Under the pieces are notes generated by a model, which was given only the letters and a program-made list of their open reading frames with translations, was not told the DNA's origin and did no database searches. Positions 1 through 64,000 of a stretch of 64,000 nt of DNA are shown piece by piece. The stretch is from positions 1 to 64,000 of the forward strand of contig JANXSF010000073.1 in NCBI GenBank assembly GCA_025352795.1, written 5' to 3'. A program made the position numbers and the translations under genes. This DNA is from Acidobacteriota bacterium. Lineage in GTDB: Bacteria; Acidobacteriota; Terriglobia; Bryobacterales; Bryobacteraceae. Every line of letters starts with the position of its first letter. Position 1 is the first letter of the stretch.

Positions 1-509
1 TATGGAGAATAGCCTGGAAGTGCCAGATGCCGGAATGCTTGGGATCAGCCCGTAACAACCGCTGTTCCAACATCTGCAGGTTGGCTGGGTCCGTCAAAAA
101 CTCAAGCGCCATCATTGTTCCTTCTGTATTGACTCCATTAATTAAATGCAGCTCTATCCCGATTGCAGCTAAATCCCGCCACTGTTCAGTTCGTTGATAT
201 CAGTTACTTCAGCCAGGTCTATGATGAAGTTCACAGAGTCTGAATGGCGGGTCAACCATTTGTCAGAAGCCGCAGCACCGTTGTCCCAGAACCTATTCCT
301 CCGACAAGAGCCAATTGGGCTCCGCGAGTTAGTTCCACGGTATTCGCGAAAGAGACGTAGATCGGTGGTTGATCTGGATCCCGTGAATCATTAAGAGGAG
401 TCACGATTAGATCTTGGGACTCCAGGACGCTTACCGAAACCGGGTTTAGACGCTCCAAGAACGGTCGATAAATCAGCCGTCGGTCGAAGATGACTTTGTT
501 TGGGTTCAT
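1..509 (-). pseudogene. Frameshifted gene remnant, runs off the left edge
   Basis: Reading leftwards from an ATG at 509, the first frame encodes 85 residues ending at a TGA (252-254). Its last part, LALVGGIGSGTTVLRLLTNG, resembles a nucleotide-binding P-loop, but threonine stands where the catalytic lysine normally is. Protein-like sequence then continues in a second frame (about 180-260, including VNFIIDLAEVTDINELN) and again in a third frame (about 1-195, including WRDLAAIGIELHLINGV and ADPKHSGIWHFQAIL), which stays open to the window edge. Both jumps go in the same direction. The simplest reading is one gene broken by two frameshifts, either a true pseudogene or assembly errors. The family is not recognised. 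No other gene fits this stretch. Confidence 0.55.
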
Positions 510-569
510 TCGCGTCTACAAATAATTATAAGGGATTCGAGTTTCACGACTTGGAAGAAGAGTATACGG

Positions 570-603
570 AAAAAAAGGGCCAGCCCGAAGGCTGACCCTT
601 TTC
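570..603 (-). terminator. Rho-independent terminator after the TonB-receptor gene
   Basis: On the minus strand, about 20 bases after the receptor stop codon, GGGTCAGCC and GGCTGGCCC form a 9-bp stem with one G-U pair and a short loop, followed by seven T residues (plus-strand A run 570-576). The wobble pair forms only in the minus-strand transcript, which supports this orientation. Confidence 0.8.
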
Positions 604-620
604 AACTTAACCTGACTTCT

Positions 621-3600
621 TTAGAACATGAACATCAAAGTCAGATTCATCAAAGGTTGGCCGCCAAGCGACGCTGTGCGTGGGTCGTCTGTCAGCTTGC
701 CGAAGGTTGCGGGGTTGCGGAAGTCCACTGTAGTGGATGGTCCGGTAAAGTTATAGGTCTTGTATGCATTCTGCATATCCCAACGAAGCTGACCTTTCAC
801 ACGTTCGCGAATTGAGAAGTTCTTCTGTGCCGAAATCTGCGCCCATGCCAGTCGTGGTCCAGTAAGAATGTTCCGACCCGCATTGCCGATTTTGTACGCT
901 GCCGGATAAGCAAACGCACTTTGATCGATCACTGCAGGACGATTGTTCAATGTGAAGCGGTCCGGGCCGCCGTTGTTCCACAAACCGAAATCATAGACCG
1001 GCGTTCCAACCAGATCTGGTCGACGATTGCCGGCATAACCTGGCCAGTAGTTGTTCGGGCTATTGGCAAATCCAAAGTTCAACGGATTGCCCGATTCCAA
1101 AGTTTGTACCGTAGAAAGTTCCAAGCCGCCGAAAATCAAGTTGCCGATACGGCTACCCGATAGGAACTTCTTTCCTTTGCCGATGGGCAATTCATAATTG
1201 GCCGTAGCGATGAAGCGATGGTTGCGGTCAAAACCCGCACGACCTTTCTCCAAATTACGATTCTGAATCGGTGCCACTCCGCCGCCGGAGTTGTCACCAT
1301 CGGAACTATCCAGGGCCTTTGAGAATGTATAGAAGGTATTCATGTAGAAGCCCGATGACATACGCTTTTCAAGCTTGATAGTCCCCGAATGGAACGTGGA
1401 ATGACCAAAGTTGGAACGCATGCTAATGTTGCCGAATTGCGGAAAAGGTCGTAAGTTCTGCGCGTTTGCCAAAGCTGTGTTGCGTTGGGCGTCCGTTGCG
1501 GTAGACATGAAATCGACGGGGAACGTGTTCAGTTCCCAACGTTCAATCAGGCCCACGCTACCTGAACCCTGATAACTGGTCTCAATCAAATAATTGCGGC
1601 CCACTTCATGCTGAATGCTGAAGTTCCAGTTCATCACATAAGGATTCCGCAAATTCGGATCCCACAAGCTGACGTTCCGGCCACCGAAGTTAGTGCCCAG
1701 GAACGGGCTTGTGCCGTTGGCCAGGGTCACTGCGCTAGCCGGCTTAATGCCCTTGCTGATTTGATAGATTGGCGTAGGATCGCCGGTATTGGATTGTTGC
1801 GTGGAGGTGCCCACATATTCGTCGTACATGTCACGACCAGCGGGGAACTTTACGTCAACCGTATAGAAACCGAAGCCGCCGCGAAGTACCCATTTTTGTA
1901 AAGGATGCCAAGCCAGGCCAAGCCGCGGGTTGAAGTTGTTATTGTCACGCTTGTTCAGGCCAGACGTTGGATGAATCACGCCACCTTTCTTTCCGGTCAA
2001 TGGGTCGGTAGCGTTAGGATCAAATTGGCTCATCAAACCATACTTGGTGCTGAAGGGGCTTTCATTGGAATAGCGCACTCCAATGTTGGCTGTCAGGCGT
2101 GGGGTGATCTTCCAATCATCCTGGAAGTAGAAGCTGTTGATTGAGGATCGTGGCAACCAGCTTGTCAGTTCTGTACGGAATGTGGCCGAGGTAACGTAAC
2201 CACTCAAAAAGCCAGCGAAGGGGCTGCCCGTATTGGTGGCAGCAAGTCCAGTTTCCTGCAGCCCGGTTGTGGAACCCGAAAAATCGAATGCCACTGGGTT
2301 GCCCAGAGTTGCGGTATTCAGGCGGAACTTCAGAATTTCATAACCACCCTTGAACGCGTGAGTACCGCGAATCATAGATAGATCGTCACGGAAAGAAATT
2401 GTCTCATTCACAGTGCGGTTTGGCGTAGATCCACTCAGACCGTACTGCGTGCTGGGAGTGCTGCGGTCACCACTTCCGAAAGAAGGCATCAGGTCACCGT
2501 TGACATTCGGAATGCCTAACTTAGAAGCCCAATCCTGTTTGAAAGAGGGCACAATAGTTTCCGCCCAACGACGGTTGTAACCGACGCGCATATCATTCAC
2601 CAGGGAAGGGGAAATGATCCAGGTATTGCCGAAAGACATGTTCTGGTTTCTGGAAGGAGCTCTATATCCGGCTGAGCCATCAAACTCGCCGCGATCAGAA
2701 CGAATGTTCCAGGGTCGCTGCAAACCTGGCAGATATTTATTGTCTGTCCAGGAATAGTAAATTTTGTTGTTCTGCGTGAATTGGTGATCCAGCCTCAAGT
2801 TAATGTCATTGAGGAATGTGGCGGAAACTTCGTCAGCCGCATAGTTTCCTGTCGCGCCCGTGGAGTTAAAAAGGTCGGGTTTGTTGGGCTTCTGCCAAGG
2901 GTCGAAGCCAAGCACCTTAAGGGCAACCGGATCAATTCGCGCTAGGGGAATTCGATTTCCCGCAAACGGATCGCGCAGCCATTTGCCGCCCACGTTCCTG
3001 GTGGTTGCAGGATCGAAAATCATGTTCGCTCCGGGGAATGAGAAATCGCCTTGACGCATTCCAAGACTGGGCACGGCGGTATCCACCTGCGCTACTTTCT
3101 TTTCGTGTAGCCGTTGGAATCCAAAAAAGAAGAACGTTTTGTTCTTGCCGTTGTAGATTTTAGGAAACATGACTGGACCCGAAATATTCGCGTCGGGCAT
3201 CATGAAAAATACAGAAGCACCATTGGGACGATTGCTGGTTGGCTGCGACGTCTTGAACCTGTCAAAAAACAACCGATGTTGCATGGTACGGGTACGTCCG
3301 AAAAACGATCCCATTGCGTGGATTTCATTGGTTCCGCTCTTTTTCACAGCGCTGATGACGCCGCCAGCAGAGTGGCCATATTCAGCAGGAGGCAGAGTAG
3401 TGATGACTTTCACTTCGGCAACCGAGTTCAAAATGGGCTTGGTGGTTTCCGTACCGCTACCTTGATCGTTACCACTTACTCCATCTTCAAAAATTCCGAT
3501 GGCACCGGCACGTTGGCCAGCTAAGTGGTAGCTACCAAGACTGCCGCCATAAGCATATCCAGCAGTGGTCATACCAGGAACAAGGTTCAAGGTTGAATTA

Positions 3601-4049
3601 ACAAAGCGTTGATACAGAGGCAAATCATAGAGCACTTGACCTGTGACCACGGTGCCGGTGGCGGAAGTTTCTGTTTCAAGCAGTGCTGATGCACCAGTTA
3701 CTTCCACGGTTTCGGTGAGGCTGCCGACTTGCAAGGACACATCTACAGCGAGTGTGTCCCCTGTGCGAAGATCAACCGTTTCGGTTGCTTTCTTGAATCC
3801 GGTGCTTTCAAACGCAACCTTATACTGGCCAGGTTGCAAAGATAGGATTCTGTAAATACCGTCGTTGTTGGTTACGCCATTCGAGGTGAAATTGGTGGAC
3901 ACTTGAACTACAAGAATTTTTACGTTGGGCACCACAGCTCCGGTGGAGTCTGTTACGCGACCAGTTATTGTTGACGTGCCAATTTGAGCCCACATAGGCG
4001 TCAGCAGGCAGACAAGCATCGCACACAAGGCGAGTTTTGTCCTCATCAT
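621..4049 (-). CDS. TonB-dependent outer-membrane receptor with N-terminal carboxypeptidase-regulatory-like domain
   Basis: This is a large outer-membrane protein of about 1142 residues. Residues 1-22 form a signal peptide (MMRTKLALCAMLVCLLTPMW), followed by a CarboxypepD_reg-like beta-sandwich (about 25-110, with ITGRVTDSTGAVVPN and NNDGIYRILSLQPGQYKV), then a plug region (VEVTGASALLETETSATG through about 230) and a long beta-barrel ending in MFMF, the aromatic terminus typical of barrels inserted by BAM. The frame is open further upstream to 4100, but the ATG pair at 4049/4046 follows AAGGGG at a good distance and begins the signal peptide, so I start there. These OmpA/Oar-like receptors are greatly expanded in acidobacteria and are presumed to import glycans or other large substrates. 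The substrate cannot be read from the sequence. A terminator follows directly. Confidence 0.9.
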   Translation of the reverse strand: MMRTKLALCAMLVCLLTPMWAQIGTSTITGRVTDSTGAVVPNVKILVVQVSTNFTSNGVTNNDGIYRILSLQPGQYKVAFESTGFKKATETVDLRTGDTLAVDVSLQVGSLTETVEVTGASALLETETSATGTVVTGQVLYDLPLYQRFVNSTLNLVPGMTTAGYAYGGSLGSYHLAGQRAGAIGIFEDGVSGNDQGSGTETTKPILNSVAEVKVITTLPPAEYGHSAGGVISAVKKSGTNEIHAMGSFFGRTRTMQHRLFFDRFKTSQPTSNRPNGASVFFMMPDANISGPVMFPKIYNGKNKTFFFFGFQRLHEKKVAQVDTAVPSLGMRQGDFSFPGANMIFDPATTRNVGGKWLRDPFAGNRIPLARIDPVALKVLGFDPWQKPNKPDLFNSTGATGNYAADEVSATFLNDINLRLDHQFTQNNKIYYSWTDNKYLPGLQRPWNIRSDRGEFDGSAGYRAPSRNQNMSFGNTWIISPSLVNDMRVGYNRRWAETIVPSFKQDWASKLGIPNVNGDLMPSFGSGDRSTPSTQYGLSGSTPNRTVNETISFRDDLSMIRGTHAFKGGYEILKFRLNTATLGNPVAFDFSGSTTGLQETGLAATNTGSPFAGFLSGYVTSATFRTELTSWLPRSSINSFYFQDDWKITPRLTANIGVRYSNESPFSTKYGLMSQFDPNATDPLTGKKGGVIHPTSGLNKRDNNNFNPRLGLAWHPLQKWVLRGGFGFYTVDVKFPAGRDMYDEYVGTSTQQSNTGDPTPIYQISKGIKPASAVTLANGTSPFLGTNFGGRNVSLWDPNLRNPYVMNWNFSIQHEVGRNYLIETSYQGSGSVGLIERWELNTFPVDFMSTATDAQRNTALANAQNLRPFPQFGNISMRSNFGHSTFHSGTIKLEKRMSSGFYMNTFYTFSKALDSSDGDNSGGGVAPIQNRNLEKGRAGFDRNHRFIATANYELPIGKGKKFLSGSRIGNLIFGGLELSTVQTLESGNPLNFGFANSPNNYWPGYAGNRRPDLVGTPVYDFGLWNNGGPDRFTLNNRPAVIDQSAFAYPAAYKIGNAGRNILTGPRLAWAQISAQKNFSIRERVKGQLRWDMQNAYKTYNFTGPSTTVDFRNPATFGKLTDDPRTASLGGQPLMNLTLMFMF

Positions 4050-4185
4050 AATGTAATTTCCCCTTAAGGCCGGATTTCCGGCTAGCAAGGATGCTATCAC
4101 ACTGATATGCCAGCTGCAAGGGTAAGCCGTTGTTTCACGAACTTGATTCTAGCGCCTGCTTTAGCGGTTACTTTCTGGGCGTTAT

Positions 4186-5820
4186 TTACTGATAGTTCAG
4201 GACGCTCTTTGTTACACTCACCTTCCCAACCGCGTACCCAACATCCAGACCAGTGGCTGTGAATAGCTTGGGAACCGTATTTGTCCCCACCGATAACAGA
4301 CCAGTGAAGAATCCAGAATTGGTCCCACTTACTGGAAGACTGAGTAACGTAGCCGGAGGAATGGTGAACTGACCATCACTGGCCTTGGCCGTGCAGATAA
4401 ACGTTGCACTGATTGTACTGGCACCAGTGCCCGTCGCCGAATATCCAAAGATGGTCACGTTGCCCGCCGGGTCGCCGCCGGTCCAGTTAATCAACTGCCC
4501 TGCCGCGCGATTCACATTCACGATGCTATCCATGTTGGTCCACTTCAACGCTGCGGGCATGGTGACTGTTGTCTGAAATGCCCCCACGTTGGCCCCTCCC
4601 GATCCGCTGACGGTGAAGATGCCCGGCTCAAAATATAAGCTGGTTCCTGATCCCAACGGCGCACCGTAAAGACCGGCAATCGCTCTGGGTATTTGTTTGG
4701 TAGATCCTGCCCCAGCTAATGAAATATTCCCACCTGCTTCTAGCCCCAGAGGCGATACCGGCTGCCCTGGCACCGACCCGCCGGGGAACGCGGTGCAGGC
4801 ACCTACCGTGGTGGCGTTCAGTGCCGGGGCAGTGAACGGATTCGGCGATGCATTCACCTGTGCTGCTGAGTATTTAAATAAACTAACCAGGCCGCTATCG
4901 GAGGTCCCTAAAGGTCCGCTGGTGACCGTATCGAAGGAAGTGGTCCTTGACAGCAACACCCATCCCAACGAAACTCCGTCGGTAGTGAAACGCTGCACTT
5001 CGGATGCGGACGGTCCGCCTGCATCAGTGCACGTTTTAGACCCGGCAAGCGCAACCGGCATAGATGTGTAATTACTCACTACATCGTTGATCTTCAGCGT
5101 CACCGGCACTCGGCATCCGGTTACTTCAGGAACTGTGAACGCAATTTGATCGACCCCCGCGCAACAGCCGGATCGACCGCGGTAATTCACCACGGCGGGT
5201 TGTCCGCCCACCGAAACTTCAACGGGGATGCTGCTGATATCGCCGGGCAACGGGCCCCCTGCTTCATTCCCCTTTACGGCTCCTAGACCTGTTCCCCAAA
5301 TCACAGCCACATCACCGGGATTCGCTGCGTTGGTCATGCCCAGTATTTGCGAACTCCCATTGGTGATGATGCCCGGTCCGCTGCCGCCCTGGTTCGCAGC
5401 AAAAATACCGAAGCTATTGGGCACAATTTTGAACGTCGCTGGGGTGCTGGGTTTTCCGTTGTAAGTAAGGACGAGCGTCGCTGCGCCCGCAGGCGTGATC
5501 GATGGAATGATAGCGGCAATCTGCCCTGCCGATGTGTAAATCATAATAGCGGCTGTGGTGGTTGAGCCCGATGTTACTTTCACCGATGTTCCACCCAACG
5601 TAGTTGGCAACGGATAGGCACCAGCTACCTGAAGAGTGGCTGGCCCCATATTGCTGCCGAAAATAACCACCATGGATCCCGGTGCAATGGCCCCATTGGG
5701 TTGCCCTGCCAAAGCGAAGCTGGCGACATTGACGATGCCGTTTGGGGTTACTACTGGATTCTGCGCAACGGCAAGACTTGCAAATCCGACTGCGATAAGA
5801 AACTTCTGACTCTTATTCAT
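4186..5820 (-). CDS. Secreted TIGR03437-type protein
   Basis: This encodes a 544-residue exported protein. Residues 1-19 are a signal peptide (MNKSQKFLIAVGFASLAVA). Residues about 25-255 match the pattern of the TIGR03437 domain known from Solibacter: GIVNVASFALAGQPNGAIAPG, APGSMVVIFGSNMGP, then NPGDVAVIWGTGLGAV and a two-cysteine segment, SGCCAGVDQIAFTVP. The remaining 290 residues are glycine-, serine- and threonine-rich with no recognised domain and probably a beta structure. An AAGGA site precedes the ATG. The gene lies 136 bases upstream of the TonB receptor on the same strand, so joint expression is possible but not shown. TIGR03437 proteins have no established biochemical function; a surface or adhesion role is only a guess. 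Confidence 0.8.
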   Translation of the reverse strand: MNKSQKFLIAVGFASLAVAQNPVVTPNGIVNVASFALAGQPNGAIAPGSMVVIFGSNMGPATLQVAGAYPLPTTLGGTSVKVTSGSTTTAAIMIYTSAGQIAAIIPSITPAGAATLVLTYNGKPSTPATFKIVPNSFGIFAANQGGSGPGIITNGSSQILGMTNAANPGDVAVIWGTGLGAVKGNEAGGPLPGDISSIPVEVSVGGQPAVVNYRGRSGCCAGVDQIAFTVPEVTGCRVPVTLKINDVVSNYTSMPVALAGSKTCTDAGGPSASEVQRFTTDGVSLGWVLLSRTTSFDTVTSGPLGTSDSGLVSLFKYSAAQVNASPNPFTAPALNATTVGACTAFPGGSVPGQPVSPLGLEAGGNISLAGAGSTKQIPRAIAGLYGAPLGSGTSLYFEPGIFTVSGSGGANVGAFQTTVTMPAALKWTNMDSIVNVNRAAGQLINWTGGDPAGNVTIFGYSATGTGASTISATFICTAKASDGQFTIPPATLLSLPVSGTNSGFFTGLLSVGTNTVPKLFTATGLDVGYAVGKVSVTKSVLNYQ

Positions 5821-5930
5821 TGATACTTTGATCCTTACAATTTCTTAGTTGTATTGGGATGGCGAAAAGATCCGCATTACACTGCGATGGTAACAGGTCA
5901 AAGTGTTGGTGCAGTCAATCCTGAATGATC

Positions 5931-6248
5931 TTATGGACGGTGCTTCACTGAGACCACACCATGATCCACTAGGACTTCATCGTGCGGCTTCATTGGGCCA
6001 TATGGGGTCCCATTGACGGTGAGTAGCGGGCCGCGAATCACCACCGCCGCATCGTTGCAGGGAACAAAGCGGTAAGAATCCGGTTCCATCATTTTTTCCG
6101 GGGGCGGAACTGTGGTGCGGTAACAATCTGTGACAATCACGGTATGCGTTCCAACAGTGGCTTCTACCCGTCCCATCAATAGATTATTGGACCGGTTGCA
6201 GGAACCAAGGATAAGGGTCGCAACTAGAAGAGTTAGCTTTGAAGCCAT
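5931..6248 (-). CDS. Small lipoprotein of unknown function
   Basis: This encodes 105 residues. The start is a lipoprotein signal peptide (MASKLTLLVATLILGSC) with lipobox LGSC, so the mature protein should be acylated at Cys17 and anchored in the envelope. The mature part has two further cysteines (in TDCYRTT and VPCNDAAVVI), possibly a disulfide, and short beta-rich segments such as AVVIRGPLLTVNGTPYG. I recognise no family. The ribosome-binding site is weak. It stands alone between the TIGR03437 gene and the response regulator. Confidence 0.65.
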   Translation of the reverse strand: MASKLTLLVATLILGSCNRSNNLLMGRVEATVGTHTVIVTDCYRTTVPPPEKMMEPDSYRFVPCNDAAVVIRGPLLTVNGTPYGPMKPHDEVLVDHGVVSVKHRP

Positions 6249-6294
6249 ATTCTACTTTGTGAGTATGGGGCACTTTTAGTTGTAAAGTCAAGTG

Positions 6295-6942
6295 CTAAAT
6301 AATCAGCTTCCGTCGCACGGCGAATAGCACCAGTTCCGCTGTATTGTGCAAGTCCAACTTTTGCATCAGGCTGGCCCGATGAGTCTCAATGGTTGACACG
6401 GCAAGTTCCAGCAAGGTGGCGCAATCCTTGTTTGTCTTGCCTTCCGCTAACAACTGAAGAACCTGCTTTTCGCGGTCGGTCAATTGCCGATAGGGGTCCA
6501 GTGCACGGTCCGATTGGCGTCGCCGCAGGTAATCATCCAACAGCCCTTGGGCAATGGCCGGGCTAAAGAAAGTTTTTCCAGCGGCCACTGCGCGGATTGC
6601 CCGCACCAGGTCGGGCTCAGCAGAATCCTTTAACAGATAGCCTTTCACACCGGCAGTCAGTGCATCCAATACAAACTCCTCGTCGGAATACATGCTCAGC
6701 ATAATGACGCTGGTTCGCGGATTTTGCCGAACAATTTGAGCCGCTGCAGCAGTTCCGCCAAGTTGGGCCATGGCAATGTCCATGATAACGATATCGGGAT
6801 TCAGATTCTTCGCCTGAACCAGCGCTTGCAGCCCATCAGATGCTTCACCAACCACTTCAAAATCCGCTTCCTCGGCCAACAGGTAGCGCAAGCCTTTGCG
6901 GACTACGTCGTGATCATCCACCAGCAGAATCCGGATCTTCAT
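6295..6942 (-). CDS. NarL/FixJ-family response regulator
   Basis: This encodes 215 residues. The N-terminal receiver domain (about 1-122) has the acidic pocket ILLVDDHD, the phosphorylation site D55 in IVIMDIAM, and the conserved lysine in GVKGYLLKDS. The C-terminal LuxR-type helix-turn-helix (about 150-210) reads LTDREKQVLQLLAEGKTNKD with the recognition helix in AVSTIETHRASLMQKLDLHN. It is a phosphorylation-dependent transcription factor. The start overlaps the end of the kinase gene by 4 bases (ATGA), so the two are translationally coupled and form a pair. Targets are unknown. The RND efflux operon starts about 100 bases from the other end of the kinase gene, in the opposite direction, and is a plausible target. 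Confidence 0.92.
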   Translation of the reverse strand: MKIRILLVDDHDVVRKGLRYLLAEEADFEVVGEASDGLQALVQAKNLNPDIVIMDIAMAQLGGTAAAAQIVRQNPRTSVIMLSMYSDEEFVLDALTAGVKGYLLKDSAEPDLVRAIRAVAAGKTFFSPAIAQGLLDDYLRRRQSDRALDPYRQLTDREKQVLQLLAEGKTNKDCATLLELAVSTIETHRASLMQKLDLHNTAELVLFAVRRKLII

Positions 6943-8264
6943 GGTAGCGGTAACTCCACGTTTAATTGCGTTCCTCGATGCGGTCCTGATTTCATGGAAA
7001 AGTGGCCGTTCAGTTCGCGCACACGTTCTTTAATGATAGTAAGTCCAATGCCCGAACTCAGATTGAGTGCCTCTTCATTGCGACCAATCCCGTCATCGCG
7101 AAGGGTCAGTATCACCATGTGAGCCCGTCCTTCCAGGCAAATACTAACGTGCTTGGCTTGCGAATGTTTGGCGCAGTTGGTGAGTCCTTCTTGAACCACC
7201 CGATACAGGCAGGTAGCGTGCGTCTCAGGCAGGCCCTGCAAATTCCCTTCGCAAGCAAGATCTACAACCACGTCGCCACGGCGCTTAAAATGGCGCACTT
7301 GCCATTGAATTGCAGGCACCAGTCCCAGGTCCAAAACGGATGGTCGCAAGCCCACGGCGATGTCCCGCACTACCCGCATGGTTCTTTCGGCAAGTGTCTT
7401 CGCTTCAGCCAGATGATCGTCAAACCGGGGCTTTTCCTGACGTAACCGTTCCAACATGCCTAACTCCATGCGTAAACCAGTTAGTAACTGACCTACCTCA
7501 TCGTGTAACTCTCTGGACAATGCCCGGCGCTCCTCTTCTTGTATCTTGATCAACTGGGTAGATAGGTGACGCAACTCTTCCTCTTTGGCTTCGGTTTGGG
7601 CAAACAATTCGCGGGAACGGCCTTCCAGTGATGCCAGGCGCAGGGCAGTGCCTACGGCTGTTATCAGCCCTAAAATCAGGGCTGCGGCCAGTACGCGTTG
7701 TAAGTAATCCTGAAACTGGCGATGACTTTCGTCAATACGCTGATATTGGGTTCGATACCCATTTTGAATCAGAGTATCCACTTCACTGGCAATCACCAGT
7801 AACGATTGCCGACGCGGGCGTTGCTGCTCTCGCAAAAAGAAAGCGGCCCTTTCTGTGCGTTCCCGCGGTGTCCAGAGGAACACTGGCAACACCGATGCCG
7901 CATATAATTGCCACTCTGACCGAAGCTTGCCTACGGCAGGAATAGCTTCCGGTTCAAACACCTGACGCATGGTGTTTAACCCTTGCTGAATTGCGCTGTC
8001 ACCGGTGCGGAATTGGCGGGCGAAGTTCTCCCCGGCGCTTGGCGAGGAATCCAAAAGATATTCGCGCACCAGTATGCTGGCCTGGTAAACGCGATCATGC
8101 ACGTCCCGAACAATTTCCCGTTCTGTCTGATATTTTTCCTGGGCCAAGCGGATGTCTTTGGCCACCTGACCCATCCGTTGCGATGCCAGAACGCCACTGG
8201 CCAGGGTCAGCAAGAGCAATAATCCAGCACCAATTAGAGCAACCCACCACCTTCTCTCTGTCAT
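6939..8264 (-). CDS. NarX-type sensor histidine kinase
   Basis: This encodes 441 residues. Two membrane helices (about 8-27 and 189-209) enclose a periplasmic four-helix sensor region of about 160 residues that resembles CHASE3/NarX-type input domains. A short linker leads to the HisKA_3 dimerisation domain, with phospho-acceptor H254 in ALSRELHDEVGQLLTGLRME. The HATPase domain follows, with the N box VVQEGLTNCAKHSQAKH and the G box DDGIGRNEE...SGIGL. It should phosphorylate the response regulator encoded next, with which it overlaps by 4 bases. The ligand is unknown. The 102-base gap to the divergent efflux operon must contain promoters for both directions, but I could not assign -35/-10 elements confidently. 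Confidence 0.9.
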   Translation of the reverse strand: MTERRWWVALIGAGLLLLLTLASGVLASQRMGQVAKDIRLAQEKYQTEREIVRDVHDRVYQASILVREYLLDSSPSAGENFARQFRTGDSAIQQGLNTMRQVFEPEAIPAVGKLRSEWQLYAASVLPVFLWTPRERTERAAFFLREQQRPRRQSLLVIASEVDTLIQNGYRTQYQRIDESHRQFQDYLQRVLAAALILGLITAVGTALRLASLEGRSRELFAQTEAKEEELRHLSTQLIKIQEEERRALSRELHDEVGQLLTGLRMELGMLERLRQEKPRFDDHLAEAKTLAERTMRVVRDIAVGLRPSVLDLGLVPAIQWQVRHFKRRGDVVVDLACEGNLQGLPETHATCLYRVVQEGLTNCAKHSQAKHVSICLEGRAHMVILTLRDDGIGRNEEALNLSSGIGLTIIKERVRELNGHFSMKSGPHRGTQLNVELPLP

Positions 8265-8366
8265 GGCACTAACTGGCGCTTCTCCCCTATATTCCAGCCT
8301 AATCTCCAGGGAAACCTGGATGCCCGTTGGCCGGGCTGTCTGACATGCTGGAACGTAATTCTTATT

Positions 8367-9575
8367 ATGCTCAGGAAATTACAAAAAGTGGTGGTTCGTG
8401 ATTCGGGAAAAATTTCCCTGTTGGTGTCATTAGCGCTTTTCGGTTGCACCACTGCCCCCCTTGTTCCTACTGCTGAAATCATTCCGACTGTATCTGTCGT
8501 AAAGGCAACCATGGAAGACTTGGCCCAGGAAACGGAAATCACTGCTGAATTTCAACCCTCACAAGAAATCGACCTACACGCCAAGGTGGCCGGCTACTTG
8601 AAAGCAATCTACGTGGATGTAGGCGACCTGGTTCAAAAAGGGCAGTTGATTGCTGAACTGGAAATCCCCGAAACATTGGAGGAATTGGTCCATTCCAAAG
8701 CCATGGAAAAGAAGAGCGAGTTGGATGTCACACGTGCGGAAAGCGAGGTTAAGGGTGCGGAAAGCAGCTTAAAACTGCGTGAGTTGACCTATCAGCGCTT
8801 GGCCGCAGTGGCCAAAAGCAAACCGAACCTGATCGCGCAAATGGAAATTGACAGTGCGCAGGCAAGGTTCCAGGAAGGCGAGTCCCAACTGGCTTCGGCA
8901 CAAGCGGCCTTGGCGGCCATCCGGCAGCAGGTGGTGGTAGCGTCCATCGGAACAGCGCGAGTGCAAACCATGATGGGATATCAAAAGCTGTACGCGCCAT
9001 TTTCAGGGCAAATCACAAAACGCAGTGCCGACCCGGGGGTAATGGTTCAGGCTGGAACCGCTTCGCAATCGCAGGCCATTCCAGTGGTGCGGTTGTCGCA
9101 AGTAGATCACTTGAAGTTGGTGCTCCCTGTGCCGGAATCCATTGTTCCGCGTGTGAAGGTGAATACACCGGTGGAAATCCGGGTGGAAGTTTTGAAGCGT
9201 GTGTTCCAAGGGAAAGTGTCAAGAATCACGGGCAGGCTGGAAACGTCTACCCGCACAATGGATACAGAAGTGGATGTGCCGAATCCTGGTTTGGTGCTGA
9301 AGCCCGGCATGTTTGCGTACGTCCGCGTGGCCACTGAGCAACGTAATAATGTGGTGGCCGTACCGGTGCAGGCAGTTTCCATTGTAGATGGCAAAGCTTC
9401 CATTCTGGTGGTGAATAGCAATCACATTGTTGAATCCCGTGCAGTTGAATTGGGGCTTGAAACTCCTGAAAAACTTGAGATTCGTTCTGGCGTGAGGGAC
9501 GGCGAACTGCTGATTATTGGTGCCGGGAATCAAATTAAAGCTGGTGCCCACGTGCTGCCAAAGGCTGCAAAGTAA
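8367..9575 (+). CDS. RND efflux periplasmic adaptor subunit (HlyD/AcrA family), lipoprotein
   Basis: This encodes 402 residues, about the usual length for AcrA-like adaptors. A lipobox, LALFGC, puts the acylated cysteine at about residue 27, so the protein is probably tethered to the inner membrane. The biotinyl-lipoyl-like half motifs are VAGYLKAIYVDVGDLVQKGQ and YAPFSGQITKRSADPGVMV, flanking an alpha-helical hairpin of about 90 residues (EKKSELDVTRAESEVKGAES onward). Beta-barrel and membrane-proximal domains follow (PVPESIVPRVKVNTPVEI, KPGMFAYVRV). It links the pump encoded 9 bases downstream to the TolC-like channel. It is first in a three-gene operon divergent from the two-component pair. 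Confidence 0.92.
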   Translation: MLRKLQKVVVRDSGKISLLVSLALFGCTTAPLVPTAEIIPTVSVVKATMEDLAQETEITAEFQPSQEIDLHAKVAGYLKAIYVDVGDLVQKGQLIAELEIPETLEELVHSKAMEKKSELDVTRAESEVKGAESSLKLRELTYQRLAAVAKSKPNLIAQMEIDSAQARFQEGESQLASAQAALAAIRQQVVVASIGTARVQTMMGYQKLYAPFSGQITKRSADPGVMVQAGTASQSQAIPVVRLSQVDHLKLVLPVPESIVPRVKVNTPVEIRVEVLKRVFQGKVSRITGRLETSTRTMDTEVDVPNPGLVLKPGMFAYVRVATEQRNNVVAVPVQAVSIVDGKASILVVNSNHIVESRAVELGLETPEKLEIRSGVRDGELLIIGAGNQIKAGAHVLPKAAK

Positions 9576-9584
9576 AGGGCTCGT

Positions 9585-12500
9585 ATGGCATCATTTTCCA
9601 TTCGCAATCCCTACTTCATCATTGTCCTTTGTCTGGTGATTTCTGTGCTGGGTGGGGTCAGTTTACTGCGCATGCCGGTAGATTTATTTCCGGCAATCAA
9701 CATTCCAGTGGTGGTGGTAGCCACCTTCTTTAATGGCATGCCGCCGGAACAGATTGAGGCCGATATCACCAGCCGGTTCGAACGCTTTTTCACCCTGGCC
9801 AGTGGCATTGAACATATTGAATCGCGGTCATTGCCTGGAGTGAGTTTGGTAAAGGTATACTTTCAACCAGGTGCCGATGCCGATGCGGCGGTCAGCACTA
9901 TATCGAACCTGGCTATGGCAAACCTGCGACGTCTGCCTGCAGGGACTCTGCCCCCGGTGGTGCTTAAGTTCGACGCCTCCAGTTTGCCGGTGTGTCTGAT
10001 CACGTTGAAAGGGGAAGGTCTCAGCGAAACTAAACTGCGTGATCTGGCACAATACACCATACGAAACCAAGTGGCTGGCGTGCCTGGAGCTTCCGTCCCG
10101 CAGCCGTTTGGTGGCAAGTATAGGCAGATCATGGTCTACGTTGATCCTGCCAAACTTGAAGCACACCAGTTGAGCCCAATGGATGTGGTTCGCGCTGTGA
10201 ATGATTCGAACTTGATCATTCCAGCGGGCGATGTCCGCATAGGGCCCATTAACTATTCGCTTTACACCAACAGCCAAGTGGACCTGATTCCTGAAATCAA
10301 CATGCTTCCGCTGAAGTCCGTGGCCAACGCTTTTGTACGTGTTGCCGATATTGGCCATGCTGAAGATGCACAACAAATCCAATTGAACATTGTGCGCGTG
10401 GATGGCCAGCCCTCGGTTTATGCGCCGGTGCTGAAGCAGGGTGGAGACACCAATACGATTGCTGTTGTGGACGGCGTCAAGGAAGTGATTGCGCGGTTGA
10501 CGGATGTCCCCGAACAACTGAAGCCGCAGGTGGCTTTTGATCAATCTCTGTTTGTGAAGAAGGCGATTCAGAATTTAATTCATGAAGGTGGCCTGGGACT
10601 GCTTCTTACCTCGGCTTTGATTCTGCTATTTCTAGGAACCTTCCGGGCAACCAGCGCGGTGCTACTATCCATTCCACTTTCTGCGTTGGCAACGTTTCTG
10701 CTGCTTTATTATCGAGGCGAATCCATCAACTCTATGGTGCTAGGCGGATTGGCGCTGGCTTTTTCACGGTTGATTGATAATTCAGTGATCGTGTTGGAAA
10801 ACATTCATCGTCATTTGGAAATGGGTGAGGGCATGATGGAGGCCTCGGAACGCGGCGGTAGTGAAGTAGCGCTGCCAGTGCTGGCGGCCACACTCACCAC
10901 TGCCGTGGTGTTCTTTCCGGTAACGTTACTGTTTGGCGTAAGCCGATTTCTGTTCACCTCCATGGCCATCACAGTGGTGGTTTCGCTATTCGCTTCGTAC
11001 TTTGTGGCCTTGACCGTGGTGCCGCTTTACTGTTCCAGATTTCTGCAAGTACACGTGACCACACATGGTCCTGCGGATCGTCGAAAATCAATGGCTGTGC
11101 GTTTTCAAAAGTGGTTCAATGTGCAGTTTGAAAAAGTTCAGGGTCGCTATGTACGCATGGCACGTGTTGCTGTACACTCACCTTTGAAGGTAGTGCTTGG
11201 GTGCTTCGTTTTATTCGGACTGAGTCTGCTGATGTATCCATCATTGCAGGTGGCGTTCTTTCCGCGAACAGATTCTGGGCAGTTTGTGGTGAACGTGAAG
11301 GCTTCTTCAGGCATGAGGCTGGAATTGACCGAACGCGAAATCGCTCGTTTTGAGGAATTGATTCGAAGCGTGATTCCACCATCTGAGTTAGCCATCATCG
11401 TTTCCAACATCGGAGTCACTCCTGGATTTTCGTCACTGTACACCAGCAACTCCGCCCAACACACAGCTTTCGTCCTGGTGAATTTACAGGAAGGGCATCG
11501 CGTAGGCACTTTTGACTACATGGATCGGGTGCGTCGTAAGGCTGCGGCAGAAATGCCCCACTTGCGCACTTACTTCCAACCTGGTGGATTAGTTGATTCC
11601 GTGTTGAACCTCGGCTTGCCTGCCCCGATTGACATTCAAGTGTCAGGCTCCAACATGGTTGCCAATCATCGCTTTGCTGGCGAAGTGGCAGAGCGCGTGT
11701 CCAAGCTGGCCGGGGTGCGCGATCTTTACATTCCACAAGACGTAGATTACCCTGCCTTGCGTCTGAATATCGACCGTTTGCACGCAGCGGGCATGGGTTT
11801 AACCCAACGTGAAGTAATTCAGAACGTGATTACGGCACTTACTTCCAACCAAATGATCGCCCCCAGTTACTGGGTGGATCCGAAATCTGGAAACGATTAC
11901 ATGCTAACCGTCCAGTATCCAGAAGGAACGATTAAGAGCATGTTCGATCTACAGAATATTCCGCTGCGTGGCACGGCGCGCAAGTCACCCACACGGCTGG
12001 CGGCCGTTTCAGCCATTGAGCGTGACTCCGCTCCGACAGAAGTGGATCATTACCAGTTCAGGCGTGTGATCGACGTGTTTGTCGGCTTAGAGGGTGAAGA
12101 TCTTGGTCGTGTGGCTGATGGTATTGACAAGATCCTGGCCGGAATGAAGCCCCCGGTAGGAAGCCGCGTCGCGCTGCGCGGTATGGTGCAAGGAATGCGA
12201 TCTTCGTTCCGCAGTTTTGGGATTGGTCTGGCCCTTTCTCTGCTTCTGCTGTATCTCATTTTAGTAGCGCAGTTCAAATCCTTTCTTGACCCGTTAGTGA
12301 TTCTGCTGGCCATACCCATGGGACTTACCGGCGTGTTAGTTACATTGCTTGTAACTGGGACCAGCCTGAACGTAATGTCACTCATGGGGGTTATCATGCT
12401 AGTGGGTATCTCCGTATCGAACAGTATTTTGATTGTTGATTTTGCGCATCGCCTGCGAGCTGATGGACTGGGTGCAGTGGATGCCGTGATCAATTCAGCA

Positions 12501-12731
12501 CGCGTGCGGCTACGTCCAATTTTGATGACGTCACTGGCTACCATCTTTGGACTTTTGCCGATGGCCATGAAACTGGGTGAGGGCAGTGAAAGCTACGCCC
12601 CGCTGGCTCGCGCCATTGTCGGCGGGTTGACAGTCTCGTTACTCTTCACCTTGTTTTTGGTGCCCGCCGGTTACGTGTTGGCGTATCACGCAGGGTCTCA
12701 CCACCATCCTGATCGTGAGAGGCAAGCTTGA
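9585..12731 (+). CDS. RND multidrug efflux transporter, AcrB/HAE-1-like
   Basis: This encodes 1048 residues, the full length for an AcrB-type pump, with 12 predicted membrane helices and two large periplasmic loops. Helix 1 is FIIVLCLVISVLGGVSLLRM. Helix 4 contains FSRLIDNSVIVLENIHRHLE and helix 10 contains LVGISVSNSILIVDFAHRLR. Compared with E. coli AcrB, the Asp407-Asp408 pair appears as Asp-Asn and the Lys940 position as Ser, so the proton relay is not the textbook one. Similar variants occur in other RND subfamilies, so this need not mean loss of function. Substrates are unknown. It lies between adaptor and channel genes and overlaps the channel gene by 4 bases. Confidence 0.93.
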   Translation: MASFSIRNPYFIIVLCLVISVLGGVSLLRMPVDLFPAINIPVVVVATFFNGMPPEQIEADITSRFERFFTLASGIEHIESRSLPGVSLVKVYFQPGADADAAVSTISNLAMANLRRLPAGTLPPVVLKFDASSLPVCLITLKGEGLSETKLRDLAQYTIRNQVAGVPGASVPQPFGGKYRQIMVYVDPAKLEAHQLSPMDVVRAVNDSNLIIPAGDVRIGPINYSLYTNSQVDLIPEINMLPLKSVANAFVRVADIGHAEDAQQIQLNIVRVDGQPSVYAPVLKQGGDTNTIAVVDGVKEVIARLTDVPEQLKPQVAFDQSLFVKKAIQNLIHEGGLGLLLTSALILLFLGTFRATSAVLLSIPLSALATFLLLYYRGESINSMVLGGLALAFSRLIDNSVIVLENIHRHLEMGEGMMEASERGGSEVALPVLAATLTTAVVFFPVTLLFGVSRFLFTSMAITVVVSLFASYFVALTVVPLYCSRFLQVHVTTHGPADRRKSMAVRFQKWFNVQFEKVQGRYVRMARVAVHSPLKVVLGCFVLFGLSLLMYPSLQVAFFPRTDSGQFVVNVKASSGMRLELTEREIARFEELIRSVIPPSELAIIVSNIGVTPGFSSLYTSNSAQHTAFVLVNLQEGHRVGTFDYMDRVRRKAAAEMPHLRTYFQPGGLVDSVLNLGLPAPIDIQVSGSNMVANHRFAGEVAERVSKLAGVRDLYIPQDVDYPALRLNIDRLHAAGMGLTQREVIQNVITALTSNQMIAPSYWVDPKSGNDYMLTVQYPEGTIKSMFDLQNIPLRGTARKSPTRLAAVSAIERDSAPTEVDHYQFRRVIDVFVGLEGEDLGRVADGIDKILAGMKPPVGSRVALRGMVQGMRSSFRSFGIGLALSLLLLYLILVAQFKSFLDPLVILLAIPMGLTGVLVTLLVTGTSLNVMSLMGVIMLVGISVSNSILIVDFAHRLRADGLGAVDAVINSARVRLRPILMTSLATIFGLLPMAMKLGEGSESYAPLARAIVGGLTVSLLFTLFLVPAGYVLAYHAGSHHHPDRERQA

Positions 12732-13999
12732 AATTCTCATTTCTATTTCTATTGCCTTTGTGTGCGCAGAATGTGGTTCCACTGCGACTTACTTTAGACC
12801 AGGCCCAGCAAATGGCGATGAAGAATAATCCATCGGTTGAGGCGGCACGGCTATCCGTGCTTACGGTAGGAGAATCGGCAAAGCAGATTCATTCCGTACG
12901 GTTGCCGTTAGTCAACGGGAGTGTAACTGGGGCCGCCGCCGCACCGGATACACGGCTGGCGGCTGGAGCGCTAAATAATCCGGTGATTTATAGCCGTGCA
13001 GCTACAGGGGTCTCAGTAAGTCAACTGATTACTGACTTCGGTAGAACCAGCTTACTGGAGCAAACCGCCGCATCGCGGACACTAGCCGAAAGCGCCAGTG
13101 CCAATGCAACTCGACTGGCAACATCGGTTGCCGTAAGGCAAGCTTACTTTGCCGGGCTACGGGCGCAAGCTTTGGTGCAAGTTACTCAGCAAACCGTCAT
13201 CGCGCGGCAGTTAGTGGTGGATCAAGTGAAGGCACTGGCAGAAAGTAAGTTGCGGTCAGGATTGGATGTCAGTTTTGCAGAAGTGGCTTTGTCGGAAGGT
13301 AAGTTGCTGGTAGCCACAGCCCGCAATCAACGGCAATCCGCCGATGCCGACCTTGCCCGGGCAATTGGATTCACTGAAGTCCGGGCTTTTGAATTGGTGG
13401 AAGAACCGATGCCTGACGAACTGAAAGCATCGTTACCCGAATTACTGCGTTCGGCCATTGCTAATCGGCCAGAGATAGTTGTTCGTCGGCGCGAAACGGA
13501 AGCTGCACGCTCTTACGCTGCTGCGGAATCCAGGTTGAATCGTCCAACTATTTCCGCCATTGGTGCAGTTGGAGTAACCCCTGTAAGAGTGGAAAAGCTG
13601 ATCCACCCCTATTACAGCGCGGCTGGAATCAATGTCTCAGTCCCATTATTTAATGGGGGATTGTTTGCATCGCGACGTGTGGAGGCGGAAACACGGGTGC
13701 TACAGAGCGAACAGCGGGTGAAGGAAATGGAATCGCGCGTGGCAAACGAAGTTCAGCAAGTGTATTTGCAAATGGAGAATGCCAGGGAACGCCTGACTCT
13801 CACCAAATTGCTTTTGGAGCATTCCTCACAAGCTCTTGAACTATCGCAAGCTCGCTACGACTTGGGTCTGGGGTCCATTGTGGAACTGAGTCAGAGTCAA
13901 TTGGCTAAGACTACGGCGGAAATTCAGATCACCAGTGCGCGGTTTGAATACCAATTGCAGCGGTCGTTGTTGGAATCGCTTACGGAATTGCGACCGTAG
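12728..13999 (+). CDS. TolC-family outer-membrane efflux channel
   Basis: This encodes 423 residues with a short signal peptide (MKFSFLFLLPLCAQ) and two OEP repeats, each starting with the long helical hairpin typical of TolC (LTLDQAQQMAMKNNPSVEAA; later IANRPEIVVRRRETEAARSY). The sequence YDLGLGSIVELSQSQLA near the C-terminus is the usual family signature. The start codon is TTG at 12728, overlapping the pump stop codon as TTGA with GAGAGG just upstream, so it is translationally coupled. It should form the outer-membrane exit duct for the RND pump. The protein is slightly shorter than E. coli TolC. Confidence 0.9.
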   Translation: MKFSFLFLLPLCAQNVVPLRLTLDQAQQMAMKNNPSVEAARLSVLTVGESAKQIHSVRLPLVNGSVTGAAAAPDTRLAAGALNNPVIYSRAATGVSVSQLITDFGRTSLLEQTAASRTLAESASANATRLATSVAVRQAYFAGLRAQALVQVTQQTVIARQLVVDQVKALAESKLRSGLDVSFAEVALSEGKLLVATARNQRQSADADLARAIGFTEVRAFELVEEPMPDELKASLPELLRSAIANRPEIVVRRRETEAARSYAAAESRLNRPTISAIGAVGVTPVRVEKLIHPYYSAAGINVSVPLFNGGLFASRRVEAETRVLQSEQRVKEMESRVANEVQQVYLQMENARERLTLTKLLLEHSSQALELSQARYDLGLGSIVELSQSQLAKTTAEIQITSARFEYQLQRSLLESLTELRP

Positions 14000-14034
14000 C
14001 CATCGGTGACTTGCTAACATGATTGGCGGTCCCT

Positions 14035-15525
14035 ATGAACATTGTTTTTGTTACCCTTGCACTATCAATCGGCCTGGTAATGGCTGCGGAGACTGATCCG
14101 GAAATCCTACTTCTTAAAAAGCAGTTGGGCGAACAGCAAAAGCAGATTGATGAGCTGCGAGACATGCTCAAATTGCAACAGATGCAGTTGGCTCGCGTTC
14201 TGCCTGTGCCAGAGGCGAAAGTGGAAGTGGCTGTGGCTGCTCCCGCTCCCGCTGCCGAGCTAAAAACGCTAAGCAGCGATGTGGAAAAGATTGGTCGGAA
14301 TCTTGGTGGGTTTGCCTTCAGCGGCGATTTTCGTTATCGCTTGGACCTTCAGAATCGGCATGCAAATGCGTTGGGTTCGGGATTGCAGAACGATCGGAAC
14401 CGCTATCGGGTGCGGTTAAATGTAGATAAACAGATCAACCCGCAATTCAAGTTTCACCTGCAACTTTCCACGGGTTCTTATATCAATCAACTGACCAATG
14501 ATCAGGATTTTGGAGCGTTTGGCGTGAAGGTGCCATTCTCTATTGCCGAAGCTTCCGTGAGCTACAGTCCTACGAAAAATATCACTTTATCTGTAGGCCG
14601 AATGCGCGAAGCATTTTTCGACGACACTCGTTTCATATGGGATGACGACATTCGCTTCTCCGGTTTTGAACAGAAGATCCGGCTGCCGTTCAGCGCAGGG
14701 AAACTGTTTAAATCAATTGAGTTGCGTGCAGGGGAATATGTGTTGACGAATCCCAACACGCTCATTGTCCCACCCGATTCTGCTACGACGCCTTCCCCCT
14801 ATGCCCGTGCTGGATTCCCGGTTGGCACAAGAGTTGGGGCCACGAATTTGTTTCATCCGGGGGCGGTGATCAGCGGTGATCTGGGTGCTGGTTGGATGCA
14901 CCAGATTATTTTCGATACACAGGTTTGGAGGAATCCGAATCAGATTGCACTGGCATCCACGTCGTTTGGACCCAATGGATTAATCAATGGTCCACTGGGA
15001 CTAACCATTTCAGGACCAATTGGGGCATCGGCCAACGGGCTAACCACACCGGGTGGGGCAATGTTCACGGCCAAAGACTTTACCATTCCGCGGATTGACT
15101 ATCGCTTGAATCGAACCAATTTCCTGAAACTTGGCGGAAAGACGTTGCCTGGATATTTTGAATTGCAAGTGTCCAGAAACACCAGCGCTGCGTTCCTGAG
15201 AGATGCAGTGATGGGGTTGGTAAGCGTCGGTGCGGTGCGTAAGCCGGGCGATGGAAGGTTTCTATATTCCTACTCCATTAAAGATGCAAATGCACTGATT
15301 GCGCAGTTTACTGATGACGATATGGGCAATGGAGCCGGGGTCAATTCCGCCGTTCACCATTTCCGGTTCGACGTTGGATTAACGCGCTTTCTTAGTTGGC
15401 AAAATCTGTTCTTTGTACTGAACCCACGACGTGGAAGCAATCCATCGCAGCAATTTTACGTTTTGCTGCCTAGAGAGGCAAACACCACTTACCGGTTTCT
15501 TAGCCAGTTGGCGTTCACATTTTAA
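14035..15525 (+). CDS. Putative outer-membrane porin with N-terminal coiled coil
   Basis: This encodes about 496 residues. I choose ATG 14035 because it opens the signal peptide (MNIVFVTLALSIGLVMA) and follows GGCGGT; a TTG at 14023 is the alternative. A heptad-rich segment (about residues 25-50, LKKQLGEQQKQIDELRDMLK) and an Ala/Pro-rich linker precede a barrel of alternating beta strands starting at FAFSGDFRYRLDL and ending in QLAFTF with a terminal phenylalanine. This layout suits the trimeric putative_porin group, where the coiled coil contacts peptidoglycan or helps trimerise. The next gene is a phosphate permease, so phosphate uptake across the outer membrane is a possible role, inferred only from position. 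Confidence 0.75.
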   Translation: MNIVFVTLALSIGLVMAAETDPEILLLKKQLGEQQKQIDELRDMLKLQQMQLARVLPVPEAKVEVAVAAPAPAAELKTLSSDVEKIGRNLGGFAFSGDFRYRLDLQNRHANALGSGLQNDRNRYRVRLNVDKQINPQFKFHLQLSTGSYINQLTNDQDFGAFGVKVPFSIAEASVSYSPTKNITLSVGRMREAFFDDTRFIWDDDIRFSGFEQKIRLPFSAGKLFKSIELRAGEYVLTNPNTLIVPPDSATTPSPYARAGFPVGTRVGATNLFHPGAVISGDLGAGWMHQIIFDTQVWRNPNQIALASTSFGPNGLINGPLGLTISGPIGASANGLTTPGGAMFTAKDFTIPRIDYRLNRTNFLKLGGKTLPGYFELQVSRNTSAAFLRDAVMGLVSVGAVRKPGDGRFLYSYSIKDANALIAQFTDDDMGNGAGVNSAVHHFRFDVGLTRFLSWQNLFFVLNPRRGSNPSQQFYVLLPREANTTYRFLSQLAFTF

Positions 15526-15556
15526 TCGCTTAAAAAAGTTTTTTGAGGATCAACAC

Positions 15557-15574
15557 AAATCTTAACGAAATCTT
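15557..15574 (+). promoter_or_regulatory. Direct repeat with 11-bp period, possible PHO-type operator
   Basis: AAATCTT occurs at 15557-15563 and again at 15568-15574, that is 7-bp repeats separated by 4 bp. This spacing is the geometry of PhoB boxes, although the sequence is not the E. coli consensus. It lies upstream of the phosphate transporter gene. A chance repeat cannot be excluded. Confidence 0.3.
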
Positions 15575-15636
15575 GCTTCACTCAAGGATGAGTGGTTGCT
15601 ACACTGACTATTTGTTTTCAGTACTGGGGAGCTTTA

Positions 15637-17130
15637 TTGGAAAGCATATTCGGCCACTCACTTACGTTGTACACCGGATTTTTTTTGGCGTTGGCGTTAG
15701 GCCTCGCCCTTACTTTTGAATTCGTCAATGGCTTTCACGACACTGCGAATGCCGTAGCTACGGTTATTTACACCCATTCCTTGCGACCAACGGTTGCTGT
15801 GGTCTGGTCTGGCATATGGAATCTGATTGGCGTATTGACTTCAACGGGGGCCGTCGCCTTTGGTGTGATCGCATTGCTGCCGTCGGAACTGGTTTTGAAT
15901 ATTGGCACCAGTGCGGGCTTTGCCATGGTTTTCGCATTGCTGTTTTCAGCCATTCTTTGGAATTTAGGCACGTGGTACTTTGGGCTGCCTGCTTCCAGTT
16001 CGCATACCTTGATCGGCTCCATTCTGGGCGTAGGCTTAGCCAACAATTGGATGCAATACGGCCACATATTTGGCGAAGGTGTGAATTGGACGAAGACTAA
16101 GGAAATCGGCCTTTCCTTGCTGATTTCGCCGATGATTGGATTCTGCGGTGCCGCTTTAGTGCTGCTGCTTTGTAAGGCATTGATCAAAAATCCTGATCTG
16201 TACACTGCTCCGAAAAACGGCAAGGCGCCGCCGTTTCTGATTCGATCTCTACTGGTTCTTACCTGCACAGGCGTTAGCTATGCGCATGGATCGAATGATG
16301 GTCAAAAAGGCATGGGGCTGATCATGCTGATTCTGATTGGCGTAATTCCATCTATTTACGCAGTGGACATGGCCGCGCAACCGGAAACCATTCAGGAACT
16401 GGTGGCGCTTTCCAGATCCACAGGGACGGTTTTAGAGAAGCAGGTTTCGTTTTCGGGAGTGCTGCCAGAGCACGCTGAAGAGCAAATTGGAACTTACTTG
16501 AAGACCAACGGAAAGTCCACTTCGGCATTGCTAGCCGCCATTGCCAGCAAGAATCGGGAGATTGGAGTGTCGTTAGACGGCAAGAGCGCGATGAAGGAAA
16601 TTGATGAACAGGAAAGACTGAAGCTGCGCACGAATCTGTATCTGGTTTCGGAATCGCTTGGAAAGCTGAATAAGTCAAATCAGTTTACCGACCCTGCGGA
16701 CAAGGCGGCATTAAACGCTTACAAATTGAAAATTGAAAAAGTCACCCGCTTCATTCCTGCCTGGGTGAAAGTGCTGGTGGCCTTGGCCCTTGGTTTGGGC
16801 ACCATGATTGGTTGGAAACGAATTGTGGTCACGGTAGGTGAAAAGATCGGCAAAGAACACCTGACGTATGCTCAAGGAGCTTCCGCTGAACTGGTGGCCA
16901 TGACCACCATTGGCGCAGCGGACATGTTGGGTTTACCAGTGAGTACAACGCACGTCCTTTCGTCAGGCATTGCCGGGACCATGGCTGCCAACCGAAGCGG
17001 TGTGCAACTGGCCACCATGCGTAACTTATTAATTGCCTGGGTGCTTACTCTGCCGGTGTGTGTTTCGTTGGGAGCAATCTTTTTCGGGTTCGGCCTTAAT
17101 GTAGTATTAAAAGGTTTGGGTCTACATTGA
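15637..17130 (+). CDS. pit: PiT-family inorganic phosphate transporter
   Basis: This encodes about 497 residues with roughly ten membrane helices and a long hydrophilic central loop (about 270-390). The two PiT signatures are present: GFHDTANAVATVIYTHSLRP near the N-terminus, and the C-terminal copy around ADMLGLPVSTTHVLSSGIAG. HGSNDGQKGMG lies in the middle. It imports phosphate (as metal-phosphate in characterised members) using the proton gradient. TTG 15637 is preferred as start because GGGGAG lies five bases upstream; GTG 15592 is possible but poorly spaced. No PhoU-like DUF47 partner is adjacent. The gene opens a long same-strand block that ends in pstSCAB-phoU. Confidence 0.88.
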   Translation: MESIFGHSLTLYTGFFLALALGLALTFEFVNGFHDTANAVATVIYTHSLRPTVAVVWSGIWNLIGVLTSTGAVAFGVIALLPSELVLNIGTSAGFAMVFALLFSAILWNLGTWYFGLPASSSHTLIGSILGVGLANNWMQYGHIFGEGVNWTKTKEIGLSLLISPMIGFCGAALVLLLCKALIKNPDLYTAPKNGKAPPFLIRSLLVLTCTGVSYAHGSNDGQKGMGLIMLILIGVIPSIYAVDMAAQPETIQELVALSRSTGTVLEKQVSFSGVLPEHAEEQIGTYLKTNGKSTSALLAAIASKNREIGVSLDGKSAMKEIDEQERLKLRTNLYLVSESLGKLNKSNQFTDPADKAALNAYKLKIEKVTRFIPAWVKVLVALALGLGTMIGWKRIVVTVGEKIGKEHLTYAQGASAELVAMTTIGAADMLGLPVSTTHVLSSGIAGTMAANRSGVQLATMRNLLIAWVLTLPVCVSLGAIFFGFGLNVVLKGLGLH

Positions 17131-17146
17131 GATTCCCTGAGGATCC

Positions 17147-17866
17147 ATGAGTAACGATAAGAAATGGTACAACTACTTTGTTTCTGTGGACGAAGCGCCT
17201 GCGCAAGCTGACGAACCAATTGAACCGGGCTCCGCTACCCCTTCCGCAGTGAAAGCAATTGCCGATATTGCGGCGTCCATTCAGCCTTCTGCAAAGCAAC
17301 AGGATCGGATGGAGCAAAAGCTGCAAACGGCTGCACCCGCTGCTTCAACTGGCAAGACAATGTCATTCGACGAAATCTATGCGGCAGCGGAAATCACAGC
17401 ACCTACCCACGGTTACAGCATCCTGAAAATTGCCGACATGTTGGAGAGCCCCCATATTAAGGCCTTGCCAACCGACGTGAAGCGAAGTTCCGTGCTGGTA
17501 GCACTGGATGCCGCTGGGGTAAAGATGCAGGACGTAGTGGAAGACGCCGTGCGTCGCGATAAGGCGCTGGATGCTTTCGAGCGGGTGCAGAACAAGCAGG
17601 TGGAGGATTTAGAAGCCGCCAAGCTTGACGAAAATCGAAAGCTGCAGGCAGAGCTAGATAAGCTGACGGGCGAATATAGGGCGAAAATGCAGGCGAATAC
17701 TCTATTTGTGACGCAACGCAAAGAGACCTTCTTTAGCTGGCGCGTGGAAAAGCAAAAGATGGAACAAAAAATCGCCGATGCCGTATCTCCTTTTGTGACC
17801 GACAATCCGATCACCACTTCTTCGCGGCCCACGCCGCTACCGTCTGCAGGGAAGACGGGAATCTAG
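17147..17866 (+). CDS. Uncharacterised cytoplasmic coiled-coil protein, PspA-cluster member
   Basis: This encodes 239 residues with no signal peptide or membrane segment. The first 70 residues are low-complexity and rich in Ala, Pro and Glu. A central helical domain (about 72-125) reads MSFDEIYAAAEITAPTHGYS and continues through LPTDVKRSSVLVALDAAGV. It is followed by a coiled coil (about 125-215, VEDLEAAKLDENRKLQAELD) and a Ser/Thr/Pro-rich tail. The coiled coil suggests partnership with PspA, which is encoded 60 bases downstream and is itself entirely helical. A GAGGA site precedes the ATG. I do not recognise a named family. From position I infer that it is a dedicated subunit or regulator of the PspA-AAA-transporter set. 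Confidence 0.7.
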   Translation: MSNDKKWYNYFVSVDEAPAQADEPIEPGSATPSAVKAIADIAASIQPSAKQQDRMEQKLQTAAPAASTGKTMSFDEIYAAAEITAPTHGYSILKIADMLESPHIKALPTDVKRSSVLVALDAAGVKMQDVVEDAVRRDKALDAFERVQNKQVEDLEAAKLDENRKLQAELDKLTGEYRAKMQANTLFVTQRKETFFSWRVEKQKMEQKIADAVSPFVTDNPITTSSRPTPLPSAGKTGI

Positions 17867-17926
17867 AGACAACCCCCGTCTCAAGCCTCATTTGTTAAGC
17901 TATTACCTAGTCTTGGAGCCTCAATT

Positions 17927-18658
17927 ATGTGGAACCGTTTAGTTAGAGTGGTTCGGTCCTTTGTTGGTATGTTCATTTCTGTTGCAGAAAATCCAGAGAT
18001 GATTCTGGAACAGAACATCCGCGACCTGAACGATCAGGTGCCGCGAATGAACGAATCCATCGCCATGGTCAAAGCGAATGTGACGCTTCTTGAAAATGAA
18101 GAGACCAAGTATAAGAGCGATGTTCTGGATTTGACGTCGAAACTGAAGGCATCCATCCAGGCGAATCGGGACGATCTTGCGGCCAACTTCGCTGTGCAAC
18201 TGGAAACTCTGAAGTCGGCACTGGGGCGTACCCAGGCACAATTGCAGACAGCTCAGTTGGCATTTGAGAAGGCGATGAATGTCAGAAAAGCCTTCATGCG
18301 AGAAAAAGAGCGCAAGACGCAGGAAGCCATGCAGGCCATCCGCGACAATCGCCGATCCCAATGGCAGAAGAAAGTCGCCGATACACTAGATCAATTTGAA
18401 GTGGCGGGCATTAGTCAAACACACGATGAAATGCTTCGCAAAGTAGAAGAGCAGACAGCCGTGAACGAAGCGCGGATGGAAATGGCTTTGGGCAATGTGG
18501 ATCAACAGCGCGTCAAAATTGAAGAAGAAGCGGAAAAGCTCCGTGCCGGTGAATTGGTGAAGCAATTCAAAATTGAAATGGGGCTGATGAGCCCGGCACC
18601 CTCCGCAACGCCAGATAAGACTATTGGCAGCCGTGAAGGCGAGAGCACCAAAAGCTAA
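17927..18658 (+). CDS. PspA/IM30 (ESCRT-III-like) membrane-remodelling protein
   Basis: This encodes 243 residues, about the length of PspA and Vipp1. It opens with an amphipathic helix (MWNRLVRVVRSFVGMFISVA) followed by ENPEMILEQNIRDLNDQV, which matches the family start. The rest is a long helical hairpin rich in Lys, Glu and Gln (LETLKSALGRTQAQLQTAQL; MREKERKTQEAMQAI). The last 25 residues are a disordered Ser/Pro tail. Known relatives bind stressed inner membranes as helical or ring polymers and belong to the ESCRT-III superfamily. The usual regulators PspF, PspB and PspC are absent nearby. Its neighbours are instead an OmpA-fused solute-binding protein, an ABC transporter and an AAA ATPase. 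GGAG lies upstream of the ATG. Confidence 0.87.
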   Translation: MWNRLVRVVRSFVGMFISVAENPEMILEQNIRDLNDQVPRMNESIAMVKANVTLLENEETKYKSDVLDLTSKLKASIQANRDDLAANFAVQLETLKSALGRTQAQLQTAQLAFEKAMNVRKAFMREKERKTQEAMQAIRDNRRSQWQKKVADTLDQFEVAGISQTHDEMLRKVEEQTAVNEARMEMALGNVDQQRVKIEEEAEKLRAGELVKQFKIEMGLMSPAPSATPDKTIGSREGESTKS

Positions 18659-18679
18659 CAAATAGGAGCGATCAAGAAA

Positions 18680-20485
18680 ATGGCTGTCAAAATTGAAAAG
18701 GGTGGATGGTTTCTCATCTTTGCAATGGGACTGGGCATCACCGGATACGCGCTGAACAAGTACGGATTGCTGGATATGATCATGCCATCGGCTAAAGTCC
18801 GTCAATCGACGGATGTGGGCAAGGTGGTATTGCCGCAGGTGCAGGATTCGGGCAAGGTGGATGTTGCAGCGGCAGCTATGCCCGCCAGCCAGCGCGGTTG
18901 CGATGACAAGCCAGAAGTTCGTTTCTACCTTTGGGCATGGAACGCACAAATGGGATTGATGTTTGCCAATGGTGGTCCACAAGCAACCAAGGGCAGCCTG
19001 ATGTGCGGCAAGAATGTCAATTTGCGAATGGTGCGTGAGGACGATAGCAACAAAATGCAGGAAGCTCTGGTGGCCTTTGCCACGGAGCTCAAGAGTGGCA
19101 ACGCGAATCCTTCCAAAGGTGCTTATTTCGTGGCTATCATGGGCGATGGCGCGGCAACATTTCTGAAGGGTCTGAATGACACTCTGCGTAAGATCGGCCC
19201 GGAATACACGGCAAAAGTAATTGGTTCGGCTGGTTATTCCCGCGGTGAAGACAAGTTCATGGGTCCTGCAGAATGGAAGCGCAATCCACAGTCTTCTCGC
19301 GGTGGATTTGTGGCTGGCGTGCTGCGTGACGGCGATTGGAACATTGCTCAAAAATGGTTGGGCGATAACGGGCTGTGTAACAATCCTGACGAAAAAACTT
19401 ACGATCCAGGTTGTTTGAACTGGGTGAATTCCAGCGACTACATTGACGCTGGCGAAAAGTATATCTCTAACTATTGTGAGACGCGACCCGTTGTACAAAG
19501 TGGCAAAAAGACTGGCGAGAATCGCAAAGTGTGCGTCAACGGGGTGGTTACCTGGACCCCAGGTGACGTGAACGTAGCTCGCAAACGTGGTGGATTGGTG
19601 GCTGTTGCTTCCACTCGCGAATATAGTTCGCAAATGCCAAATACAATCATCGGAATTGATAAATGGATGCAGGATAACCGACCGATTGTGGAAGGCATGA
19701 TAGAGGCAATGTTCCAGGGTGGCGATCAGATCAAGTCGTATCCACAGGCTCTGAAGTACGCTTCTGGCGTAAGCGCTTCGGTTTATAACGAATATCAGAG
19801 CGAACCTGGATATTGGGAAAAATATTATAAAGGTGTCGTAGAACCTGACAAGTCAGGCACGCCCGTGGAATTGGGCGGATCTTCAGTGAACAACCTTGCC
19901 GATAACATTTTGTTGTTCGGCATGGCCCCCAACACGGCCAACATCTTTGCTGCCACTTACAAGACTTTCGGAGACATTGTTTCGCAGCAATATCCTGATT
20001 TGTTACCGTCGTATGACGCTGCCAACAAAGTGTTGGACACGTCTTACATAGAAGCCATTGCCCGCAGAAATCCGCAAATGACACCCGCCGCCATGCCGCA
20101 GTTTTCGTCAGCAGCTAAAGTTGAAAACGTGGTGAGTCGCCGGTCTTGGAACATCACGTTTGATACGGGTCAGGCAACCTTCACTCCGGGGACGAAAGCC
20201 GATCTGGAAAAGCTCACGCGCGACCTGTTGGTGGCTGGCAATACACTGGTTGAAATCCACGGGCATACAGATTCCGTCGGGGGGGCAGACTCCAATCAGA
20301 CACTGTCTGAGGCCCGGGCATTTAGTGTGAAGAAGTACTTGGAAGGGCAGTCTTCAGTGAGTTTTCCTGAAGGTCGTTTACGAGTGTTCTCGCACGGTCA
20401 GGCGAATCCTATTGCGTCAAATGCTACGCCCGATGGTCGGGCAAAGAATCGGCGAGTTGAGATAGTTATCGGCACCTCAAAATGA
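18680..20485 (+). CDS. Membrane-anchored solute-binding protein fused to an OmpA peptidoglycan-binding domain
   Basis: This encodes 601 residues. Residues about 9-28 form one membrane helix (GGWFLIFAMGLGITGYALNK) with no clear cleavage site, so the protein is probably a periplasmic domain tethered to the inner membrane. Residues about 75-470 look like a type-2 periplasmic binding protein of the NMT1/NitT-TauT kind (EVRFYLWAWNAQMGLMFANG, GGFVAGVLRDGDWNIAQKWL, LADNILLFGMAPNTANIF), with several cysteines that could pair. Residues about 490-601 form an OmpA domain: VEIHGHTDSVGGADSNQTLS supplies the peptidoglycan-binding Asp and RAKNRRVEIVI the Arg. It could sense or deliver a ligand while linking membrane and cell wall. 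AGGAG precedes the ATG. The stop codon overlaps the permease start. Confidence 0.85.
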   Translation: MAVKIEKGGWFLIFAMGLGITGYALNKYGLLDMIMPSAKVRQSTDVGKVVLPQVQDSGKVDVAAAAMPASQRGCDDKPEVRFYLWAWNAQMGLMFANGGPQATKGSLMCGKNVNLRMVREDDSNKMQEALVAFATELKSGNANPSKGAYFVAIMGDGAATFLKGLNDTLRKIGPEYTAKVIGSAGYSRGEDKFMGPAEWKRNPQSSRGGFVAGVLRDGDWNIAQKWLGDNGLCNNPDEKTYDPGCLNWVNSSDYIDAGEKYISNYCETRPVVQSGKKTGENRKVCVNGVVTWTPGDVNVARKRGGLVAVASTREYSSQMPNTIIGIDKWMQDNRPIVEGMIEAMFQGGDQIKSYPQALKYASGVSASVYNEYQSEPGYWEKYYKGVVEPDKSGTPVELGGSSVNNLADNILLFGMAPNTANIFAATYKTFGDIVSQQYPDLLPSYDAANKVLDTSYIEAIARRNPQMTPAAMPQFSSAAKVENVVSRRSWNITFDTGQATFTPGTKADLEKLTRDLLVAGNTLVEIHGHTDSVGGADSNQTLSEARAFSVKKYLEGQSSVSFPEGRLRVFSHGQANPIASNATPDGRAKNRRVEIVIGTSK

Positions 20486-21300
20486 GCCCTGCGGCACCTA
20501 CGGGCCAACGCTTCAAAGGTTGGTTAGACGTATTGCGACCCAACGAGGTTGTCTCCCCGACGGCCATGCAAATCGTCGTTGTGGTGCAGGTGGCCATGGC
20601 GTTGGTCATCTGGTGGACGTCCCCATGGGCGGTGCTTCCCAAGCCGAACGAAGTGTTTACGGCCATGGGACGCTTGTGGATGCAAGAAGGCCTTGGGCAG
20701 GAATTAATCACCAGCTTCTTCATGAATGTGGAGGCGCTGCTGATCACCGCGGTCATTTCTTTAGGGCTTGCCTACTTGTCCGTCTTACCTGCGGTGAGAC
20801 CCATTGTTGGCGCTATCGCAAAGGGTCGTTTCCTGGGACTCAGTGGGCTTACTTTCATCTTCACTCTAGTGGTGGGTGGCGGTCATCCTCTTAAAATCTC
20901 GTTGCTGGTGTTTGGCATGACAGTATTTTTCGTTACATCCATGGCATCAGTGGTGGCGTCCATTCCAAAATCAGCATTCGACCATGCCCGCACTTTGCGA
21001 CTCACAGAGTGGCAGGCGGTTTGGGACGTGGTGATTTTAGGCACGTCCGATCAAGCCATTGAAGTGTTCCGTCAGAACGCGGCTATTGGTTGGATGATGC
21101 TAACTATGGTGGAAGGTATTTCGCGGTCGGAGGGTGGCGTGGGTGCGCTTTTATTGAATCAGAATAAACACTTCCATCTGGCTGAAGTGTTTGCCATTCA
21201 GCTCCTGATCCTTACCGTGGGTCTGTTGCAGGATTTTGCAATCGGCATAGGCAAGCGATTGTTGTGCCCCTGGGCGCACATCACGCTGGAGCGCATTTAA
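20482..21300 (+). CDS. ABC transporter permease, NitT/TauT type
   Basis: This encodes 272 residues with about six membrane helices and the BPD_transp_1 fold. The cytoplasmic EAA-like loop is present around RTLRLTEWQAVWDVVILG, followed by FRQNAAIGWMMLTMVEGISR. These residues contact the ATPase encoded next. The start codon overlaps the stop of the OmpA-fused binding protein as ATGA, implying coupled translation and a common complex. The overall pattern resembles the SsuC/TauC permeases, but the substrate cannot be deduced. A role in signalling envelope state rather than bulk import is possible, given the PspA and AAA neighbours. Confidence 0.82.
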   Translation: MSPAAPTGQRFKGWLDVLRPNEVVSPTAMQIVVVVQVAMALVIWWTSPWAVLPKPNEVFTAMGRLWMQEGLGQELITSFFMNVEALLITAVISLGLAYLSVLPAVRPIVGAIAKGRFLGLSGLTFIFTLVVGGGHPLKISLLVFGMTVFFVTSMASVVASIPKSAFDHARTLRLTEWQAVWDVVILGTSDQAIEVFRQNAAIGWMMLTMVEGISRSEGGVGALLLNQNKHFHLAEVFAIQLLILTVGLLQDFAIGIGKRLLCPWAHITLERI

Positions 21301-21303
21301 GAA

Positions 21304-22134
21304 ATGCTGCCTAAGTTTGCCTATTCGATGGCAGAAAATATTCTGCAGGTTCAAGACGTCTGCTTGACGCTTGGCGGCAACTTGATTTTGGACAAGGTGA
21401 ATTTCCAGATCAAGAACATTATCCGGCCCGATGCAATTGCAGGTCAAGTGGTGGGGTTATTGGGACCATCGGGGATTGGCAAGACACAACTTTTTCATAT
21501 TCTTGCTGGCCTTAAACATGCAACCAGTGGGCAAGTGTTGATTGGAGAACCGGGCATTCCAGTGCATCGTGGCATGGTGGGTGTGGTGGCGCAACAATCA
21601 CCGCTGTTCATGCATCGTACAGTGTTAGGCAACTTACTCATTGCAGGCAGACGTTCAGGCAAGACAGAGGAGCAGACTCAGGCCAAGGCGCAATCACTTC
21701 TGGATCGATTTCGTATGACTGATCGTGCCACGCATTATCCAGCAATGCTTTCCGGAGGTCAACGCCAACGCGTGGCCATTGCCCAGCAGATTATGTGTAG
21801 CGAATCTTTCCTGCTGATGGACGAACCTTTCAGTGGGCTTGATTTAATTGCCCTGCGCAAAGTGCAGGATCTGATTCGGGAAATTGCGACTGCCGATGAA
21901 CTGAATACAATTATTGTGGTGACGCACGATATTGGAGTGGCGCTGGAAGTGTGTGACACCATACATCTTCTTGGACGCAATAGCGACCAGCACGGCAAGT
22001 TTGTACCGGGCGCTAGAATCCAAGCCAGCTACAATCTAATAGAGCGGGGCCTTGCGTGGCGGAAAGATATCTCCACAACTCCTGAGTTCCTGGATTGTCT
22101 TAAGGAAATCAGAGAACGATTTACCATTTTATAA
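21304..22134 (+). CDS. ABC transporter ATP-binding protein
   Basis: This encodes 276 residues. It has Walker A (GLLGPSGIGKTQL), a Q loop in VAQQSPLFMHRTVLG, the ABC signature LSGGQRQR, Walker B (LLMDEPFSGLD) and the switch histidine in IIVVTHDIGVALE. It resembles NitT/TauT-type ATPases but has a longer C-terminal tail (about 60 residues, ending LKEIRERFTIL). The lysine, serine/threonine and aspartate residues needed for ATP hydrolysis are intact. It sits 3 bases after the permease and should energise it. An alternative start at 21331 (MAENILQVQDV) lacks a ribosome-binding site, so the first ATG is kept. Confidence 0.87.
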   Translation: MLPKFAYSMAENILQVQDVCLTLGGNLILDKVNFQIKNIIRPDAIAGQVVGLLGPSGIGKTQLFHILAGLKHATSGQVLIGEPGIPVHRGMVGVVAQQSPLFMHRTVLGNLLIAGRRSGKTEEQTQAKAQSLLDRFRMTDRATHYPAMLSGGQRQRVAIAQQIMCSESFLLMDEPFSGLDLIALRKVQDLIREIATADELNTIIVVTHDIGVALEVCDTIHLLGRNSDQHGKFVPGARIQASYNLIERGLAWRKDISTTPEFLDCLKEIRERFTIL

Positions 22135-22152
22135 GTGTGCAGCCAAAGATTT

Positions 22153-22989
22153 ATGAGTCAGCAGCCGGAAGAACTAAACTACGTCAAAGCAGCTTTCCAG
22201 TGGCAGTACAATCTGATTGCATTGGGCGGAGCTGCAGCAACGTCGTTAGTCACTATGAATCCGCTGCCGTTGATTCTTGCTGCCGGGGTGGAGTTGATGT
22301 ACATGGCCACCGTGCCGAACATGGCCGCGTTTCAACGCCTGGTTCGATCACGCCTGTATGAAGCTGGCAAGAAACAACACGACGATGCACTGAAGACTCT
22401 TTTATACGCGCTGCCGCCGGAACGTCGGGAACGCTACCAGCAACTGCAACAGATCAGCCAAACCATCCGTTCCAATTTAGCGCGCCTTTCTTCCACTTCG
22501 CAGATTTTCGTAAACCAATTAGACGGGCGTCTAAACGGACTTTTGGCAGCCTTTGTGCGCCTGTCCAATCACAGCCTGCAGCACGTGCAATACCTGCAAA
22601 CAACCAATGCCGATAGCATCCGTCGTGAAATTAGTTCCCTTCAGTTGCGCTTGCCCAAAGACCTGCCACGGGTGCAGGAAGTGAACAAGAAGCGGATTGA
22701 AATTCTGGAAAAGCGTCTGGAAAAGTTCGGCAAGATTCAGGAAAATTATCAGGTGATTGAGGCTCAGAGTCGCGCCATTGAAGACGTGTTGCAACTGATT
22801 CGTGAGCAGTCAATGACCATGGAAGATCCGCAACAGGTGTCGGAACGGCTGGATACTTTGGTTCGCGACGTGGAATCAACAGAAGATGCAGTTCGTCAAG
22901 TGGAGGGTATTTTCCAGATGAGCCCGGAAATTGAAAATAGCTTCGATTCAACAGATAGCGGTGGCAATCGCGGACGGATTACGAGCTAA
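22153..22989 (+). CDS. Uncharacterised membrane-hairpin/coiled-coil protein, PspA-cluster member
   Basis: This encodes about 278 residues. Residues about 18-55 contain two closely spaced hydrophobic stretches (YNLIALGGAAATSLVTM, PLPLILAAGVELMYMATV), probably a membrane hairpin. The remaining 220 residues are almost wholly helical and hydrophilic (QQLQQISQTIRSNLARLS, EVNKKRIEILEKRLEKFGK, REQSMTMEDPQQVSERLDTL) with coiled-coil character. A GTG at 22135 would add six residues; ATG 22153 is preferred. It lies between the ABC ATPase and the AAA ATPase and could be a membrane receptor that recruits the latter. No named family recognised. Confidence 0.68.
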   Translation: MSQQPEELNYVKAAFQWQYNLIALGGAAATSLVTMNPLPLILAAGVELMYMATVPNMAAFQRLVRSRLYEAGKKQHDDALKTLLYALPPERRERYQQLQQISQTIRSNLARLSSTSQIFVNQLDGRLNGLLAAFVRLSNHSLQHVQYLQTTNADSIRREISSLQLRLPKDLPRVQEVNKKRIEILEKRLEKFGKIQENYQVIEAQSRAIEDVLQLIREQSMTMEDPQQVSERLDTLVRDVESTEDAVRQVEGIFQMSPEIENSFDSTDSGGNRGRITS

Positions 22990-22995
22990 CACACA

Positions 22996-24717
22996 ATGGA
23001 ACACCTCCCTGGCTGGGCCAAACAATTTTCCGAACGTTACTACTCTGGCGCATACTCCACATTTGTGCTGCATGGCAACGTTCATGACCTGGTTACAAGC
23101 TCTCCTGCGCGGGGCAAACCTACTTATCTGCCGCTGAATCAGTTTCTGCAGACGGTCCTATTTGAGCAGCGCGACATCGTTCTTTGTTACGACCGTGGTG
23201 GTGGAATCAGCTTTGCCACTGCCAGCATGCAGGCGGACTTTCGTAACGCCATGGAAGGGTACGATTCGTTTCACGGCACCAAGTATTCGCAAGGTGGATT
23301 GCCGCGTAACCCGGACGGGGTGCTGACCATTCTGGACAATTATCTGCGTCTGCGCGTACAAGACAAGCGGAAGATTGCGCTGATTGTTGAATACGCGGAA
23401 ACCATTGTTCCGGCAGGCGGAGTGGGTACCATGCCTGCGGATGATCGCAATGCCCTGGTGATTTTTCAACGTTGGGCGCATAACCCAGTGTTCAAACAAT
23501 CTGACATCACCATTGTTCTGATCTCTGAAAACATCGTGGAACTCAATCAGGACATTGTGCAGCATCCTGGAGTAACAGCCATTGCCATCCCCATGCCCGA
23601 TGAAGCGGAGCGTCGTGAATTTCTGGAATGGCACTTGGCGGAATCGCCGCTGCCGGAAGGGTCCAATATCTCAACCCCTGTATTGGCGAATCTGACAGCG
23701 GGTTTGAAGCGCGTTCAATTGCAGGGCCTCACATTGTATGCAGCACGTAACCGTCAGCCTTTGACCATGGCTGAAATGGCTACCCGAAAGAAGGATCTGA
23801 TTGAGGCGGAAGCAGGCGGCATGCTGGAGTTTGTGCAAAGCCGTTGGAATTTATCGATGGTGGCAGGGTCTATCAGCGCTAAGCAAAAACTTGTTGACGC
23901 GGTGACGGCCATCCGCATGGGGCGGTCAGAAATTCTGCCCATGGGTTATGTGATCTGCGGCCCGGTGGGTACCGGGAAAACTTTTCTGGCAACTTGCTTT
24001 GCCGGAGAGGTGGGTATACCCGCTGTTATTTTGAAGAACTTTCGTTCCATGTGGCAGGGGCAGACAGAGGCGAATCTGGAACGGATCCTGGCCCTGTTGA
24101 AGGCGATGAGTCCCATTGTGGTGATCATTGATGAAGCGGATGCGCAACTGGGTGATCGGTCTTCATCGGGCGATTCGGGAGTGAACAACCGCGTGTTCGC
24201 GCAGATTGCGCAGTTCATGGGGAACACGGAATATCGGGGCAAGGTTCTGTGGTTCCTGTTGACGTGTCGACCCGATTTGCTGCCTGTAGATTTGAAGCGT
24301 CAAGGTCGGGCAGAAGAGCATCTGGGTCTGTTTTATCCTGATAGTGACGAAGACAGAATCGCCATGTTGCGGGCGATGCAGAAGAAGACAGGCACCAGTT
24401 TCGAAATGGCGCAAGATGCAGAGAAAGTGTTTTTGGATCACGCCGCGCCACTGTCAGGTGCAGACATTGAATCGCTATTGGTGAGAGCGAAAATGCGGGC
24501 CGTGCTGGTTGGGAAATCTACGCCAGACGCGTCGGATTTACACAGCGCCATTCTTGACTTCATTCCGGCATCTTCACCTGCGGAGATCGAACTGCAGACG
24601 CTGGTGGCGGTGTTGGAATGCACCAGCCGGACGTTATTGCCAGAAAAATATCGAAGCGTGGATCGCAGTGAAGTGGTTCGCAGGGTGACCGAACTGAAAA
24701 TGCTGTTGGCCCGGTAG
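22996..24717 (+). CDS. Two-domain AAA ATPase with degenerate N-terminal AAA module
   Basis: This encodes 573 residues. The N-terminal half (about 1-215) has the outline of an AAA module without Walker A: FVLHGNVHDLV at the usual P-loop position, then IALIVEYAE and ITIVLISENIVELNQDI. The second half is a classical AAA ATPase: Walker A GPVGTGKT (322-329), Walker B VVIIDEADA (about 375-383), and a second region of homology with TCRPDLLPVDLKRQGRAEE that could supply arginine fingers. A helical lid follows. The arrangement resembles Ycf46-like ATPases. With PspA in the same gene set it is a candidate disassembly or remodelling motor, by analogy to Vps4 and ESCRT-III. It is the last gene before pstS. 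Confidence 0.83.
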   Translation: MEHLPGWAKQFSERYYSGAYSTFVLHGNVHDLVTSSPARGKPTYLPLNQFLQTVLFEQRDIVLCYDRGGGISFATASMQADFRNAMEGYDSFHGTKYSQGGLPRNPDGVLTILDNYLRLRVQDKRKIALIVEYAETIVPAGGVGTMPADDRNALVIFQRWAHNPVFKQSDITIVLISENIVELNQDIVQHPGVTAIAIPMPDEAERREFLEWHLAESPLPEGSNISTPVLANLTAGLKRVQLQGLTLYAARNRQPLTMAEMATRKKDLIEAEAGGMLEFVQSRWNLSMVAGSISAKQKLVDAVTAIRMGRSEILPMGYVICGPVGTGKTFLATCFAGEVGIPAVILKNFRSMWQGQTEANLERILALLKAMSPIVVIIDEADAQLGDRSSSGDSGVNNRVFAQIAQFMGNTEYRGKVLWFLLTCRPDLLPVDLKRQGRAEEHLGLFYPDSDEDRIAMLRAMQKKTGTSFEMAQDAEKVFLDHAAPLSGADIESLLVRAKMRAVLVGKSTPDASDLHSAILDFIPASSPAEIELQTLVAVLECTSRTLLPEKYRSVDRSEVVRRVTELKMLLAR

Positions 24718-24740
24718 AATTCCAACAGATTATTAATCGA

Positions 24741-24759
24741 ATTGCAACCCGATTGAAAC
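24741..24759 (+). promoter_or_regulatory. Direct repeat with 11-bp period upstream of pstS
   Basis: ATTGCAAC (24741-24748) is repeated as ATTGAAAC (24752-24759) with an 11-bp period and lies 32 bases before the pstS ATG. The geometry is that of PhoB-type boxes, but the sequence differs both from the E. coli box and from the repeat before pit. It is a suggestion only. Confidence 0.25.
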
Positions 24760-24790
24760 ATACCAATGCTAACTTTTGATCAGGATACTA

Positions 24791-25807
24791 ATGATGAAAC
24801 TTATAAGTTTACGCTTTGCATCGATGTGCTTTGCGGCAATGGTAACGGCCACGCTGGCCTTATCACAAAATATCACTGGAGCGGGGGCTACCTTTCCCTA
24901 TCCAATTTATTCTCAATGGTTTAGTGAATTCAAGAAAACGCATGGTAGCGTGCAGATCAATTATCAGTCGCTGGGATCCGGTGCGGGAATCCGCCAGTTG
25001 GAAGCGGGCACAGTGGATTTCGGCGCATCCGATAAGCCAATGACCGATGAGGAAATAGGCAAACAAAAGGTGAAACCCCTGCATTTCCCTACGGTGATGG
25101 GCGGCGTGGTTCCAATTTACAATCTTCCCGGTTCCAGTGGCGATGTCAAATTCAGTGCACAGGCATTGGCCGGAATTTTTCTGGGAACCATCAGCAAATG
25201 GAACGATCCGATTTTGTTGAAAGACAATCCTGGATTGCCCGATAAAAACATTGTGGTGGTTCACCGATCCGATGGTAGTGGAACCACATTTGTTTTCTCA
25301 GATTTCTTGGCGAAGGTTAGTCCGGAATGGAAATCGAAATGCGGTGCCAGTGCTTCAATTAAGTGGCCTGTTGGTTTGGGCGCCAAGGGTAGCGAAGGGG
25401 TCACAGGGTTGGTAAAGCAGACTCCTTTTTCCGTGAGTTATGTGGAATTGATTTTCGCCACACAGAACAAGATCGGCTACGGTTCAGTGAAGAACGCTGC
25501 GGGCAATTTTATTAAGGCCGATATCAATTCAGTAAGTGCGGCGGCATCTGGTGCTGCCAAAAACATGCCCACCGATTATCGGGTTTCCATCGCCAACGCC
25601 GCTGGCAAAGACTCCTATCCGATTTCCACTTTCACCTGGCTGTTGATTCCTTCCACCATCGCCGATGGCAATAAGAAAAAGGCACTGATCGAGTTCCTGC
25701 ACTGGATGCTAAAGGACGGCCAGAAGATGGCTGGGGCCTTGGGCTATGCCCCCTTACCACCTTCGGTCGTTGCCATGGTGGATAAGTCAATTGCGCAAGT
25801 ACAGTAG
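24791..25807 (+). CDS. pstS: Phosphate ABC transporter, periplasmic phosphate-binding protein
   Basis: This encodes about 338 residues. I start at ATG 24791, which begins the signal peptide (MMKLISLRFASMCFAAMVTA) and follows AGGA; a TTG at 24776 is less likely. The mature protein starts with the family hallmark NITGAGATFPYPIYSQW and has phosphate-loop motifs LGSGAGIRQLEAGTVDFGAS, VHRSDGSGTTFVFSDFL and GSEGVTGLV. It captures phosphate in the periplasm for PstCAB, encoded immediately downstream. Confidence 0.95.
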   Translation: MMKLISLRFASMCFAAMVTATLALSQNITGAGATFPYPIYSQWFSEFKKTHGSVQINYQSLGSGAGIRQLEAGTVDFGASDKPMTDEEIGKQKVKPLHFPTVMGGVVPIYNLPGSSGDVKFSAQALAGIFLGTISKWNDPILLKDNPGLPDKNIVVVHRSDGSGTTFVFSDFLAKVSPEWKSKCGASASIKWPVGLGAKGSEGVTGLVKQTPFSVSYVELIFATQNKIGYGSVKNAAGNFIKADINSVSAAASGAAKNMPTDYRVSIANAAGKDSYPISTFTWLLIPSTIADGNKKKALIEFLHWMLKDGQKMAGALGYAPLPPSVVAMVDKSIAQVQ

Positions 25808-25812
25808 GCAAT

Positions 25813-26766
25813 ATGGCCAGCAGCGCTAAGTCCACGTCTTTTACCGCCGTTAGAAAATCTGTCCAAATGGGGGACGAAGCTGCCCGTTTGGTTACGCTGG
25901 TTTTCGCCGGTGGCATACTTCTAATCACGCTGTTAGTTGTGGCTGTGTTGTGGGACCATTCGTCGCTGGCCCTATACAAATTCGGCTTCCACTTTTTTAC
26001 CAGCCAAAATTGGGACCCCAATTCCGATGAGTTCGGCGCGCTGCCCTTTGTTTACGGCACTCTTATGACGTCGTTCCTGGCGTTGCTGATTGCGGTTCCA
26101 CTGGGAGTAGGGGCGGCCATCTTTCTGGCGGAACTTGCTCCACCGAAGATTTCCTCAATACTTACTTTCTTAGTAGAACTGCTGGCAGCGGTTCCCAGCG
26201 TGATTTACGGGCTGTTAGCTATCTTCACGTTAGTGCCATTCATGCGCGATACTGTGGAACCGGCGCTGCAATCCACTTTAGGATTCCTGCCATTCTTTCA
26301 AGGACAAATTTTTGGAGTGGGCTATTTGACGGCTGGAGTGATTCTGGCCATCATGACCTTCCCGTTCATCATTTCCATTTCTCGCGAAGCGCTACTGGCC
26401 GTTCCACGCGAACAACGGGAAGCAGCATTGGCACTAGGGGCCACGCAATGGGAATCCACTTTTGATATTGTCCTGCCCAATGCGCGCCTGGGCATCATTG
26501 GGTCTATCTTTCTGGGCCTGGCTCGCGCACTTGGGGAAACCATGGCGGTAACTATGGTGATTGGTAACGACCCTAGCATCAAGGCGAGTTTGTTCGCCCC
26601 TGGCTATACCATTGCCGCCGTCATTGCCAATGAGTTTGCGGAAGCTTCCGGCAACTTACATTTGAGTGCGCTGGTTGCGCTTTCCTTCGTACTGTTTCTA
26701 TTGACCATGGTGATTAACGGCGCGGCGCGGCTAATGATTATGGCCACGTCGCGGAAGGGAGCATAG
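25813..26766 (+). CDS. pstC: Phosphate ABC transporter permease PstC
   Basis: This encodes 317 residues with six predicted membrane helices. Family motifs include YGTLMTSFLALLIAVPLGVG, LAAVPSVIYGLLAIFTLVP and the EAA loop REAALALGATQWESTFDIVL. It forms the membrane channel with PstA, which starts 3 bases after the stop. The gene follows pstS by 5 bases. Confidence 0.95.
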   Translation: MASSAKSTSFTAVRKSVQMGDEAARLVTLVFAGGILLITLLVVAVLWDHSSLALYKFGFHFFTSQNWDPNSDEFGALPFVYGTLMTSFLALLIAVPLGVGAAIFLAELAPPKISSILTFLVELLAAVPSVIYGLLAIFTLVPFMRDTVEPALQSTLGFLPFFQGQIFGVGYLTAGVILAIMTFPFIISISREALLAVPREQREAALALGATQWESTFDIVLPNARLGIIGSIFLGLARALGETMAVTMVIGNDPSIKASLFAPGYTIAAVIANEFAEASGNLHLSALVALSFVLFLLTMVINGAARLMIMATSRKGA

Positions 26767-26769
26767 GCG

Positions 26770-27609
26770 ATGACTCTCCGGACACGCTGGCGATATTTGG
26801 TGAACAATGTGATGTTGGCGCTCACTGGATTTTGCACATTACTCACCATCTCAATTCTGTTTTTCATTCTGGGCTACCTGGTTTGGAACGGCTTCACTTC
26901 GCTCGATTTGGCCTTCTTCACCGAACTACCCAAATCTCCTGGTGAGGCGGGCGGCGGAATGGCCAACGCCATTCTGGGCAGCTTTATGATGGTGGGATTA
27001 GCTACCGTGATCGGGGTGCCCATCGGCTTTCTGGGTGGCGTTTATCTGGCTGAATATGATGGCGGTTGGTTGCCGCCGGTGGTCCGTTACACGGCCGATT
27101 TGTTGAATGGGATCCCGTCCATCGTGTTGGGAATTGTTGCCTGGAATCTCTTAGTTGTTCCTATGAAAACATTTTCGGCCTGGGCTGGCAGTGTGGCATT
27201 GAGCCTGATTTTGATTCCCATTGTGGTTCGCAGTACAGAGCAGTTTTTACGGGCGGTGCCCAACTCTTTACGCGAAGGGGCACTGGCATTAGGCGCCAAT
27301 AAAGCCACCGCCACATTAACTGTGGTTGTTCCTGCCGCACGTCGGGGCATACTTACCGGCATTATTTTGGGCGTGGCCCGCATTGCCGGTGAAACCGCTC
27401 CGCTGTTGTTCACCAGCTTAAACAATCAGTTTTGGGCAACCAGCCCCAATCAACCCACCGCATCCTTGCCGGTTATGATATTCACCCATGCAATTTCCCC
27501 CTATGACGATTGGCACAGGCAGGCTTGGGCCGCTGGTTTAGTGCTGCTGGCGTTTGTTCTAATAGCAAATATGACTGCGCGATTTGTTGTGTCGCGAAAT
27601 GCGAGTTGA
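26770..27609 (+). CDS. pstA: Phosphate ABC transporter permease PstA
   Basis: This encodes 279 residues with six predicted membrane helices. Recognisable segments are LNGIPSIVLGIVAWNLLVVP, the EAA loop REGALALGANKATATLTVVV, and GVARIAGETAPLLFTSLNNQ, all typical of PstA. It pairs with PstC and is energised by PstB, encoded 6 bases downstream. Confidence 0.95.
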   Translation: MTLRTRWRYLVNNVMLALTGFCTLLTISILFFILGYLVWNGFTSLDLAFFTELPKSPGEAGGGMANAILGSFMMVGLATVIGVPIGFLGGVYLAEYDGGWLPPVVRYTADLLNGIPSIVLGIVAWNLLVVPMKTFSAWAGSVALSLILIPIVVRSTEQFLRAVPNSLREGALALGANKATATLTVVVPAARRGILTGIILGVARIAGETAPLLFTSLNNQFWATSPNQPTASLPVMIFTHAISPYDDWHRQAWAAGLVLLAFVLIANMTARFVVSRNAS

Positions 27610-27615
27610 TCGTTT

Positions 27616-28461
27616 ATGCAACCCAAGGTGTCCTCCATGAGTTCCCCGAGTTTCCCAACGAAAATGCATATTGAACCTCATTCTTCAGGTGCTGCTAATA
27701 CCCCGACTTCAAAAGAAGCAAAGATGAGGGCAGCGAATCTTAATTTCTTTTACGGTTCCTTTCAGGCTCTCTACGATATTGACCTGGAAATTCAGGCGAA
27801 CCGCATTACGGCTCTGATTGGTCCGTCAGGGTGCGGTAAGTCCACTTTCTTAAGGACCTTGAACCGCATCAACGAAACCATTCGTGGGACAAGGTACACT
27901 GGGGAAGTCCTGCTGGATGGGGTGGACGTAAAAAGCCAGGACGTTACCGCGCTGCGTCGTCGCGTGGGGATGGTTTTCCAAAAGTCAAATCCATTTCCCA
28001 AGACAATTTTTGATAATATTGCCTACGGTCCCAAAGTGAATGGGATGACTTCCAAACAGGATCTTGAGGTGACTGTAGAAAAGAGTCTACGGCGGGCGGC
28101 TCTTTGGGAAGAGGTGAAAGATAAGCTGCAGAAGCCCGCATCGGCATTATCAGGAGGCCAACAACAACGCCTCTGCATTGCCCGGGCGATGGCCGTAGAT
28201 CCAGAAGTCCTGCTGCTGGATGAGCCCTGTTCTGCATTGGATCCCATTGCGACACTGAAAATTGAAGAGCTCCTATTCAGTATTAAGGACCAAACGACGA
28301 TTGTAATTGTGACCCATAACATGCAGCAAGCAGCCAGAGTGGCGGATAATACTGGTTTCTTCATGCTTGGCAAACTTGTGGAGTTTGATAGAACTGAGAT
28401 GATTTTCAGAAACCCTTCCAAGAAAGAAACTGAAGATTACGTTACCGGCCGTTTCGGCTGA
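27616..28461 (+). CDS. pstB: Phosphate ABC transporter ATP-binding protein PstB
   Basis: This encodes 281 residues. It contains [17 protein letters not shown] at the family start, Walker [30 protein letters not shown] (a PstB-specific stretch around the Q loop), the signature LSGGQQQR, Walker [13 protein letters not shown] and the switch histidine in [14 protein letters not shown]. The first 35 residues before the ABC core are longer than usual and low-complexity. ATGs at 27637 and 27664 could be the real start, and no start has a strong ribosome-binding site. Confidence 0.95.
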
Positions 28462-28477
28462 AAAAAGGAGAACCTGT

Positions 28478-29140
28478 TTGCGGCATTTTGCGATTGAACT
28501 GGAAGAGCTGAAAACCAAGCTACTGCAGATGGGTGGAATGGTGGAAGCGGCCCTGCATCGTAGCGTCCGCGCGGTTGTGGATCGTGATGCGGATTTGGCC
28601 AAGAAAGTAAAAGAGGGCGAGGCGGCCATCAACACCATGGAAATGGAGATTGATGAACTGGTTACTAAGCTGCTGGTATTGCAACAGCCAGTGGCCAGGG
28701 ACCTACGCTTTCTTACGTCGGTACTGAAGATTAATACGGACCTGGAGCGCATGGGTGACTTGGCCAACGGCTTGGCTAAACGTGCCCAATCGCTGATGAA
28801 TTATCCTCCGCTAAAGTTGAACATAGATCTTAACCACATGTCTTCGCTAGTGGAATCCATGTTGTTGAAAAGTCTGGATGCGTTTCTTCGGGAAGATGCC
28901 TATTTGGCGCAGCAGGTGCTGCTATCCGATGACGAAGTAGATGCCATCCGCGGTGCTGCTTACGGTGAGATCATCGCCCACATGCAAAGCAATCCGGCTG
29001 ACGTACGGGCAGGTGTGGAACTGATTTTTGTTGTCCGCAATCTGGAACGCATCGGGGACCATGCCACGAACATGGCGGAAGGTGTGATCTACATGGCTAA
29101 GGGTGTGGATGTGCGGCATAATTCTAAAACTCTGGTTTAG
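28478..29140 (+). CDS. phoU: Phosphate transport system regulatory protein PhoU
   Basis: This encodes 220 residues, all helical, with two PhoU three-helix repeats. The first has INTMEMEIDELVTKLLVLQQ and INTDLERMGDLANGLAKRA, the second VDAIRGAAYGEII and VRNLERIGDHATNMAEGVI, which carry the acidic metal-binding motifs. It normally restrains the PhoR/PhoB response and PstB activity when phosphate is plentiful. The start is TTG 28478 with AAGGAG seven bases upstream. No phoR or phoB gene is in the window. Confidence 0.93.
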   Translation: MRHFAIELEELKTKLLQMGGMVEAALHRSVRAVVDRDADLAKKVKEGEAAINTMEMEIDELVTKLLVLQQPVARDLRFLTSVLKINTDLERMGDLANGLAKRAQSLMNYPPLKLNIDLNHMSSLVESMLLKSLDAFLREDAYLAQQVLLSDDEVDAIRGAAYGEIIAHMQSNPADVRAGVELIFVVRNLERIGDHATNMAEGVIYMAKGVDVRHNSKTLV

Positions 29141-29155
29141 ACCGAGGTGATGGAA

Positions 29156-29335
29156 AAGCCCACAGGCGGGCTTGGCAGGCAAAACTGCCTGCCAACTCCC
29201 CTAGCGGACTTTCTTCACAACTTCAAGTGCTTGGGAAACTTCTAAAATTGGGACAACTATATGCCTGTGGTTAAAAGACCTGATACACTTCGCTCCAACA
29301 CTTGATTCCGCCAGCTCGCTTGCGGCGAATCATTC
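29156..29335. repeat. Dispersed palindromic intergenic repeat, copy 1
   Basis: The 209-base gap between phoU and the next gene holds a perfect 10-bp hairpin (TTGGCAGGCA / TGCCTGCCAA, 29172-29195), then TATATGCCTG, TGATACACTTCGCTCCAACA and CAGCTCGCTTGCGGCGAAT. The same elements occur in inverted orientation at about 50497-50580 (copy 2). AAGCCC/GGGCTT at 29156-29175 adds a second small hairpin that could terminate the pst operon transcript, although no T run follows. Confidence 0.65.
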
Positions 29336-29349
29336 CGATTTCCAAAAGG

Positions 29350-31494
29350 CTAGCGCTTCCATTCCGACGCCATATTGTCGTCAGTGATTACCCGCGCATT
29401 TCGTGTCCGCTGGCGAATGCTTTCCAACGCCTCCACCGCCAGGTGTTCGTTACCTGTGAAGTCTTTCCGGTTGAGATACACTGCCAACTGATCCAGCCGT
29501 TTGAGGGCTGACGGATCAGCCGCGTCCAATACAGGCTTGCCTCCTAGTCGATAACTCAACAAAGACTTGCGCCAACGGGCTTCATCCAGTTGCAGGGGAC
29601 TGTCACTTACAGCAAGAAATGGCCCGAAGCGGAACGCATAGGGAAACATAGTGACGCCAGTAAGTTGGGCATCATCTGAGTAAGTGGTGTTGTAGTAAAC
29701 AATACCGCCTGGCTTCAGCATTTCGCGAGCTAAAGTGAGCATCTCCACGGAAAGTAAATTGGTTGTATTGGCACGCCAGTGTTGGCCTGTGTCCATCAGG
29801 ATAGCGTCGAATTTCCGCTGACGATTGCGAACCATCCAACGGCGTCCATCGTCCACCACAATCTCTAATTTCGGATTATGCAACAGGGGCGCCACTTCCG
29901 GGTAGCGTGCAATCACGGTGAGGTATCCGGGATTGATTTCCACTGCAACAGCGCTTTCCAGTTGTGGGTGGTTGCCTACAATCTGAGCCCAGGCACCGCC
30001 AGCCACTCCAATCAGCAACACCTGTTTCGGTGATGCGTGCAAATAGCTCAATGAGAAGGGACGAATGCAGCTATCGGAGTTGAGTAAGTCAGTACTTAGA
30101 ATCCCATCGCGTGCGCCGCCACCATAGATTACTCGATCCTTATCGACAGTAACTACACCACTGCGTGTTTCTACGATATCTGTGAAGTGATCACTCGGTT
30201 CGTATTCGTCTTTGAACTGCAGGCGCTCATAGACTGCGTCGAACCGATAGCCGACACATAACAGGGCCAAAGCGAAAGCAATATAACTTCTGCGGCCTGC
30301 CATGGTGAGGATGAGGAAGGCAATGGAAAGGCCAAGCAATGCAAGGAACACGACGATACCCTGCAATGTCCAAGTGTCCATTAGTATGAATCCCATGAAG
30401 TAAGTGCCCGCCGCTGATCCAGCGATGTTACTCAAATAAAGGTAGCTCAACCCTTGACCAGCGCTGGCATTGGATGGGACGGTGATGTGGCAAATCAGCG
30501 GGAACACTGCGCCTAGGGCGCCTGCGGCTACTGCGATCAGCGGAAACGTGTATTCGTAACTCAGCCACTGCACGGCATGGCCGAGTAGCGGCACAGTGAA
30601 GAAACTGAGTACGGTTGCCCCCATCATCAAGCCTGCAATGGCGCTCAGCAGCGAATCTTTATCACGTCCCCGGCACAACTGTCGGGAACATAGTGATCCA
30701 AAAGCAATGCCGGCGAGAAAGGATCCCAACACGAATGAGAAGCAGCGCGGACTGCCTCCGCTGACAAAGGAATAGACGCGATACCAGACAATTTCATAGC
30801 CAAGTGATATGAATCCGGCTACGCCAGCAATGGCAATTCCCACGGGGAAAGGCAGCACCGCCACACTTACTGGTTCTGGAGCTATAACTGAACTTTCAAG
30901 GGCCCTCGATTTCGATGCAAAGAACAAGACTGAACACCCAACGATTGCGTTGAGCGCAGCCGCCAATCTTACCGACCCAGACATTCCCAGCATCGGCAGA
31001 ATGACCAAGGCCGCCGCAAAACATGCCGCTGATGAACCGAGTGTGTTGGCGAAGTAGAGCATACCCACAGATCGACCAACGTTGCCTGATCGACTGACCA
31101 ATTCCGCTACCAACACTGGCAGCGTAGCGCCCATCAAAATGGTGGGAAAAACGATTAAACCAAATGTGATTAAAAATGTTTGGGTAGGTGGAGAGCCCGC
31201 AGTGAATGCGGCCACCCAATGGAACAATGGCAAGGAAACAATTCCAAAGCCAGCAATCCCTAGTTCGATGAGTCCGAATATTGTGAAGCGGCTAATCCCT
31301 TTGCGGTTAGAAAGCCAGCCGCCCAGCATGCTGCCCAAGCCAAGTCCAAGCAGGAAGGCACTTACAACCACGGTAACCGATTCAATGTTGACGCCAAATA
31401 TGGTGTAGAGGGTGCGCTGCCACACCACTTGATAGAGGAGTGCAGGAAAGCCTGAGACGAAGAATAGAAGGTAGAGCCAACGGAAATTGAGCAT
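29350..31494 (-). CDS. Membrane protein with spermidine-synthase-like methyltransferase-fold domain
   Basis: This encodes 714 residues. The first 430 or so contain about a dozen or more hydrophobic helices resembling a major-facilitator-type transporter (YLLFFVSGFPALLYQVVWQR; SAFLLGLGLGSMLGGWLSNR). The C-terminal 250 residues match the spermine/spermidine synthase Rossmann fold: VLLIGVAGGAWAQIV, AVAVEINPGYLTVIARYPE, IVVDDGRRWMV and FDAILMDTG. Catalytic activity of such fusions is not established, and true polyamine synthesis is doubtful. The gene is convergent with phoU and 19 bases upstream (in transcription) of nothing obvious, as the next gene on the same strand is the PIN toxin. Confidence 0.8.
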   Translation of the reverse strand: MLNFRWLYLLFFVSGFPALLYQVVWQRTLYTIFGVNIESVTVVVSAFLLGLGLGSMLGGWLSNRKGISRFTIFGLIELGIAGFGIVSLPLFHWVAAFTAGSPPTQTFLITFGLIVFPTILMGATLPVLVAELVSRSGNVGRSVGMLYFANTLGSSAACFAAALVILPMLGMSGSVRLAAALNAIVGCSVLFFASKSRALESSVIAPEPVSVAVLPFPVGIAIAGVAGFISLGYEIVWYRVYSFVSGGSPRCFSFVLGSFLAGIAFGSLCSRQLCRGRDKDSLLSAIAGLMMGATVLSFFTVPLLGHAVQWLSYEYTFPLIAVAAGALGAVFPLICHITVPSNASAGQGLSYLYLSNIAGSAAGTYFMGFILMDTWTLQGIVVFLALLGLSIAFLILTMAGRRSYIAFALALLCVGYRFDAVYERLQFKDEYEPSDHFTDIVETRSGVVTVDKDRVIYGGGARDGILSTDLLNSDSCIRPFSLSYLHASPKQVLLIGVAGGAWAQIVGNHPQLESAVAVEINPGYLTVIARYPEVAPLLHNPKLEIVVDDGRRWMVRNRQRKFDAILMDTGQHWRANTTNLLSVEMLTLAREMLKPGGIVYYNTTYSDDAQLTGVTMFPYAFRFGPFLAVSDSPLQLDEARWRKSLLSYRLGGKPVLDAADPSALKRLDQLAVYLNRKDFTGNEHLAVEALESIRQRTRNARVITDDNMASEWKR

Positions 31495-31513
31495 CGTGGA
31501 AGTGAGTCTCCGT

Positions 31514-31915
31514 CTACTGGTCGTGTGAGATCAGAGTCAAACCGGGAACACCCAAATAGTCGGCGCGGTTGTGAGTAACCAGCGGGGCTTCATAGAGCAA
31601 AGCCGTGGCGGCGATCCACGCGTCCGCACATTCAATTCTCCGACCTGCGGCTTGTGCCAAAACCATCACTTCTGCCCACTTGCAGCAGAGACTTGGACTA
31701 GAGGGCACCACCGTGAATCGGCTGAGGTATGTGCGAAGCCAATGAAGGCGCTGAGAGCTCCACTTATATTGGAGAGCCCAGCGTTCCAGCTCCGCAACAC
31801 TCATGAATGAAATGACGGCAACTTTTCTAATTAGGTCGGGATTGTAACGGGAGCCAATGGAATGATTCTTGAAAATGAACGAAATAACATCGGTATCGAC
31901 AACTATCGCAGTCAT
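31514..31915 (-). CDS. PIN-domain toxin, VapC-like
   Basis: This encodes 133 residues when started at ATG 31915 (MTAIVVDTDVISFIF). That ATG overlaps the antitoxin stop as ATGA, so I prefer it to the longer frame. The four PIN acidic positions are visible: D in VDTDVISF, E in SVAELERWAL, D in ECADAWIAATAL, and D in THNRADYLGV. The family are Mg-dependent endoribonucleases that cut tRNA or rRNA. The coupled upstream gene is the likely antitoxin. Confidence 0.85.
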   Translation of the reverse strand: MTAIVVDTDVISFIFKNHSIGSRYNPDLIRKVAVISFMSVAELERWALQYKWSSQRLHWLRTYLSRFTVVPSSPSLCCKWAEVMVLAQAAGRRIECADAWIAATALLYEAPLVTHNRADYLGVPGLTLISHDQ

Positions 31916-32142
31916 GCTGCGGAGCCGGATTGCGAATGGCCGCGCCACTGGTGGATTGCCGCAAGGAACTCCTCGACGGATTCCTCTTCTGGCCAGAAAC
32001 CGCCGTGAAGAAGGGATATATCGGTGATGGGTCCCGTGCCTTGCTCGATCATTAGTTCTTCGATGGACGGATACACAAGAGGTTCCTTCTGAAGAGCTGG
32101 CTTAGGTTCGGGATTACTGGGATGTTTATTCAGCTTTGCCAC
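31912..32142 (-). CDS. Probable antitoxin partner of the PIN-domain toxin
   Basis: This encodes 76 residues from a GTG start at 32142, which is uncommon and could lower its translation. The N-terminus is Lys/Pro-rich (LNKHPSNPEPKPALQKEP), followed by an acidic C-terminal part (GFWPEEESVEEFLAAIHQWR) that may wrap the toxin. No AbrB, RHH or Phd DNA-binding domain is apparent. Its 4-base overlap with the PIN gene and the gene order argue for an antitoxin. It is divergent from ligD. Confidence 0.65.
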   Translation of the reverse strand: MAKLNKHPSNPEPKPALQKEPLVYPSIEELMIEQGTGPITDISLLHGGFWPEEESVEEFLAAIHQWRGHSQSGSAA

Positions 32143-32237
32143 GGGTTAGTTATAAGTATATCCTTCCACAACAAGCACTTGCTTAACGCCGCAGCGTGGG
32201 AACATACTGGTTTACCGAAGCTCCATTTACTGCCGCG

Positions 32238-34766
32238 ATGCCCACTGATCCTAACGCACTCAGCGAATATCTTCGCAAACGTTCCCTTGAAAAAACTCCT
32301 GAACCGGATGCTCAAGACGCAGCGGCGCGCACGTTGCCGCCAAATGTTTACTGTGTCCAGCGGCACCATGCCAGTCGATTGCATTACGATTTGCGGATGG
32401 AAGTGGCCGGAACTCTTAAATCGTGGGCTGTGCCACAAGGGCCTACGCTTGACCCGGAATTCAAGCGTCTGGCGGTGCACGTGGAAGATCATCCCTTGCT
32501 GTACGCCACGTTTGAAGGCAACATTCCCAAAGGAAATTACGGCGCAGGTTCCATGATGCTGTGGGATTTTGGCACATTTGAAACTCTTGGAGATACGCCT
32601 GTTGCGGGTCAACTGGAACGCGGTGATTTTAAGTTCCGGTTGAGTGGCATCAAACTGAATGGTGATTTTGCATTGGTGCGTACCAAGCGCGGTAAGGGCA
32701 ATGAATGGCTTTTGCTGAAGAAAAAAGGATTGGGTGCGGTTCCTGGTTGGGATGCAGAACAACATGCAACCAGCGTGGCCACTGGTCGTACGCAGGCGGA
32801 AATCGCCGCAGATCTGCCTGCCCGTTTCACATCGGCAAAGCTGGAAGGCGGATTAGAAACATCCATGCCCACGGCCATTACGCCGATGTTGGCCACCCTT
32901 GCAGAAGCCGCGCCGATCGGTTCCGATTGGGTCTACGAGATTAAATGGGATGGCGTGCGCGCTGTCGCAATGATTGAAAATGGCGCCATGCGATTGTTCG
33001 GTCGCAAAGGCACATCCATAGATCGCCAGTATCCTGAACTGAGCGTAATGCCACATGCAGTGAATGCGAAATCGGCAATCCTGGATGGTGAAATCGCCGC
33101 TATCGATGAAAACGGCCGACCCAGTTTTGAACGCTTGCAACCTCGCATTATGGCTACTGATCCAAATGCGATTGCCGCCATGGCGCGATCCCGCCCAGTT
33201 ATTTTCTTTGCCTTCGACCTGTTGTATTTAGATGGGGAGGACCTGCGCAATGTGGCGCTGCAGGATCGCAAAAAACGGCTTGCTGAAATCCTGACAGCAT
33301 CCCCGGTCTTGACTATCTCTGAGCATTTCAATACCGATCCAAATGCGCTGTTGGCCGCAGCGCGCGCACAAGGTCTGGAAGGAATTGTCGCCAAACGCCT
33401 CTCCAGTCGGTATCAGGCAGCACGCAGCAAAGAGTGGCTGAAAATCAAAATCAATCACGAACAGGATTTTGTGTTGTGCGGTTATACGCGCGGGGAACGC
33501 GATTATTTCGGTGCGTTAGTGCTGGGCGTGTACGACCAAGGCAAGTTGAAATATGCCGGAAATGTAGGCACCGGATTTGACCGCAAAATGATGGAGTTGA
33601 TTCACTCTAAGCTGAACCCGCTGGAAACAGATCAAGCGCAATTCGCTATTGTTCCGACGCTGCCGCAAGCCATTGTCTGGACGCTTCCAGAACTGGTGGC
33701 TACTGTGAAATATCTGGAGTGGACCAATGATGGACGCCTTCGCGCCCCTGTGTTTGTTGGTCTGCGCAACGATATTGATCCTAAAGAATGCACACGTGAG
33801 AGTGAAACTGGGCCTGATGTTCCTCCACCTTTGTTGCCAGTCGACAAGGCAGAAGCCGCAGTCACAATTGAAGGGCATACCATGCGATTTAAGAACCTGA
33901 ACAAGGTGTTCTATCCGCGTGAAGGTTACACCAAAGGCGATGTGATCAACTACTATGCAGCGGTATCGGAATGGCTGATTCCGCATTGGAAAGATCGTCC
34001 ATTGTCGCTCCGCCGCTATCCGGATGGAATTGAAGGCGAAGGTTTTTTTCAAAAAAACGCCGCTACTGGATTTCCCGATTGGGTGCGCCTGCAAACGATT
34101 ATTGCGGAAGATCATAAAGAACGCACGCAAGTTGTTGGTGACGGAAAGGCACTGCTGATCTACATGGCGAATCTGGGTTGCATCGACCAGAACCCATGGA
34201 TGAGCCATGTGGAAACGTTAGATAGTCCTGACTTCATCCTGATTGATTTGGACCCCAGTGAATGCAGCTATGACCGCATTGTGGAGGCTGCCCAATACGT
34301 GCGACGCAAGCTGGATTTATTGGGACTTACTGGATACCCGAAAACTACCGGAGGTGACGGCATGCACATCTATGTTCCTTTGCAACCGGTATATTCTTAC
34401 GACCAGAGTCGTGGCTTGGCGGAAATCCTGGCGCGGATTGCTGCAGCGGAGCGACACGACCTTTTCACCATGCCTCGCTCAGTCAATAAGCGCGAGAAAG
34501 GCAAGGTATATTTCGACTATTTGCAGAACGCCAGAGGGAAAACAATATCGGCACCTTACGTTCCAAGAGCTTATGCCGGAGCTCCTGTGGCCACCCCGTT
34601 GGAATGGCGCGAAGTGACCCCAGGCTTGCGTCCAGAGCAGTTTCATATTCGAAATGCAATTGAGCGTTTTGTACGTGTGGGAGATCTGTTCGGGGGCGTG
34701 CTGACCAATCTGCAGCGGCTGGAACCGGCCATGGAGCGGCTGGAAAAGATTGTGAACGGCGGCTAA
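32238..34766 (+). CDS. ligD: Multidomain ATP-dependent DNA ligase D
   Basis: This encodes about 842 residues with all three LigD modules. N-terminal 3'-phosphoesterase (about 20-170): HHASRLHYDLRMEVAGTLKS, KRLAVHVEDHPLLYATFEG, NIPKGNYGAG. Central ATP ligase (about 215-520): YEIKWDGVRAV with the adenylated Lys, ILDGEIAA, GLEGIVAKRLSSRY, WLKIKIN. C-terminal archaeo-eukaryotic primase-like polymerase (about 555-840): LIDLDPSE for metal binding and KTTGGDGMHIYVPL. It repairs double-strand breaks by non-homologous end joining, usually with Ku, but no ku gene is in this window. I start at ATG 32238 (MPTDPNALSEYLRKR), which matches family N-termini; GTG 32196 would add 14 residues. Neither start has a good ribosome-binding site. 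Confidence 0.93.
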   Translation: MPTDPNALSEYLRKRSLEKTPEPDAQDAAARTLPPNVYCVQRHHASRLHYDLRMEVAGTLKSWAVPQGPTLDPEFKRLAVHVEDHPLLYATFEGNIPKGNYGAGSMMLWDFGTFETLGDTPVAGQLERGDFKFRLSGIKLNGDFALVRTKRGKGNEWLLLKKKGLGAVPGWDAEQHATSVATGRTQAEIAADLPARFTSAKLEGGLETSMPTAITPMLATLAEAAPIGSDWVYEIKWDGVRAVAMIENGAMRLFGRKGTSIDRQYPELSVMPHAVNAKSAILDGEIAAIDENGRPSFERLQPRIMATDPNAIAAMARSRPVIFFAFDLLYLDGEDLRNVALQDRKKRLAEILTASPVLTISEHFNTDPNALLAAARAQGLEGIVAKRLSSRYQAARSKEWLKIKINHEQDFVLCGYTRGERDYFGALVLGVYDQGKLKYAGNVGTGFDRKMMELIHSKLNPLETDQAQFAIVPTLPQAIVWTLPELVATVKYLEWTNDGRLRAPVFVGLRNDIDPKECTRESETGPDVPPPLLPVDKAEAAVTIEGHTMRFKNLNKVFYPREGYTKGDVINYYAAVSEWLIPHWKDRPLSLRRYPDGIEGEGFFQKNAATGFPDWVRLQTIIAEDHKERTQVVGDGKALLIYMANLGCIDQNPWMSHVETLDSPDFILIDLDPSECSYDRIVEAAQYVRRKLDLLGLTGYPKTTGGDGMHIYVPLQPVYSYDQSRGLAEILARIAAAERHDLFTMPRSVNKREKGKVYFDYLQNARGKTISAPYVPRAYAGAPVATPLEWREVTPGLRPEQFHIRNAIERFVRVGDLFGGVLTNLQRLEPAMERLEKIVNGG

Positions 34767-34784
34767 CTTTCAGGGGATAAGCCT

Positions 34785-34790
34785 TATAAT
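34785..34790 (+). promoter_or_regulatory. TATAAT -10 element, suggests a leaderless transcript
   Basis: A perfect TATAAT ends only seven bases before the ATG at 34798. Transcription would start at or next to the ATG, giving a leaderless mRNA. No Shine-Dalgarno sequence is present, which fits. No clear -35 element is seen. Confidence 0.5.
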
Positions 34791-34797
34791 ACTCTCT

Positions 34798-35832
34798 ATG
34801 TACCGCCGGTCGTTCCTGACTACCGCTGCGGCTGCCCCTTTGGTTGCCGCACAACAGTTACGAGGTCTTAACGTGCGCCTTGGCATTGATTTATTTAGCA
34901 TCCGTTCGCAAAACTGGACCCCCTTTGAGTACCTGGATTACTGCGCCAAGTGGGGTGCCAAAGTGGTCCACTTTTCCGAAATCCGCTTTATTGGAAACCT
35001 TGAAAAAGATCACTTGAAGAGAGTGGGCGAGTATGCCAGGAAATTGGATATTGAAGTGGAAATCGGGATGCGGTCCATTTGCCCCACGTCGACTTTATTC
35101 GATCCCAAACAAGGTACTGGCGAAGAACAAATCAGCCGTATGATTGATGCCGCAGTTACTGTTGGTTCCCCCATTGTGCGGGCGTTTCTTGGATCCAGTT
35201 TAGACCGTGTCGGCAAGATTCCCTTGGAACAACACATTGAAAACGCCGCCAAAGTATTGCGCGGTGTGCGTTCTAAGGCGATGGATAATGGCAAGAAAAT
35301 CGCGATTGAAAATCATTCTGGGGATATGCAAGGGCGCGAACTGAAATCGCTGATTGAGCAGGCAGGGAAGGATTTCGTAGGCGCGTGTCTCGATTCCGGT
35401 AACCCTTGCTGGACGGTGGAAGATCCGCATGTCACGCTGGAACATCTGGCACCTTATGTGCTCACCAGTCATGTGCGCGATAGTATGGTTTGGCGCACGT
35501 CGGAGGGGGCGGCCATGCAGTGGACACGCCTGGGCGAAGGCAATGTGGGCATTGCCGAATGGATCAAAAAGTATGTGGAGTTATGTCCGGGCAAGGCCAT
35601 GTCTTTGGAAATCATAGTTACGAACACACGAGCCTTCCCCTACTTACAACCGAAGTTTTGGGATGCATATCGCAAGCAGCCTGCCTGGGAATTTGCGCGA
35701 TTCGCAGCTATCGCTGACAAGGGTAAGCCCATGGCTGAACATCCGAAGCTTTCCCAACCGGAATCAATTGCCAAGGAAAAGGAAGATCTGGAAGTGTCGC
35801 TGAACTGGTTAAAAGCGTTGCAGGGGACATGA
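34798..35832 (+). CDS. Sugar phosphate isomerase/epimerase-like TIM-barrel protein, exported by Tat
   Basis: This encodes 344 residues. The N-terminus (MYRRSFLTTAAAAPLVAAQQ) has an RRSFL twin-arginine motif. The rest fits the AP_endonuc_2 (xylose-isomerase-like) barrel, with metal-ligand candidates in KIAIENHSGDMQ (Glu), GACLDSGNPCWTVED (Asp), LTSHVRDSM (His/Asp) and MSLEIIVTNTRAF (Glu). The substrate is unknown; relatives act on sugars or inositols. Translation may be leaderless. The stop overlaps the next gene by 4 bases (ATGA), so the two are an operon. Confidence 0.85.
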   Translation: MYRRSFLTTAAAAPLVAAQQLRGLNVRLGIDLFSIRSQNWTPFEYLDYCAKWGAKVVHFSEIRFIGNLEKDHLKRVGEYARKLDIEVEIGMRSICPTSTLFDPKQGTGEEQISRMIDAAVTVGSPIVRAFLGSSLDRVGKIPLEQHIENAAKVLRGVRSKAMDNGKKIAIENHSGDMQGRELKSLIEQAGKDFVGACLDSGNPCWTVEDPHVTLEHLAPYVLTSHVRDSMVWRTSEGAAMQWTRLGEGNVGIAEWIKKYVELCPGKAMSLEIIVTNTRAFPYLQPKFWDAYRKQPAWEFARFAAIADKGKPMAEHPKLSQPESIAKEKEDLEVSLNWLKALQGT

Positions 35833-36704
35833 GGAATCTCATCTTTTGTTTATTGGTTGGCTGTGCGACGGCTTCCGCACAGTTGATAGATTATGTCAAA
35901 AGCCAAACGGCGCGGGGCAACTTTGAAGCCGCTGAGCAAGCCATTGCACAACTTAAGACCAAGTACGGCACAGTTCCTGAAATCCTGGAAGCGCATTCCT
36001 GGTTGGGGCGCGGCGCGTTGTCCGCTAAACGGTTAGATAAAGCGGAACAGTACGCGGCAGAAACTTACAAGCTATGTGAAGAGGCATTGAAGCATAGTAA
36101 ACTGGATGCCGAACCACGCTTGCCCATTGCATTGGGTGCCGCCATTGAAGTGCAGGCGCAAGTGTTGGCGCAGCATGGGCAGCGTAGTGAAGCGGTTGCT
36201 TATCTGAATGGCGAACTAAAGAAATATCATGCCACCAGCATCCGCGCTCGCATTCAAAAGAACATTCATCTGCTCAGCCTGGAAGGCAAACCGGCACCTC
36301 CGTTGGAAGGTGTAGTGAAATGGCAAGGTAAACCGACCCTGCTGTTCTTTTGGGCTCACTGGTGTTCCGATTGCAAACAGCAAGGTCCGGTGATTGATCG
36401 GTTGCGGCAGGAGTTTCACACGCTGCAGGTGTTGGCTCCCACGCAGACATACGGTTATGTTGCCGGTGGGCAAGAGGCTTCACGAGCTGTAGAACTGCCG
36501 TATATCAAGCGCGTGTTCGATCAGTTTTATTCGACCTTACGATCTGTGCCAATGCCAATTAATGAAGAAAATTTTCGAGCCTATGGAGCCAGTTCCACGC
36601 CGACCCTGGTGTTGCTGGATCGGGTCGGCGTGGTTCGGTTGTATCATCCTGGCCAGATGAGTTACGAAGAGTTAAAGCCTGTTATCGCGCGCTGGATTAA
36701 ATAA
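35829..36704 (+). CDS. TlpA-like thioredoxin-fold protein with N-terminal helical repeats
   Basis: This encodes 291 residues. A signal peptide (MRNLIFCLLVGCATASAQ) leads into a TPR-like helical region (about 20-150; ARGNFEAAEQAIAQLKTKYG, KRLDKAEQYAAETYKLC). The C-terminal thioredoxin fold (about 155-291) has the redox motif WCSDC in LLFFWAHWCSDCKQQGP and the cis-proline loop SSTPTLVLLDRVG. The WCxxC form suggests a periplasmic thiol reductant. It is co-transcribed with the epimerase-like gene. Its target is unknown. Confidence 0.82.
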   Translation: MRNLIFCLLVGCATASAQLIDYVKSQTARGNFEAAEQAIAQLKTKYGTVPEILEAHSWLGRGALSAKRLDKAEQYAAETYKLCEEALKHSKLDAEPRLPIALGAAIEVQAQVLAQHGQRSEAVAYLNGELKKYHATSIRARIQKNIHLLSLEGKPAPPLEGVVKWQGKPTLLFFWAHWCSDCKQQGPVIDRLRQEFHTLQVLAPTQTYGYVAGGQEASRAVELPYIKRVFDQFYSTLRSVPMPINEENFRAYGASSTPTLVLLDRVGVVRLYHPGQMSYEELKPVIARWIK

Positions 36705-36720
36705 TTGACGAAGTAGCTAA

Positions 36721-37098
36721 CTACTTCTTAGCCATGGCCTCATGCGCTATTGCCATCATGTGCGCTTCCTTGGCTGCCTTGCCCATGCTTTCCGCCAGAT
36801 AATCGCAGTGGGCGGCTGTATCCGGCGCCATTGGATGCTTCGTTTCCGAAACAGTCGGCTTGGCCCGATACATCTTTGCCATCTCAGTGTGCTCTGCTGA
36901 TTCCATTTCGTACCGCTTGGAAAGTGCTTCAAAGTGCGCGGCCAGACGCAGATGATCTTGCGGTGTGCTCATCCTGGCCAGCAAAGCATTCAATTCTTTC
37001 TTGGATAATTCACGTGGCCGTTCAGCGGCGAAAGTGATTCCCATGCCAGCCGTAGCTAACAGCACAGGTCCCATCATAACTAACATTCTTCGTTTCAT
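36721..37098 (-). CDS. Small exported His/Met-containing helical protein
   Basis: This encodes 125 residues from ATG 37098, which has AAGGAG six bases upstream; an in-frame ATG at 37122 lacks this. A signal peptide (MKRRMLVMMGPVLLATAGMG) is followed by a helical domain with many His and Met residues (DHLRLAAHFEALSKRYEMES, AKEAHMMAIAHEAMAK). These residues could bind metal, but no defined motif is present. It is the last gene of the minus-strand ABC-transporter operon. No family recognised. Confidence 0.7.
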   Translation of the reverse strand: MKRRMLVMMGPVLLATAGMGITFAAERPRELSKKELNALLARMSTPQDHLRLAAHFEALSKRYEMESAEHTEMAKMYRAKPTVSETKHPMAPDTAAHCDYLAESMGKAAKEAHMMAIAHEAMAKK

Positions 37099-37111
37099 AA
37101 ATTGCTCCTTT

Positions 37112-37834
37112 TTACAAATCAACTTTACTGCTCGAAATCAATGGGGCGGGTTCGTTGCGTTCTTCCTGAACGATCCGCCCATCTTCCAAAATGATTGTGC
37201 GATCAGCTTCCGCGCCAAACGCTGTATTATGCGTCGTCAGTAAGATCGCCAGCCCCTCTTCGGCGGCCAACCGCTTGAACAGGGCGATGATGGATTGGCC
37301 AGTAACTTTATCCAAATTCCCCGTCGGTTCATCGGCCACCAAAATTTTCGGACCAATGATTAGCGCCCTGGCAATGGCCACCCGTTGCATTTGCCCGCCT
37401 GACAATTCCCGAGGCAGATGAGTTGCACGATCGGTAAGCCCCACCGCTGACAGAATCGCTCGCGTTCTTTCTGGGTTAGTGCGCAGGCCCAAAAACATCA
37501 GCGGCAGTTCCACATTTTCTGTCACGGTAAGGGTCGGCAACAGTGAGAACTGCTGGAACACGAAGCCCAACAGGCCGCGACGAACTTCCACCAGTTGATC
37601 TTCCGAAAGACCCGCCACTGACTTTCCATCTACATTGAGCGTCCCTTCTGTGGGCGCATCCAAGCAGGAAAGAATGTTGATGAGTGTCGTCTTGCCTGAA
37701 CCGGACGGCCCCAGAATGGCCACAATCTCACCCTTGCGAATGGCGATGTCCACTCCGTCAAGAGCCTTCACTGTCTCACTACCGCGATGGTAGTAACGCT
37801 TTAATCCATGCCCTTCAATAATGACGTCGTTCAT
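37112..37834 (-). CDS. ABC transporter ATP-binding protein, LolD/MacB type
   Basis: This encodes 240 residues. It has Walker A GPSGSGKTT, the MacB/LolD-type stretch GFVFQQFSLLPTLTVTENVE, the signature ELSGGQMQRVAIARAL, Walker B ILVADEPTGNLD and switch His in LLTTHNTAF. Such ATPases drive mechanotransmission ABC proteins that act on lipoproteins, peptides or drugs in the periplasm rather than moving solutes across the membrane. It is one base from the permease gene. Confidence 0.92.
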   Translation of the reverse strand: MNDVIIEGHGLKRYYHRGSETVKALDGVDIAIRKGEIVAILGPSGSGKTTLINILSCLDAPTEGTLNVDGKSVAGLSEDQLVEVRRGLLGFVFQQFSLLPTLTVTENVELPLMFLGLRTNPERTRAILSAVGLTDRATHLPRELSGGQMQRVAIARALIIGPKILVADEPTGNLDKVTGQSIIALFKRLAAEEGLAILLTTHNTAFGAEADRTIILEDGRIVQEERNEPAPLISSSKVDL

Positions 37835-37835
37835 A

Positions 37836-39128
37836 TCAATCTCCTTTGTTGATGGCTTCTACTGGACGCATAGAGGACGCCCGCCAAGCAGGATAAAGCC
37901 CTGCGAAGAATCCCAGGATCACTGCTCCCAGCACCGCATAACCAATCACCGCAGGCGTGATGCGAACAATAGAACCAGATACTCCCAAATCTGCAATCGA
38001 TTTAATGGCCCGCTCCACCAGGCCAGAGCCGACCACGGCCAGCACGGAACCGGCCATTGCGCCGCACAGGCAGATCATCACCGTCTCAAGCCAAATGAGT
38101 TGAAATACAGATTCACGCCTGGCCCCCAGCGCTTTCATGATTCCGATCTCAGATGTTCGTTCGTAAACACTCATCAGGATTGTGTTGATGACTCCAATGA
38201 AAGCGACGATCATGGCGATGGCCGCCACCGCCGCAATCATTGTCTGTGCAGTTGAAACCAGACTGACCAGCGTGTTCTTCACTTGCTGCAAACCCACTAC
38301 CTGCACTTCCGGCAGCTTCAGCCAACGAGTTTCAAATTGACGCAATTTGACTGCTGAAAACTGCTTCAACTTGATTCCCAAAATCGTCAATTGGCCGGGC
38401 CGACCAAAGTATTCACGGGCGACGTCAAGTGGCAGAAAAACTGTACCGTCATCCTGCGTTCCTGTCCTATCCATCACGCCCACCACCTTGAATTCGTGCA
38501 TCACTGCGTTGGTCATACCAGATGGAGTAATTGAGGCGTAAAACGTGTCACCTACCTTACGTTGTTCGTATTCGGCGGCCTCAAAACCCAGCACCACTTC
38601 GTTTTTTGAGTCCGCAGTAAACCATCGGCCACCGGCGTATCCAGAGCCTTGTTTGAAAGCGATCCACGGCTTCATCACTTTGTAACTAGGCACGTCGATC
38701 CCGCTGATGATCAGGAAATTCTTTTCCTTTTCGTCATCACGAATGCCACTACCCTGCTTCTGCGCCACGCCGACAAAAATTGGCGTAATGCTCTCAATGT
38801 CCGGGTCACTCTTCACCTTCTCGTAAGTGTCACCAGGAAGATAAAGCAGGCCTGTGCCGCCTTTCAGCATCATAGTTGCCGCTTCATAGGGGCAGCCCTT
38901 GGCCATGATCATCACCTGGAAACCTAGCATGTCAATGCTCTTGTCAATCGCATCGCGATAACCCAACATGAAGCCACCAAGCGACACTGCCACGGTGACA
39001 GCAAGCCCAACACCAGCAACAGTGAGCGCCGTGCGGATCACTCGTCGACGAAGATTTTTGATGGCAAGCACAAAGTAGCGCTTCAGGATAAATGGATCGG
39101 TTCTTGTATCGTTGTTCATAAGATTCAC
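37836..39128 (-). CDS. ABC transporter permease, MacB/FtsX-type
   Basis: This encodes 430 residues with the four-helix MacB topology: helix 1 (VIRTALTVAGVGLAVTVAVS), a periplasmic domain of about 230 residues, then three helices (AAVAAIAMIVAFIGVINTIL; WLETVMICLCGAMAGSVLAV; GYAVLGAVILGFFAGLYPAW). ERTSEIGIMKALGARRESVF is the FtsX coupling signature. A CPYEAATMM segment near the N-terminus has a lone cysteine. It overlaps the upstream small exported protein gene by 4 bases and pairs with the ATPase. Confidence 0.9.
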   Translation of the reverse strand: MNLMNNDTRTDPFILKRYFVLAIKNLRRRVIRTALTVAGVGLAVTVAVSLGGFMLGYRDAIDKSIDMLGFQVMIMAKGCPYEAATMMLKGGTGLLYLPGDTYEKVKSDPDIESITPIFVGVAQKQGSGIRDDEKEKNFLIISGIDVPSYKVMKPWIAFKQGSGYAGGRWFTADSKNEVVLGFEAAEYEQRKVGDTFYASITPSGMTNAVMHEFKVVGVMDRTGTQDDGTVFLPLDVAREYFGRPGQLTILGIKLKQFSAVKLRQFETRWLKLPEVQVVGLQQVKNTLVSLVSTAQTMIAAVAAIAMIVAFIGVINTILMSVYERTSEIGIMKALGARRESVFQLIWLETVMICLCGAMAGSVLAVVGSGLVERAIKSIADLGVSGSIVRITPAVIGYAVLGAVILGFFAGLYPAWRASSMRPVEAINKGD

Positions 39129-39496
39129 CTAAATTCCACCGCGTTGGCTACCAGTTGGTAACCGTCTCCAAAGGTTTCCAGTTGCCCTTCTGCAATAGCC
39201 GCCCGACCCTCATTCATAGGGGCGGCCATGGCTACCTGTTGCAGGTCAATGCGTAGGGTCTTTTCCCCGGCAACGAAAAAGAAAAAGCAGCCCATGGCTT
39301 TACACTGATCACGAATTTGCCCTTCCAGCCGCACCGTCTTACCAAGAAATTCCTTGGGTCGTTCAATCAAATCTTCCACACGTACTTTCGATGCGCCTGT
39401 GAATTCCCCAAATTTGGTGGGAGCCTGCGTAGCGCGCCAGCCTAGCACCCCCGCCACCACAAGGATTACTGCGCATAAACTTAAAATGGTTTTCAT
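39125..39496 (-). CDS. Small membrane-anchored OB-fold-like protein with CxxxC motif
   Basis: This encodes 123 residues with an N-terminal membrane helix or signal (MKTILSLCAVILVVAGVLGW). The remainder (PKEFLGKTVRLEGQIRDQCK, then MGCFFFFVAGEKTLRIDL) resembles the DUF4920/OB-type periplasmic fold, in which a CxxxGC motif follows the first strands. Here it reads CKAMGC. The two cysteines could bind metal or form a disulfide. Its stop overlaps the permease start, so it is an integral member of this operon. Function unknown. Confidence 0.65.
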   Translation of the reverse strand: MKTILSLCAVILVVAGVLGWRATQAPTKFGEFTGASKVRVEDLIERPKEFLGKTVRLEGQIRDQCKAMGCFFFFVAGEKTLRIDLQQVAMAAPMNEGRAAIAEGQLETFGDGYQLVANAVEFR

Positions 39497-39506
39497 CAGT
39501 TACTCC

Positions 39507-40190
39507 TTACTTACTCTGATTTTTCCCTGCCGCTTGCTGGGCTCTTACAAAAAATGGCTCGAAACGTTGTCCGTAGATAAAGTAGTCAAGCAGAATTAAG
39601 TTCTTTCGAATGCCTCGTACAGAGGCTTCATAGTCTGGCTTTCCATTGGCATCGACCACTGGGGGCTTGATCGCCGCCACTTTATCGGCCTTCGATGCGG
39701 GTTGCACTTTAGCGTAGTAATCATGCTTGTAGAAATCGGCAAGAGTGAGCCCCGCGTATTGCGCGCGAAATTCCTTGCTCCGCAACTGCTTTGCGGCAGG
39801 GCTTTCCAGGCGTTGATAGAAGAAACTGCGGATCTCCGCTGTGGCAGGGTCTAACGATAGAAACACTTGAATGACTCCGCCCTTGCCTGGTACATTCACG
39901 CCGTGCACAATGCCGATTTTGGTGACACCTTTATAAACGCTATAAACCGTATATGGTGTTTCGTAAGTTTCGTAGATTGCATCCAAGTCACTGCCCAGAC
40001 GGCTCTTCAATCCCTTAAAGAGTGCGGCACCATCAGTGAGTCTGGGGAATTCTTTCAGGTCTTCCTTGAACGTGGTCATTTCCGGATAGAGGTATTTCAA
40101 GTCCTCAGCCGGATTGCTCAGCGTGCAGCCGATTGCTCCAAATATGGTCCGTGGCAGCAAGCAGGCCAAAATGAACATTGCGATTTTCAT
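39507..40190 (-). CDS. Exported protein with possible FMN-binding-like domain
   Basis: This encodes 227 residues with a signal peptide (MKIAMFILACLLPRTIFG). The centre (GVNVPGKGGVIQVFLSLDPA, TAEIRSFFYQRLESPAAKQL, FRAQYAGLTLADFYKHDYY) recalls the RnfG/NosR-type FMN-binding domain, but the Thr used for covalent flavin attachment is not recognisable. An exported protein of unknown function remains the safe description. It lies 10 bases before the CxxxC protein in the same operon. Confidence 0.6.
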   Translation of the reverse strand: MKIAMFILACLLPRTIFGAIGCTLSNPAEDLKYLYPEMTTFKEDLKEFPRLTDGAALFKGLKSRLGSDLDAIYETYETPYTVYSVYKGVTKIGIVHGVNVPGKGGVIQVFLSLDPATAEIRSFFYQRLESPAAKQLRSKEFRAQYAGLTLADFYKHDYYAKVQPASKADKVAAIKPPVVDANGKPDYEASVRGIRKNLILLDYFIYGQRFEPFFVRAQQAAGKNQSK

Positions 40191-40199
40191 AAAATCTCC

Positions 40200-41390
40200 T
40201 CACCGGTAAAAATAATATTGAAGCGTGAAAACTGTGCTGGGTAACTCTGGGCGCATGCGCTCTAGACGACGCTCGATATTGGCTTTGATCCAATGTAAAT
40301 TTGAGTTTCCAACGTCGTTGCGGAAGTACCAGGTGAACTCCCCAATCAAGGAGGCGTCAGCGCCTGAATCGGATTCGCGGAAACGTCGATATTGTGTGGC
40401 CACTCCCCATCGTCGTGAGGCATGCAAGTAATCCGCCTGGTGGAGTTGCATGAACACTGGGGTTTGCGCATCTTTTCCACCGCTCAATTCATTGGTGAAT
40501 GTGATTAAGCCCGTGGGTACGGCTCGCCGATATCTTCCATCCAGACCAACGCGCTGGGTTTCTATCTTGCCCGGTTTCATCCTATCCATGGACAATCGCT
40601 CACCTCCTAACAAGGAAAAGCCACCCTCCAAGCCGTGTTCATTGCTGTATTGATTTGCCAGGCTGATGCGTACCGCAGCCAGCCCACGCTGCCCCTTGAC
40701 TTTCAAATCGTAACCGGAACCGGCCAAATAATAGGCGTCATAATTCAGGTGCTTATTCAACGATCCCCAAAGTCCGGTGTACCAATCGCGTTCGAATCCA
40801 AAGTTACGTTCGTTGGAAAGCTGCAGTACGGTTCCGTGTGTATCTGTTTGTAAGTTCAAACCAAAGGGAACATAGAACCGTCCTGCACGCAAGTTGAATC
40901 GCCCAATATTGTCACCCTTTTGCTGTTCGTTCAGGAAAGGATTCAGCACGTTGTAAAGGTCCAGGTACAGGTTGTGATACTCAAAGGCCCAGCCCGCACG
41001 GTTCTCTCCTTCCATGTCGTTTTGAACAGGATTAAAGCCGTCGCGCCGCACAAGGCGCCCTTGCAAGTTGAAGCTGGCCACGGTGGATGTGCCGGTAGAA
41101 AACTTCTTCAACACCTCAAAGCCAATGGATTGGCGACTGGCACCTTGGCCATCCTCGTTCGTCGTGAATTGCGACATAATTTCCTTCCTGAAACCGAAGT
41201 TATCAGTGAATAGAGTTCGCATCCAGGATTTGGTCGACGGGAAGCCATCCTGCTGTGTTTGTGGTTGCGATTTTACAGGCAGGCCTGCAAATGGATCTTG
41301 TTCAGCTTCCACTTTTGCCGGATCCTGGCCGGTCATCCTTGCGGATGCAAGAATAGCCACGGCGAACAGAACCGTTGCTGTTTTCTTCAT
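40200..41390 (-). CDS. Outer-membrane beta-barrel protein
   Basis: This encodes 396 residues. A signal peptide (MKKTATVLFAVAILASARM) precedes a Gln/Pro-rich linker and about 16 amphipathic strands (GRFNLRAGRFYVPFGLNLQT, WIKANIERRLERM) ending in FTLQYYFYR. RAGRFYVPFG is common in OprO/P-like and related barrels. It could be the outer-membrane part of the export or redox system encoded downstream. Substrate unknown. Confidence 0.75.
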   Translation of the reverse strand: MKKTATVLFAVAILASARMTGQDPAKVEAEQDPFAGLPVKSQPQTQQDGFPSTKSWMRTLFTDNFGFRKEIMSQFTTNEDGQGASRQSIGFEVLKKFSTGTSTVASFNLQGRLVRRDGFNPVQNDMEGENRAGWAFEYHNLYLDLYNVLNPFLNEQQKGDNIGRFNLRAGRFYVPFGLNLQTDTHGTVLQLSNERNFGFERDWYTGLWGSLNKHLNYDAYYLAGSGYDLKVKGQRGLAAVRISLANQYSNEHGLEGGFSLLGGERLSMDRMKPGKIETQRVGLDGRYRRAVPTGLITFTNELSGGKDAQTPVFMQLHQADYLHASRRWGVATQYRRFRESDSGADASLIGEFTWYFRNDVGNSNLHWIKANIERRLERMRPELPSTVFTLQYYFYR

Positions 41391-41457
41391 AAGACATCTC
41401 CTGACGCAATTTCGCGCTAGTTCACACGCGCGGGGGCTCAGTAACGGAGATGGATTT

Positions 41458-41817
41458 TCAGATTAGGAATTGGTGGAAGGTGACAACCCGGTCATGCAGG
41501 GTGAACATCGCCACCCGAAAGGTAGGAGCCTTTACTAAGGAAGGCTGAATCCCAATCGACACTGCAATAAAAGGCAGTTCGCAGGGCACGGCGGCTACAT
41601 CCATTTTTGCCGCCTCAAGAGGTGGTGTGAGGGAATCGATGAAGATGCAACTAGGTTTTGTGCAGTCGTCTTTATTTGGAGCTGATTGAGTAGGGTGGCA
41701 GGGCGGTACTGAAGGACCAGATGCCCTCATGCTTGATCCCAGACAAATACACAGCGGACTGGACAGTAGAATGGTGACGACCAGTGTTGCAATTCCGTAT
41801 TTGACTGCGGTGTTCAT
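41458..41817 (-). CDS. Small cysteine-containing exported protein, first gene of ABC operon
   Basis: This encodes 119 residues with an N-terminal hydrophobic signal (YGIATLVVTILLSSPLCICL). The mature part has a cluster, PPCHPTQSAPNKDDCTKPSC, with three cysteines and a histidine, and ends FTLHDRVVTFHQFLI. Small proteins of this look often lead metal-resistance operons in Gram-negative bacteria, but I recognise no exact family. It is followed after 67 bases by the barrel gene. Confidence 0.6.
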   Translation of the reverse strand: MNTAVKYGIATLVVTILLSSPLCICLGSSMRASGPSVPPCHPTQSAPNKDDCTKPSCIFIDSLTPPLEAAKMDVAAVPCELPFIAVSIGIQPSLVKAPTFRVAMFTLHDRVVTFHQFLI

Positions 41818-41873
41818 CTACTACTTTAGCTTAGCACTTCAAGGACCAATTGCTTTTAAGCCAAAGTATCAGC

Positions 41874-41888
41874 AAAATACGATATTTT
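41874..41888. promoter_or_regulatory. AT-rich palindrome upstream of the ABC operon
   Basis: AAAATA-CGA-TATTTT is a perfect 6-bp inverted repeat about 57 bases before the first operon gene (start 41817). It could be an operator. AT-rich palindromes can arise by chance. Confidence 0.3.
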
Positions 41889-41950
41889 CCTGACTTGTTT
41901 GCGAGTGCCGGTGGGGTAAATCACCCAACATTTCAAATCAACGGAGTTAA

Positions 41951-42002
41951 ACGCCCCCACAGAATTAGACTTTTTCAGGACATCATCACCTTATGGGGGC
42001 GT
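41951..42002 (-). terminator. Possible terminator or hairpin after recA
   Basis: ACGCCCCCA (41951-41959) and TGGGGGCGT (41994-42002) form a perfect 9-bp stem just after the recA stop codon. The loop is long (34 bases) and the T run is short (TTTAA), so it may be a weak terminator or an mRNA-stabilising hairpin. Confidence 0.45.
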
Positions 42003-42005
42003 GCT

Positions 42006-43046
42006 TTAATTACTGGCGGCTAACGCGAATTCCGGTTCAACAAACGGTTGCGGCAAACTCAGGGCGGCACGCAATTCGGCGTCCAATCGAATGGCCTGTT
42101 CTTCGTGTTCGCGCATGTAAGTGCGAGCGTTTTCCCGACCTTGCCCGATTCGCTCCCCGTGATAGCTGTACCAGGATCCACTCTTTTCCACCAGCCCTTG
42201 TGCCACGCCCAGGTCCAGCAGATCGCCTTCGCGGGAAATGCCCAGGCCATATAAAATGTCCACTTCCACTTCGCGAAACGGTGGGGCCACTTTGTTCTTC
42301 ACCACCTTGATCTTGGTGCGGTTGCCCACAACGGTTTCCCCTTCTTTGATCGCCGCTAAACGACGAATATCCAGTCGGACACTGGAAAAGAACTTTAACG
42401 CCCGACCCCCGGAAGTGGTCTCTGGACTCCCAAACATCACGCCGATCTTTTCGCGGATCTGGTTGATGAAAATCAGGCAGGTGCCCGTTCTGGAACACAC
42501 GCCAGTGAGTTTACGCATGGCTTGCGACATCAATCGCGCCTGCACACCAATGGACGAATCGCCCATTTCGCCCTCTAGTTCCGATTTAGGAACCAGTGCC
42601 GCAACGGAATCCACCACCAGGACGTCAATTGCTCCTGAAGCAATCAATGTATTGGCGATTTCCAGAGCCTGTTCCGCATGGTCCGGTTGGGAGACAAGTA
42701 AGTTGTCTGTATCAACCCCTAACTTATTGGCATAAAGCGGATCAAGCGCATGTTCCACGTCAATGAAAGCCGCTGTGCCGCCGTTCTTTTGGGCCTGGGC
42801 GATGACCGTCAAGGCAACCGTAGTTTTTCCAGAAGATTCTGGTCCGTAGATTTCAATAATTCGTCCACGCGGCAGACCACCCACACCCAAAGCCACATCC
42901 AGCGAGATGGAACCCGTTGAAATGACTGCGACAGGGATAAGGGAATCGCGCGCACCCAGCCGGACCACGGAGCCTTTGCCGAAAGTCTTTTCAATCTGAC
43001 CAAGGGTGGTGGCCAGCGCTTTGGATTTTTCTTTGAGATCGATCAT
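42006..43046 (-). CDS. recA: RecA recombinase
   Basis: This encodes 346 residues. I start at ATG 43046 ([20 protein letters not shown]), which agrees with known RecA N-termini; the frame is open to 43085. Core motifs are [10 protein letters not shown], Walker [18 protein letters not shown], Walker [16 protein letters not shown], the L1 loop around [20 protein letters not shown] and L2 around [20 protein letters not shown]. It forms filaments on single-stranded DNA for strand exchange and triggers SOS cleavage of LexA. The gene stands alone. A 38-base palindrome lies about 50 bases upstream of the start. Confidence 0.97.
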
Positions 43047-43096
43047 GCAATGTAAGTGGGTGGTGCGGTGAAAGAGTCTCTGCAAGGTGTGAAGAT

Positions 43097-43134
43097 CCCA
43101 TGGAGTACGCCTGTAGCAGGAGTATTCCTATGGG
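43097..43134. promoter_or_regulatory. Imperfect 38-base palindrome upstream of recA
   Basis: CCCATGGAGTAC (43097-43108) pairs with GTATTCCTATGGG (43122-43134) with one bulge and one mismatch. CCTG/CAGG continue the stem inside, leaving a three-base centre. It lies 51-88 bases before the recA start. It could be a repressor site or an RNA hairpin in the recA leader. It does not match the LexA boxes I know. Confidence 0.4.
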
Positions 43135-43236
43135 CGCGGGTAGAGGTGTGTAGGCAATGGAATCTAGCGGTAGTGTGGAGGTTTTCAGGGTTTACCGATG
43201 TAGGGCGATTGCTTACAGATTCCCCTTGCTTCCTTG

Positions 43237-43292
43237 AACTATTAATTTTATAGTTGACAAGGATCTCTTTTTCAACTAATTTATTAATAGTT
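43237..43292 (+). promoter_or_regulatory. Promoter with two AACTA-N9-TAGTT operators for the BlaI-type repressor
   Basis: Two inverted repeats of identical form, AACTA-N9-TAGTT, lie at 43237-43255 and 43274-43292, with starts 37 bp apart. The first overlaps a perfect -35 TTGACA (43254-43259). The second overlaps the -10 region (TAATTT, 43277-43282, spacer 17) and ends 5 bases before the repressor ATG. This is the expected layout for BlaI autorepression, although known BlaI/MecI sites have a shorter spacer between their half-sites. Confidence 0.7.
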
Positions 43293-43297
43293 CACCG

Positions 43298-43684
43298 ATG
43301 GCACGACCCAAATCATCCTCTCTCACCTCCGCCGAACTCCGACTTATGGACGTTTTGTGGTTAAAGGGCCCCTCTTCCGTTGCTGAAGTTGCCGACGCCT
43401 TGCCACTGGAAACTGGCCTTGCCTATTCAACGGTTCTCACCACCCTGCGCATTCTGGAAGACAAAGGTTATCTAAAGCACGAAAAGCAGGGTCGAGCCTT
43501 CATTTACAGCGCTGCGGTGGAACGCGAAACCGCCCAGCGCAGTGCACTTACTCAACTGCTTACTCGCTTCTTTGGTGGCAAGCCGGAACTGTTAGTGCAA
43601 AACCTTCTGGACAACGAAGAACTCAGCGAAGCCGAAATCCACCGACTCAGAGAATTGATAGCAAAACAGGAAGGTCGCCTATGA
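43298..43684 (+). CDS. BlaI/MecI-family transcriptional repressor
   Basis: This encodes 128 residues, the usual length. A winged-helix domain (about 8-75) has LTSAELRLMDVLWLKGPSSV, TGLAYSTVLTTLRILEDKGY and the wing KHEKQGRAFIYSAAV. The C-terminal helices dimerise (TRFFGGKPELLVQNLLDNEE). In staphylococci such repressors control beta-lactamase genes and are inactivated when a sensor protease is triggered. Here the adjacent M56 gene overlaps by 4 bases, and two matched palindromes cover the promoter. No beta-lactamase gene is nearby. Confidence 0.92.
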   Translation: MARPKSSSLTSAELRLMDVLWLKGPSSVAEVADALPLETGLAYSTVLTTLRILEDKGYLKHEKQGRAFIYSAAVERETAQRSALTQLLTRFFGGKPELLVQNLLDNEELSEAEIHRLRELIAKQEGRL

Positions 43685-44928
43685 ATCAAGTATTGGAAGC
43701 GCTCCTCAATACCATACTGCAGACAATGGCCATCACCGCGCTGGTCTACCTGGCATTGCGCTCTATTCCCACACTCAATGCCGCCACACGATACGCAGTT
43801 TGGTGCATCACGCTAGCCGCCGTTCTTGCTTTGCCCATCCTTTACCAGCTTAAGCCCAGTTATCAACCAGTGCGAACATTCGTCAAAGTAGGCTTGGCCA
43901 AGCCGCTGGGATTAACTCACGGAATCCAGGTTGACCCCAATGGTTCCATTCCCTGGCTCACGCTGGCCTGGGCTGCCGGTGCGGGTCTGATGATACTGCG
44001 CCTGGCCACCAGCTATGCGGCCCTTCGTCGACTCAAAAGCAGCGCTTCTCCACTGCCTATTGAGGCTCCCTACTTCCGACGGTCGCTGCGCATTCTGGTA
44101 TCGAATCGCATCCACTCACCCATCTCCGTCGGTTACCTGCAACCAGCGATCATCGTGCCTGTCAGTCTGGCCACGCGCCTCACTGCCAGCGAATTGGATG
44201 GCGTCCTGATTCACGAATACGCCCATCTTGCCCGTCGCGATGACTGGACAAATCTTGCTGGCCGCTTACTGCAAGCACCGCTCTGGTTCCATCCCGTGGT
44301 TTGGTTCATCTTGCGGCAACAGGCCCTGGAACGGGAACTCGCTTGTGATGATTGGGTGGTGCATCGCACCGGGAACGCTGCTGCTTACGCGGCAACTTTG
44401 TTGAAGCTAACAGAGCTGCGGTGCTCCGGCAATGAACCCACCTTGGCCACGGGAATCCTTGGTCGTAAATCTCATTTCACACACCGAATAGAAGAACTAC
44501 TCAGCCTGGGACGCCAGTTTGCACCTTTCGCATCCCGGCCCCGTATGGCCATATTCTTTCTCATTGTGGCCACCCTAAGTTTCGGCGCGTTGCTGTCCCC
44601 TGGCTTGGTGCAACTTCGTCGTCCCAAGGTGTTCCAAACGGCAGCCAGGGCCCACTTCATCTCTCCCGATAAAGGATTCCTTGCTGGTTTAAAAGACGCT
44701 GGATACAACCATCTGGATGTGGACGAAATCATTGAATTGAAAAACAACGGGGTACGCCCAAAATACATTGCGGATGTTTCTAACTTGCTGGGAAAAATTT
44801 CCGTTCCTCAGTTAGTTCAGCTAAGCCGCCATGGGGTAAATGCTTCCGACATCCGGCAGTCAAAAAAACTTCAGGCCGATGTGACGGTGGATCAGATTAT
44901 CAAATTAAAAACTTCAGGAGTTCTATGA
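43681..44928 (+). CDS. M56-family (BlaR1-like) membrane metalloprotease with repeat tail
   Basis: This encodes 415 residues. Membrane helices near 13-26, 40-55, 95-112 and about 280-297 surround the zinc site HEYAH (about 178-182) in VLIHEYAHLARRDDW; the third ligand is probably in ALERELACDDWVV. BlaR1 proteins normally end in a penicillin-binding sensor domain of about 250 residues. Here that is replaced by a tail of three 28-residue repeats (LKDAGYNHLDVDEIIELKNN; LVQLSRHGVNAS; DQIIKLKTSGV). The same repeat fills the next gene, which overlaps by 4 bases. Activation presumably differs from beta-lactam sensing. Confidence 0.88.
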   Translation: MNQVLEALLNTILQTMAITALVYLALRSIPTLNAATRYAVWCITLAAVLALPILYQLKPSYQPVRTFVKVGLAKPLGLTHGIQVDPNGSIPWLTLAWAAGAGLMILRLATSYAALRRLKSSASPLPIEAPYFRRSLRILVSNRIHSPISVGYLQPAIIVPVSLATRLTASELDGVLIHEYAHLARRDDWTNLAGRLLQAPLWFHPVVWFILRQQALERELACDDWVVHRTGNAAAYAATLLKLTELRCSGNEPTLATGILGRKSHFTHRIEELLSLGRQFAPFASRPRMAIFFLIVATLSFGALLSPGLVQLRRPKVFQTAARAHFISPDKGFLAGLKDAGYNHLDVDEIIELKNNGVRPKYIADVSNLLGKISVPQLVQLSRHGVNASDIRQSKKLQADVTVDQIIKLKTSGVL

Positions 44929-45791
44929 AAAACGTAACCGAAGTTGTGGGAATTTCAGTGTTAGTGATCAGTTGCCTGGCAGTTACTCAGATAAGTGAAG
45001 TGATCGCACGGCAACAATCGGAACATTACACTTGGTCCGTTAGTCGAGGGCAATCGGATAAGGTTCAGTTTGAAATAGACCATAGCACTCCTAACCGGAG
45101 TATTCGGTGGAACAGTGATCTGCCTTGGTCAAATTTTCGCGGATTAGACCCACAAAGCTTGCCTCACTGGACCGGCACGCACACCTTCAAATTCGCACGG
45201 GACGCGGGCAATTTTGTTTGTACCGGGAAATTTTCATCAGGCCGTGGGAAAGGCTCCTATACATACGAGGAAAATCCCACCTATGTAAGTGAACTTCAAA
45301 AGCTAGGCTTCTCTACTCCCAATGCTGAGGAACTGTTGTCCATGCTAATGAGTGATGTGTCTCTGGAACTCGTTCGCAGCGTCAGCGCCGCAGGATTGAA
45401 CGCCTCTACGGCGGAGCTGATAGATATGCGCAATCGCGGCATTACCGCTGACTACTTGCGAGAAGTGCAAACCAAGAATTTAGAAGATTTTTCAGTGCAT
45501 GAGCTGATTGAGATGAAGAATCACAACGTCCAACCAAAATTTCTTCGTCAACTGAAAGAGGCTGGTTACAACATTCCCACTGGGGAAATCATTGAGCTGC
45601 AGGATGGTGGTGTGAAGCCAGAATTCTTGCAAGAAGTTAAGGACTTGGGTTACAACTTCTCGCCCAGGGAAATCATTCAGATGAGTAACGAAGGCGTAAA
45701 TATTGCCTACTTACGCAAACTCAAAACTTCCGGCTACAGTCACCTAAGTGCTGAAAAAATAATCGAGCTTCACAATCACGGGATCGACTAA
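44925..45791 (+). CDS. Membrane-anchored protein with 28-residue tandem repeats, M56 partner
   Basis: This encodes 288 residues. A membrane helix (EVVGISVLVISCLAVTQISE) is followed by a domain of about 80 residues with the pattern TFKFARDAGNFVCTGKFSSG and GKGSYTYEENPTYV. Six repeats of about 28 residues then run to the end, with the consensus fLrxLKxaGYnxxsxxEIIELxNxGVxpx (for example LKEAGYNIPTGEIIELQDGG and VKDLGYNFSPREIIQMSNEG). The repeats also form the tail of the preceding protease. It is likely the periplasmic or cytoplasmic sensor partner. Convergent and directly adjacent to the next gene. Confidence 0.75.
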   Translation: MKNVTEVVGISVLVISCLAVTQISEVIARQQSEHYTWSVSRGQSDKVQFEIDHSTPNRSIRWNSDLPWSNFRGLDPQSLPHWTGTHTFKFARDAGNFVCTGKFSSGRGKGSYTYEENPTYVSELQKLGFSTPNAEELLSMLMSDVSLELVRSVSAAGLNASTAELIDMRNRGITADYLREVQTKNLEDFSVHELIEMKNHNVQPKFLRQLKEAGYNIPTGEIIELQDGGVKPEFLQEVKDLGYNFSPREIIQMSNEGVNIAYLRKLKTSGYSHLSAEKIIELHNHGID

Positions 45792-46373
45792 CTATTTCTT
45801 TTCTTTCGCCGGGCTGATCATAATGTGCGCCCCCGCCTTGCCTGGATACATTAACCAGGGTGCAGTGCCCGATGTCGTGGTAAGTCCAGTGGATTCAGGT
45901 GTGGCGTATGGTGTGTAAACCACCCAGCGCAAATAGGAATCAACCATCTCACCTTTAGCTGAATCAAAGCTGCTGCCGGTAAGCACATAGAGCATTCTGG
46001 GTTCACGGGGCATTTTCACTTTGCCTTCGTCCACTTCCTTCCAACGCTGTTCGTGCCGATCGTTACCTTTGTACTGCGCAGCCAATTCCCGACCGCGAGC
46101 CATGAACGGTTCCAGATCCTTGTGATAGCAGGCCACGCTGAGACCTTTCACCGCCGGGTCATCAGCCAGGCAGACCATTTCATTGGTGCCTTTGCGCAAT
46201 GTCAGCATTTCACCTTTGGCATTGTAACCAAGCACAGTAGCCGCCGCGCGCCGTTCTTTGGGAGCTGCCAAAACTGCCGAAGCAATCTGATCCTCCACAG
46301 GTGCCACGTCCACGGCAAAGGCATTGCTTAATCCCAACAAGGTGGGAAACAGAAATAGTAATTTAATCTTCAT
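45792..46373 (-). CDS. Hypothetical secreted protein
   Basis: This encodes 193 residues with a signal peptide (MKIKLLFLFPTLLGLSNAFA). The mature protein has two cysteines (MVCLADDPAVKG, SVACYHKDLEPFMARG) that may pair, and ends in a beta-rich segment (STGLTTTSGTAPWLMYPGKA, GAHIMIS). I recognise no named family. The stop codon abuts that of the convergent repeat-protein gene. Confidence 0.7.
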   Translation of the reverse strand: MKIKLLFLFPTLLGLSNAFAVDVAPVEDQIASAVLAAPKERRAAATVLGYNAKGEMLTLRKGTNEMVCLADDPAVKGLSVACYHKDLEPFMARGRELAAQYKGNDRHEQRWKEVDEGKVKMPREPRMLYVLTGSSFDSAKGEMVDSYLRWVVYTPYATPESTGLTTTSGTAPWLMYPGKAGAHIMISPAKEKK

Positions 46374-46470
46374 ATGAGTTGTGATCCAGGTCGGATTGTC
46401 TTCCGGGTTGATTATTGCAGAAAATGAAGCGCGAGGCCACCGGTAACTCCCCCATTGCTACACTAACCGT

Positions 46471-46758
46471 ATGCCAGTCATCGGTGTGATGACCATGGAA
46501 ATCAGTATTCCCCACGCGCAATCGCTGAAAGACAAGCGGAGCGTCGTGAAGGGATTGAAGGACCGTCTGCGCGAACGTCACAACGTTTCCGTTGCTGAAA
46601 TTGATGGGGAACACACTTGGCAACGGGCCACACTTGCTGCTGTCACCGTCTCCACCAGTCGCGATTTTGCCAACAAAGTATTAGCGGCCGTGGAACGTGA
46701 TGCGGCCAGCATTCTGGGTGGCATGCTCACCGATACCTGCCTTGAATGGTTGGATTAA
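46471..46758 (+). CDS. DUF503 (YlxP-like) protein
   Basis: This encodes 95 residues. It matches the DUF503 family, with the hallmark ISIPHAQSLKDKRSVVKGLK followed by DRLRERHNVSVAEIDGEH and WQRATLAAVTVSTSRDF. In many bacteria ylxP lies near infB and rbfA and is linked to ribosome biogenesis, but here it stands alone. The biochemical role is not settled. Confidence 0.88.
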   Translation: MPVIGVMTMEISIPHAQSLKDKRSVVKGLKDRLRERHNVSVAEIDGEHTWQRATLAAVTVSTSRDFANKVLAAVERDAASILGGMLTDTCLEWLD

Positions 46759-46809
46759 TCCCCTTGACTTTGATTTTAAATCGGCTTTAACATCGATCTG
46801 GAGTCCCCC

Positions 46810-47460
46810 ATGCCCGAACCCATTTCCATGCTTGCGTTAGGTGTAGGATTTGTTGCTGCAGGCAAAGCTGTCGATGACATTGATAAGGGTGTCGGCGTCA
46901 TTGCCAAGCTCGTTGAAAAGCTGAAGGCAAAGCCTGATTTAGCAGCTCTGAAACTTGCCCAGGCCCTGGGAGAAGTTGCTAAAACATTGCAGGTGGTGGA
47001 TAACGCCGCAGCCTTATATTTGAGTCTGGGCATTGATCAAAATGCGCTCGAAGCGAATTCATTGCTTCTGCTTAATATCGATGGCGGCAGTCTCAGTACC
47101 GAAGTAATGCGCGGTCGCGGACACTGTCACTTAATCGAGCTAATCTATCACGACTGTCTGGATAAATGGTTCCATGAGGTATTCCAGCCCGATGATTATA
47201 CTTCAGCGAAGGCAGTGTTTCGGGACCTCAGTAGTGCCGATGGCGAGCTCTTCCGCGACTTGGAACAGGTAGCCGTCTCCCTTGAAGCAGAAGCCAACGT
47301 GGTGCTGGATCTTGTTCTTAAGGGTGAAAAAGAAACTGCGAGAAAACGTGTACTTTCGGCCATGACGGCCTTACGTCCCTTGCGCAAAACAATCTCCAAA
47401 ACCATGCAGACCCTGTATGCCATGCAAAGCGAGTTTGTAGATATCGCGGGCGCTGTGTAA
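46810..47460 (+). CDS. Hypothetical helical protein
   Basis: This encodes 216 residues. The first 25 residues include a hydrophobic stretch (MLALGVGFVAAGKAVDDIDK) that is short for a membrane helix. The rest is helical (GVGVIAKLVEKLKAKPDLAA, LEQVAVSLEAEANVVLDLVL, RKTISKTMQTLYAMQSEFVD). No motif or family recognised. It is on the same strand as, and 48 bases upstream of, the flavin oxidoreductase gene. Confidence 0.6.
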   Translation: MPEPISMLALGVGFVAAGKAVDDIDKGVGVIAKLVEKLKAKPDLAALKLAQALGEVAKTLQVVDNAAALYLSLGIDQNALEANSLLLLNIDGGSLSTEVMRGRGHCHLIELIYHDCLDKWFHEVFQPDDYTSAKAVFRDLSSADGELFRDLEQVAVSLEAEANVVLDLVLKGEKETARKRVLSAMTALRPLRKTISKTMQTLYAMQSEFVDIAGAV

Positions 47461-47508
47461 ACCCTATTGCACCCTGCGGCCAGCTTTACGCATCCTATGG
47501 GGAGCAAC

Positions 47509-48561
47509 ATGAATCTCTCCTCTCCACTCACCTTAGGCGATTATTCGCTTTCTAATCGCATTGTTATGGCACCCATGACTCGCTCCCGTGCCGACGCGCA
47601 AGCTGTGCCGTCTCCGCTCGCCGTTGAATATTACGGATCACGCGCCGACGCTGGCCTGATCATCACAGAAGGCACTGGCCCCAGTCTAATGGGCATGGGC
47701 TATGCACGCACTCCCGGAATCTATAACCAGGCCCAAATCTCCGCCTGGCGTAACGTCACAAATGCCGTCCACGCTCGTGGTGGCAAAATCTTTCTGCAAT
47801 TGATGCATGTCGGTCGAATTGCGCATGCTGCCAATCGAAATATTGCCGATCCTCCCGTTGCCCCTTCAGCCATTCGTGCCGCTGGCCAGATGTGGACCGA
47901 CGCACAGGGCATGCAACCCAACGATATGCCTCGCGCGCTGGAGCTTTCCGAAATCCCTGCAATCATTGCCGAATATGTCGATGCCACTCGCAATGCCCTG
48001 GTTGCCGGTTTCGATGGTGTGGAATTGCACGCAGCTTCCGGCTATCTATTGAATCAATTTTTGAGCCCAGGGGCCAATCATCGAACTGACGCCTATGGCG
48101 GTTCCATTGAAAATCGTATTCGACTTGTATTGGAAGTGCTTCAGGCGGTGATTGCGGCAGCCGGTTCATCCGGTAAGGTCGGCATGAAAGTTAGTCCAGG
48201 GATGGATTTTAACGATATCCAGGACCTCGACCCCATGCCCACATACGTTGCTTTGGCCAAAGCCATCTCCCCATTGCATCTCGCTTATCTGCACGTAATG
48301 CGCACGGGCATCGGTGCTGAAACCGCGCTGCGGGAAGCTTTTACCGGAACACTGTTGGTAGGTGGTGGATATCAGAAAGACGAAGCCAATAAGGTTCTAG
48401 CAGAATCCCGTGCTGATGCCGTTGTTTTCGGTACCCTCTACATTGCCAACCCTGATTTAGTGAAGCGCTTTGAACGCGACGCCCCCTTGAATGAGCTCGA
48501 CAAAGCTACGTTCTACACGCCTGGCGCCAAGGGCTACACAGACTATCCACTGCTTGGATAG
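47509..48561 (+). CDS. Old Yellow Enzyme-family alkene reductase
   Basis: This encodes about 350 residues from ATG 47509, which has GGGGAG just upstream; the TTG at 47467 is less likely. It shows the OYE FMN-barrel pattern: LSNRIVMAPMTRSRAD near the N-terminus, GGKIFLQLMHVGRIAH, FDGVELHAASGYLLNQFLSP, RTDAYGGSIENRIRLVLEVL and ADAVVFGTLYIANPDLVKRF. Such enzymes reduce activated C=C bonds of enals, enones and nitro compounds with NADPH. In the substrate-binding pair His-Asn/His, the second residue appears to be Ser (HAAS), which is unusual. Confidence 0.9.
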   Translation: MNLSSPLTLGDYSLSNRIVMAPMTRSRADAQAVPSPLAVEYYGSRADAGLIITEGTGPSLMGMGYARTPGIYNQAQISAWRNVTNAVHARGGKIFLQLMHVGRIAHAANRNIADPPVAPSAIRAAGQMWTDAQGMQPNDMPRALELSEIPAIIAEYVDATRNALVAGFDGVELHAASGYLLNQFLSPGANHRTDAYGGSIENRIRLVLEVLQAVIAAAGSSGKVGMKVSPGMDFNDIQDLDPMPTYVALAKAISPLHLAYLHVMRTGIGAETALREAFTGTLLVGGGYQKDEANKVLAESRADAVVFGTLYIANPDLVKRFERDAPLNELDKATFYTPGAKGYTDYPLLG

Positions 48562-48649
48562 CAGTGGGATAGGCCTGTGACTAATCCACGCACCCACATG
48601 CAATAAGAGCCTAGCCTAGGAATGGCGTCTATGATAAAGTTATCCAGTC

Positions 48650-50485
48650 ATGAATATTAGATTATTAACTTTTTTCTTATCTTCCGTCTTATCGTGTGCG
48701 GGAATCGCCGTTGCCCAAAAAGTACCTCAAGCAAAAAACGAGGTGGCTCGACCTGGTGGCATGCTGCCCGGCAATCCGAAAATCGCCCTGGTGAAAATTG
48801 CCGATGGATTCAACGATCCTACCAACGTGGCCAATGCAGGTGATGGCAGCGGGCGTCTGTTTGTGGTGGAACGCGTCGGCCGCATCCGCATTGTCGGCAA
48901 AGATGGCAAAGTACAGAAGGATCCGTTTTTGGACCTGACCAACATCAACCCATTGGGTAGCGATGTTCAAACCGGCTTTGTGGAACAGGGTCTTTATGCG
49001 GTGGCCTTTCACCCAAAATTCAAGCAAAACGGCTACTTTTACGTGCATTACTCGTCCCTACCCTTCAACGGTGCGGGGGTGGTGGTTCGCTTCCAGGTTG
49101 ACCCGGCCAGCCCCAATGTTATGACTCCGGAACGCACGAACAAAACTGCGAAAGTCATCTTACGCATGGAGCGGCCCTATTACAATCACAACGGTGGACA
49201 AATTGAATTTGGCCCTGATGGGTACCTCTACATTGCCAGTGGCGATGGCGGCTGGGAAGGCGATCCGTATGGTTCCGGTCAGGACCTGACCGTCCTCTTC
49301 GGCAAAATGTTGCGGATTGATGTAAACACCGAAGATGACGATGTGATTGCCTATAAAATTCCTCCCACCAATCCATTTGTGCAAGCGCGCAAGGAACGGC
49401 TGATGGTGCTGTTTGGGGTCAGCGAGCTGGAGTTTTCCAAGATTAAGCCACGTGCCCGGCCAGAAATTTGGGCGTATGGTTTACGCAATCCCTACGAATT
49501 TTCTTTCGACCTGAAAACTGGCGATCTATACATGGCTGACGTTGGCCAGAATCATTGGGAAGAAATTGATTATCAACCGGCTGCCAGCAAAGGTGGGGAA
49601 AATTACGGTTGGAACTTCAATATGGGGAGCTGGTGCTTTCCTATGACCGGCCCGGATGACAAGTGCCCACAGGTGGGATTATTGCCGGCAGCGGAATATC
49701 CGCACGAAGTCCCTTATCCCGGCGCAGCACCCTTGAAAGATGGGCACGGCTGTTCGATTGAAGGGTTGGGAGTAGCTAACTACGGCGGCATGAAAGGTGT
49801 TTATCTGGTGGGCGACTGGTGTTCCGGCCGCGTGTTCGGCATGGGCTGGGATGGCAGTAAGTGGCAGTTACAGGAAATGATGCACACCAACTTACAATTC
49901 ACGGCTGGAGGTTACGATGAACAGGGCTTTGTCTACGCTGTGAATTGTAACTGCTTCTACACATCGGATAAAGGCCCCATGGCGAATCCTCCCGGAGCAT
50001 TGTGGAAAATTGTGGCTGCGGATCAGGTCCCAGCAGGAGCGGAAACGGCTCGTGTGGTTACTGAAATCAGTCAAGCAGGCGGTGCCGCAGCATCCAACGC
50101 CGATGGGTCGGTTGCGTTCCAACACGCATTGGATAACAAGCCTTTGAAGATTGTCCCCATGGCCAATGAGCGAGTAAGTGCGCAGGCCACCCAGTTCCTG
50201 AAAACTGGAGTAAATCCTTACAAAGGGAACACTGCGGCGGCGGCGGCGGGCAAGTTAACTTACGGGCAATGGTGCGTGGCATGTCACTTAGCCGATGGTA
50301 CCGGACGAATTGGCTCTAACTTAGTGGATAACAATTACACTTACCCTAGAGTGAAAACCGATGTTGGAACGTTCGAAGTAATCTACGGTGGAGCAAGTGG
50401 CGCCATGCAATCCTTCGGCGGTCGTATAGGGCAGGACGATATTTTGAAAATCATGACTTACATGGAATCATTGAAGAAGAAGTAG
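48650..50485 (+). CDS. Glucose/sorbosone-dehydrogenase-type beta-propeller with C-terminal cytochrome c
   Basis: This encodes 611 residues. After a signal peptide (MNIRLLTFFLSSVLSCAGIA) comes a GSDH-type six-bladed propeller (about 40-460): DGSGRLFVVERVGRIRIVG, GLYAVAFHPKFKQNGYFYVH, IEFGPDGYLYIASGDGG, RPEIWAYGLRNPYEFSFDL and YGWNFNMGSWCF. The last 100 residues form a class I cytochrome c with heme motif CVACH (WCVACHLADGTGRIG) and a likely Met ligand in GAMQSFGGRI. It probably oxidises a sugar or other alcohol in the periplasm with PQQ and passes electrons to the fused heme. The ATG is 15 bases after a possible -10, TATGAT (about 48630). Confidence 0.88.
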   Translation: MNIRLLTFFLSSVLSCAGIAVAQKVPQAKNEVARPGGMLPGNPKIALVKIADGFNDPTNVANAGDGSGRLFVVERVGRIRIVGKDGKVQKDPFLDLTNINPLGSDVQTGFVEQGLYAVAFHPKFKQNGYFYVHYSSLPFNGAGVVVRFQVDPASPNVMTPERTNKTAKVILRMERPYYNHNGGQIEFGPDGYLYIASGDGGWEGDPYGSGQDLTVLFGKMLRIDVNTEDDDVIAYKIPPTNPFVQARKERLMVLFGVSELEFSKIKPRARPEIWAYGLRNPYEFSFDLKTGDLYMADVGQNHWEEIDYQPAASKGGENYGWNFNMGSWCFPMTGPDDKCPQVGLLPAAEYPHEVPYPGAAPLKDGHGCSIEGLGVANYGGMKGVYLVGDWCSGRVFGMGWDGSKWQLQEMMHTNLQFTAGGYDEQGFVYAVNCNCFYTSDKGPMANPPGALWKIVAADQVPAGAETARVVTEISQAGGAAASNADGSVAFQHALDNKPLKIVPMANERVSAQATQFLKTGVNPYKGNTAAAAAGKLTYGQWCVACHLADGTGRIGSNLVDNNYTYPRVKTDVGTFEVIYGGASGAMQSFGGRIGQDDILKIMTYMESLKKK

Positions 50486-50496
50486 CACTCGAAGGC

Positions 50497-50580
50497 AATT
50501 CGCTCGCAAGCGAGCTGGCAGGCATATAGTTTCCCTGCCAATCGGACATCTTCAAGTGTTGGAGCGAAGCGTATCAAGCG
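50497..50580. repeat. Dispersed palindromic intergenic repeat, copy 2 (inverted)
   Basis: The reverse complement of this stretch shares the core TGATACGCTTCGCTCCAACA with copy 1 (29278-29300), and also CAGCTCGCTTGCG and CTATATGCCTGCCA. The order and strand are consistent with an inverted copy of the same family. GGCAGG/CCTGCC again form a small stem. Confidence 0.65.
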
Positions 50581-50588
50581 TTTGAAAC

Positions 50589-50656
50589 ACCGCTCCCTTG
50601 CGGTCACGTCTCAGTAGAAGCAGTATGTTAACGAGCCGTGACCGCGAGGGAGCGGT
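50589..50656. repeat. 20-bp inverted repeat (REP-like) after the dehydrogenase gene
   Basis: ACCGCTCCCTTGCGGTCACG (50589-50608) is the complement of the arm at 50637-50656 with a single mismatch. The loop is 28 bases. It could act as a bidirectional terminator between the two convergent genes here, or be a mobile palindromic element. Confidence 0.7.
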
Positions 50657-50711
50657 CTTTCAATTCAATCACAAGTTACCCAACAAATGTTGGTGGACTA
50701 AACCCTTTCCA

Positions 50712-51878
50712 CTAACTCCGAAACTCACCATCCCCCAACAACTCCCGCAAAACAGCAACCGTATCCCGACCCAACTCGGGCGCCCCAGCCCCCACCTTCC
50801 CAGGTGTATCGGAAAACTTCACCGGCAATCCCGTTACCCGAATCTTGCCTGCCTTCTGATGTTCCACTTCAGGAAACAATTCCCGTTCTGTGGAATGCCG
50901 ATCCGCCACAACCTCTGCCATATTCCGCACTAGCGAGACTGGAACGCCGCTTCGCCCTAACTGATCCACCCAATCAGCCGCCGACTTCTGCTGGAACATC
51001 ACCATCAATTCCGGCTCCAGCACAGCCCGATTCTTCACCCGCAAGGCATTCGTCCTATACCGTTCATCAGCCGCAAAATCGGGTCGATTAATGGCTACGC
51101 AGAACGTCGCCCATAACTTATCACTGGCCACCGCAATGCTAATCTCCCGATCTGCACATGCAAAATTTCGATACGGAACAATGGTGCTAAACGCCGTCCC
51201 TAATGGCGTGGGCACCACCCCCGACCCCAAAAATGTCGCGTAGTTCGAAGCCATTGCGGAGACCAGCGAATCCAGCATGGAAACATCCACAAACTGCCCG
51301 CGACCTGTTTTGTGCCGAGCCTCCAACGCCATCAGCGCACCAGTCAATGCGAACATCCCCGCCGAAATATCGGCGACGGAATGGGCACAGCGTACCGTCT
51401 CCCCTGCCGCCGTACCCGTGGCGCTCATCAACCCTGACGACGCCTGCACAATTAAATCCATGGCCGCTTCCATGTGGCGCGGACCCGTTTGCCCGTAACC
51501 GGAAATGGATACGTAAATCAGCCGCGGGTTGTCCACCGCAATTTGTTCGTAACCTAATCCCAAGCGCGACATTGTGCCGGGTCGAAAATTTTCCATCAGC
51601 ACATCGGCCCTTGCCACCAGACGTTTGGCCAACACCAGATCATCGGGATCTTTTAAGTTCAACGTCACACTTTGCTTGCCCCCATTGAGGCCCAAAAAGA
51701 AGGACGATTCCCCACCTTGAAATGGAGGCCCCCAACTGCGACCCATATCCGGCGACGCAACGCTTTCCACTTTAATCACGCGCGCTCCGTAGGCAGCCAT
51801 CAACATGGTGCAGTAGGGTCCAGCCAACGCGTGGGTGAAATCCAACACAATCAGTCCGTCAAGAGGAGGTAGAGACAT
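50712..51878 (-). CDS. CaiB/BaiF-family CoA transferase
   Basis: This encodes 388 residues, the usual family length. It starts with PLDGLIVLDFTHALAGPYCT, then RVIKVESVASPDMGRSWGP, and has the family hallmark around the catalytic aspartate, AAMDLIVQASSGLMSATG. Later conserved pieces are KTGRGQFVDVSMLDSLVSAM and GVPVSLVRNMAEVVADRHST. Class III CoA transferases move CoA between carboxylic acids through an aspartyl-CoA thioester. The substrates cannot be predicted. No adjacent acyl-CoA dehydrogenase or ligase helps. Codon usage looks like the neighbours'. Confidence 0.93.
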   Translation of the reverse strand: MSLPPLDGLIVLDFTHALAGPYCTMLMAAYGARVIKVESVASPDMGRSWGPPFQGGESSFFLGLNGGKQSVTLNLKDPDDLVLAKRLVARADVLMENFRPGTMSRLGLGYEQIAVDNPRLIYVSISGYGQTGPRHMEAAMDLIVQASSGLMSATGTAAGETVRCAHSVADISAGMFALTGALMALEARHKTGRGQFVDVSMLDSLVSAMASNYATFLGSGVVPTPLGTAFSTIVPYRNFACADREISIAVASDKLWATFCVAINRPDFAADERYRTNALRVKNRAVLEPELMVMFQQKSAADWVDQLGRSGVPVSLVRNMAEVVADRHSTERELFPEVEHQKAGKIRVTGLPVKFSDTPGKVGAGAPELGRDTVAVLRELLGDGEFRS

Positions 51879-52110
51879 GCCCTTTCATTAGACCTTACTT
51901 AGTAATAGATCGAAAAACTTCAAAGATGGGCCAATTCGTCTATCCCAATCAGCAACCATTCCGCTTATTCTGCCGTCTACGTTAGTAGGTGCCACAAACG
52001 TAACGCTAATGCGCGACAATGAAGGCAAGCCATGTTGCAAACGTCTCGCGGTATTTTCCGAATCACTGATAGCGGAATTTGGCTGAAATCGTGAGTGAGG
52101 GGAACAGATT

Positions 52111-53274
52111 TTGACCGTAGGAATTCCAGGGGAAACATTCCCCGGGGAACGCCGCGTGGCGATGACCCCGGGTGCTTTTGATAAGTTAATCAAGGCTGGC
52201 ATGATTATTATGGTGGAACATGGCGCTGGGGTAAGCGCCGGTTTTCCCGATTTTGAATATCAGGCCAAAGGTGCCACCTTAGGCTCACGCCAGGAAGTAT
52301 TCGCCAAAGCAGACGTCATTTTACAAGTCAAAACTCTTGGCGCAAATCCCAAGGCTGGCCTATCCGACTTGTCCCTGATGCGGCCTGGGCAATTGCTGAT
52401 TGGCTTTGCCGAACCACTCACCGCCCTGGCTGAATGCACGGAACTGGCCAGAGCTCAGGTGACGCTGTTATCCATGGAATTGGTTCCCCGCATCACTCGG
52501 GCACAGGCGATGGACGCGCTTTCTTCCATGGCCACCGTGGCTGGATATCGTGCTGTGTTGGCCGGTGCAACGGCTTCCGCCCGCATGTTTCCCATGCTCA
52601 CCACCGCTGCTGGAACTCTAACCCCTGCCAAAGTTTTCGTACTGGGATGTGGGGTGGCAGGCTTGCAGGCCATCGCCACCGCCAAACGATTGGGCGCGGT
52701 TGTCAGCGCTTACGACGTCCGTCCGGCAGCTAAAGAACAGGCCGAAAGTGTGGGTGCCAAGTTCATTGTTTTAGACATGGATGCCAAAGCAGCGGAAGGA
52801 TCCGGTGGCTATGCCAAGGCCATGGACGAAGCCTTTTATCGACGACAGCGCGAACTGATGACCGCCATTCTGCGTGAACAGGATGTTGTAATTACCACTG
52901 CCGCCGTCCCCGGTAAGAAGGCCCCCATCCTGATCACTGCGGAAATGGCTCGTGCAATGCACCCCGGCGCGGTGATTGTGGATATGGCTGCTGAACGCGG
53001 CGGTAACTGTGAACTTACTAAGTTGGGTGAGACCGTGGAAGATAGTGGAGTTACAATCCTTGGTCCCGCCAATCTGCCTTCCGAGGCAGCGTATCATAGC
53101 AGCCAGATGTACGCCAAAAACATCTGCACTTTCCTGCTGCATCTGGCACCTAAAGGGGAAGTAGTGCTGAATTTTCAAGACGAAATTACGCGCGAAACAC
53201 TGGTCACACATCAGGGTCAAATTGTTCACGCAAAAGTAGCTGAGCTGGCCGGTCCTGTTTTAGTAGAAAGGTAG
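52111..53274 (+). CDS. pntAA: NAD(P) transhydrogenase subunit alpha part 1
   Basis: This encodes 387 residues from a TTG start with GAGGGG upstream. Domain dI is complete: GIPGETFPGERRVAMTPGAF, the NAD-binding VLGCGVAGLQAIATAKRLGA, SAYDVRPAAKEQAESVGAKF, and TAAVPGKKAPILITAEMARA. It binds NADH/NAD+ in the proton-translocating transhydrogenase. The alpha subunit is split into two genes (pntAA and pntAB), as in several non-enteric bacteria. pntAB starts 4 bases after the stop. Confidence 0.96.
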   Translation: MTVGIPGETFPGERRVAMTPGAFDKLIKAGMIIMVEHGAGVSAGFPDFEYQAKGATLGSRQEVFAKADVILQVKTLGANPKAGLSDLSLMRPGQLLIGFAEPLTALAECTELARAQVTLLSMELVPRITRAQAMDALSSMATVAGYRAVLAGATASARMFPMLTTAAGTLTPAKVFVLGCGVAGLQAIATAKRLGAVVSAYDVRPAAKEQAESVGAKFIVLDMDAKAAEGSGGYAKAMDEAFYRRQRELMTAILREQDVVITTAAVPGKKAPILITAEMARAMHPGAVIVDMAAERGGNCELTKLGETVEDSGVTILGPANLPSEAAYHSSQMYAKNICTFLLHLAPKGEVVLNFQDEITRETLVTHQGQIVHAKVAELAGPVLVER

Positions 53275-53278
53275 GTCC

Positions 53279-53572
53279 ATGCACCAATACGAAGAAGGGT
53301 TGTGGATTTTTCTGCTCTCCGCATTCCTGGGGTTCGAGCTCATACGCCGAGTTTCCCCACTTTTGCACACCCCATTAATGTCGCTCACCAACGCCATCTC
53401 CTCCATTGCGGTGGTCGGCGCCATTCTGGTTACAGGACATAAAGATGCTTCCACTTTCGCTAAAGTGCTGGGATTCATTGCTGTAACCGCATCCACAATC
53501 AACGCTGTTGGCGGCTACATGATCACCGACCGTACCTTGAAAATGTTCAAGCGTAAGGACGATCGCAAGTAA
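53279..53572 (+). CDS. pntAB: NAD(P) transhydrogenase subunit alpha part 2
   Basis: This encodes 97 residues with three predicted membrane helices (LWIFLLSAFLGFELIRRVSP; NAISSIAVVGAILVTG; VLGFIAVTASTINAVGGYMI). The sequence TPLMSLTNAISSI matches the family. It forms part of the membrane domain dII. Its stop codon overlaps the pntB start by one base (TAATG). Confidence 0.96.
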   Translation: MHQYEEGLWIFLLSAFLGFELIRRVSPLLHTPLMSLTNAISSIAVVGAILVTGHKDASTFAKVLGFIAVTASTINAVGGYMITDRTLKMFKRKDDRK

Positions 53573-54951
53573 TGAAAGACGTCATTTACCCCATCTTTTA
53601 CTTGTGTGCCGCAGCACTGTACATTCTGGCTTTGAAGTGGATGAATTCGCCCACCACCGCGCGTCGTGGTGTGCTGGCTGGCGAAATCGGCATGGTGCTC
53701 GCAGTGGTTGGCACAATGCTTCGTTACGAAGTGGTGGAATATCATTGGATCCTACTGGCCATGATCGTAGGAACAGCGATTGGTGTTCCGCTGGCATTGT
53801 TAATGCCTATGACCGCCGTCCCCCAGCGCACCGCCATCGCCCAAGCTTTCGGTGCTTTAGCTGCTGCGCTCATTGGAACTGTGGAATTCTTTGAACGGCA
53901 ACCAACAGGTTTCATATTAGTGGCACTTACTATTGAAATGCTGCTGGGCTATCTTACTTTCACCGCCAGCTTAGTAGCCTTCGCCAAGTTACAGGAGTTG
54001 CTGCCTGGTCGACCGTTGGTCTATAAGGGCCAGAACATAGTGAACCTATGCGTCATGGCAGCGGCCATCTTCATGGGTTCGCTGTTTTATGTCTCTCCTG
54101 GAACGGCCTGGGTATTTCCCGCTTTTGCCGGCTTATCCATGTTATTTGGCGTATTACTGATCATCCCCATTGGCGGCGCTGATATGCCAACGGTGATTGC
54201 ACTCCTGAACTCCTACGCCGGATTATCGGCCAGTGCCATGGGCTTCGCACTGAATAACAAACTCCTCATTGTTGCTGGCGCACTGGACGGTTCCTCTGGC
54301 CTGATTCTGGCCATCATTATGTGTCGCGCCATGAATCGGTCATTCACCAATGTCCTGTTTGGAGGCTTTGGTGCAGTCATTCAAAGTACCGCAGTCAAGG
54401 TGGAGCAACGACCAGTGCGTTCCGCCTCAGCCGAAGAAGTAGCATCTATTCTGGACACCGCTCGTTCCGTGATTGTAGTGCCCGGTTACGGCTTAGCAGT
54501 GGCTCAGGCGCAACATAAACTTCGCGAACTTTACGATATTCTTACCCGCCGTGGCGTAGACGTGCGCTTTGCCATCCATCCCGTGGCCGGCCGCATGCCC
54601 GGACACATGAATGTGCTGTTGGCCGAGGCCGACATTCCCTACGACAAGATGGTGGAAATGGAAGAGATCAATTCCGAATTCGCCATGTGTGACGTGGCCC
54701 TGGTGATTGGTGCGAATGACGTGGTGAATCCAGCAGCGAAAAACGATCCAGCAAGTCCCATTGCAGGCATGCCCATTCTGGAAGTGGACCGCGCCCGTAC
54801 CGTGATGATCATCAAGCGCGGCATGGCCGCAGGGTTCGCCGGCATAGATAATGAGCTGTATTACATGGATAAAACGCTGATGCTGTTTGGCGATGCCAAG
54901 TCGTTCACTGCAAGTATCGTCAAGGAACTGGGGACGCTAGGCGTAGGCTAA
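53572..54951 (+). CDS. pntB: NAD(P) transhydrogenase subunit beta
   Basis: This encodes 459 residues. The first 270 residues hold about eight or nine membrane helices (domain dII; GGADMPTVIALLNSYAGLSA is a signature). The C-terminal NADP-binding dIII has VIVVPGYGLAVAQAQHKLRE, FAIHPVAGRMPGHMNVLLAE, ALVIGANDVVNPAAKND and RGMAAGFAGIDNELYYMDKT. With PntAA and PntAB it couples the proton gradient to NADPH production. The end overlaps the convergent toxin remnant by 4 bases. Confidence 0.96.
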   Translation: MKDVIYPIFYLCAAALYILALKWMNSPTTARRGVLAGEIGMVLAVVGTMLRYEVVEYHWILLAMIVGTAIGVPLALLMPMTAVPQRTAIAQAFGALAAALIGTVEFFERQPTGFILVALTIEMLLGYLTFTASLVAFAKLQELLPGRPLVYKGQNIVNLCVMAAAIFMGSLFYVSPGTAWVFPAFAGLSMLFGVLLIIPIGGADMPTVIALLNSYAGLSASAMGFALNNKLLIVAGALDGSSGLILAIIMCRAMNRSFTNVLFGGFGAVIQSTAVKVEQRPVRSASAEEVASILDTARSVIVVPGYGLAVAQAQHKLRELYDILTRRGVDVRFAIHPVAGRMPGHMNVLLAEADIPYDKMVEMEEINSEFAMCDVALVIGANDVVNPAAKNDPASPIAGMPILEVDRARTVMIIKRGMAAGFAGIDNELYYMDKTLMLFGDAKSFTASIVKELGTLGVG

Positions 54952-55150
54952 AATTCTTGTTTGCACGGACCTGAGCTAATACAAAAGCAACTACCGTGTT
55001 GGCGATACACTCGAAAGTCCGCTAAATCTGTAGTGATCACCGGGTACTTTGGATGCAGTTCGCTTAGACGAATCAAACAAAGGTCTGCCAGATCAGGGGC
55101 CTGGTCTGCGTATCGAACAGCCAACTCCTTGCCAGAAACTCGGTATTCGC
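54948..55150 (-). pseudogene. Truncated PIN-domain (VapC-like) toxin remnant
   Basis: The C-terminal third of a PIN protein is recognisable: KELAVRYADQAPDLADLCLI, then ELHPKYPVITTDLADFRVYR. It has the DLAD and TTDLADF motifs that carry the last active-site acids. The N-terminal 60-70 residues with the first Asp and Glu are missing, and no start codon or ribosome-binding site suits it. The gene lies just after an intact RHH antitoxin, as in VapBC operons, so this is a decayed toxin. Confidence 0.65.
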
Positions 55151-55158
55151 GACTGCTT

Positions 55159-55368
55159 TCATTTACGGGAAAAGCCCTTGCGCGTAGAAAGGTTAGCTGA
55201 TCCTTCCACCGTACCGGCCAACCGCAAAAATGGTTTCCCAGATGGGTTACGCGCTCTTTCCAATTCGATACGCACAATGCTGCCGCGAGATACGCCGGAC
55301 CCACGGGCAGTTTCATCCAACCATGCAGCAAGATCTTCAGGAATTCGCACTGTAAGTGTGTTACTCAT
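55159..55368 (-). CDS. Ribbon-helix-helix antitoxin
   Basis: This encodes 69 residues from ATG 55368. The N-terminal RHH DNA-binding fold is clear: SNTLTVRIPEDLAAWLDETA followed by SGVSRGSIVRIELERA. The C-terminal tail (LAGTVEGSANLSTRKGFSRK) is the usual toxin-binding extension. It should bind its own promoter as a dimer. The adjacent toxin is degraded, so the antitoxin is an orphan that may cross-neutralise other PIN toxins or be neutral. Confidence 0.8.
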   Translation of the reverse strand: MSNTLTVRIPEDLAAWLDETARGSGVSRGSIVRIELERARNPSGKPFLRLAGTVEGSANLSTRKGFSRK

Positions 55369-55816
55369 TTGGTTGAAGCGTAACAAGTTCCAAAGTGCTC
55401 ATTCCGATGCTTCGTTGTGGGCGCAGACAAAGCATCCTGTCCAGTCACAACCTAAAAAAATACCTCATCTCCAAACATATCAATTCTTTACCAATCTTCC
55501 CGCCTCAAAAACTTAGACCACCCCTGCTAATCTAAGTCCAGAGAGATAAGTTCCGGCCGGAATGCTCTTCATCAAAAAGCCCTCCGTCGTCGCTGGGGCG
55601 CTCGAATCGGTTCGAGTAAGTAGTCAAACACAATCAGTAAGGTCGCTAACATGGAATACCCGCATTACTTGGCTGGGGAGTCAAGTAAGTGAGCCTGTAA
55701 ATCAGGCAAAACTGCTGGCCGGCAGTTTCAACGGGTGAAGTAGCGGCGACCTTGTTGGTTATTATTGTAAAAGGTCTCGCAGTTCGTAACGCCGTAGTGT
55801 GTCCAGTGACTGGGGT
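55369..55816. other. 448-base gap without a confident gene
   Basis: The stretch between the antitoxin start and the MsrQ-fusion stop contains no recognised RNA gene. It holds a 6-bp hairpin (CTCGAA/TTCGAG, 55601-55616) and one small plus-strand frame (see next entry). The antitoxin promoter should lie near 55369-55450. I see nothing else that can be supported. Confidence 0.5.
55562..55738 (+). CDS. Possible 58-residue small protein
   Basis: An ATG at 55562 opens 58 codons (MLFIKKPSVVAGALESVRVS to KLLAGSFNG). No ribosome-binding site is obvious (GGCCGGA upstream), no homologue is recognised, and amino-acid composition is only moderately protein-like. It is given only because it fills an otherwise empty stretch and may be spurious. 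Confidence 0.2.
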   Translation: MLFIKKPSVVAGALESVRVSSQTQSVRSLTWNTRITWLGSQVSEPVNQAKLLAGSFNG

Positions 55817-57397
55817 TCAGGCGACTAAACTAACTGGCCCCTTAGCCCTGCCGACACAAAGCAACCGGTATCCCTGAGCCTTCAACGCGGGTTCAAGACC
55901 CTCTTCGTTTTCCATTTCCACTTCCCCGTCCAGTACACGCGTGGCGCAGGTGCCACATTGGCCAACGCGGCAACTGTACGGAATTGTGATCCCATGCTTT
56001 TCAGCCACGGACAGAAGCGTTTCAGACGAAGAACATTCCAGCTTTACTTCGGACTTGGTAAATTCCACAGCGCAGGTAAATGCGGTGGAACTGGAAGTTG
56101 TTCCAGCCAACGCAAAGCGTTCTTGCCGGATCTGATCGGGACGAGCCCCTAAAGACAACAGAATCTCCTTTACACTCACCATGAACGGCGGTGGCCCGCA
56201 AAGGAAAAACGTTTGTCGACTGACATCGCCCAATTGTTGTTCCACTAATTGGCGATTCACATGCCCGTTTGGACCTTGCCATTCCAGACCAGGCTTGCTT
56301 GCAACCACCACATAGCGGAAACGGGGCAGACGTTTCTGAAGGTCGTCAAGATCCGCCTTGAAGACCACGTCGTTTTCTGTGCGAACACCATAGAGCATGG
56401 CGATTTCAGTCTCTGGTGCAGCTTTCTCAATGTATCTCAGCATAGACATAATGGGCGTAACACCACTGCCACCTGCTAACAGAACGATATTCTTATGTTG
56501 CTTTTCGTCGAAATAAAATTGTCCGTAGGGTCCTCGTGCAACCACTGTCAAGCCTTGCTTGGCCTCTTGATTGAGGAATGTGGAAACCACGCCCTGTTGT
56601 TTCACCGTAACCTCGACGTATCCGCTCTCTAGTGGCGATGATGAGATGGAATAGGACCTTGGTAGCGTCTTGCCACCCACCATCCAATCGAAGGTAAGAA
56701 ACTGTCCCGGTCTTGCGCCCGATAGTTTTCCGCCAGGGAGCGGAAATCGTAACGTTACGGTATCGGGGGTTTGTCGTTCAATGCCTGATACCGTAAGTCG
56801 CAAAGTGTTGTCGGCTGTCTTGCTGCGCAGGCCAACAAGTCTTGATCCAAGCAGCACCAGCATAACCACGCCGTAAAAAACCGGCCAGCGAATATCGGAT
56901 TTCACCAGCCAGTAGTAGTGAACCACGGCGGCGATTGCGGTGATATAAACTAGCCGATGAAGACGTTGCCAACGCAGAAGGCCCAAACGCCGAATCCAGC
57001 CGCCGGTTGAGGTCAGCGCAAGGGGCAGCATTAGCACAAAGGCGGTGAAACCGGCCAAGATAAACCGCCGCTTCACAACGTCCTGCAGCATCTCGGAAAA
57101 GTCCAGATTTTTATCCAGCCAGAACCAAGTAAGGAAGTGCATGGAGGCGTAGAAAAACGCGTAGAGACCTAACATGCGCCGGTAGGAGACCAGATCTGGA
57201 AGGCGCAAAAGTCTTCGTAGCGGCGTTATCGCCAGCGTGAAAGCAATGAAGCGGATGGCCCAATCGCCTGTGAAATGCGTGATGTACTCAACCGGATTTG
57301 CGGTCAGGTCCCCTTGCCCTGCACGCCAAGCCACCCACAGCACCGGCGCAAAGCAAACTACAAACACTAAGATTCCGAACCATCGTTTGCGCAACAT
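55817..57397 (-). CDS. MsrQ-like heme membrane protein fused to FAD/NAD(P) and 2Fe-2S reductase domains
   Basis: This encodes 526 residues from ATG 57397, three bases after the msrP stop; the longer open frame overlaps msrP and is rejected. Residues 1-190 are the six-helix ferric-reductase-like MsrQ domain, with heme-ligand candidates in FYASMHFLTWFWLDK and RLHRLVYITAIAAVVHYYWL. Residues about 195-430 are an FNR-type reductase: RPGQFLTFDW, RSYSISSSP for FAD, GGSGVTPIMSMLRYIEKAAP and FLCGPPPFMVSVKEILLSLG for NAD(P). Residues about 440-526 are a plant-type 2Fe-2S ferredoxin (CRVGQCGTCATRVLDGEV and a last Cys in LLCVGRA). It can carry electrons from NAD(P)H to periplasmic MsrP unaided; E. coli MsrQ uses the separate reductase Fre. 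Confidence 0.88.
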   Translation of the reverse strand: MLRKRWFGILVFVVCFAPVLWVAWRAGQGDLTANPVEYITHFTGDWAIRFIAFTLAITPLRRLLRLPDLVSYRRMLGLYAFFYASMHFLTWFWLDKNLDFSEMLQDVVKRRFILAGFTAFVLMLPLALTSTGGWIRRLGLLRWQRLHRLVYITAIAAVVHYYWLVKSDIRWPVFYGVVMLVLLGSRLVGLRSKTADNTLRLTVSGIERQTPDTVTLRFPLPGGKLSGARPGQFLTFDWMVGGKTLPRSYSISSSPLESGYVEVTVKQQGVVSTFLNQEAKQGLTVVARGPYGQFYFDEKQHKNIVLLAGGSGVTPIMSMLRYIEKAAPETEIAMLYGVRTENDVVFKADLDDLQKRLPRFRYVVVASKPGLEWQGPNGHVNRQLVEQQLGDVSRQTFFLCGPPPFMVSVKEILLSLGARPDQIRQERFALAGTTSSSTAFTCAVEFTKSEVKLECSSSETLLSVAEKHGITIPYSCRVGQCGTCATRVLDGEVEMENEEGLEPALKAQGYRLLCVGRAKGPVSLVA

Positions 57398-57399
57398 AT

Positions 57400-58344
57400 C
57401 TAGAAGTTCTTTTTCAGATCCATGCCTGAATAAAGCGACGCAACCTGATCTGCATAGCCGTTGAACATCAAGGTGGGCCGACGCCGCAATTCGCCCAACC
57501 GGCGCTCGTTCGCCTGGGTCCACCGCGGATGGTCTACTTGCGGATTCACGTTCGAGTAGAATCCGTATTCTTTGGAATTGGAAGCATTCCAGGTGTTTAG
57601 CGGCTGGCTGCTCACCAGCCGGATCTTGACCAACGATTTAATACTCTTGAAGCCGTACTTCCAAGGCACAATCAATCGCACCGGAGCTCCGTCCTGCGGC
57701 GGCAGAGACTCTCCATACATGCCCATTGTCAGCAGCGCCAATGGATGCATGGCCTCATCCAGGCGCAGCCCTTCAACATAAGGCAAGGGAATGCCGGCAT
57801 TCTTTGCCTCGGGCATTTCTTTAAGATCGTAGTAAGTCTCAAAGTACACAAATTTCGCTTTCGATGTGGGCTCCACCTTCTTCAGCAGAGCGCTCAACGA
57901 ATACCCAATCCACGGCACCACGATCGACCAAGCTTCCACACAACGGTGCCGGTAAATCCGCTCTTCGAGTGGCGCGAGTTTCAGCAACTCGTCCACGCTG
58001 AACTTGCGCGGCTTGGCCACTTCACCTTCTACCGAAACAACCCACGGGCTGGTTTTGAAGTTCTTCGCCAGTTGGGCCGGCTGTTCCTTGCTGGTGCCAA
58101 ACTCATAAAAGTTGTTGTACGTGCTGACGTCCTTAAACGAATTTTGCTTTTCGGTGGTGCTCAGCGGGCTCTTGATAAGGTCCCCGAATTTCACCGCAGC
58201 ATTCGCCCGGGCAGTTGGAGACAGCAGTTCGTGCGCTCCCAAAAAGGCTGGCGGAAGAGCCGTCAAAAAACTGCGCCTGTTTAAGTAGAGGGATTTTGGA
58301 GTCACCTCAGAAGAGGGGATTTCGATTGTTGTCTTTATTAGCAT
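57400..58344 (-). CDS. msrP: Periplasmic methionine-sulfoxide reductase catalytic subunit
   Basis: This encodes 314 residues. The Tat signal is [19 protein letters not shown]. The sulfite-oxidase-fold core has [20 protein letters not shown], in which the Cys coordinates molybdenum, and [20 protein letters not shown], as in E. coli MsrP (YedY). It reduces methionine sulfoxide in envelope proteins with electrons from MsrQ, encoded 2 bases downstream. The upstream gene encodes a methionine-rich protein. All three belong to one minus-strand unit driven by the promoter at 59055-59080. Confidence 0.94.
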
Positions 58345-58397
58345 GTAATTTACCTGTTATTGCACAACTGGTGTGGCGTCACACGGTTTGCTATAGA

Positions 58398-58994
58398 CTA
58401 CTTCTTTGTATCGGTTTTGTCCATCATGGTTATGTCCATCTGGCGGCTCATGTTCATCTTTTCAAACATCATTGCCTTGTCATCCATCGACATTTTATTG
58501 GTCATGGACATCCGTTTTTTGGCGGACATTTTGCTCATGTCGTGGCCAGCCATCTTAGTTGCCATATTTTTCTCCGCGTCCGACATCTTGTCGAACATGG
58601 CAGCCTTTTCAGCCTTCGACATTTTATCCATCATCATGTCCTGGTCTGACATTTTCGACATGTTCGGCATCATGCCGCTCTGATGACTCATTGAAAACTT
58701 TTCATACATCATTGCCTTGTCATCGACAGACATTTTATCGGTCATCGCCATCCGCGCATCGGCGGGCATTGTAGACATATCGTGACCGGCCATTTTCGTA
58801 GCCATGCCTTTGTCCGCGTCCGACATCTTGTCAAACATGGCGGCCTTGTCTTCCTTGGACATCTTGTCCATCCCCATCATCATGTCCTTATCGGACATTT
58901 TCGATTGGGCAGTGCTTTGGGCCATCACCGGAACAACGGTCAATCCCAAAACCAAACCTGCCAGAGTCAATAATTTCGACTGTTTGCTATGCAT
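58398..58994 (-). CDS. Methionine-rich exported protein, MrpX-like
   Basis: This encodes 198 residues. A signal peptide (ending VVPVMA) is followed by a mature chain of about 173 residues in which I count 43 methionines and no cysteine. The chain is a tandem duplication of about 70 residues: KMSDKDMMM...KEDKAAMFDKMSDADKGMA and KMSDQDMMM...KAEKAAMFDKMSDAEKNMA, each followed by TKMAGHDMS. This resembles MrpX of Azospira, a sacrificial scavenger of hypochlorite that is repaired by YedY/MsrP, and the same partners are encoded here. A metal-binding role of the His-Met pairs (GHDMS) is also possible. AAGGAG precedes the ATG. Confidence 0.82.
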   Translation of the reverse strand: MHSKQSKLLTLAGLVLGLTVVPVMAQSTAQSKMSDKDMMMGMDKMSKEDKAAMFDKMSDADKGMATKMAGHDMSTMPADARMAMTDKMSVDDKAMMYEKFSMSHQSGMMPNMSKMSDQDMMMDKMSKAEKAAMFDKMSDAEKNMATKMAGHDMSKMSAKKRMSMTNKMSMDDKAMMFEKMNMSRQMDITMMDKTDTKK

Positions 58995-59054
58995 AACTTC
59001 TCCTTAGAATTCTCTGCGGACAATTTCAGTCGTCCGTTTTAGTCTGTTCATAAT

Positions 59055-59080
59055 TTCGGATCGGTGCGGCAGAAAGTTAC
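59055..59080 (-). promoter_or_regulatory. Putative ECF-sigma promoter of mrpX-msrP-msrQ
   Basis: Read on the minus strand: GTAACTTT (-35), 9 bases, CGATCCGAA (-10 region), ending 60 bases before the methionine-rich gene's ATG. Both halves are identical to the promoter at 59146-59171 that faces the sigma gene, with the same spacing. Shared sequence on both sides of a divergent sigma/target pair is characteristic of sigma autoregulation. Confidence 0.75.
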
Positions 59081-59145
59081 GGTGGCAAAAAGAACCTGGC
59101 TAAGTGTGTCAAACTTGCTTTGAACCGAGATTTTGACATTTGTCA

Positions 59146-59171
59146 GTAACTTTAATCAGTGTCGATCCGAA
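59146..59171 (+). promoter_or_regulatory. Putative autoregulated ECF-sigma promoter
   Basis: GTAACTTT (59146-59153), 9 bases, then CGATCCGAA (59163-59171), ending 17 bases before the ATG of the sigma gene at 59189. It is the twin of the promoter on the other strand. The GTAAC/CGATC type resembles other ECF promoters. Confidence 0.75.
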
Positions 59172-59188
59172 TCCTAGAGTGAGGCGGA

Positions 59189-59785
59189 ATGTCTAAAGCA
59201 CATTCCGTGGCCGAACTTGAAGAACTTATGCTTCGTTATCAACAAGCAGATCCCGTCGCCACAACCGAGTTGATCCGTCAGGTAAGCCCATTGTTACTGC
59301 GATTTTTGACCAGCCAATGTGGCAGTCGTGCCGACGCCGAAGACCTTCTTCAAGACACTTGGCTCCAAATCCATCGGGTGCGGCACACTCATCGGCCAGG
59401 AGAGCCGGTTCTGCCCTGGATCTACGCGATCACCCGCCACGTCCAAGTCGATGGATATCGCCGATCACGACGAATTCGTTCGCATGAGCATCTGATGGAT
59501 CCGCTTCCAGAATCTTTCCGAGTTGCCCGCCCTGCTCCGGTAGTTGCGCCCGATTTCGATACCATGCTTGCGGTCTTGCCCCCCAGCCAACGCGAGGTGG
59601 TCAGGTTGCTGAAGCACACAGGAATGAGCCTCGAAGAAGTGGCCAGAGCAACCGGTTCAACCGTCGGTTCTGTAAAGTTGAAAGCACACCGCGCTTACGA
59701 AAAACTGCGGTCTGTGCTAGGGCGCAAGCAAGGGAAGGGCGCAGCGTTGGGCCACCAGGCACAAGGAAATTACGATGGCGTGTGA
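59189..59785 (+). CDS. ECF-type RNA polymerase sigma factor
   Basis: This encodes 198 residues. Region sigma2 (about 20-90) has LLLRFLTSQCGSRADAEDLL, QDTWLQIHRVRHTHRPGEPV and LPWIYAITRHVQVDGYRRSR. Region sigma4 (about 125-180) has PSQREVVRLLKHTGMSLEEV and GSVKLKAHRAYEKLRSVLG. A Pro-rich linker separates them. The gene is followed by the anti-sigma gene with an 11-base overlap. The position beside mrpX-msrP matches the SigF of Azospira. The likely signal is reactive chlorine or another oxidant of the periplasm. Confidence 0.9.
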   Translation: MSKAHSVAELEELMLRYQQADPVATTELIRQVSPLLLRFLTSQCGSRADAEDLLQDTWLQIHRVRHTHRPGEPVLPWIYAITRHVQVDGYRRSRRIRSHEHLMDPLPESFRVARPAPVVAPDFDTMLAVLPPSQREVVRLLKHTGMSLEEVARATGSTVGSVKLKAHRAYEKLRSVLGRKQGKGAALGHQAQGNYDGV

Positions 59786-60569
59786 CGATTTGGACAAGCT
59801 AAGAGCGGAGTCCCCGCAAGCCTCGCCGAGGGATTGGCCTGTGGATGCCCTGAATCACCTTGCCTCCTGCAGCCGCTGCGCACAACTGGAAGACTTGCTG
59901 GACAGCGAGCCGCAACCTGATTTCCCCGAAGCGCTGCGGCTCAAAATTGAGAACTCTATCCTGCCCGGGCTTAGTCCCGTCACACCTCTGTCCAGCGTGG
60001 CGACACTCACTATCATGCTGCTGCTTGCCTCGATGTTCGTGGTAATTGCCGCGGAATGGCCACTGGGATTGGCCGGATGGCGTGCCCGCAATAGTTACCA
60101 GATTGCCTTGAACCTTAGCATCTTGCTCATCTCGTCCAGCATGCTGGCGAATCTGCTGGCGCGCCTGATTAGCCCCGGCTCTAGTTCTCCAGTTTTGCCC
60201 TATTCTGTGGTGCCTTTGCTTGCCTTAATAGGATCAAATTCCCTCTTGTTTGGATATCAGTCCAACGAGACTCTTACCAGGCAGACACTTGCCTGCTGGG
60301 AAATCGGAGTTTCGTGCGCATCTGTTTCGGTACCATTGTTTTGGCTAATTTTACGCCGAGGATTTTCCATCAATCTTGTAGGGCAAGGTGCCATCACGGG
60401 ATTGCTAGCCGGACTCACTGGAGTGATGGTACTAGAAATCCACTGTCCAATCCTCGAAAAGTCGCACATAGTCGCTGGACACCTAGGCGCGGCGCTCACC
60501 TCCACGGTCGCAGGTGCCTCGTTGGGCTACCTCTACGCAACCCAACGGCTCTTTTTGCGGAAGCGATAG
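59775..60569 (+). CDS. NrsF/DUF1109-like anti-sigma factor with N-terminal zinc-type motif
   Basis: This encodes 264 residues. The N-terminal cytoplasmic part (about 1-65) contains HLASCSRCAQLEDLL, an HxxxCxxC motif as in ZAS anti-sigma domains. About six membrane helices follow (SSVATLTIMLLLASMFVVIA; YQIALNLSILLISSSMLANL; YSVVPLLALIGSNSLLFGY; LACWEIGVSCASVSVPLFWL; AITGLLAGLTGVMVLEIHCP; LGAALTSTVAGASLGYLYAT). Cysteines lie in the fourth and at the end of the fifth helix (EIHCPILEKSH) and could sense oxidants, as proposed for NrsF. It overlaps the sigma gene by 11 bases. Confidence 0.75.
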   Translation: MACDDLDKLRAESPQASPRDWPVDALNHLASCSRCAQLEDLLDSEPQPDFPEALRLKIENSILPGLSPVTPLSSVATLTIMLLLASMFVVIAAEWPLGLAGWRARNSYQIALNLSILLISSSMLANLLARLISPGSSSPVLPYSVVPLLALIGSNSLLFGYQSNETLTRQTLACWEIGVSCASVSVPLFWLILRRGFSINLVGQGAITGLLAGLTGVMVLEIHCPILEKSHIVAGHLGAALTSTVAGASLGYLYATQRLFLRKR

Positions 60570-60614
60570 AGGAATTTACCAGCCGCTTACACAATAAGGC
60601 ATCATACAAATAGC

Positions 60615-61781
60615 ATGCGTCTTATCCACCTTGTTCTTCTCACCGCACTCCCGGCGTTAACGCAAACCTTGGTGGATCCTGCCAAAATTCCTGCTCTTCT
60701 ACGCTTTGATCCTCGTAGTGACGATAAGCCTCTGCGCTGCGAAATTACTCCCATCAAGCCCATGCTCAATTACGGATTTTTCTTTCAAGCTGGGTATACC
60801 GTGAGCATTCCTTTGACGCAATATTCGGGCAGACGAAATCGGCTGACCGTGGTGAGCCGCATCACTCCCAAAAAAGGTGACGCCAAACCGGTTTATCTGG
60901 CGCAGGGCCTGTTCCTGCCTCCCATACCCGCCGACGCTCCCAAAAAAGATTCTGTCATTGAAACTGGCGGCAATTTCCTTCTAGGCGAAGGTCGCTATGA
61001 TGTGGACTGGATTTTGATGGATAACAGCGGGCGTATCTGCCGCAAACACTGGACTGCATCTGCCGATCTGCATGGTTCAAGCCGTAGTGTGAAAACCACC
61101 ATTCCACCAAACGTAGCCACCGACCTTTCCCTGCGCGGAGTCTCCCTACCTACACCCGAAGATGAAGATGTCCGCAAACTGCGACTTACGGTGATGGTTC
61201 ACGCCACCCCACTTTCACCGCGCCGCACCAAGTTGCGAGCCAGTGACGAAGCAATGCTGCTAGGCACGTTGTCTTCCTTGATGGGGCGAATTCCCACGCT
61301 CTCTGTGCGACTCGTAGTTTTCAATCTGGAACAACATGCCGAAATTTTTCGTCGTGACGATTTCCGACTGCGCGAACTGGATGAGGTTAGCGAAGCCATG
61401 CAGAAAGTGGAATTGGGGTCTGTCGATTACTCAGTCTTGAAGGATAAAGGGGGTCACTTAGACTTACTCGCCAAGTTACTCAACGAAGAACAAAATGCCG
61501 GTGAATCGAAACGTGGCCCTTCTGACGTCGTGATTTTCCTTGGACCCATGGCTCGTCATTTGGACAAGCTACCAGCCCAAGCCATTAACAAGCCGATCGG
61601 CACAGCGCCTCGATTCTTCTACTTCCGCTTCGAATCGTTTTTCCGTCGCAACCCCAATGCAGGCCTACCCGATGCCATCAATTTTGCACTGAAAAGTGTC
61701 AAAGGAAAGAGCATAGTGATTCATACTCCACTGGAATTTTCAAAAGCCATTGACCAAGTGCTCAAGTCGAACCGCAGCTAG
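60615..61781 (+). CDS. Hypothetical secreted protein
   Basis: This encodes 388 residues with a signal peptide (MRLIHLVLLTALPALTQ). The mature protein has two regions: an N-terminal beta-rich part (LNYGFFFQAGYTVSIPLTQY, GEGRYDVDWILMDNSGRICR) and a C-terminal part (LGTLSSLMGRIPTLSVRLVV, SDVVIFLGPMARHLDKLPAQ) with the look of a VWA or Rossmann-like fold. No named family recognised. It follows the anti-sigma gene by 45 bases on the same strand, so it may be co-regulated, and is convergent with mutS2. Confidence 0.65.
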   Translation: MRLIHLVLLTALPALTQTLVDPAKIPALLRFDPRSDDKPLRCEITPIKPMLNYGFFFQAGYTVSIPLTQYSGRRNRLTVVSRITPKKGDAKPVYLAQGLFLPPIPADAPKKDSVIETGGNFLLGEGRYDVDWILMDNSGRICRKHWTASADLHGSSRSVKTTIPPNVATDLSLRGVSLPTPEDEDVRKLRLTVMVHATPLSPRRTKLRASDEAMLLGTLSSLMGRIPTLSVRLVVFNLEQHAEIFRRDDFRLRELDEVSEAMQKVELGSVDYSVLKDKGGHLDLLAKLLNEEQNAGESKRGPSDVVIFLGPMARHLDKLPAQAINKPIGTAPRFFYFRFESFFRRNPNAGLPDAINFALKSVKGKSIVIHTPLEFSKAIDQVLKSNRS

Positions 61782-61785
61782 CACT

Positions 61786-64000
61786 TTACCGCCCTTCCAA
61801 CTCCGCGATCGTCGCCCCTGTTCCACCTTCTGCGGGCGTTGCTGCAAAGAACTTCGACACATGCGGATTCTTACCCAAAGCCTCTTGAATCAACTTACGC
61901 AAAATGCCCATGCCATGGCCGTGCACCACGCGCACTCGCTGCACTTCCGCCATCGCCGCCGAGTCAATGAATTTATCAACCGCCTCTAATGCTTCCTCGG
62001 CCCGCTGACCAATCACGTTGATTTCCGTGGTGATCGTGGTCCAAGTTGGACCTTGAGAAAAAGTCACGTTCTTCGGTAGCTTGGCTCCGCCCTTCGCATC
62101 GGGCAGCACTTCCAGCACATCGGCCCGCTCCACTTTCATTTTCATGAAACCGGCCTGGACTTCAATTTCCCCATTCGCTTTCACCTTCAAAACCTTCGCC
62201 GGTTCGCGCATGTCGCGAATTTTCACCCGCACACCTTCGCGGATATCCAACTGCGTTAATTCACCGGCACCCGATTCCAGCTTGGTCTCTCTAACCGTTG
62301 CCGCCAGTTCCCGTTCAAAGTCGCGCTTCACAACGACGATCTTTTTCAGCGCTTGCTCTGCCGCCTTGCGCTGCCCTTGGCCCTGCATCATCTGGTCCAC
62401 ACCGGCCCGTGCTTCCTGTTCAAACTTTTCTAAAAGCAACGAACTGCGCCGCTCAATTTCTTTAATCTTCTGATCTTCGCGCTTGGCCAATTCTTTACGT
62501 TGCAGTTCAAATGCCTGCGATTGTTCAATTCGCTGACGGCTCAATTGCTGTTCCAGCTCCGAAACTTCAGCCAACTTAATATCCAGATCGTGCAGAAAGC
62601 GGCTCACTTCCCGTTCACTGGAACTCATCGCCGCACGAGCCCGTTCAATCAAAAACGCGGGAATGCCTAACCTGCCCGCAATGTCCAAACCCGCTGATTT
62701 CCCCGGTGCCCCAACGCGCAGTACGTAAGTGGGCTGTAACGTTTCTTCATTGAAACCCATGGACGCATTTACAACACCTTCCGTATTGCCGCCATACACT
62801 TTCAACGCAAGTAAGTGGGTAGAAGCCAAAGTGAAACAGCCTTGCCTGCGGAAATGATCCAGCACCGCCAAACCCAAAGCGCCGCCTTCTTCGGGGTCCG
62901 TTGCCCGGCCAAGTTCATCCATCAGCACCAAACAATCAGGACTTACAGAGTCAATCATCTCCCTTACTTGCAGGATGTGCGATGAAAAACTACTTAAGCT
63001 TTGCTCAATGGATTGGTTGTCGCCCACATCGGCCAGCACATCATGGAAAAAAGGGAATTCCGCTGCATCGCAAGGCACAGGCATACCCGATTGAGCCATT
63101 AAAGTAAGCAGCCCGACAGTCTTCAAGGTCACCGTTTTCCCGCCCGTGTTCGGCCCGCTAATCAGCAGCGTACGGTTCACCCCGGAAAGCGTGAGTGTAA
63201 CTGGCACCACCTGTTTTTTCTGCCGACGCAAAACATCTTCCAACAGCGGATGTCGTGCTTTGTGAATGCTCAACTTACTGCCAAAGGTCGGAATCACGCA
63301 GCGAAAGTCCGAGGCGAATCGTGCTTTGGCAAACAGCAATTCCAGTTCCGCCATCACCGTGAACGTGGATCGGATTTCAGTGGAGTGCTCACGTAACTGA
63401 GCCGTCATTTCACGCAGAATTCGATGCACTTCACGCATCTCTTCCTCTGAAAGCCTGACTAATTCGTTGTTCAACTCAATGGTGGCCATCGGTTCCACGA
63501 ATAAAGTTTGGCCGCTGCCACTTGCCGCATGAATTACGCCATCTACTTTTCTTCGCTGCCCGGCAACTAGTGGAACCACGTAACGATCATTCCGAATGGT
63601 GACAAATTCTTCTTGCAGCACCCCTTCATCGCGATGAGCCCGCATGAACTTTTCCAACGATTCCTGGATTAAAGTCTGCTGTCGGGACATGCCTCGGCGG
63701 ATGCGTTCCAGCGCCACACTGGCATGATCGGCAACCGAACCATCAGGCAAAATCTTACCCGCAAAATCGCGCAAAATTCCCCGAAACTCGCCGATTTGCC
63801 CAGCCTTCTTGCCTAAGCGGGGGAATCTCTGCGCAGCCGAAAGAAGATACATCCGCGATTCCGATGCCCGTTCCAACCACTGGATGATGTCCAGAATTTC
63901 CTTTGCATCCAGCGAAGCACCTTCAATGGAAATACGTGCCAATGCTTGCGCCGCATCGGGCAGATCCTGAAACACCAAACGCGCCGCCCCCCGGCCACTG
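61786..64000 (-). CDS. mutS2: MutS2 (partial, cut by the right edge)
   Basis: About 737 residues are visible; the frame is open to the edge and the N-terminus is missing. Helical clamp domains are followed by the MutS-type ATPase: Walker A GPNTGGKTVTLKTVGLLTLM, the signature around SSFSSHILQVREMIDSV, Walker B LVLMDELGRATDPEEGGALG and switch His in STHLLAL. Next comes a long coiled coil (ELEQQLSRQRIEQSQAFELQ), a KOW-like stretch, and the C-terminal Smr nuclease domain with VRVVHGHGMGILRKLIQEAL. MutS2 resolves recombination intermediates or collided ribosomes rather than mismatches. GTG 63978 is an internal codon, not the likely start. Confidence 0.94.
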   Translation of the reverse strand, partial: SGRGAARLVFQDLPDAAQALARISIEGASLDAKEILDIIQWLERASESRMYLLSAAQRFPRLGKKAGQIGEFRGILRDFAGKILPDGSVADHASVALERIRRGMSRQQTLIQESLEKFMRAHRDEGVLQEEFVTIRNDRYVVPLVAGQRRKVDGVIHAASGSGQTLFVEPMATIELNNELVRLSEEEMREVHRILREMTAQLREHSTEIRSTFTVMAELELLFAKARFASDFRCVIPTFGSKLSIHKARHPLLEDVLRRQKKQVVPVTLTLSGVNRTLLISGPNTGGKTVTLKTVGLLTLMAQSGMPVPCDAAEFPFFHDVLADVGDNQSIEQSLSSFSSHILQVREMIDSVSPDCLVLMDELGRATDPEEGGALGLAVLDHFRRQGCFTLASTHLLALKVYGGNTEGVVNASMGFNEETLQPTYVLRVGAPGKSAGLDIAGRLGIPAFLIERARAAMSSSEREVSRFLHDLDIKLAEVSELEQQLSRQRIEQSQAFELQRKELAKREDQKIKEIERRSSLLLEKFEQEARAGVDQMMQGQGQRKAAEQALKKIVVVKRDFERELAATVRETKLESGAGELTQLDIREGVRVKIRDMREPAKVLKVKANGEIEVQAGFMKMKVERADVLEVLPDAKGGAKLPKNVTFSQGPTWTTITTEINVIGQRAEEALEAVDKFIDSAAMAEVQRVRVVHGHGMGILRKLIQEALGKNPHVSKFFAATPAEGGTGATIAELEGR

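Follow-up and report, generated by a model that had tools for sequence, protein, structure and literature searches.

Conservation and modular organization of an operon encoding PspA, an AAA ATPase, and an OmpA-fused ABC transporter in Acidobacteriota

Gene content and context of the locus

The window, meaning the whole analysed stretch of 64,000 nucleotides from an Acidobacteriota bacterium (contig JANXSF010000073.1), contains seven plus-strand genes at positions 17147-24717. As a preliminary description of this DNA had stated, the open reading frames are separated by short gaps or overlap (60, 21, -4, 3, 0, and 6 bp in the 5' to 3' direction). The genes and their best profile matches are as follows:

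17147..17866, + strand, g1, 239 aa, no family matched
17927..18658, + strand, PspA/IM30 protein, 243 aa, PF04012 (E=6e-18)
18680..20485, + strand, solute-binding protein (SBP)-OmpA fusion of cassette A, 601 aa, OmpA domain at residues 493-591 (E=1e-18)
20482..21300, + strand, ABC permease of cassette A, 272 aa, weak BPD_transp_1 match (E=0.006)
21304..22134, + strand, ABC ATPase of cassette A, 276 aa, PF00005 (ABC_tran, E=3e-26)
22135..22989, + strand, g6, membrane-hairpin helical protein, 284 aa, nothing above cut-off in Pfam or NCBIfam
22996..24717, + strand, AAA ATPase, 573 aa, PF00004 at residues 319-444 (E=1e-21)

Translation of g6 may in fact begin at the ATG at 22153 and not at the GTG at 22135. 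Domain searches bore out the earlier list of parts, namely PspA, an OmpA-fused SBP, a permease, an ABC ATPase, an AAA protein, and two helical proteins that match no family. The reported absence of the classical Psp partners from the cluster also held, as none of the neighboring genes encodes PspB, PspC, or PspF; the single PspC-domain protein of the genome is encoded outside the cluster, on contig 107. The locus thus shares PspA with the classical PspF-PspABC system but lacks its other members. A scan of the gene set for terminators and promoters gave signals at background level. Upstream of the set, across a 16-bp gap, lie Porin_5 and PiT transporter genes, and downstream, across a 58-bp gap, lies PstSCAB-PhoU (PHO4, E=3e-88; PstS-like PBP_like_2, E=3e-42; PhoU, E=3e-45).

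Proteins of the transporter cassette

The transporter genes were found in two versions, cassette A (the window, L007, L011, L012, L017, and also L106, the L numbers denoting loci of other genomes) and cassette B (most other loci). The SBP-OmpA protein of the window combines a conserved, weakly hydrophobic N-terminal helix with a C-terminal OmpA peptidoglycan-binding domain. Residues D531 and R546 of this domain are invariant among five cassette-A relatives, at the spacing of the peptidoglycan-binding Asp/Arg pair known from Acinetobacter baumannii OmpA. No Pfam match was obtained for the SBP part of this protein in cassette A; outside the OmpA domain it is homologous to the SBPs of cassette B (hhalign 98.6%, E=1e-15), which are of the NMT1 type (E=1e-8). 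A structure model of the cassette-A binding protein, built from an alignment of five sequences, was discarded as unusable (pLDDT 40).

The permease scored 16.8 bits against BPD_transp_1, below the cut-off of 26.4. It has several hydrophobic segments and is encoded between the SBP and ATPase genes, a position occupied in cassette-B loci by canonical homologues. The EAA loop of cassette-A permeases is non-consensus in the window and its close relatives (DHARTLR...VILGT), while the distant cassette-A permeases of L043, L044, and L047 keep the G and P of this loop, and cassette B has a canonical one. We treat the divergent loop as a lead and not as evidence that transport has been lost. The ABC ATPase of the window has Walker A, signature, Walker B, and H-loop motifs, of which the first three are kept in all 46 ATPases compared, including all ten from cassette A.

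PspA, the AAA ATPase, g1, and g6

PspA proteins have a general role in membrane maintenance and respond to envelope stress. The protein of the cluster, which is the sole PspA found by a search of the genome, scored 65.7 bits against PspA_IM30 (Pfam cut-off, 33.9) and is 70-76% identical over 14 loci. PspA is described as a member of the ESCRT-III superfamily (Liu et al. 2021, as cited in PMC10936438; PMC11237479).

The AAA protein carries a C-terminal AAA domain of the CDC48/FtsH-like kind with intact ATPase motifs, preceded by approximately 280 residues without a Walker A motif. All 51 full-length homologues retain both C-terminal Walker motifs and lack a GK[ST] sequence within their first 270 residues, and an hhalign comparison gave the N-terminal half only 1.3% as an AAA-like domain. 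From its motifs, the protein is predicted to have one live ATPase site. A Pfam scan found no MIT domain in it.

The g1 product is a cytosolic, helical or coiled-coil protein with no hydrophobic segment and a conserved core of ~70 residues (F..IY..A.I ... ALDAFE) that is also conserved in A2 and A7; comparison with Pfam, NCBIfam, PADLOC, and PDB returned no family match. The g6 product consists of a short hydrophobic hairpin (about residues 28-62; hydrophobic at 34-56) followed by a long cytosolic helical bundle, and its AlphaFold2 model (pLDDT 78) is entirely helical. A Pfam search of 15 g6 members gave no match common to them, no match to g6 was found on plasmids, and a Foldseek search with the model yielded nothing at E<0.1, the matches above that value being coiled-coil or BAR-like only. 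Kinship of g6 with PspA or Snf7 was considered but not supported: in an hhalign comparison with a profile of 48 PspA members, g6 scored 9.0% and the reversed-sequence control 6.8%.

Conservation and co-occurrence of the seven families

When GTDB genomes were searched with the AAA protein as query, 22 loci were obtained. The order g1-PspA-SBP-permease-ABC-g6-AAA, on one strand, is identical in 14 other contigs of Acidobacteria metagenome-assembled genomes (MAGs), across which four core proteins are 44-76% identical; conservation of seven genes in this manner is far beyond chance. Variants of the arrangement were also observed. L011 has the same set as the window except for g1, which was found elsewhere at a contig edge; in L004 the transporter genes are inverted and lie downstream; in the L002 genome the set lies on two contigs, with g6-AAA on one and g1-PspA-SBP-permease-ABC on the other; and L048, also from Acidobacteriota, has the order permease-ABC-g6-AAA-g1-PspA-SBP.

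Further loci came from the phylum of the Horse_feces333 MAG, in which g1 is present in 11 of 148 genomes. We took this to be a second phylum, distinct from the Acidobacteriota sample, because its listed genomes were all new with respect to that sample; the 16S sequence contains the plain EUB338 probe site and lacks the EUB338-II (Planctomycetes) site. The order there is PspA-SBP-permease-ABC-g6-AAA-g1 (L076, L078, L083, and L084, with L079 and L081 at contig edges), and two loci (L080 and L085) have PspA-g6-AAA-g1 without the transporter. No g1 was found among 81 genomes of the phylum to which the Gemmatimonadetes loci belong. Since L048 and the second-phylum loci differ in order from the window, the gene order is permuted while the linkage is kept. 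The neighborhood search therefore places all seven families together across Acidobacteriota and the second phylum, and the lack of co-occurrence beyond close relatives, which by the preliminary description would have refuted it, was not observed.

Co-occurrence was quantified for all families in one set of 247 Acidobacteriota genomes, of which 16 have g1, 36 the AAA protein, 49 g6, and 73 PspA. PspA is present in 48 of the 49 genomes with g6 (expected, 14.5), and the two genes are no more than 15 kb apart in 40 of them. Similarly, g6 is present in 32 of the 36 genomes with the AAA protein (expected, 7.1) and linked to it in 23. Every one of the 16 genomes with g1 also has the AAA protein, g6, and PspA. 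The p-values (10^-9 to 10^-30) overstate the independence of the observations, as the genomes are related and shared ancestry is ignored; that it extends across families and gene orders speaks for a genuine association. Search thresholds varied by family and the g1 profile is narrow, so the absence of g1 is less certain than its presence; with a wider profile, g1 was still not found in 13 of 16 checked genomes.

Nested units and exchange of the cassette

The seven genes do not form a fixed unit. PspA-g6 occurs alone in L107 and L108, and PspA-g6-AAA in L089, L093, L096, and L100. In L040, L041, L043, L044, and L047, a cassette-g6-g1 unit has neither PspA nor the AAA gene nearby, and those genomes hold both elsewhere. 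The earlier view of the seven genes as one set thus stands in that the families co-occur, but has to be amended to include nested sub-units. At the level of gene arrangement, these loci show a layered organization in which g6 is the constant partner of PspA, with the PspA-g6 pair at the center, the AAA gene as a second layer, and the transporter as a replaceable outer cassette. Because the nested units place g6 beside PspA in one case and beside the transporter in the other, g6 looks like the hub of the system. The many loci without a transporter imply that it is dispensable for the role of PspA-g6-AAA.

In a tree built from the joined sequences of PspA, g6, and AAA, the two cassettes interleave, and at least four changes are required among 18 rows; a wider tree needs at least five changes for cassette A. 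Cassette A formed a single group in 0 of 200 bootstrap trees, and a constraint placing all A loci together was rejected (AU p=2e-15). A second constraint, joining L007, L011, and L012 without the B-type L005, which falls inside them, was also rejected (AU p=7e-4); constrained groups were defined by cassette type and not from the tree, this second group being the exception. The interleaving indicates that the core and the transporter have different histories. The pattern may have arisen by replacement at the same operon position, or else two ancestral copies existed and one was lost. No locus was found to hold both cassettes. A second cassette was also not found in the genome of the window, where matches other than the gene in the window itself are confined, or almost confined, to the OmpA end.

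Relation to described systems

Our literature search found one paper on this operon. Main-text passages of Ravi et al. 2024 (PMC11237479) describe PspA, a transmembrane (TM) 'Snf7 homolog', a double-AAA ATPase, an ABC ATPase, a permease, and a PBPB-OmpA protein together (example, OGG56892.1) and propose a role in which ATP-driven remodelling of the membrane is coupled to the transport of solutes; they also name as unanswered how AAA-less PspA homologues regulate assembly. The window shares with that operon PspA, the AAA+ protein, the ABC ATPase, the permease, the OmpA-domain SBP, and a TM partner. The N-terminal copy in the AAA+ protein of that operon is described as inactive; the AAA protein of the window has no N-terminal Walker A, but its N-terminal half gave no clear AAA match. 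As the TM partner, g6 has a hydrophobic hairpin, but homology to Snf7 or PspA was not reproduced by Pfam, hhalign, or Foldseek. The same main-text passages do not mention g1 and contain no nested sub-units, PspA-g6 statistics, or cassette exchange. The window is thus a member of an operon type already described in outline; the preliminary description had left open whether the full set was known, and six of its seven components were reported together in 2024, without mention of g1 in those passages. As judged from the genomes compared here, the recurrence across Acidobacteriota and a second phylum with permuted order, the co-occurrence of g6 with PspA and of g1 with the AAA protein, g6, and PspA, and a removable cassette exchanged between two divergent versions are new, as is the lack of support for Snf7 likeness in g6.

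Proposed function and alternatives

The best explanation overall, which we hold tentatively, is that the locus represents an operon type of PspA, a double-AAA protein, an ABC transporter, and a PBP-OmpA protein in which input from the transporter is relayed through g6 to PspA remodelled by the AAA protein. The binding protein, held between the inner membrane and the cell wall, would sample a ligand or the geometry of the envelope and dock onto the permease. By way of the hairpin protein g6 in the membrane, the cycle of the ABC ATPase would then be relayed to PspA polymers at the inner face, and the AAA ATPase would use its single active ring to pull on or disassemble these polymers as Vps4 does with ESCRT-III; g1 would be an adaptor. 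Counting against this reading are the five loci with a cassette-g6-g1 unit and neither PspA nor the AAA gene nearby, the many loci without a transporter, and the lack of support for PspA homology in g6 or for an AAA-like N-terminal half of the AAA protein. The likeness to ESCRT-III/Vps4 lies in a superfamily protein, PspA, encoded beside an AAA protein of the CDC48/FtsH group. In contrast to that system, the AAA protein of the window has no MIT match, and nothing in ESCRT-III/Vps4 corresponds to the transporter, the OmpA protein, g1, or g6. We infer the coupling of transporter and PspA from gene linkage. To that extent, the earlier suggestion of an inner-membrane-remodelling device that measures ligand or envelope state in the periplasm is plausible, and it is in essence the proposal of Ravi et al. 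2024. The transporter has been exchanged on a conserved core, so the ligand probably serves as an interchangeable input and is not what the system is for.

An ordinary nutrient importer with an NMT1-superfamily SBP, beside which PspA, g6, and the AAA protein serve as membrane-maintenance or assembly factors without reading the state of the transporter, is the alternative that survives best, and we consider it unlikely. Like importers of the NMT1/SsuA/TauA type, the window has an SBP of the same superfamily with one permease gene and one ATPase gene, and the importer reading is further consistent with the intact ABC ATPase motifs, the canonical EAA loop and NMT1 matches of cassette B, and the literature on PspA as a maintainer of membranes. 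However, units of PspA-g6-AAA without a transporter are common and one core repeatedly exchanges transporters. The SBP of the window also differs from those of such importers in its N-terminal helix and unusual C-terminal OmpA fusion, and its gene is linked to PspA-g6-AAA.

The conserved Asp/Arg pair of the OmpA domain (5 of 5 cassette-A relatives), the like deviation of the EAA loop in the window and its close relatives, and the reported reaction of PspA to envelope stress would fit a sensor of envelope geometry or the cell wall, with the SBP as a ruler of the distance from inner membrane to peptidoglycan and the ABC unit as a mechanotransmitter (compare FtsEX). This reading is improbable, given that the SBP domain is retained in every cassette and that the EAA loop is canonical in cassette B and retains G and P in L043, L044, and L047.

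A role in managing the membrane during phosphate starvation, suggested by the Porin_5/PiT and PstSCAB-PhoU genes flanking the set, is very improbable: when the other 22 loci were queried for PiT and Pst, no such neighbors turned up, bar generic ABC ATPase matches to PstB. The phosphate linkage is thus peculiar to the window genome, and we treat this context as incidental. Anti-phage defence is scarcely credible, as the weak PADLOC match to IetA (E=8e-14) covers the AAA domain only, is explained by that shared domain, and is outscored there by CDC48/FtsH models, and neither an IetS protease nor defence genes were found among the neighbors examined (porin, PiT, Pst, PhoU, and the set itself).

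Implications

The field is still asking how PspA-type scaffolds are disassembled and which stimuli they respond to beyond the classical Psp systems. In the tentative reading preferred above, the locus offers a bacterial PspA served by an AAA ATPase of its own, by g6 as a constant partner in the membrane, and by a repeatedly swapped input that is predicted to be tethered to the cell wall. It is possible, if doubtful, that the system goes further and constitutes a bacterial ESCRT-like machine, in which a constant PspA-g6-AAA core would accept plug-in peptidoglycan-tethered ABC receptors through the adaptor g1, and PspA remodelling would be ligand-gated and ATP-driven. The unclassified partners g1 and g6 are worth testing, and the architecture of a constant core and a swappable input would provide a genetically separable system for testing ATP-driven, ligand-gated remodelling of PspA.

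Genomic context of the seven-gene set

In the window, the seven-gene set is flanked on both sides by phosphate genes, an arrangement seen at none of the other loci compared. Further upstream, the plus-strand genes beside a histidine kinase and response regulator look like a tripartite RND-type efflux set.

6298-13996 (within), minus strand, HisKA_3 histidine kinase and response regulator, adjoining the putative efflux set
6298-13996 (within), plus strand, apparent tripartite RND-type efflux set, reaching as far as the porin gene
14023-17130, plus strand, Porin_5 and PiT phosphate transporter genes, upstream flank of the set
24776-29137, plus strand, PstSCAB-PhoU, downstream flank

Components of the set at other loci

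The AAA protein of the set is present at four Gemmatimonadetes loci (L018, L020, L021, and L022; ~43% identity), with no PspA, g6, or g1 gene near it; the next gene at L020 and L021 looks GspF-like by eye. The helical protein g1 was found in 0 of 81 genomes of this phylum. At loci L042, L049, L050, and L051, g1 homologues stand alone without adjoining set genes, and a separate contig (L092) of the L042 genome carries PspA-SBP-permease-ABC-g6-AAA. In genomes of the second phylum, that of the Horse_feces333 MAG, ORFs of ~600 residues without a Pfam match (L073:3-1811 and L077:2-1888) enclose the g1 domain.

Variation in the transporter genes

The window permease (20482-21300) and its close cassette-A relatives have an EAA coupling loop lacking the usual glycine and proline. 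The transporter-g6-g1 locus L044, without PspA and AAA, contains two additional ORFs with no Pfam match:

L044:6565-6945, additional ORF
L044:7937-8536, additional ORF

One operon (L023:2-2884) carries two cassette-B binding proteins in tandem, suggesting duplication of the proposed input module.
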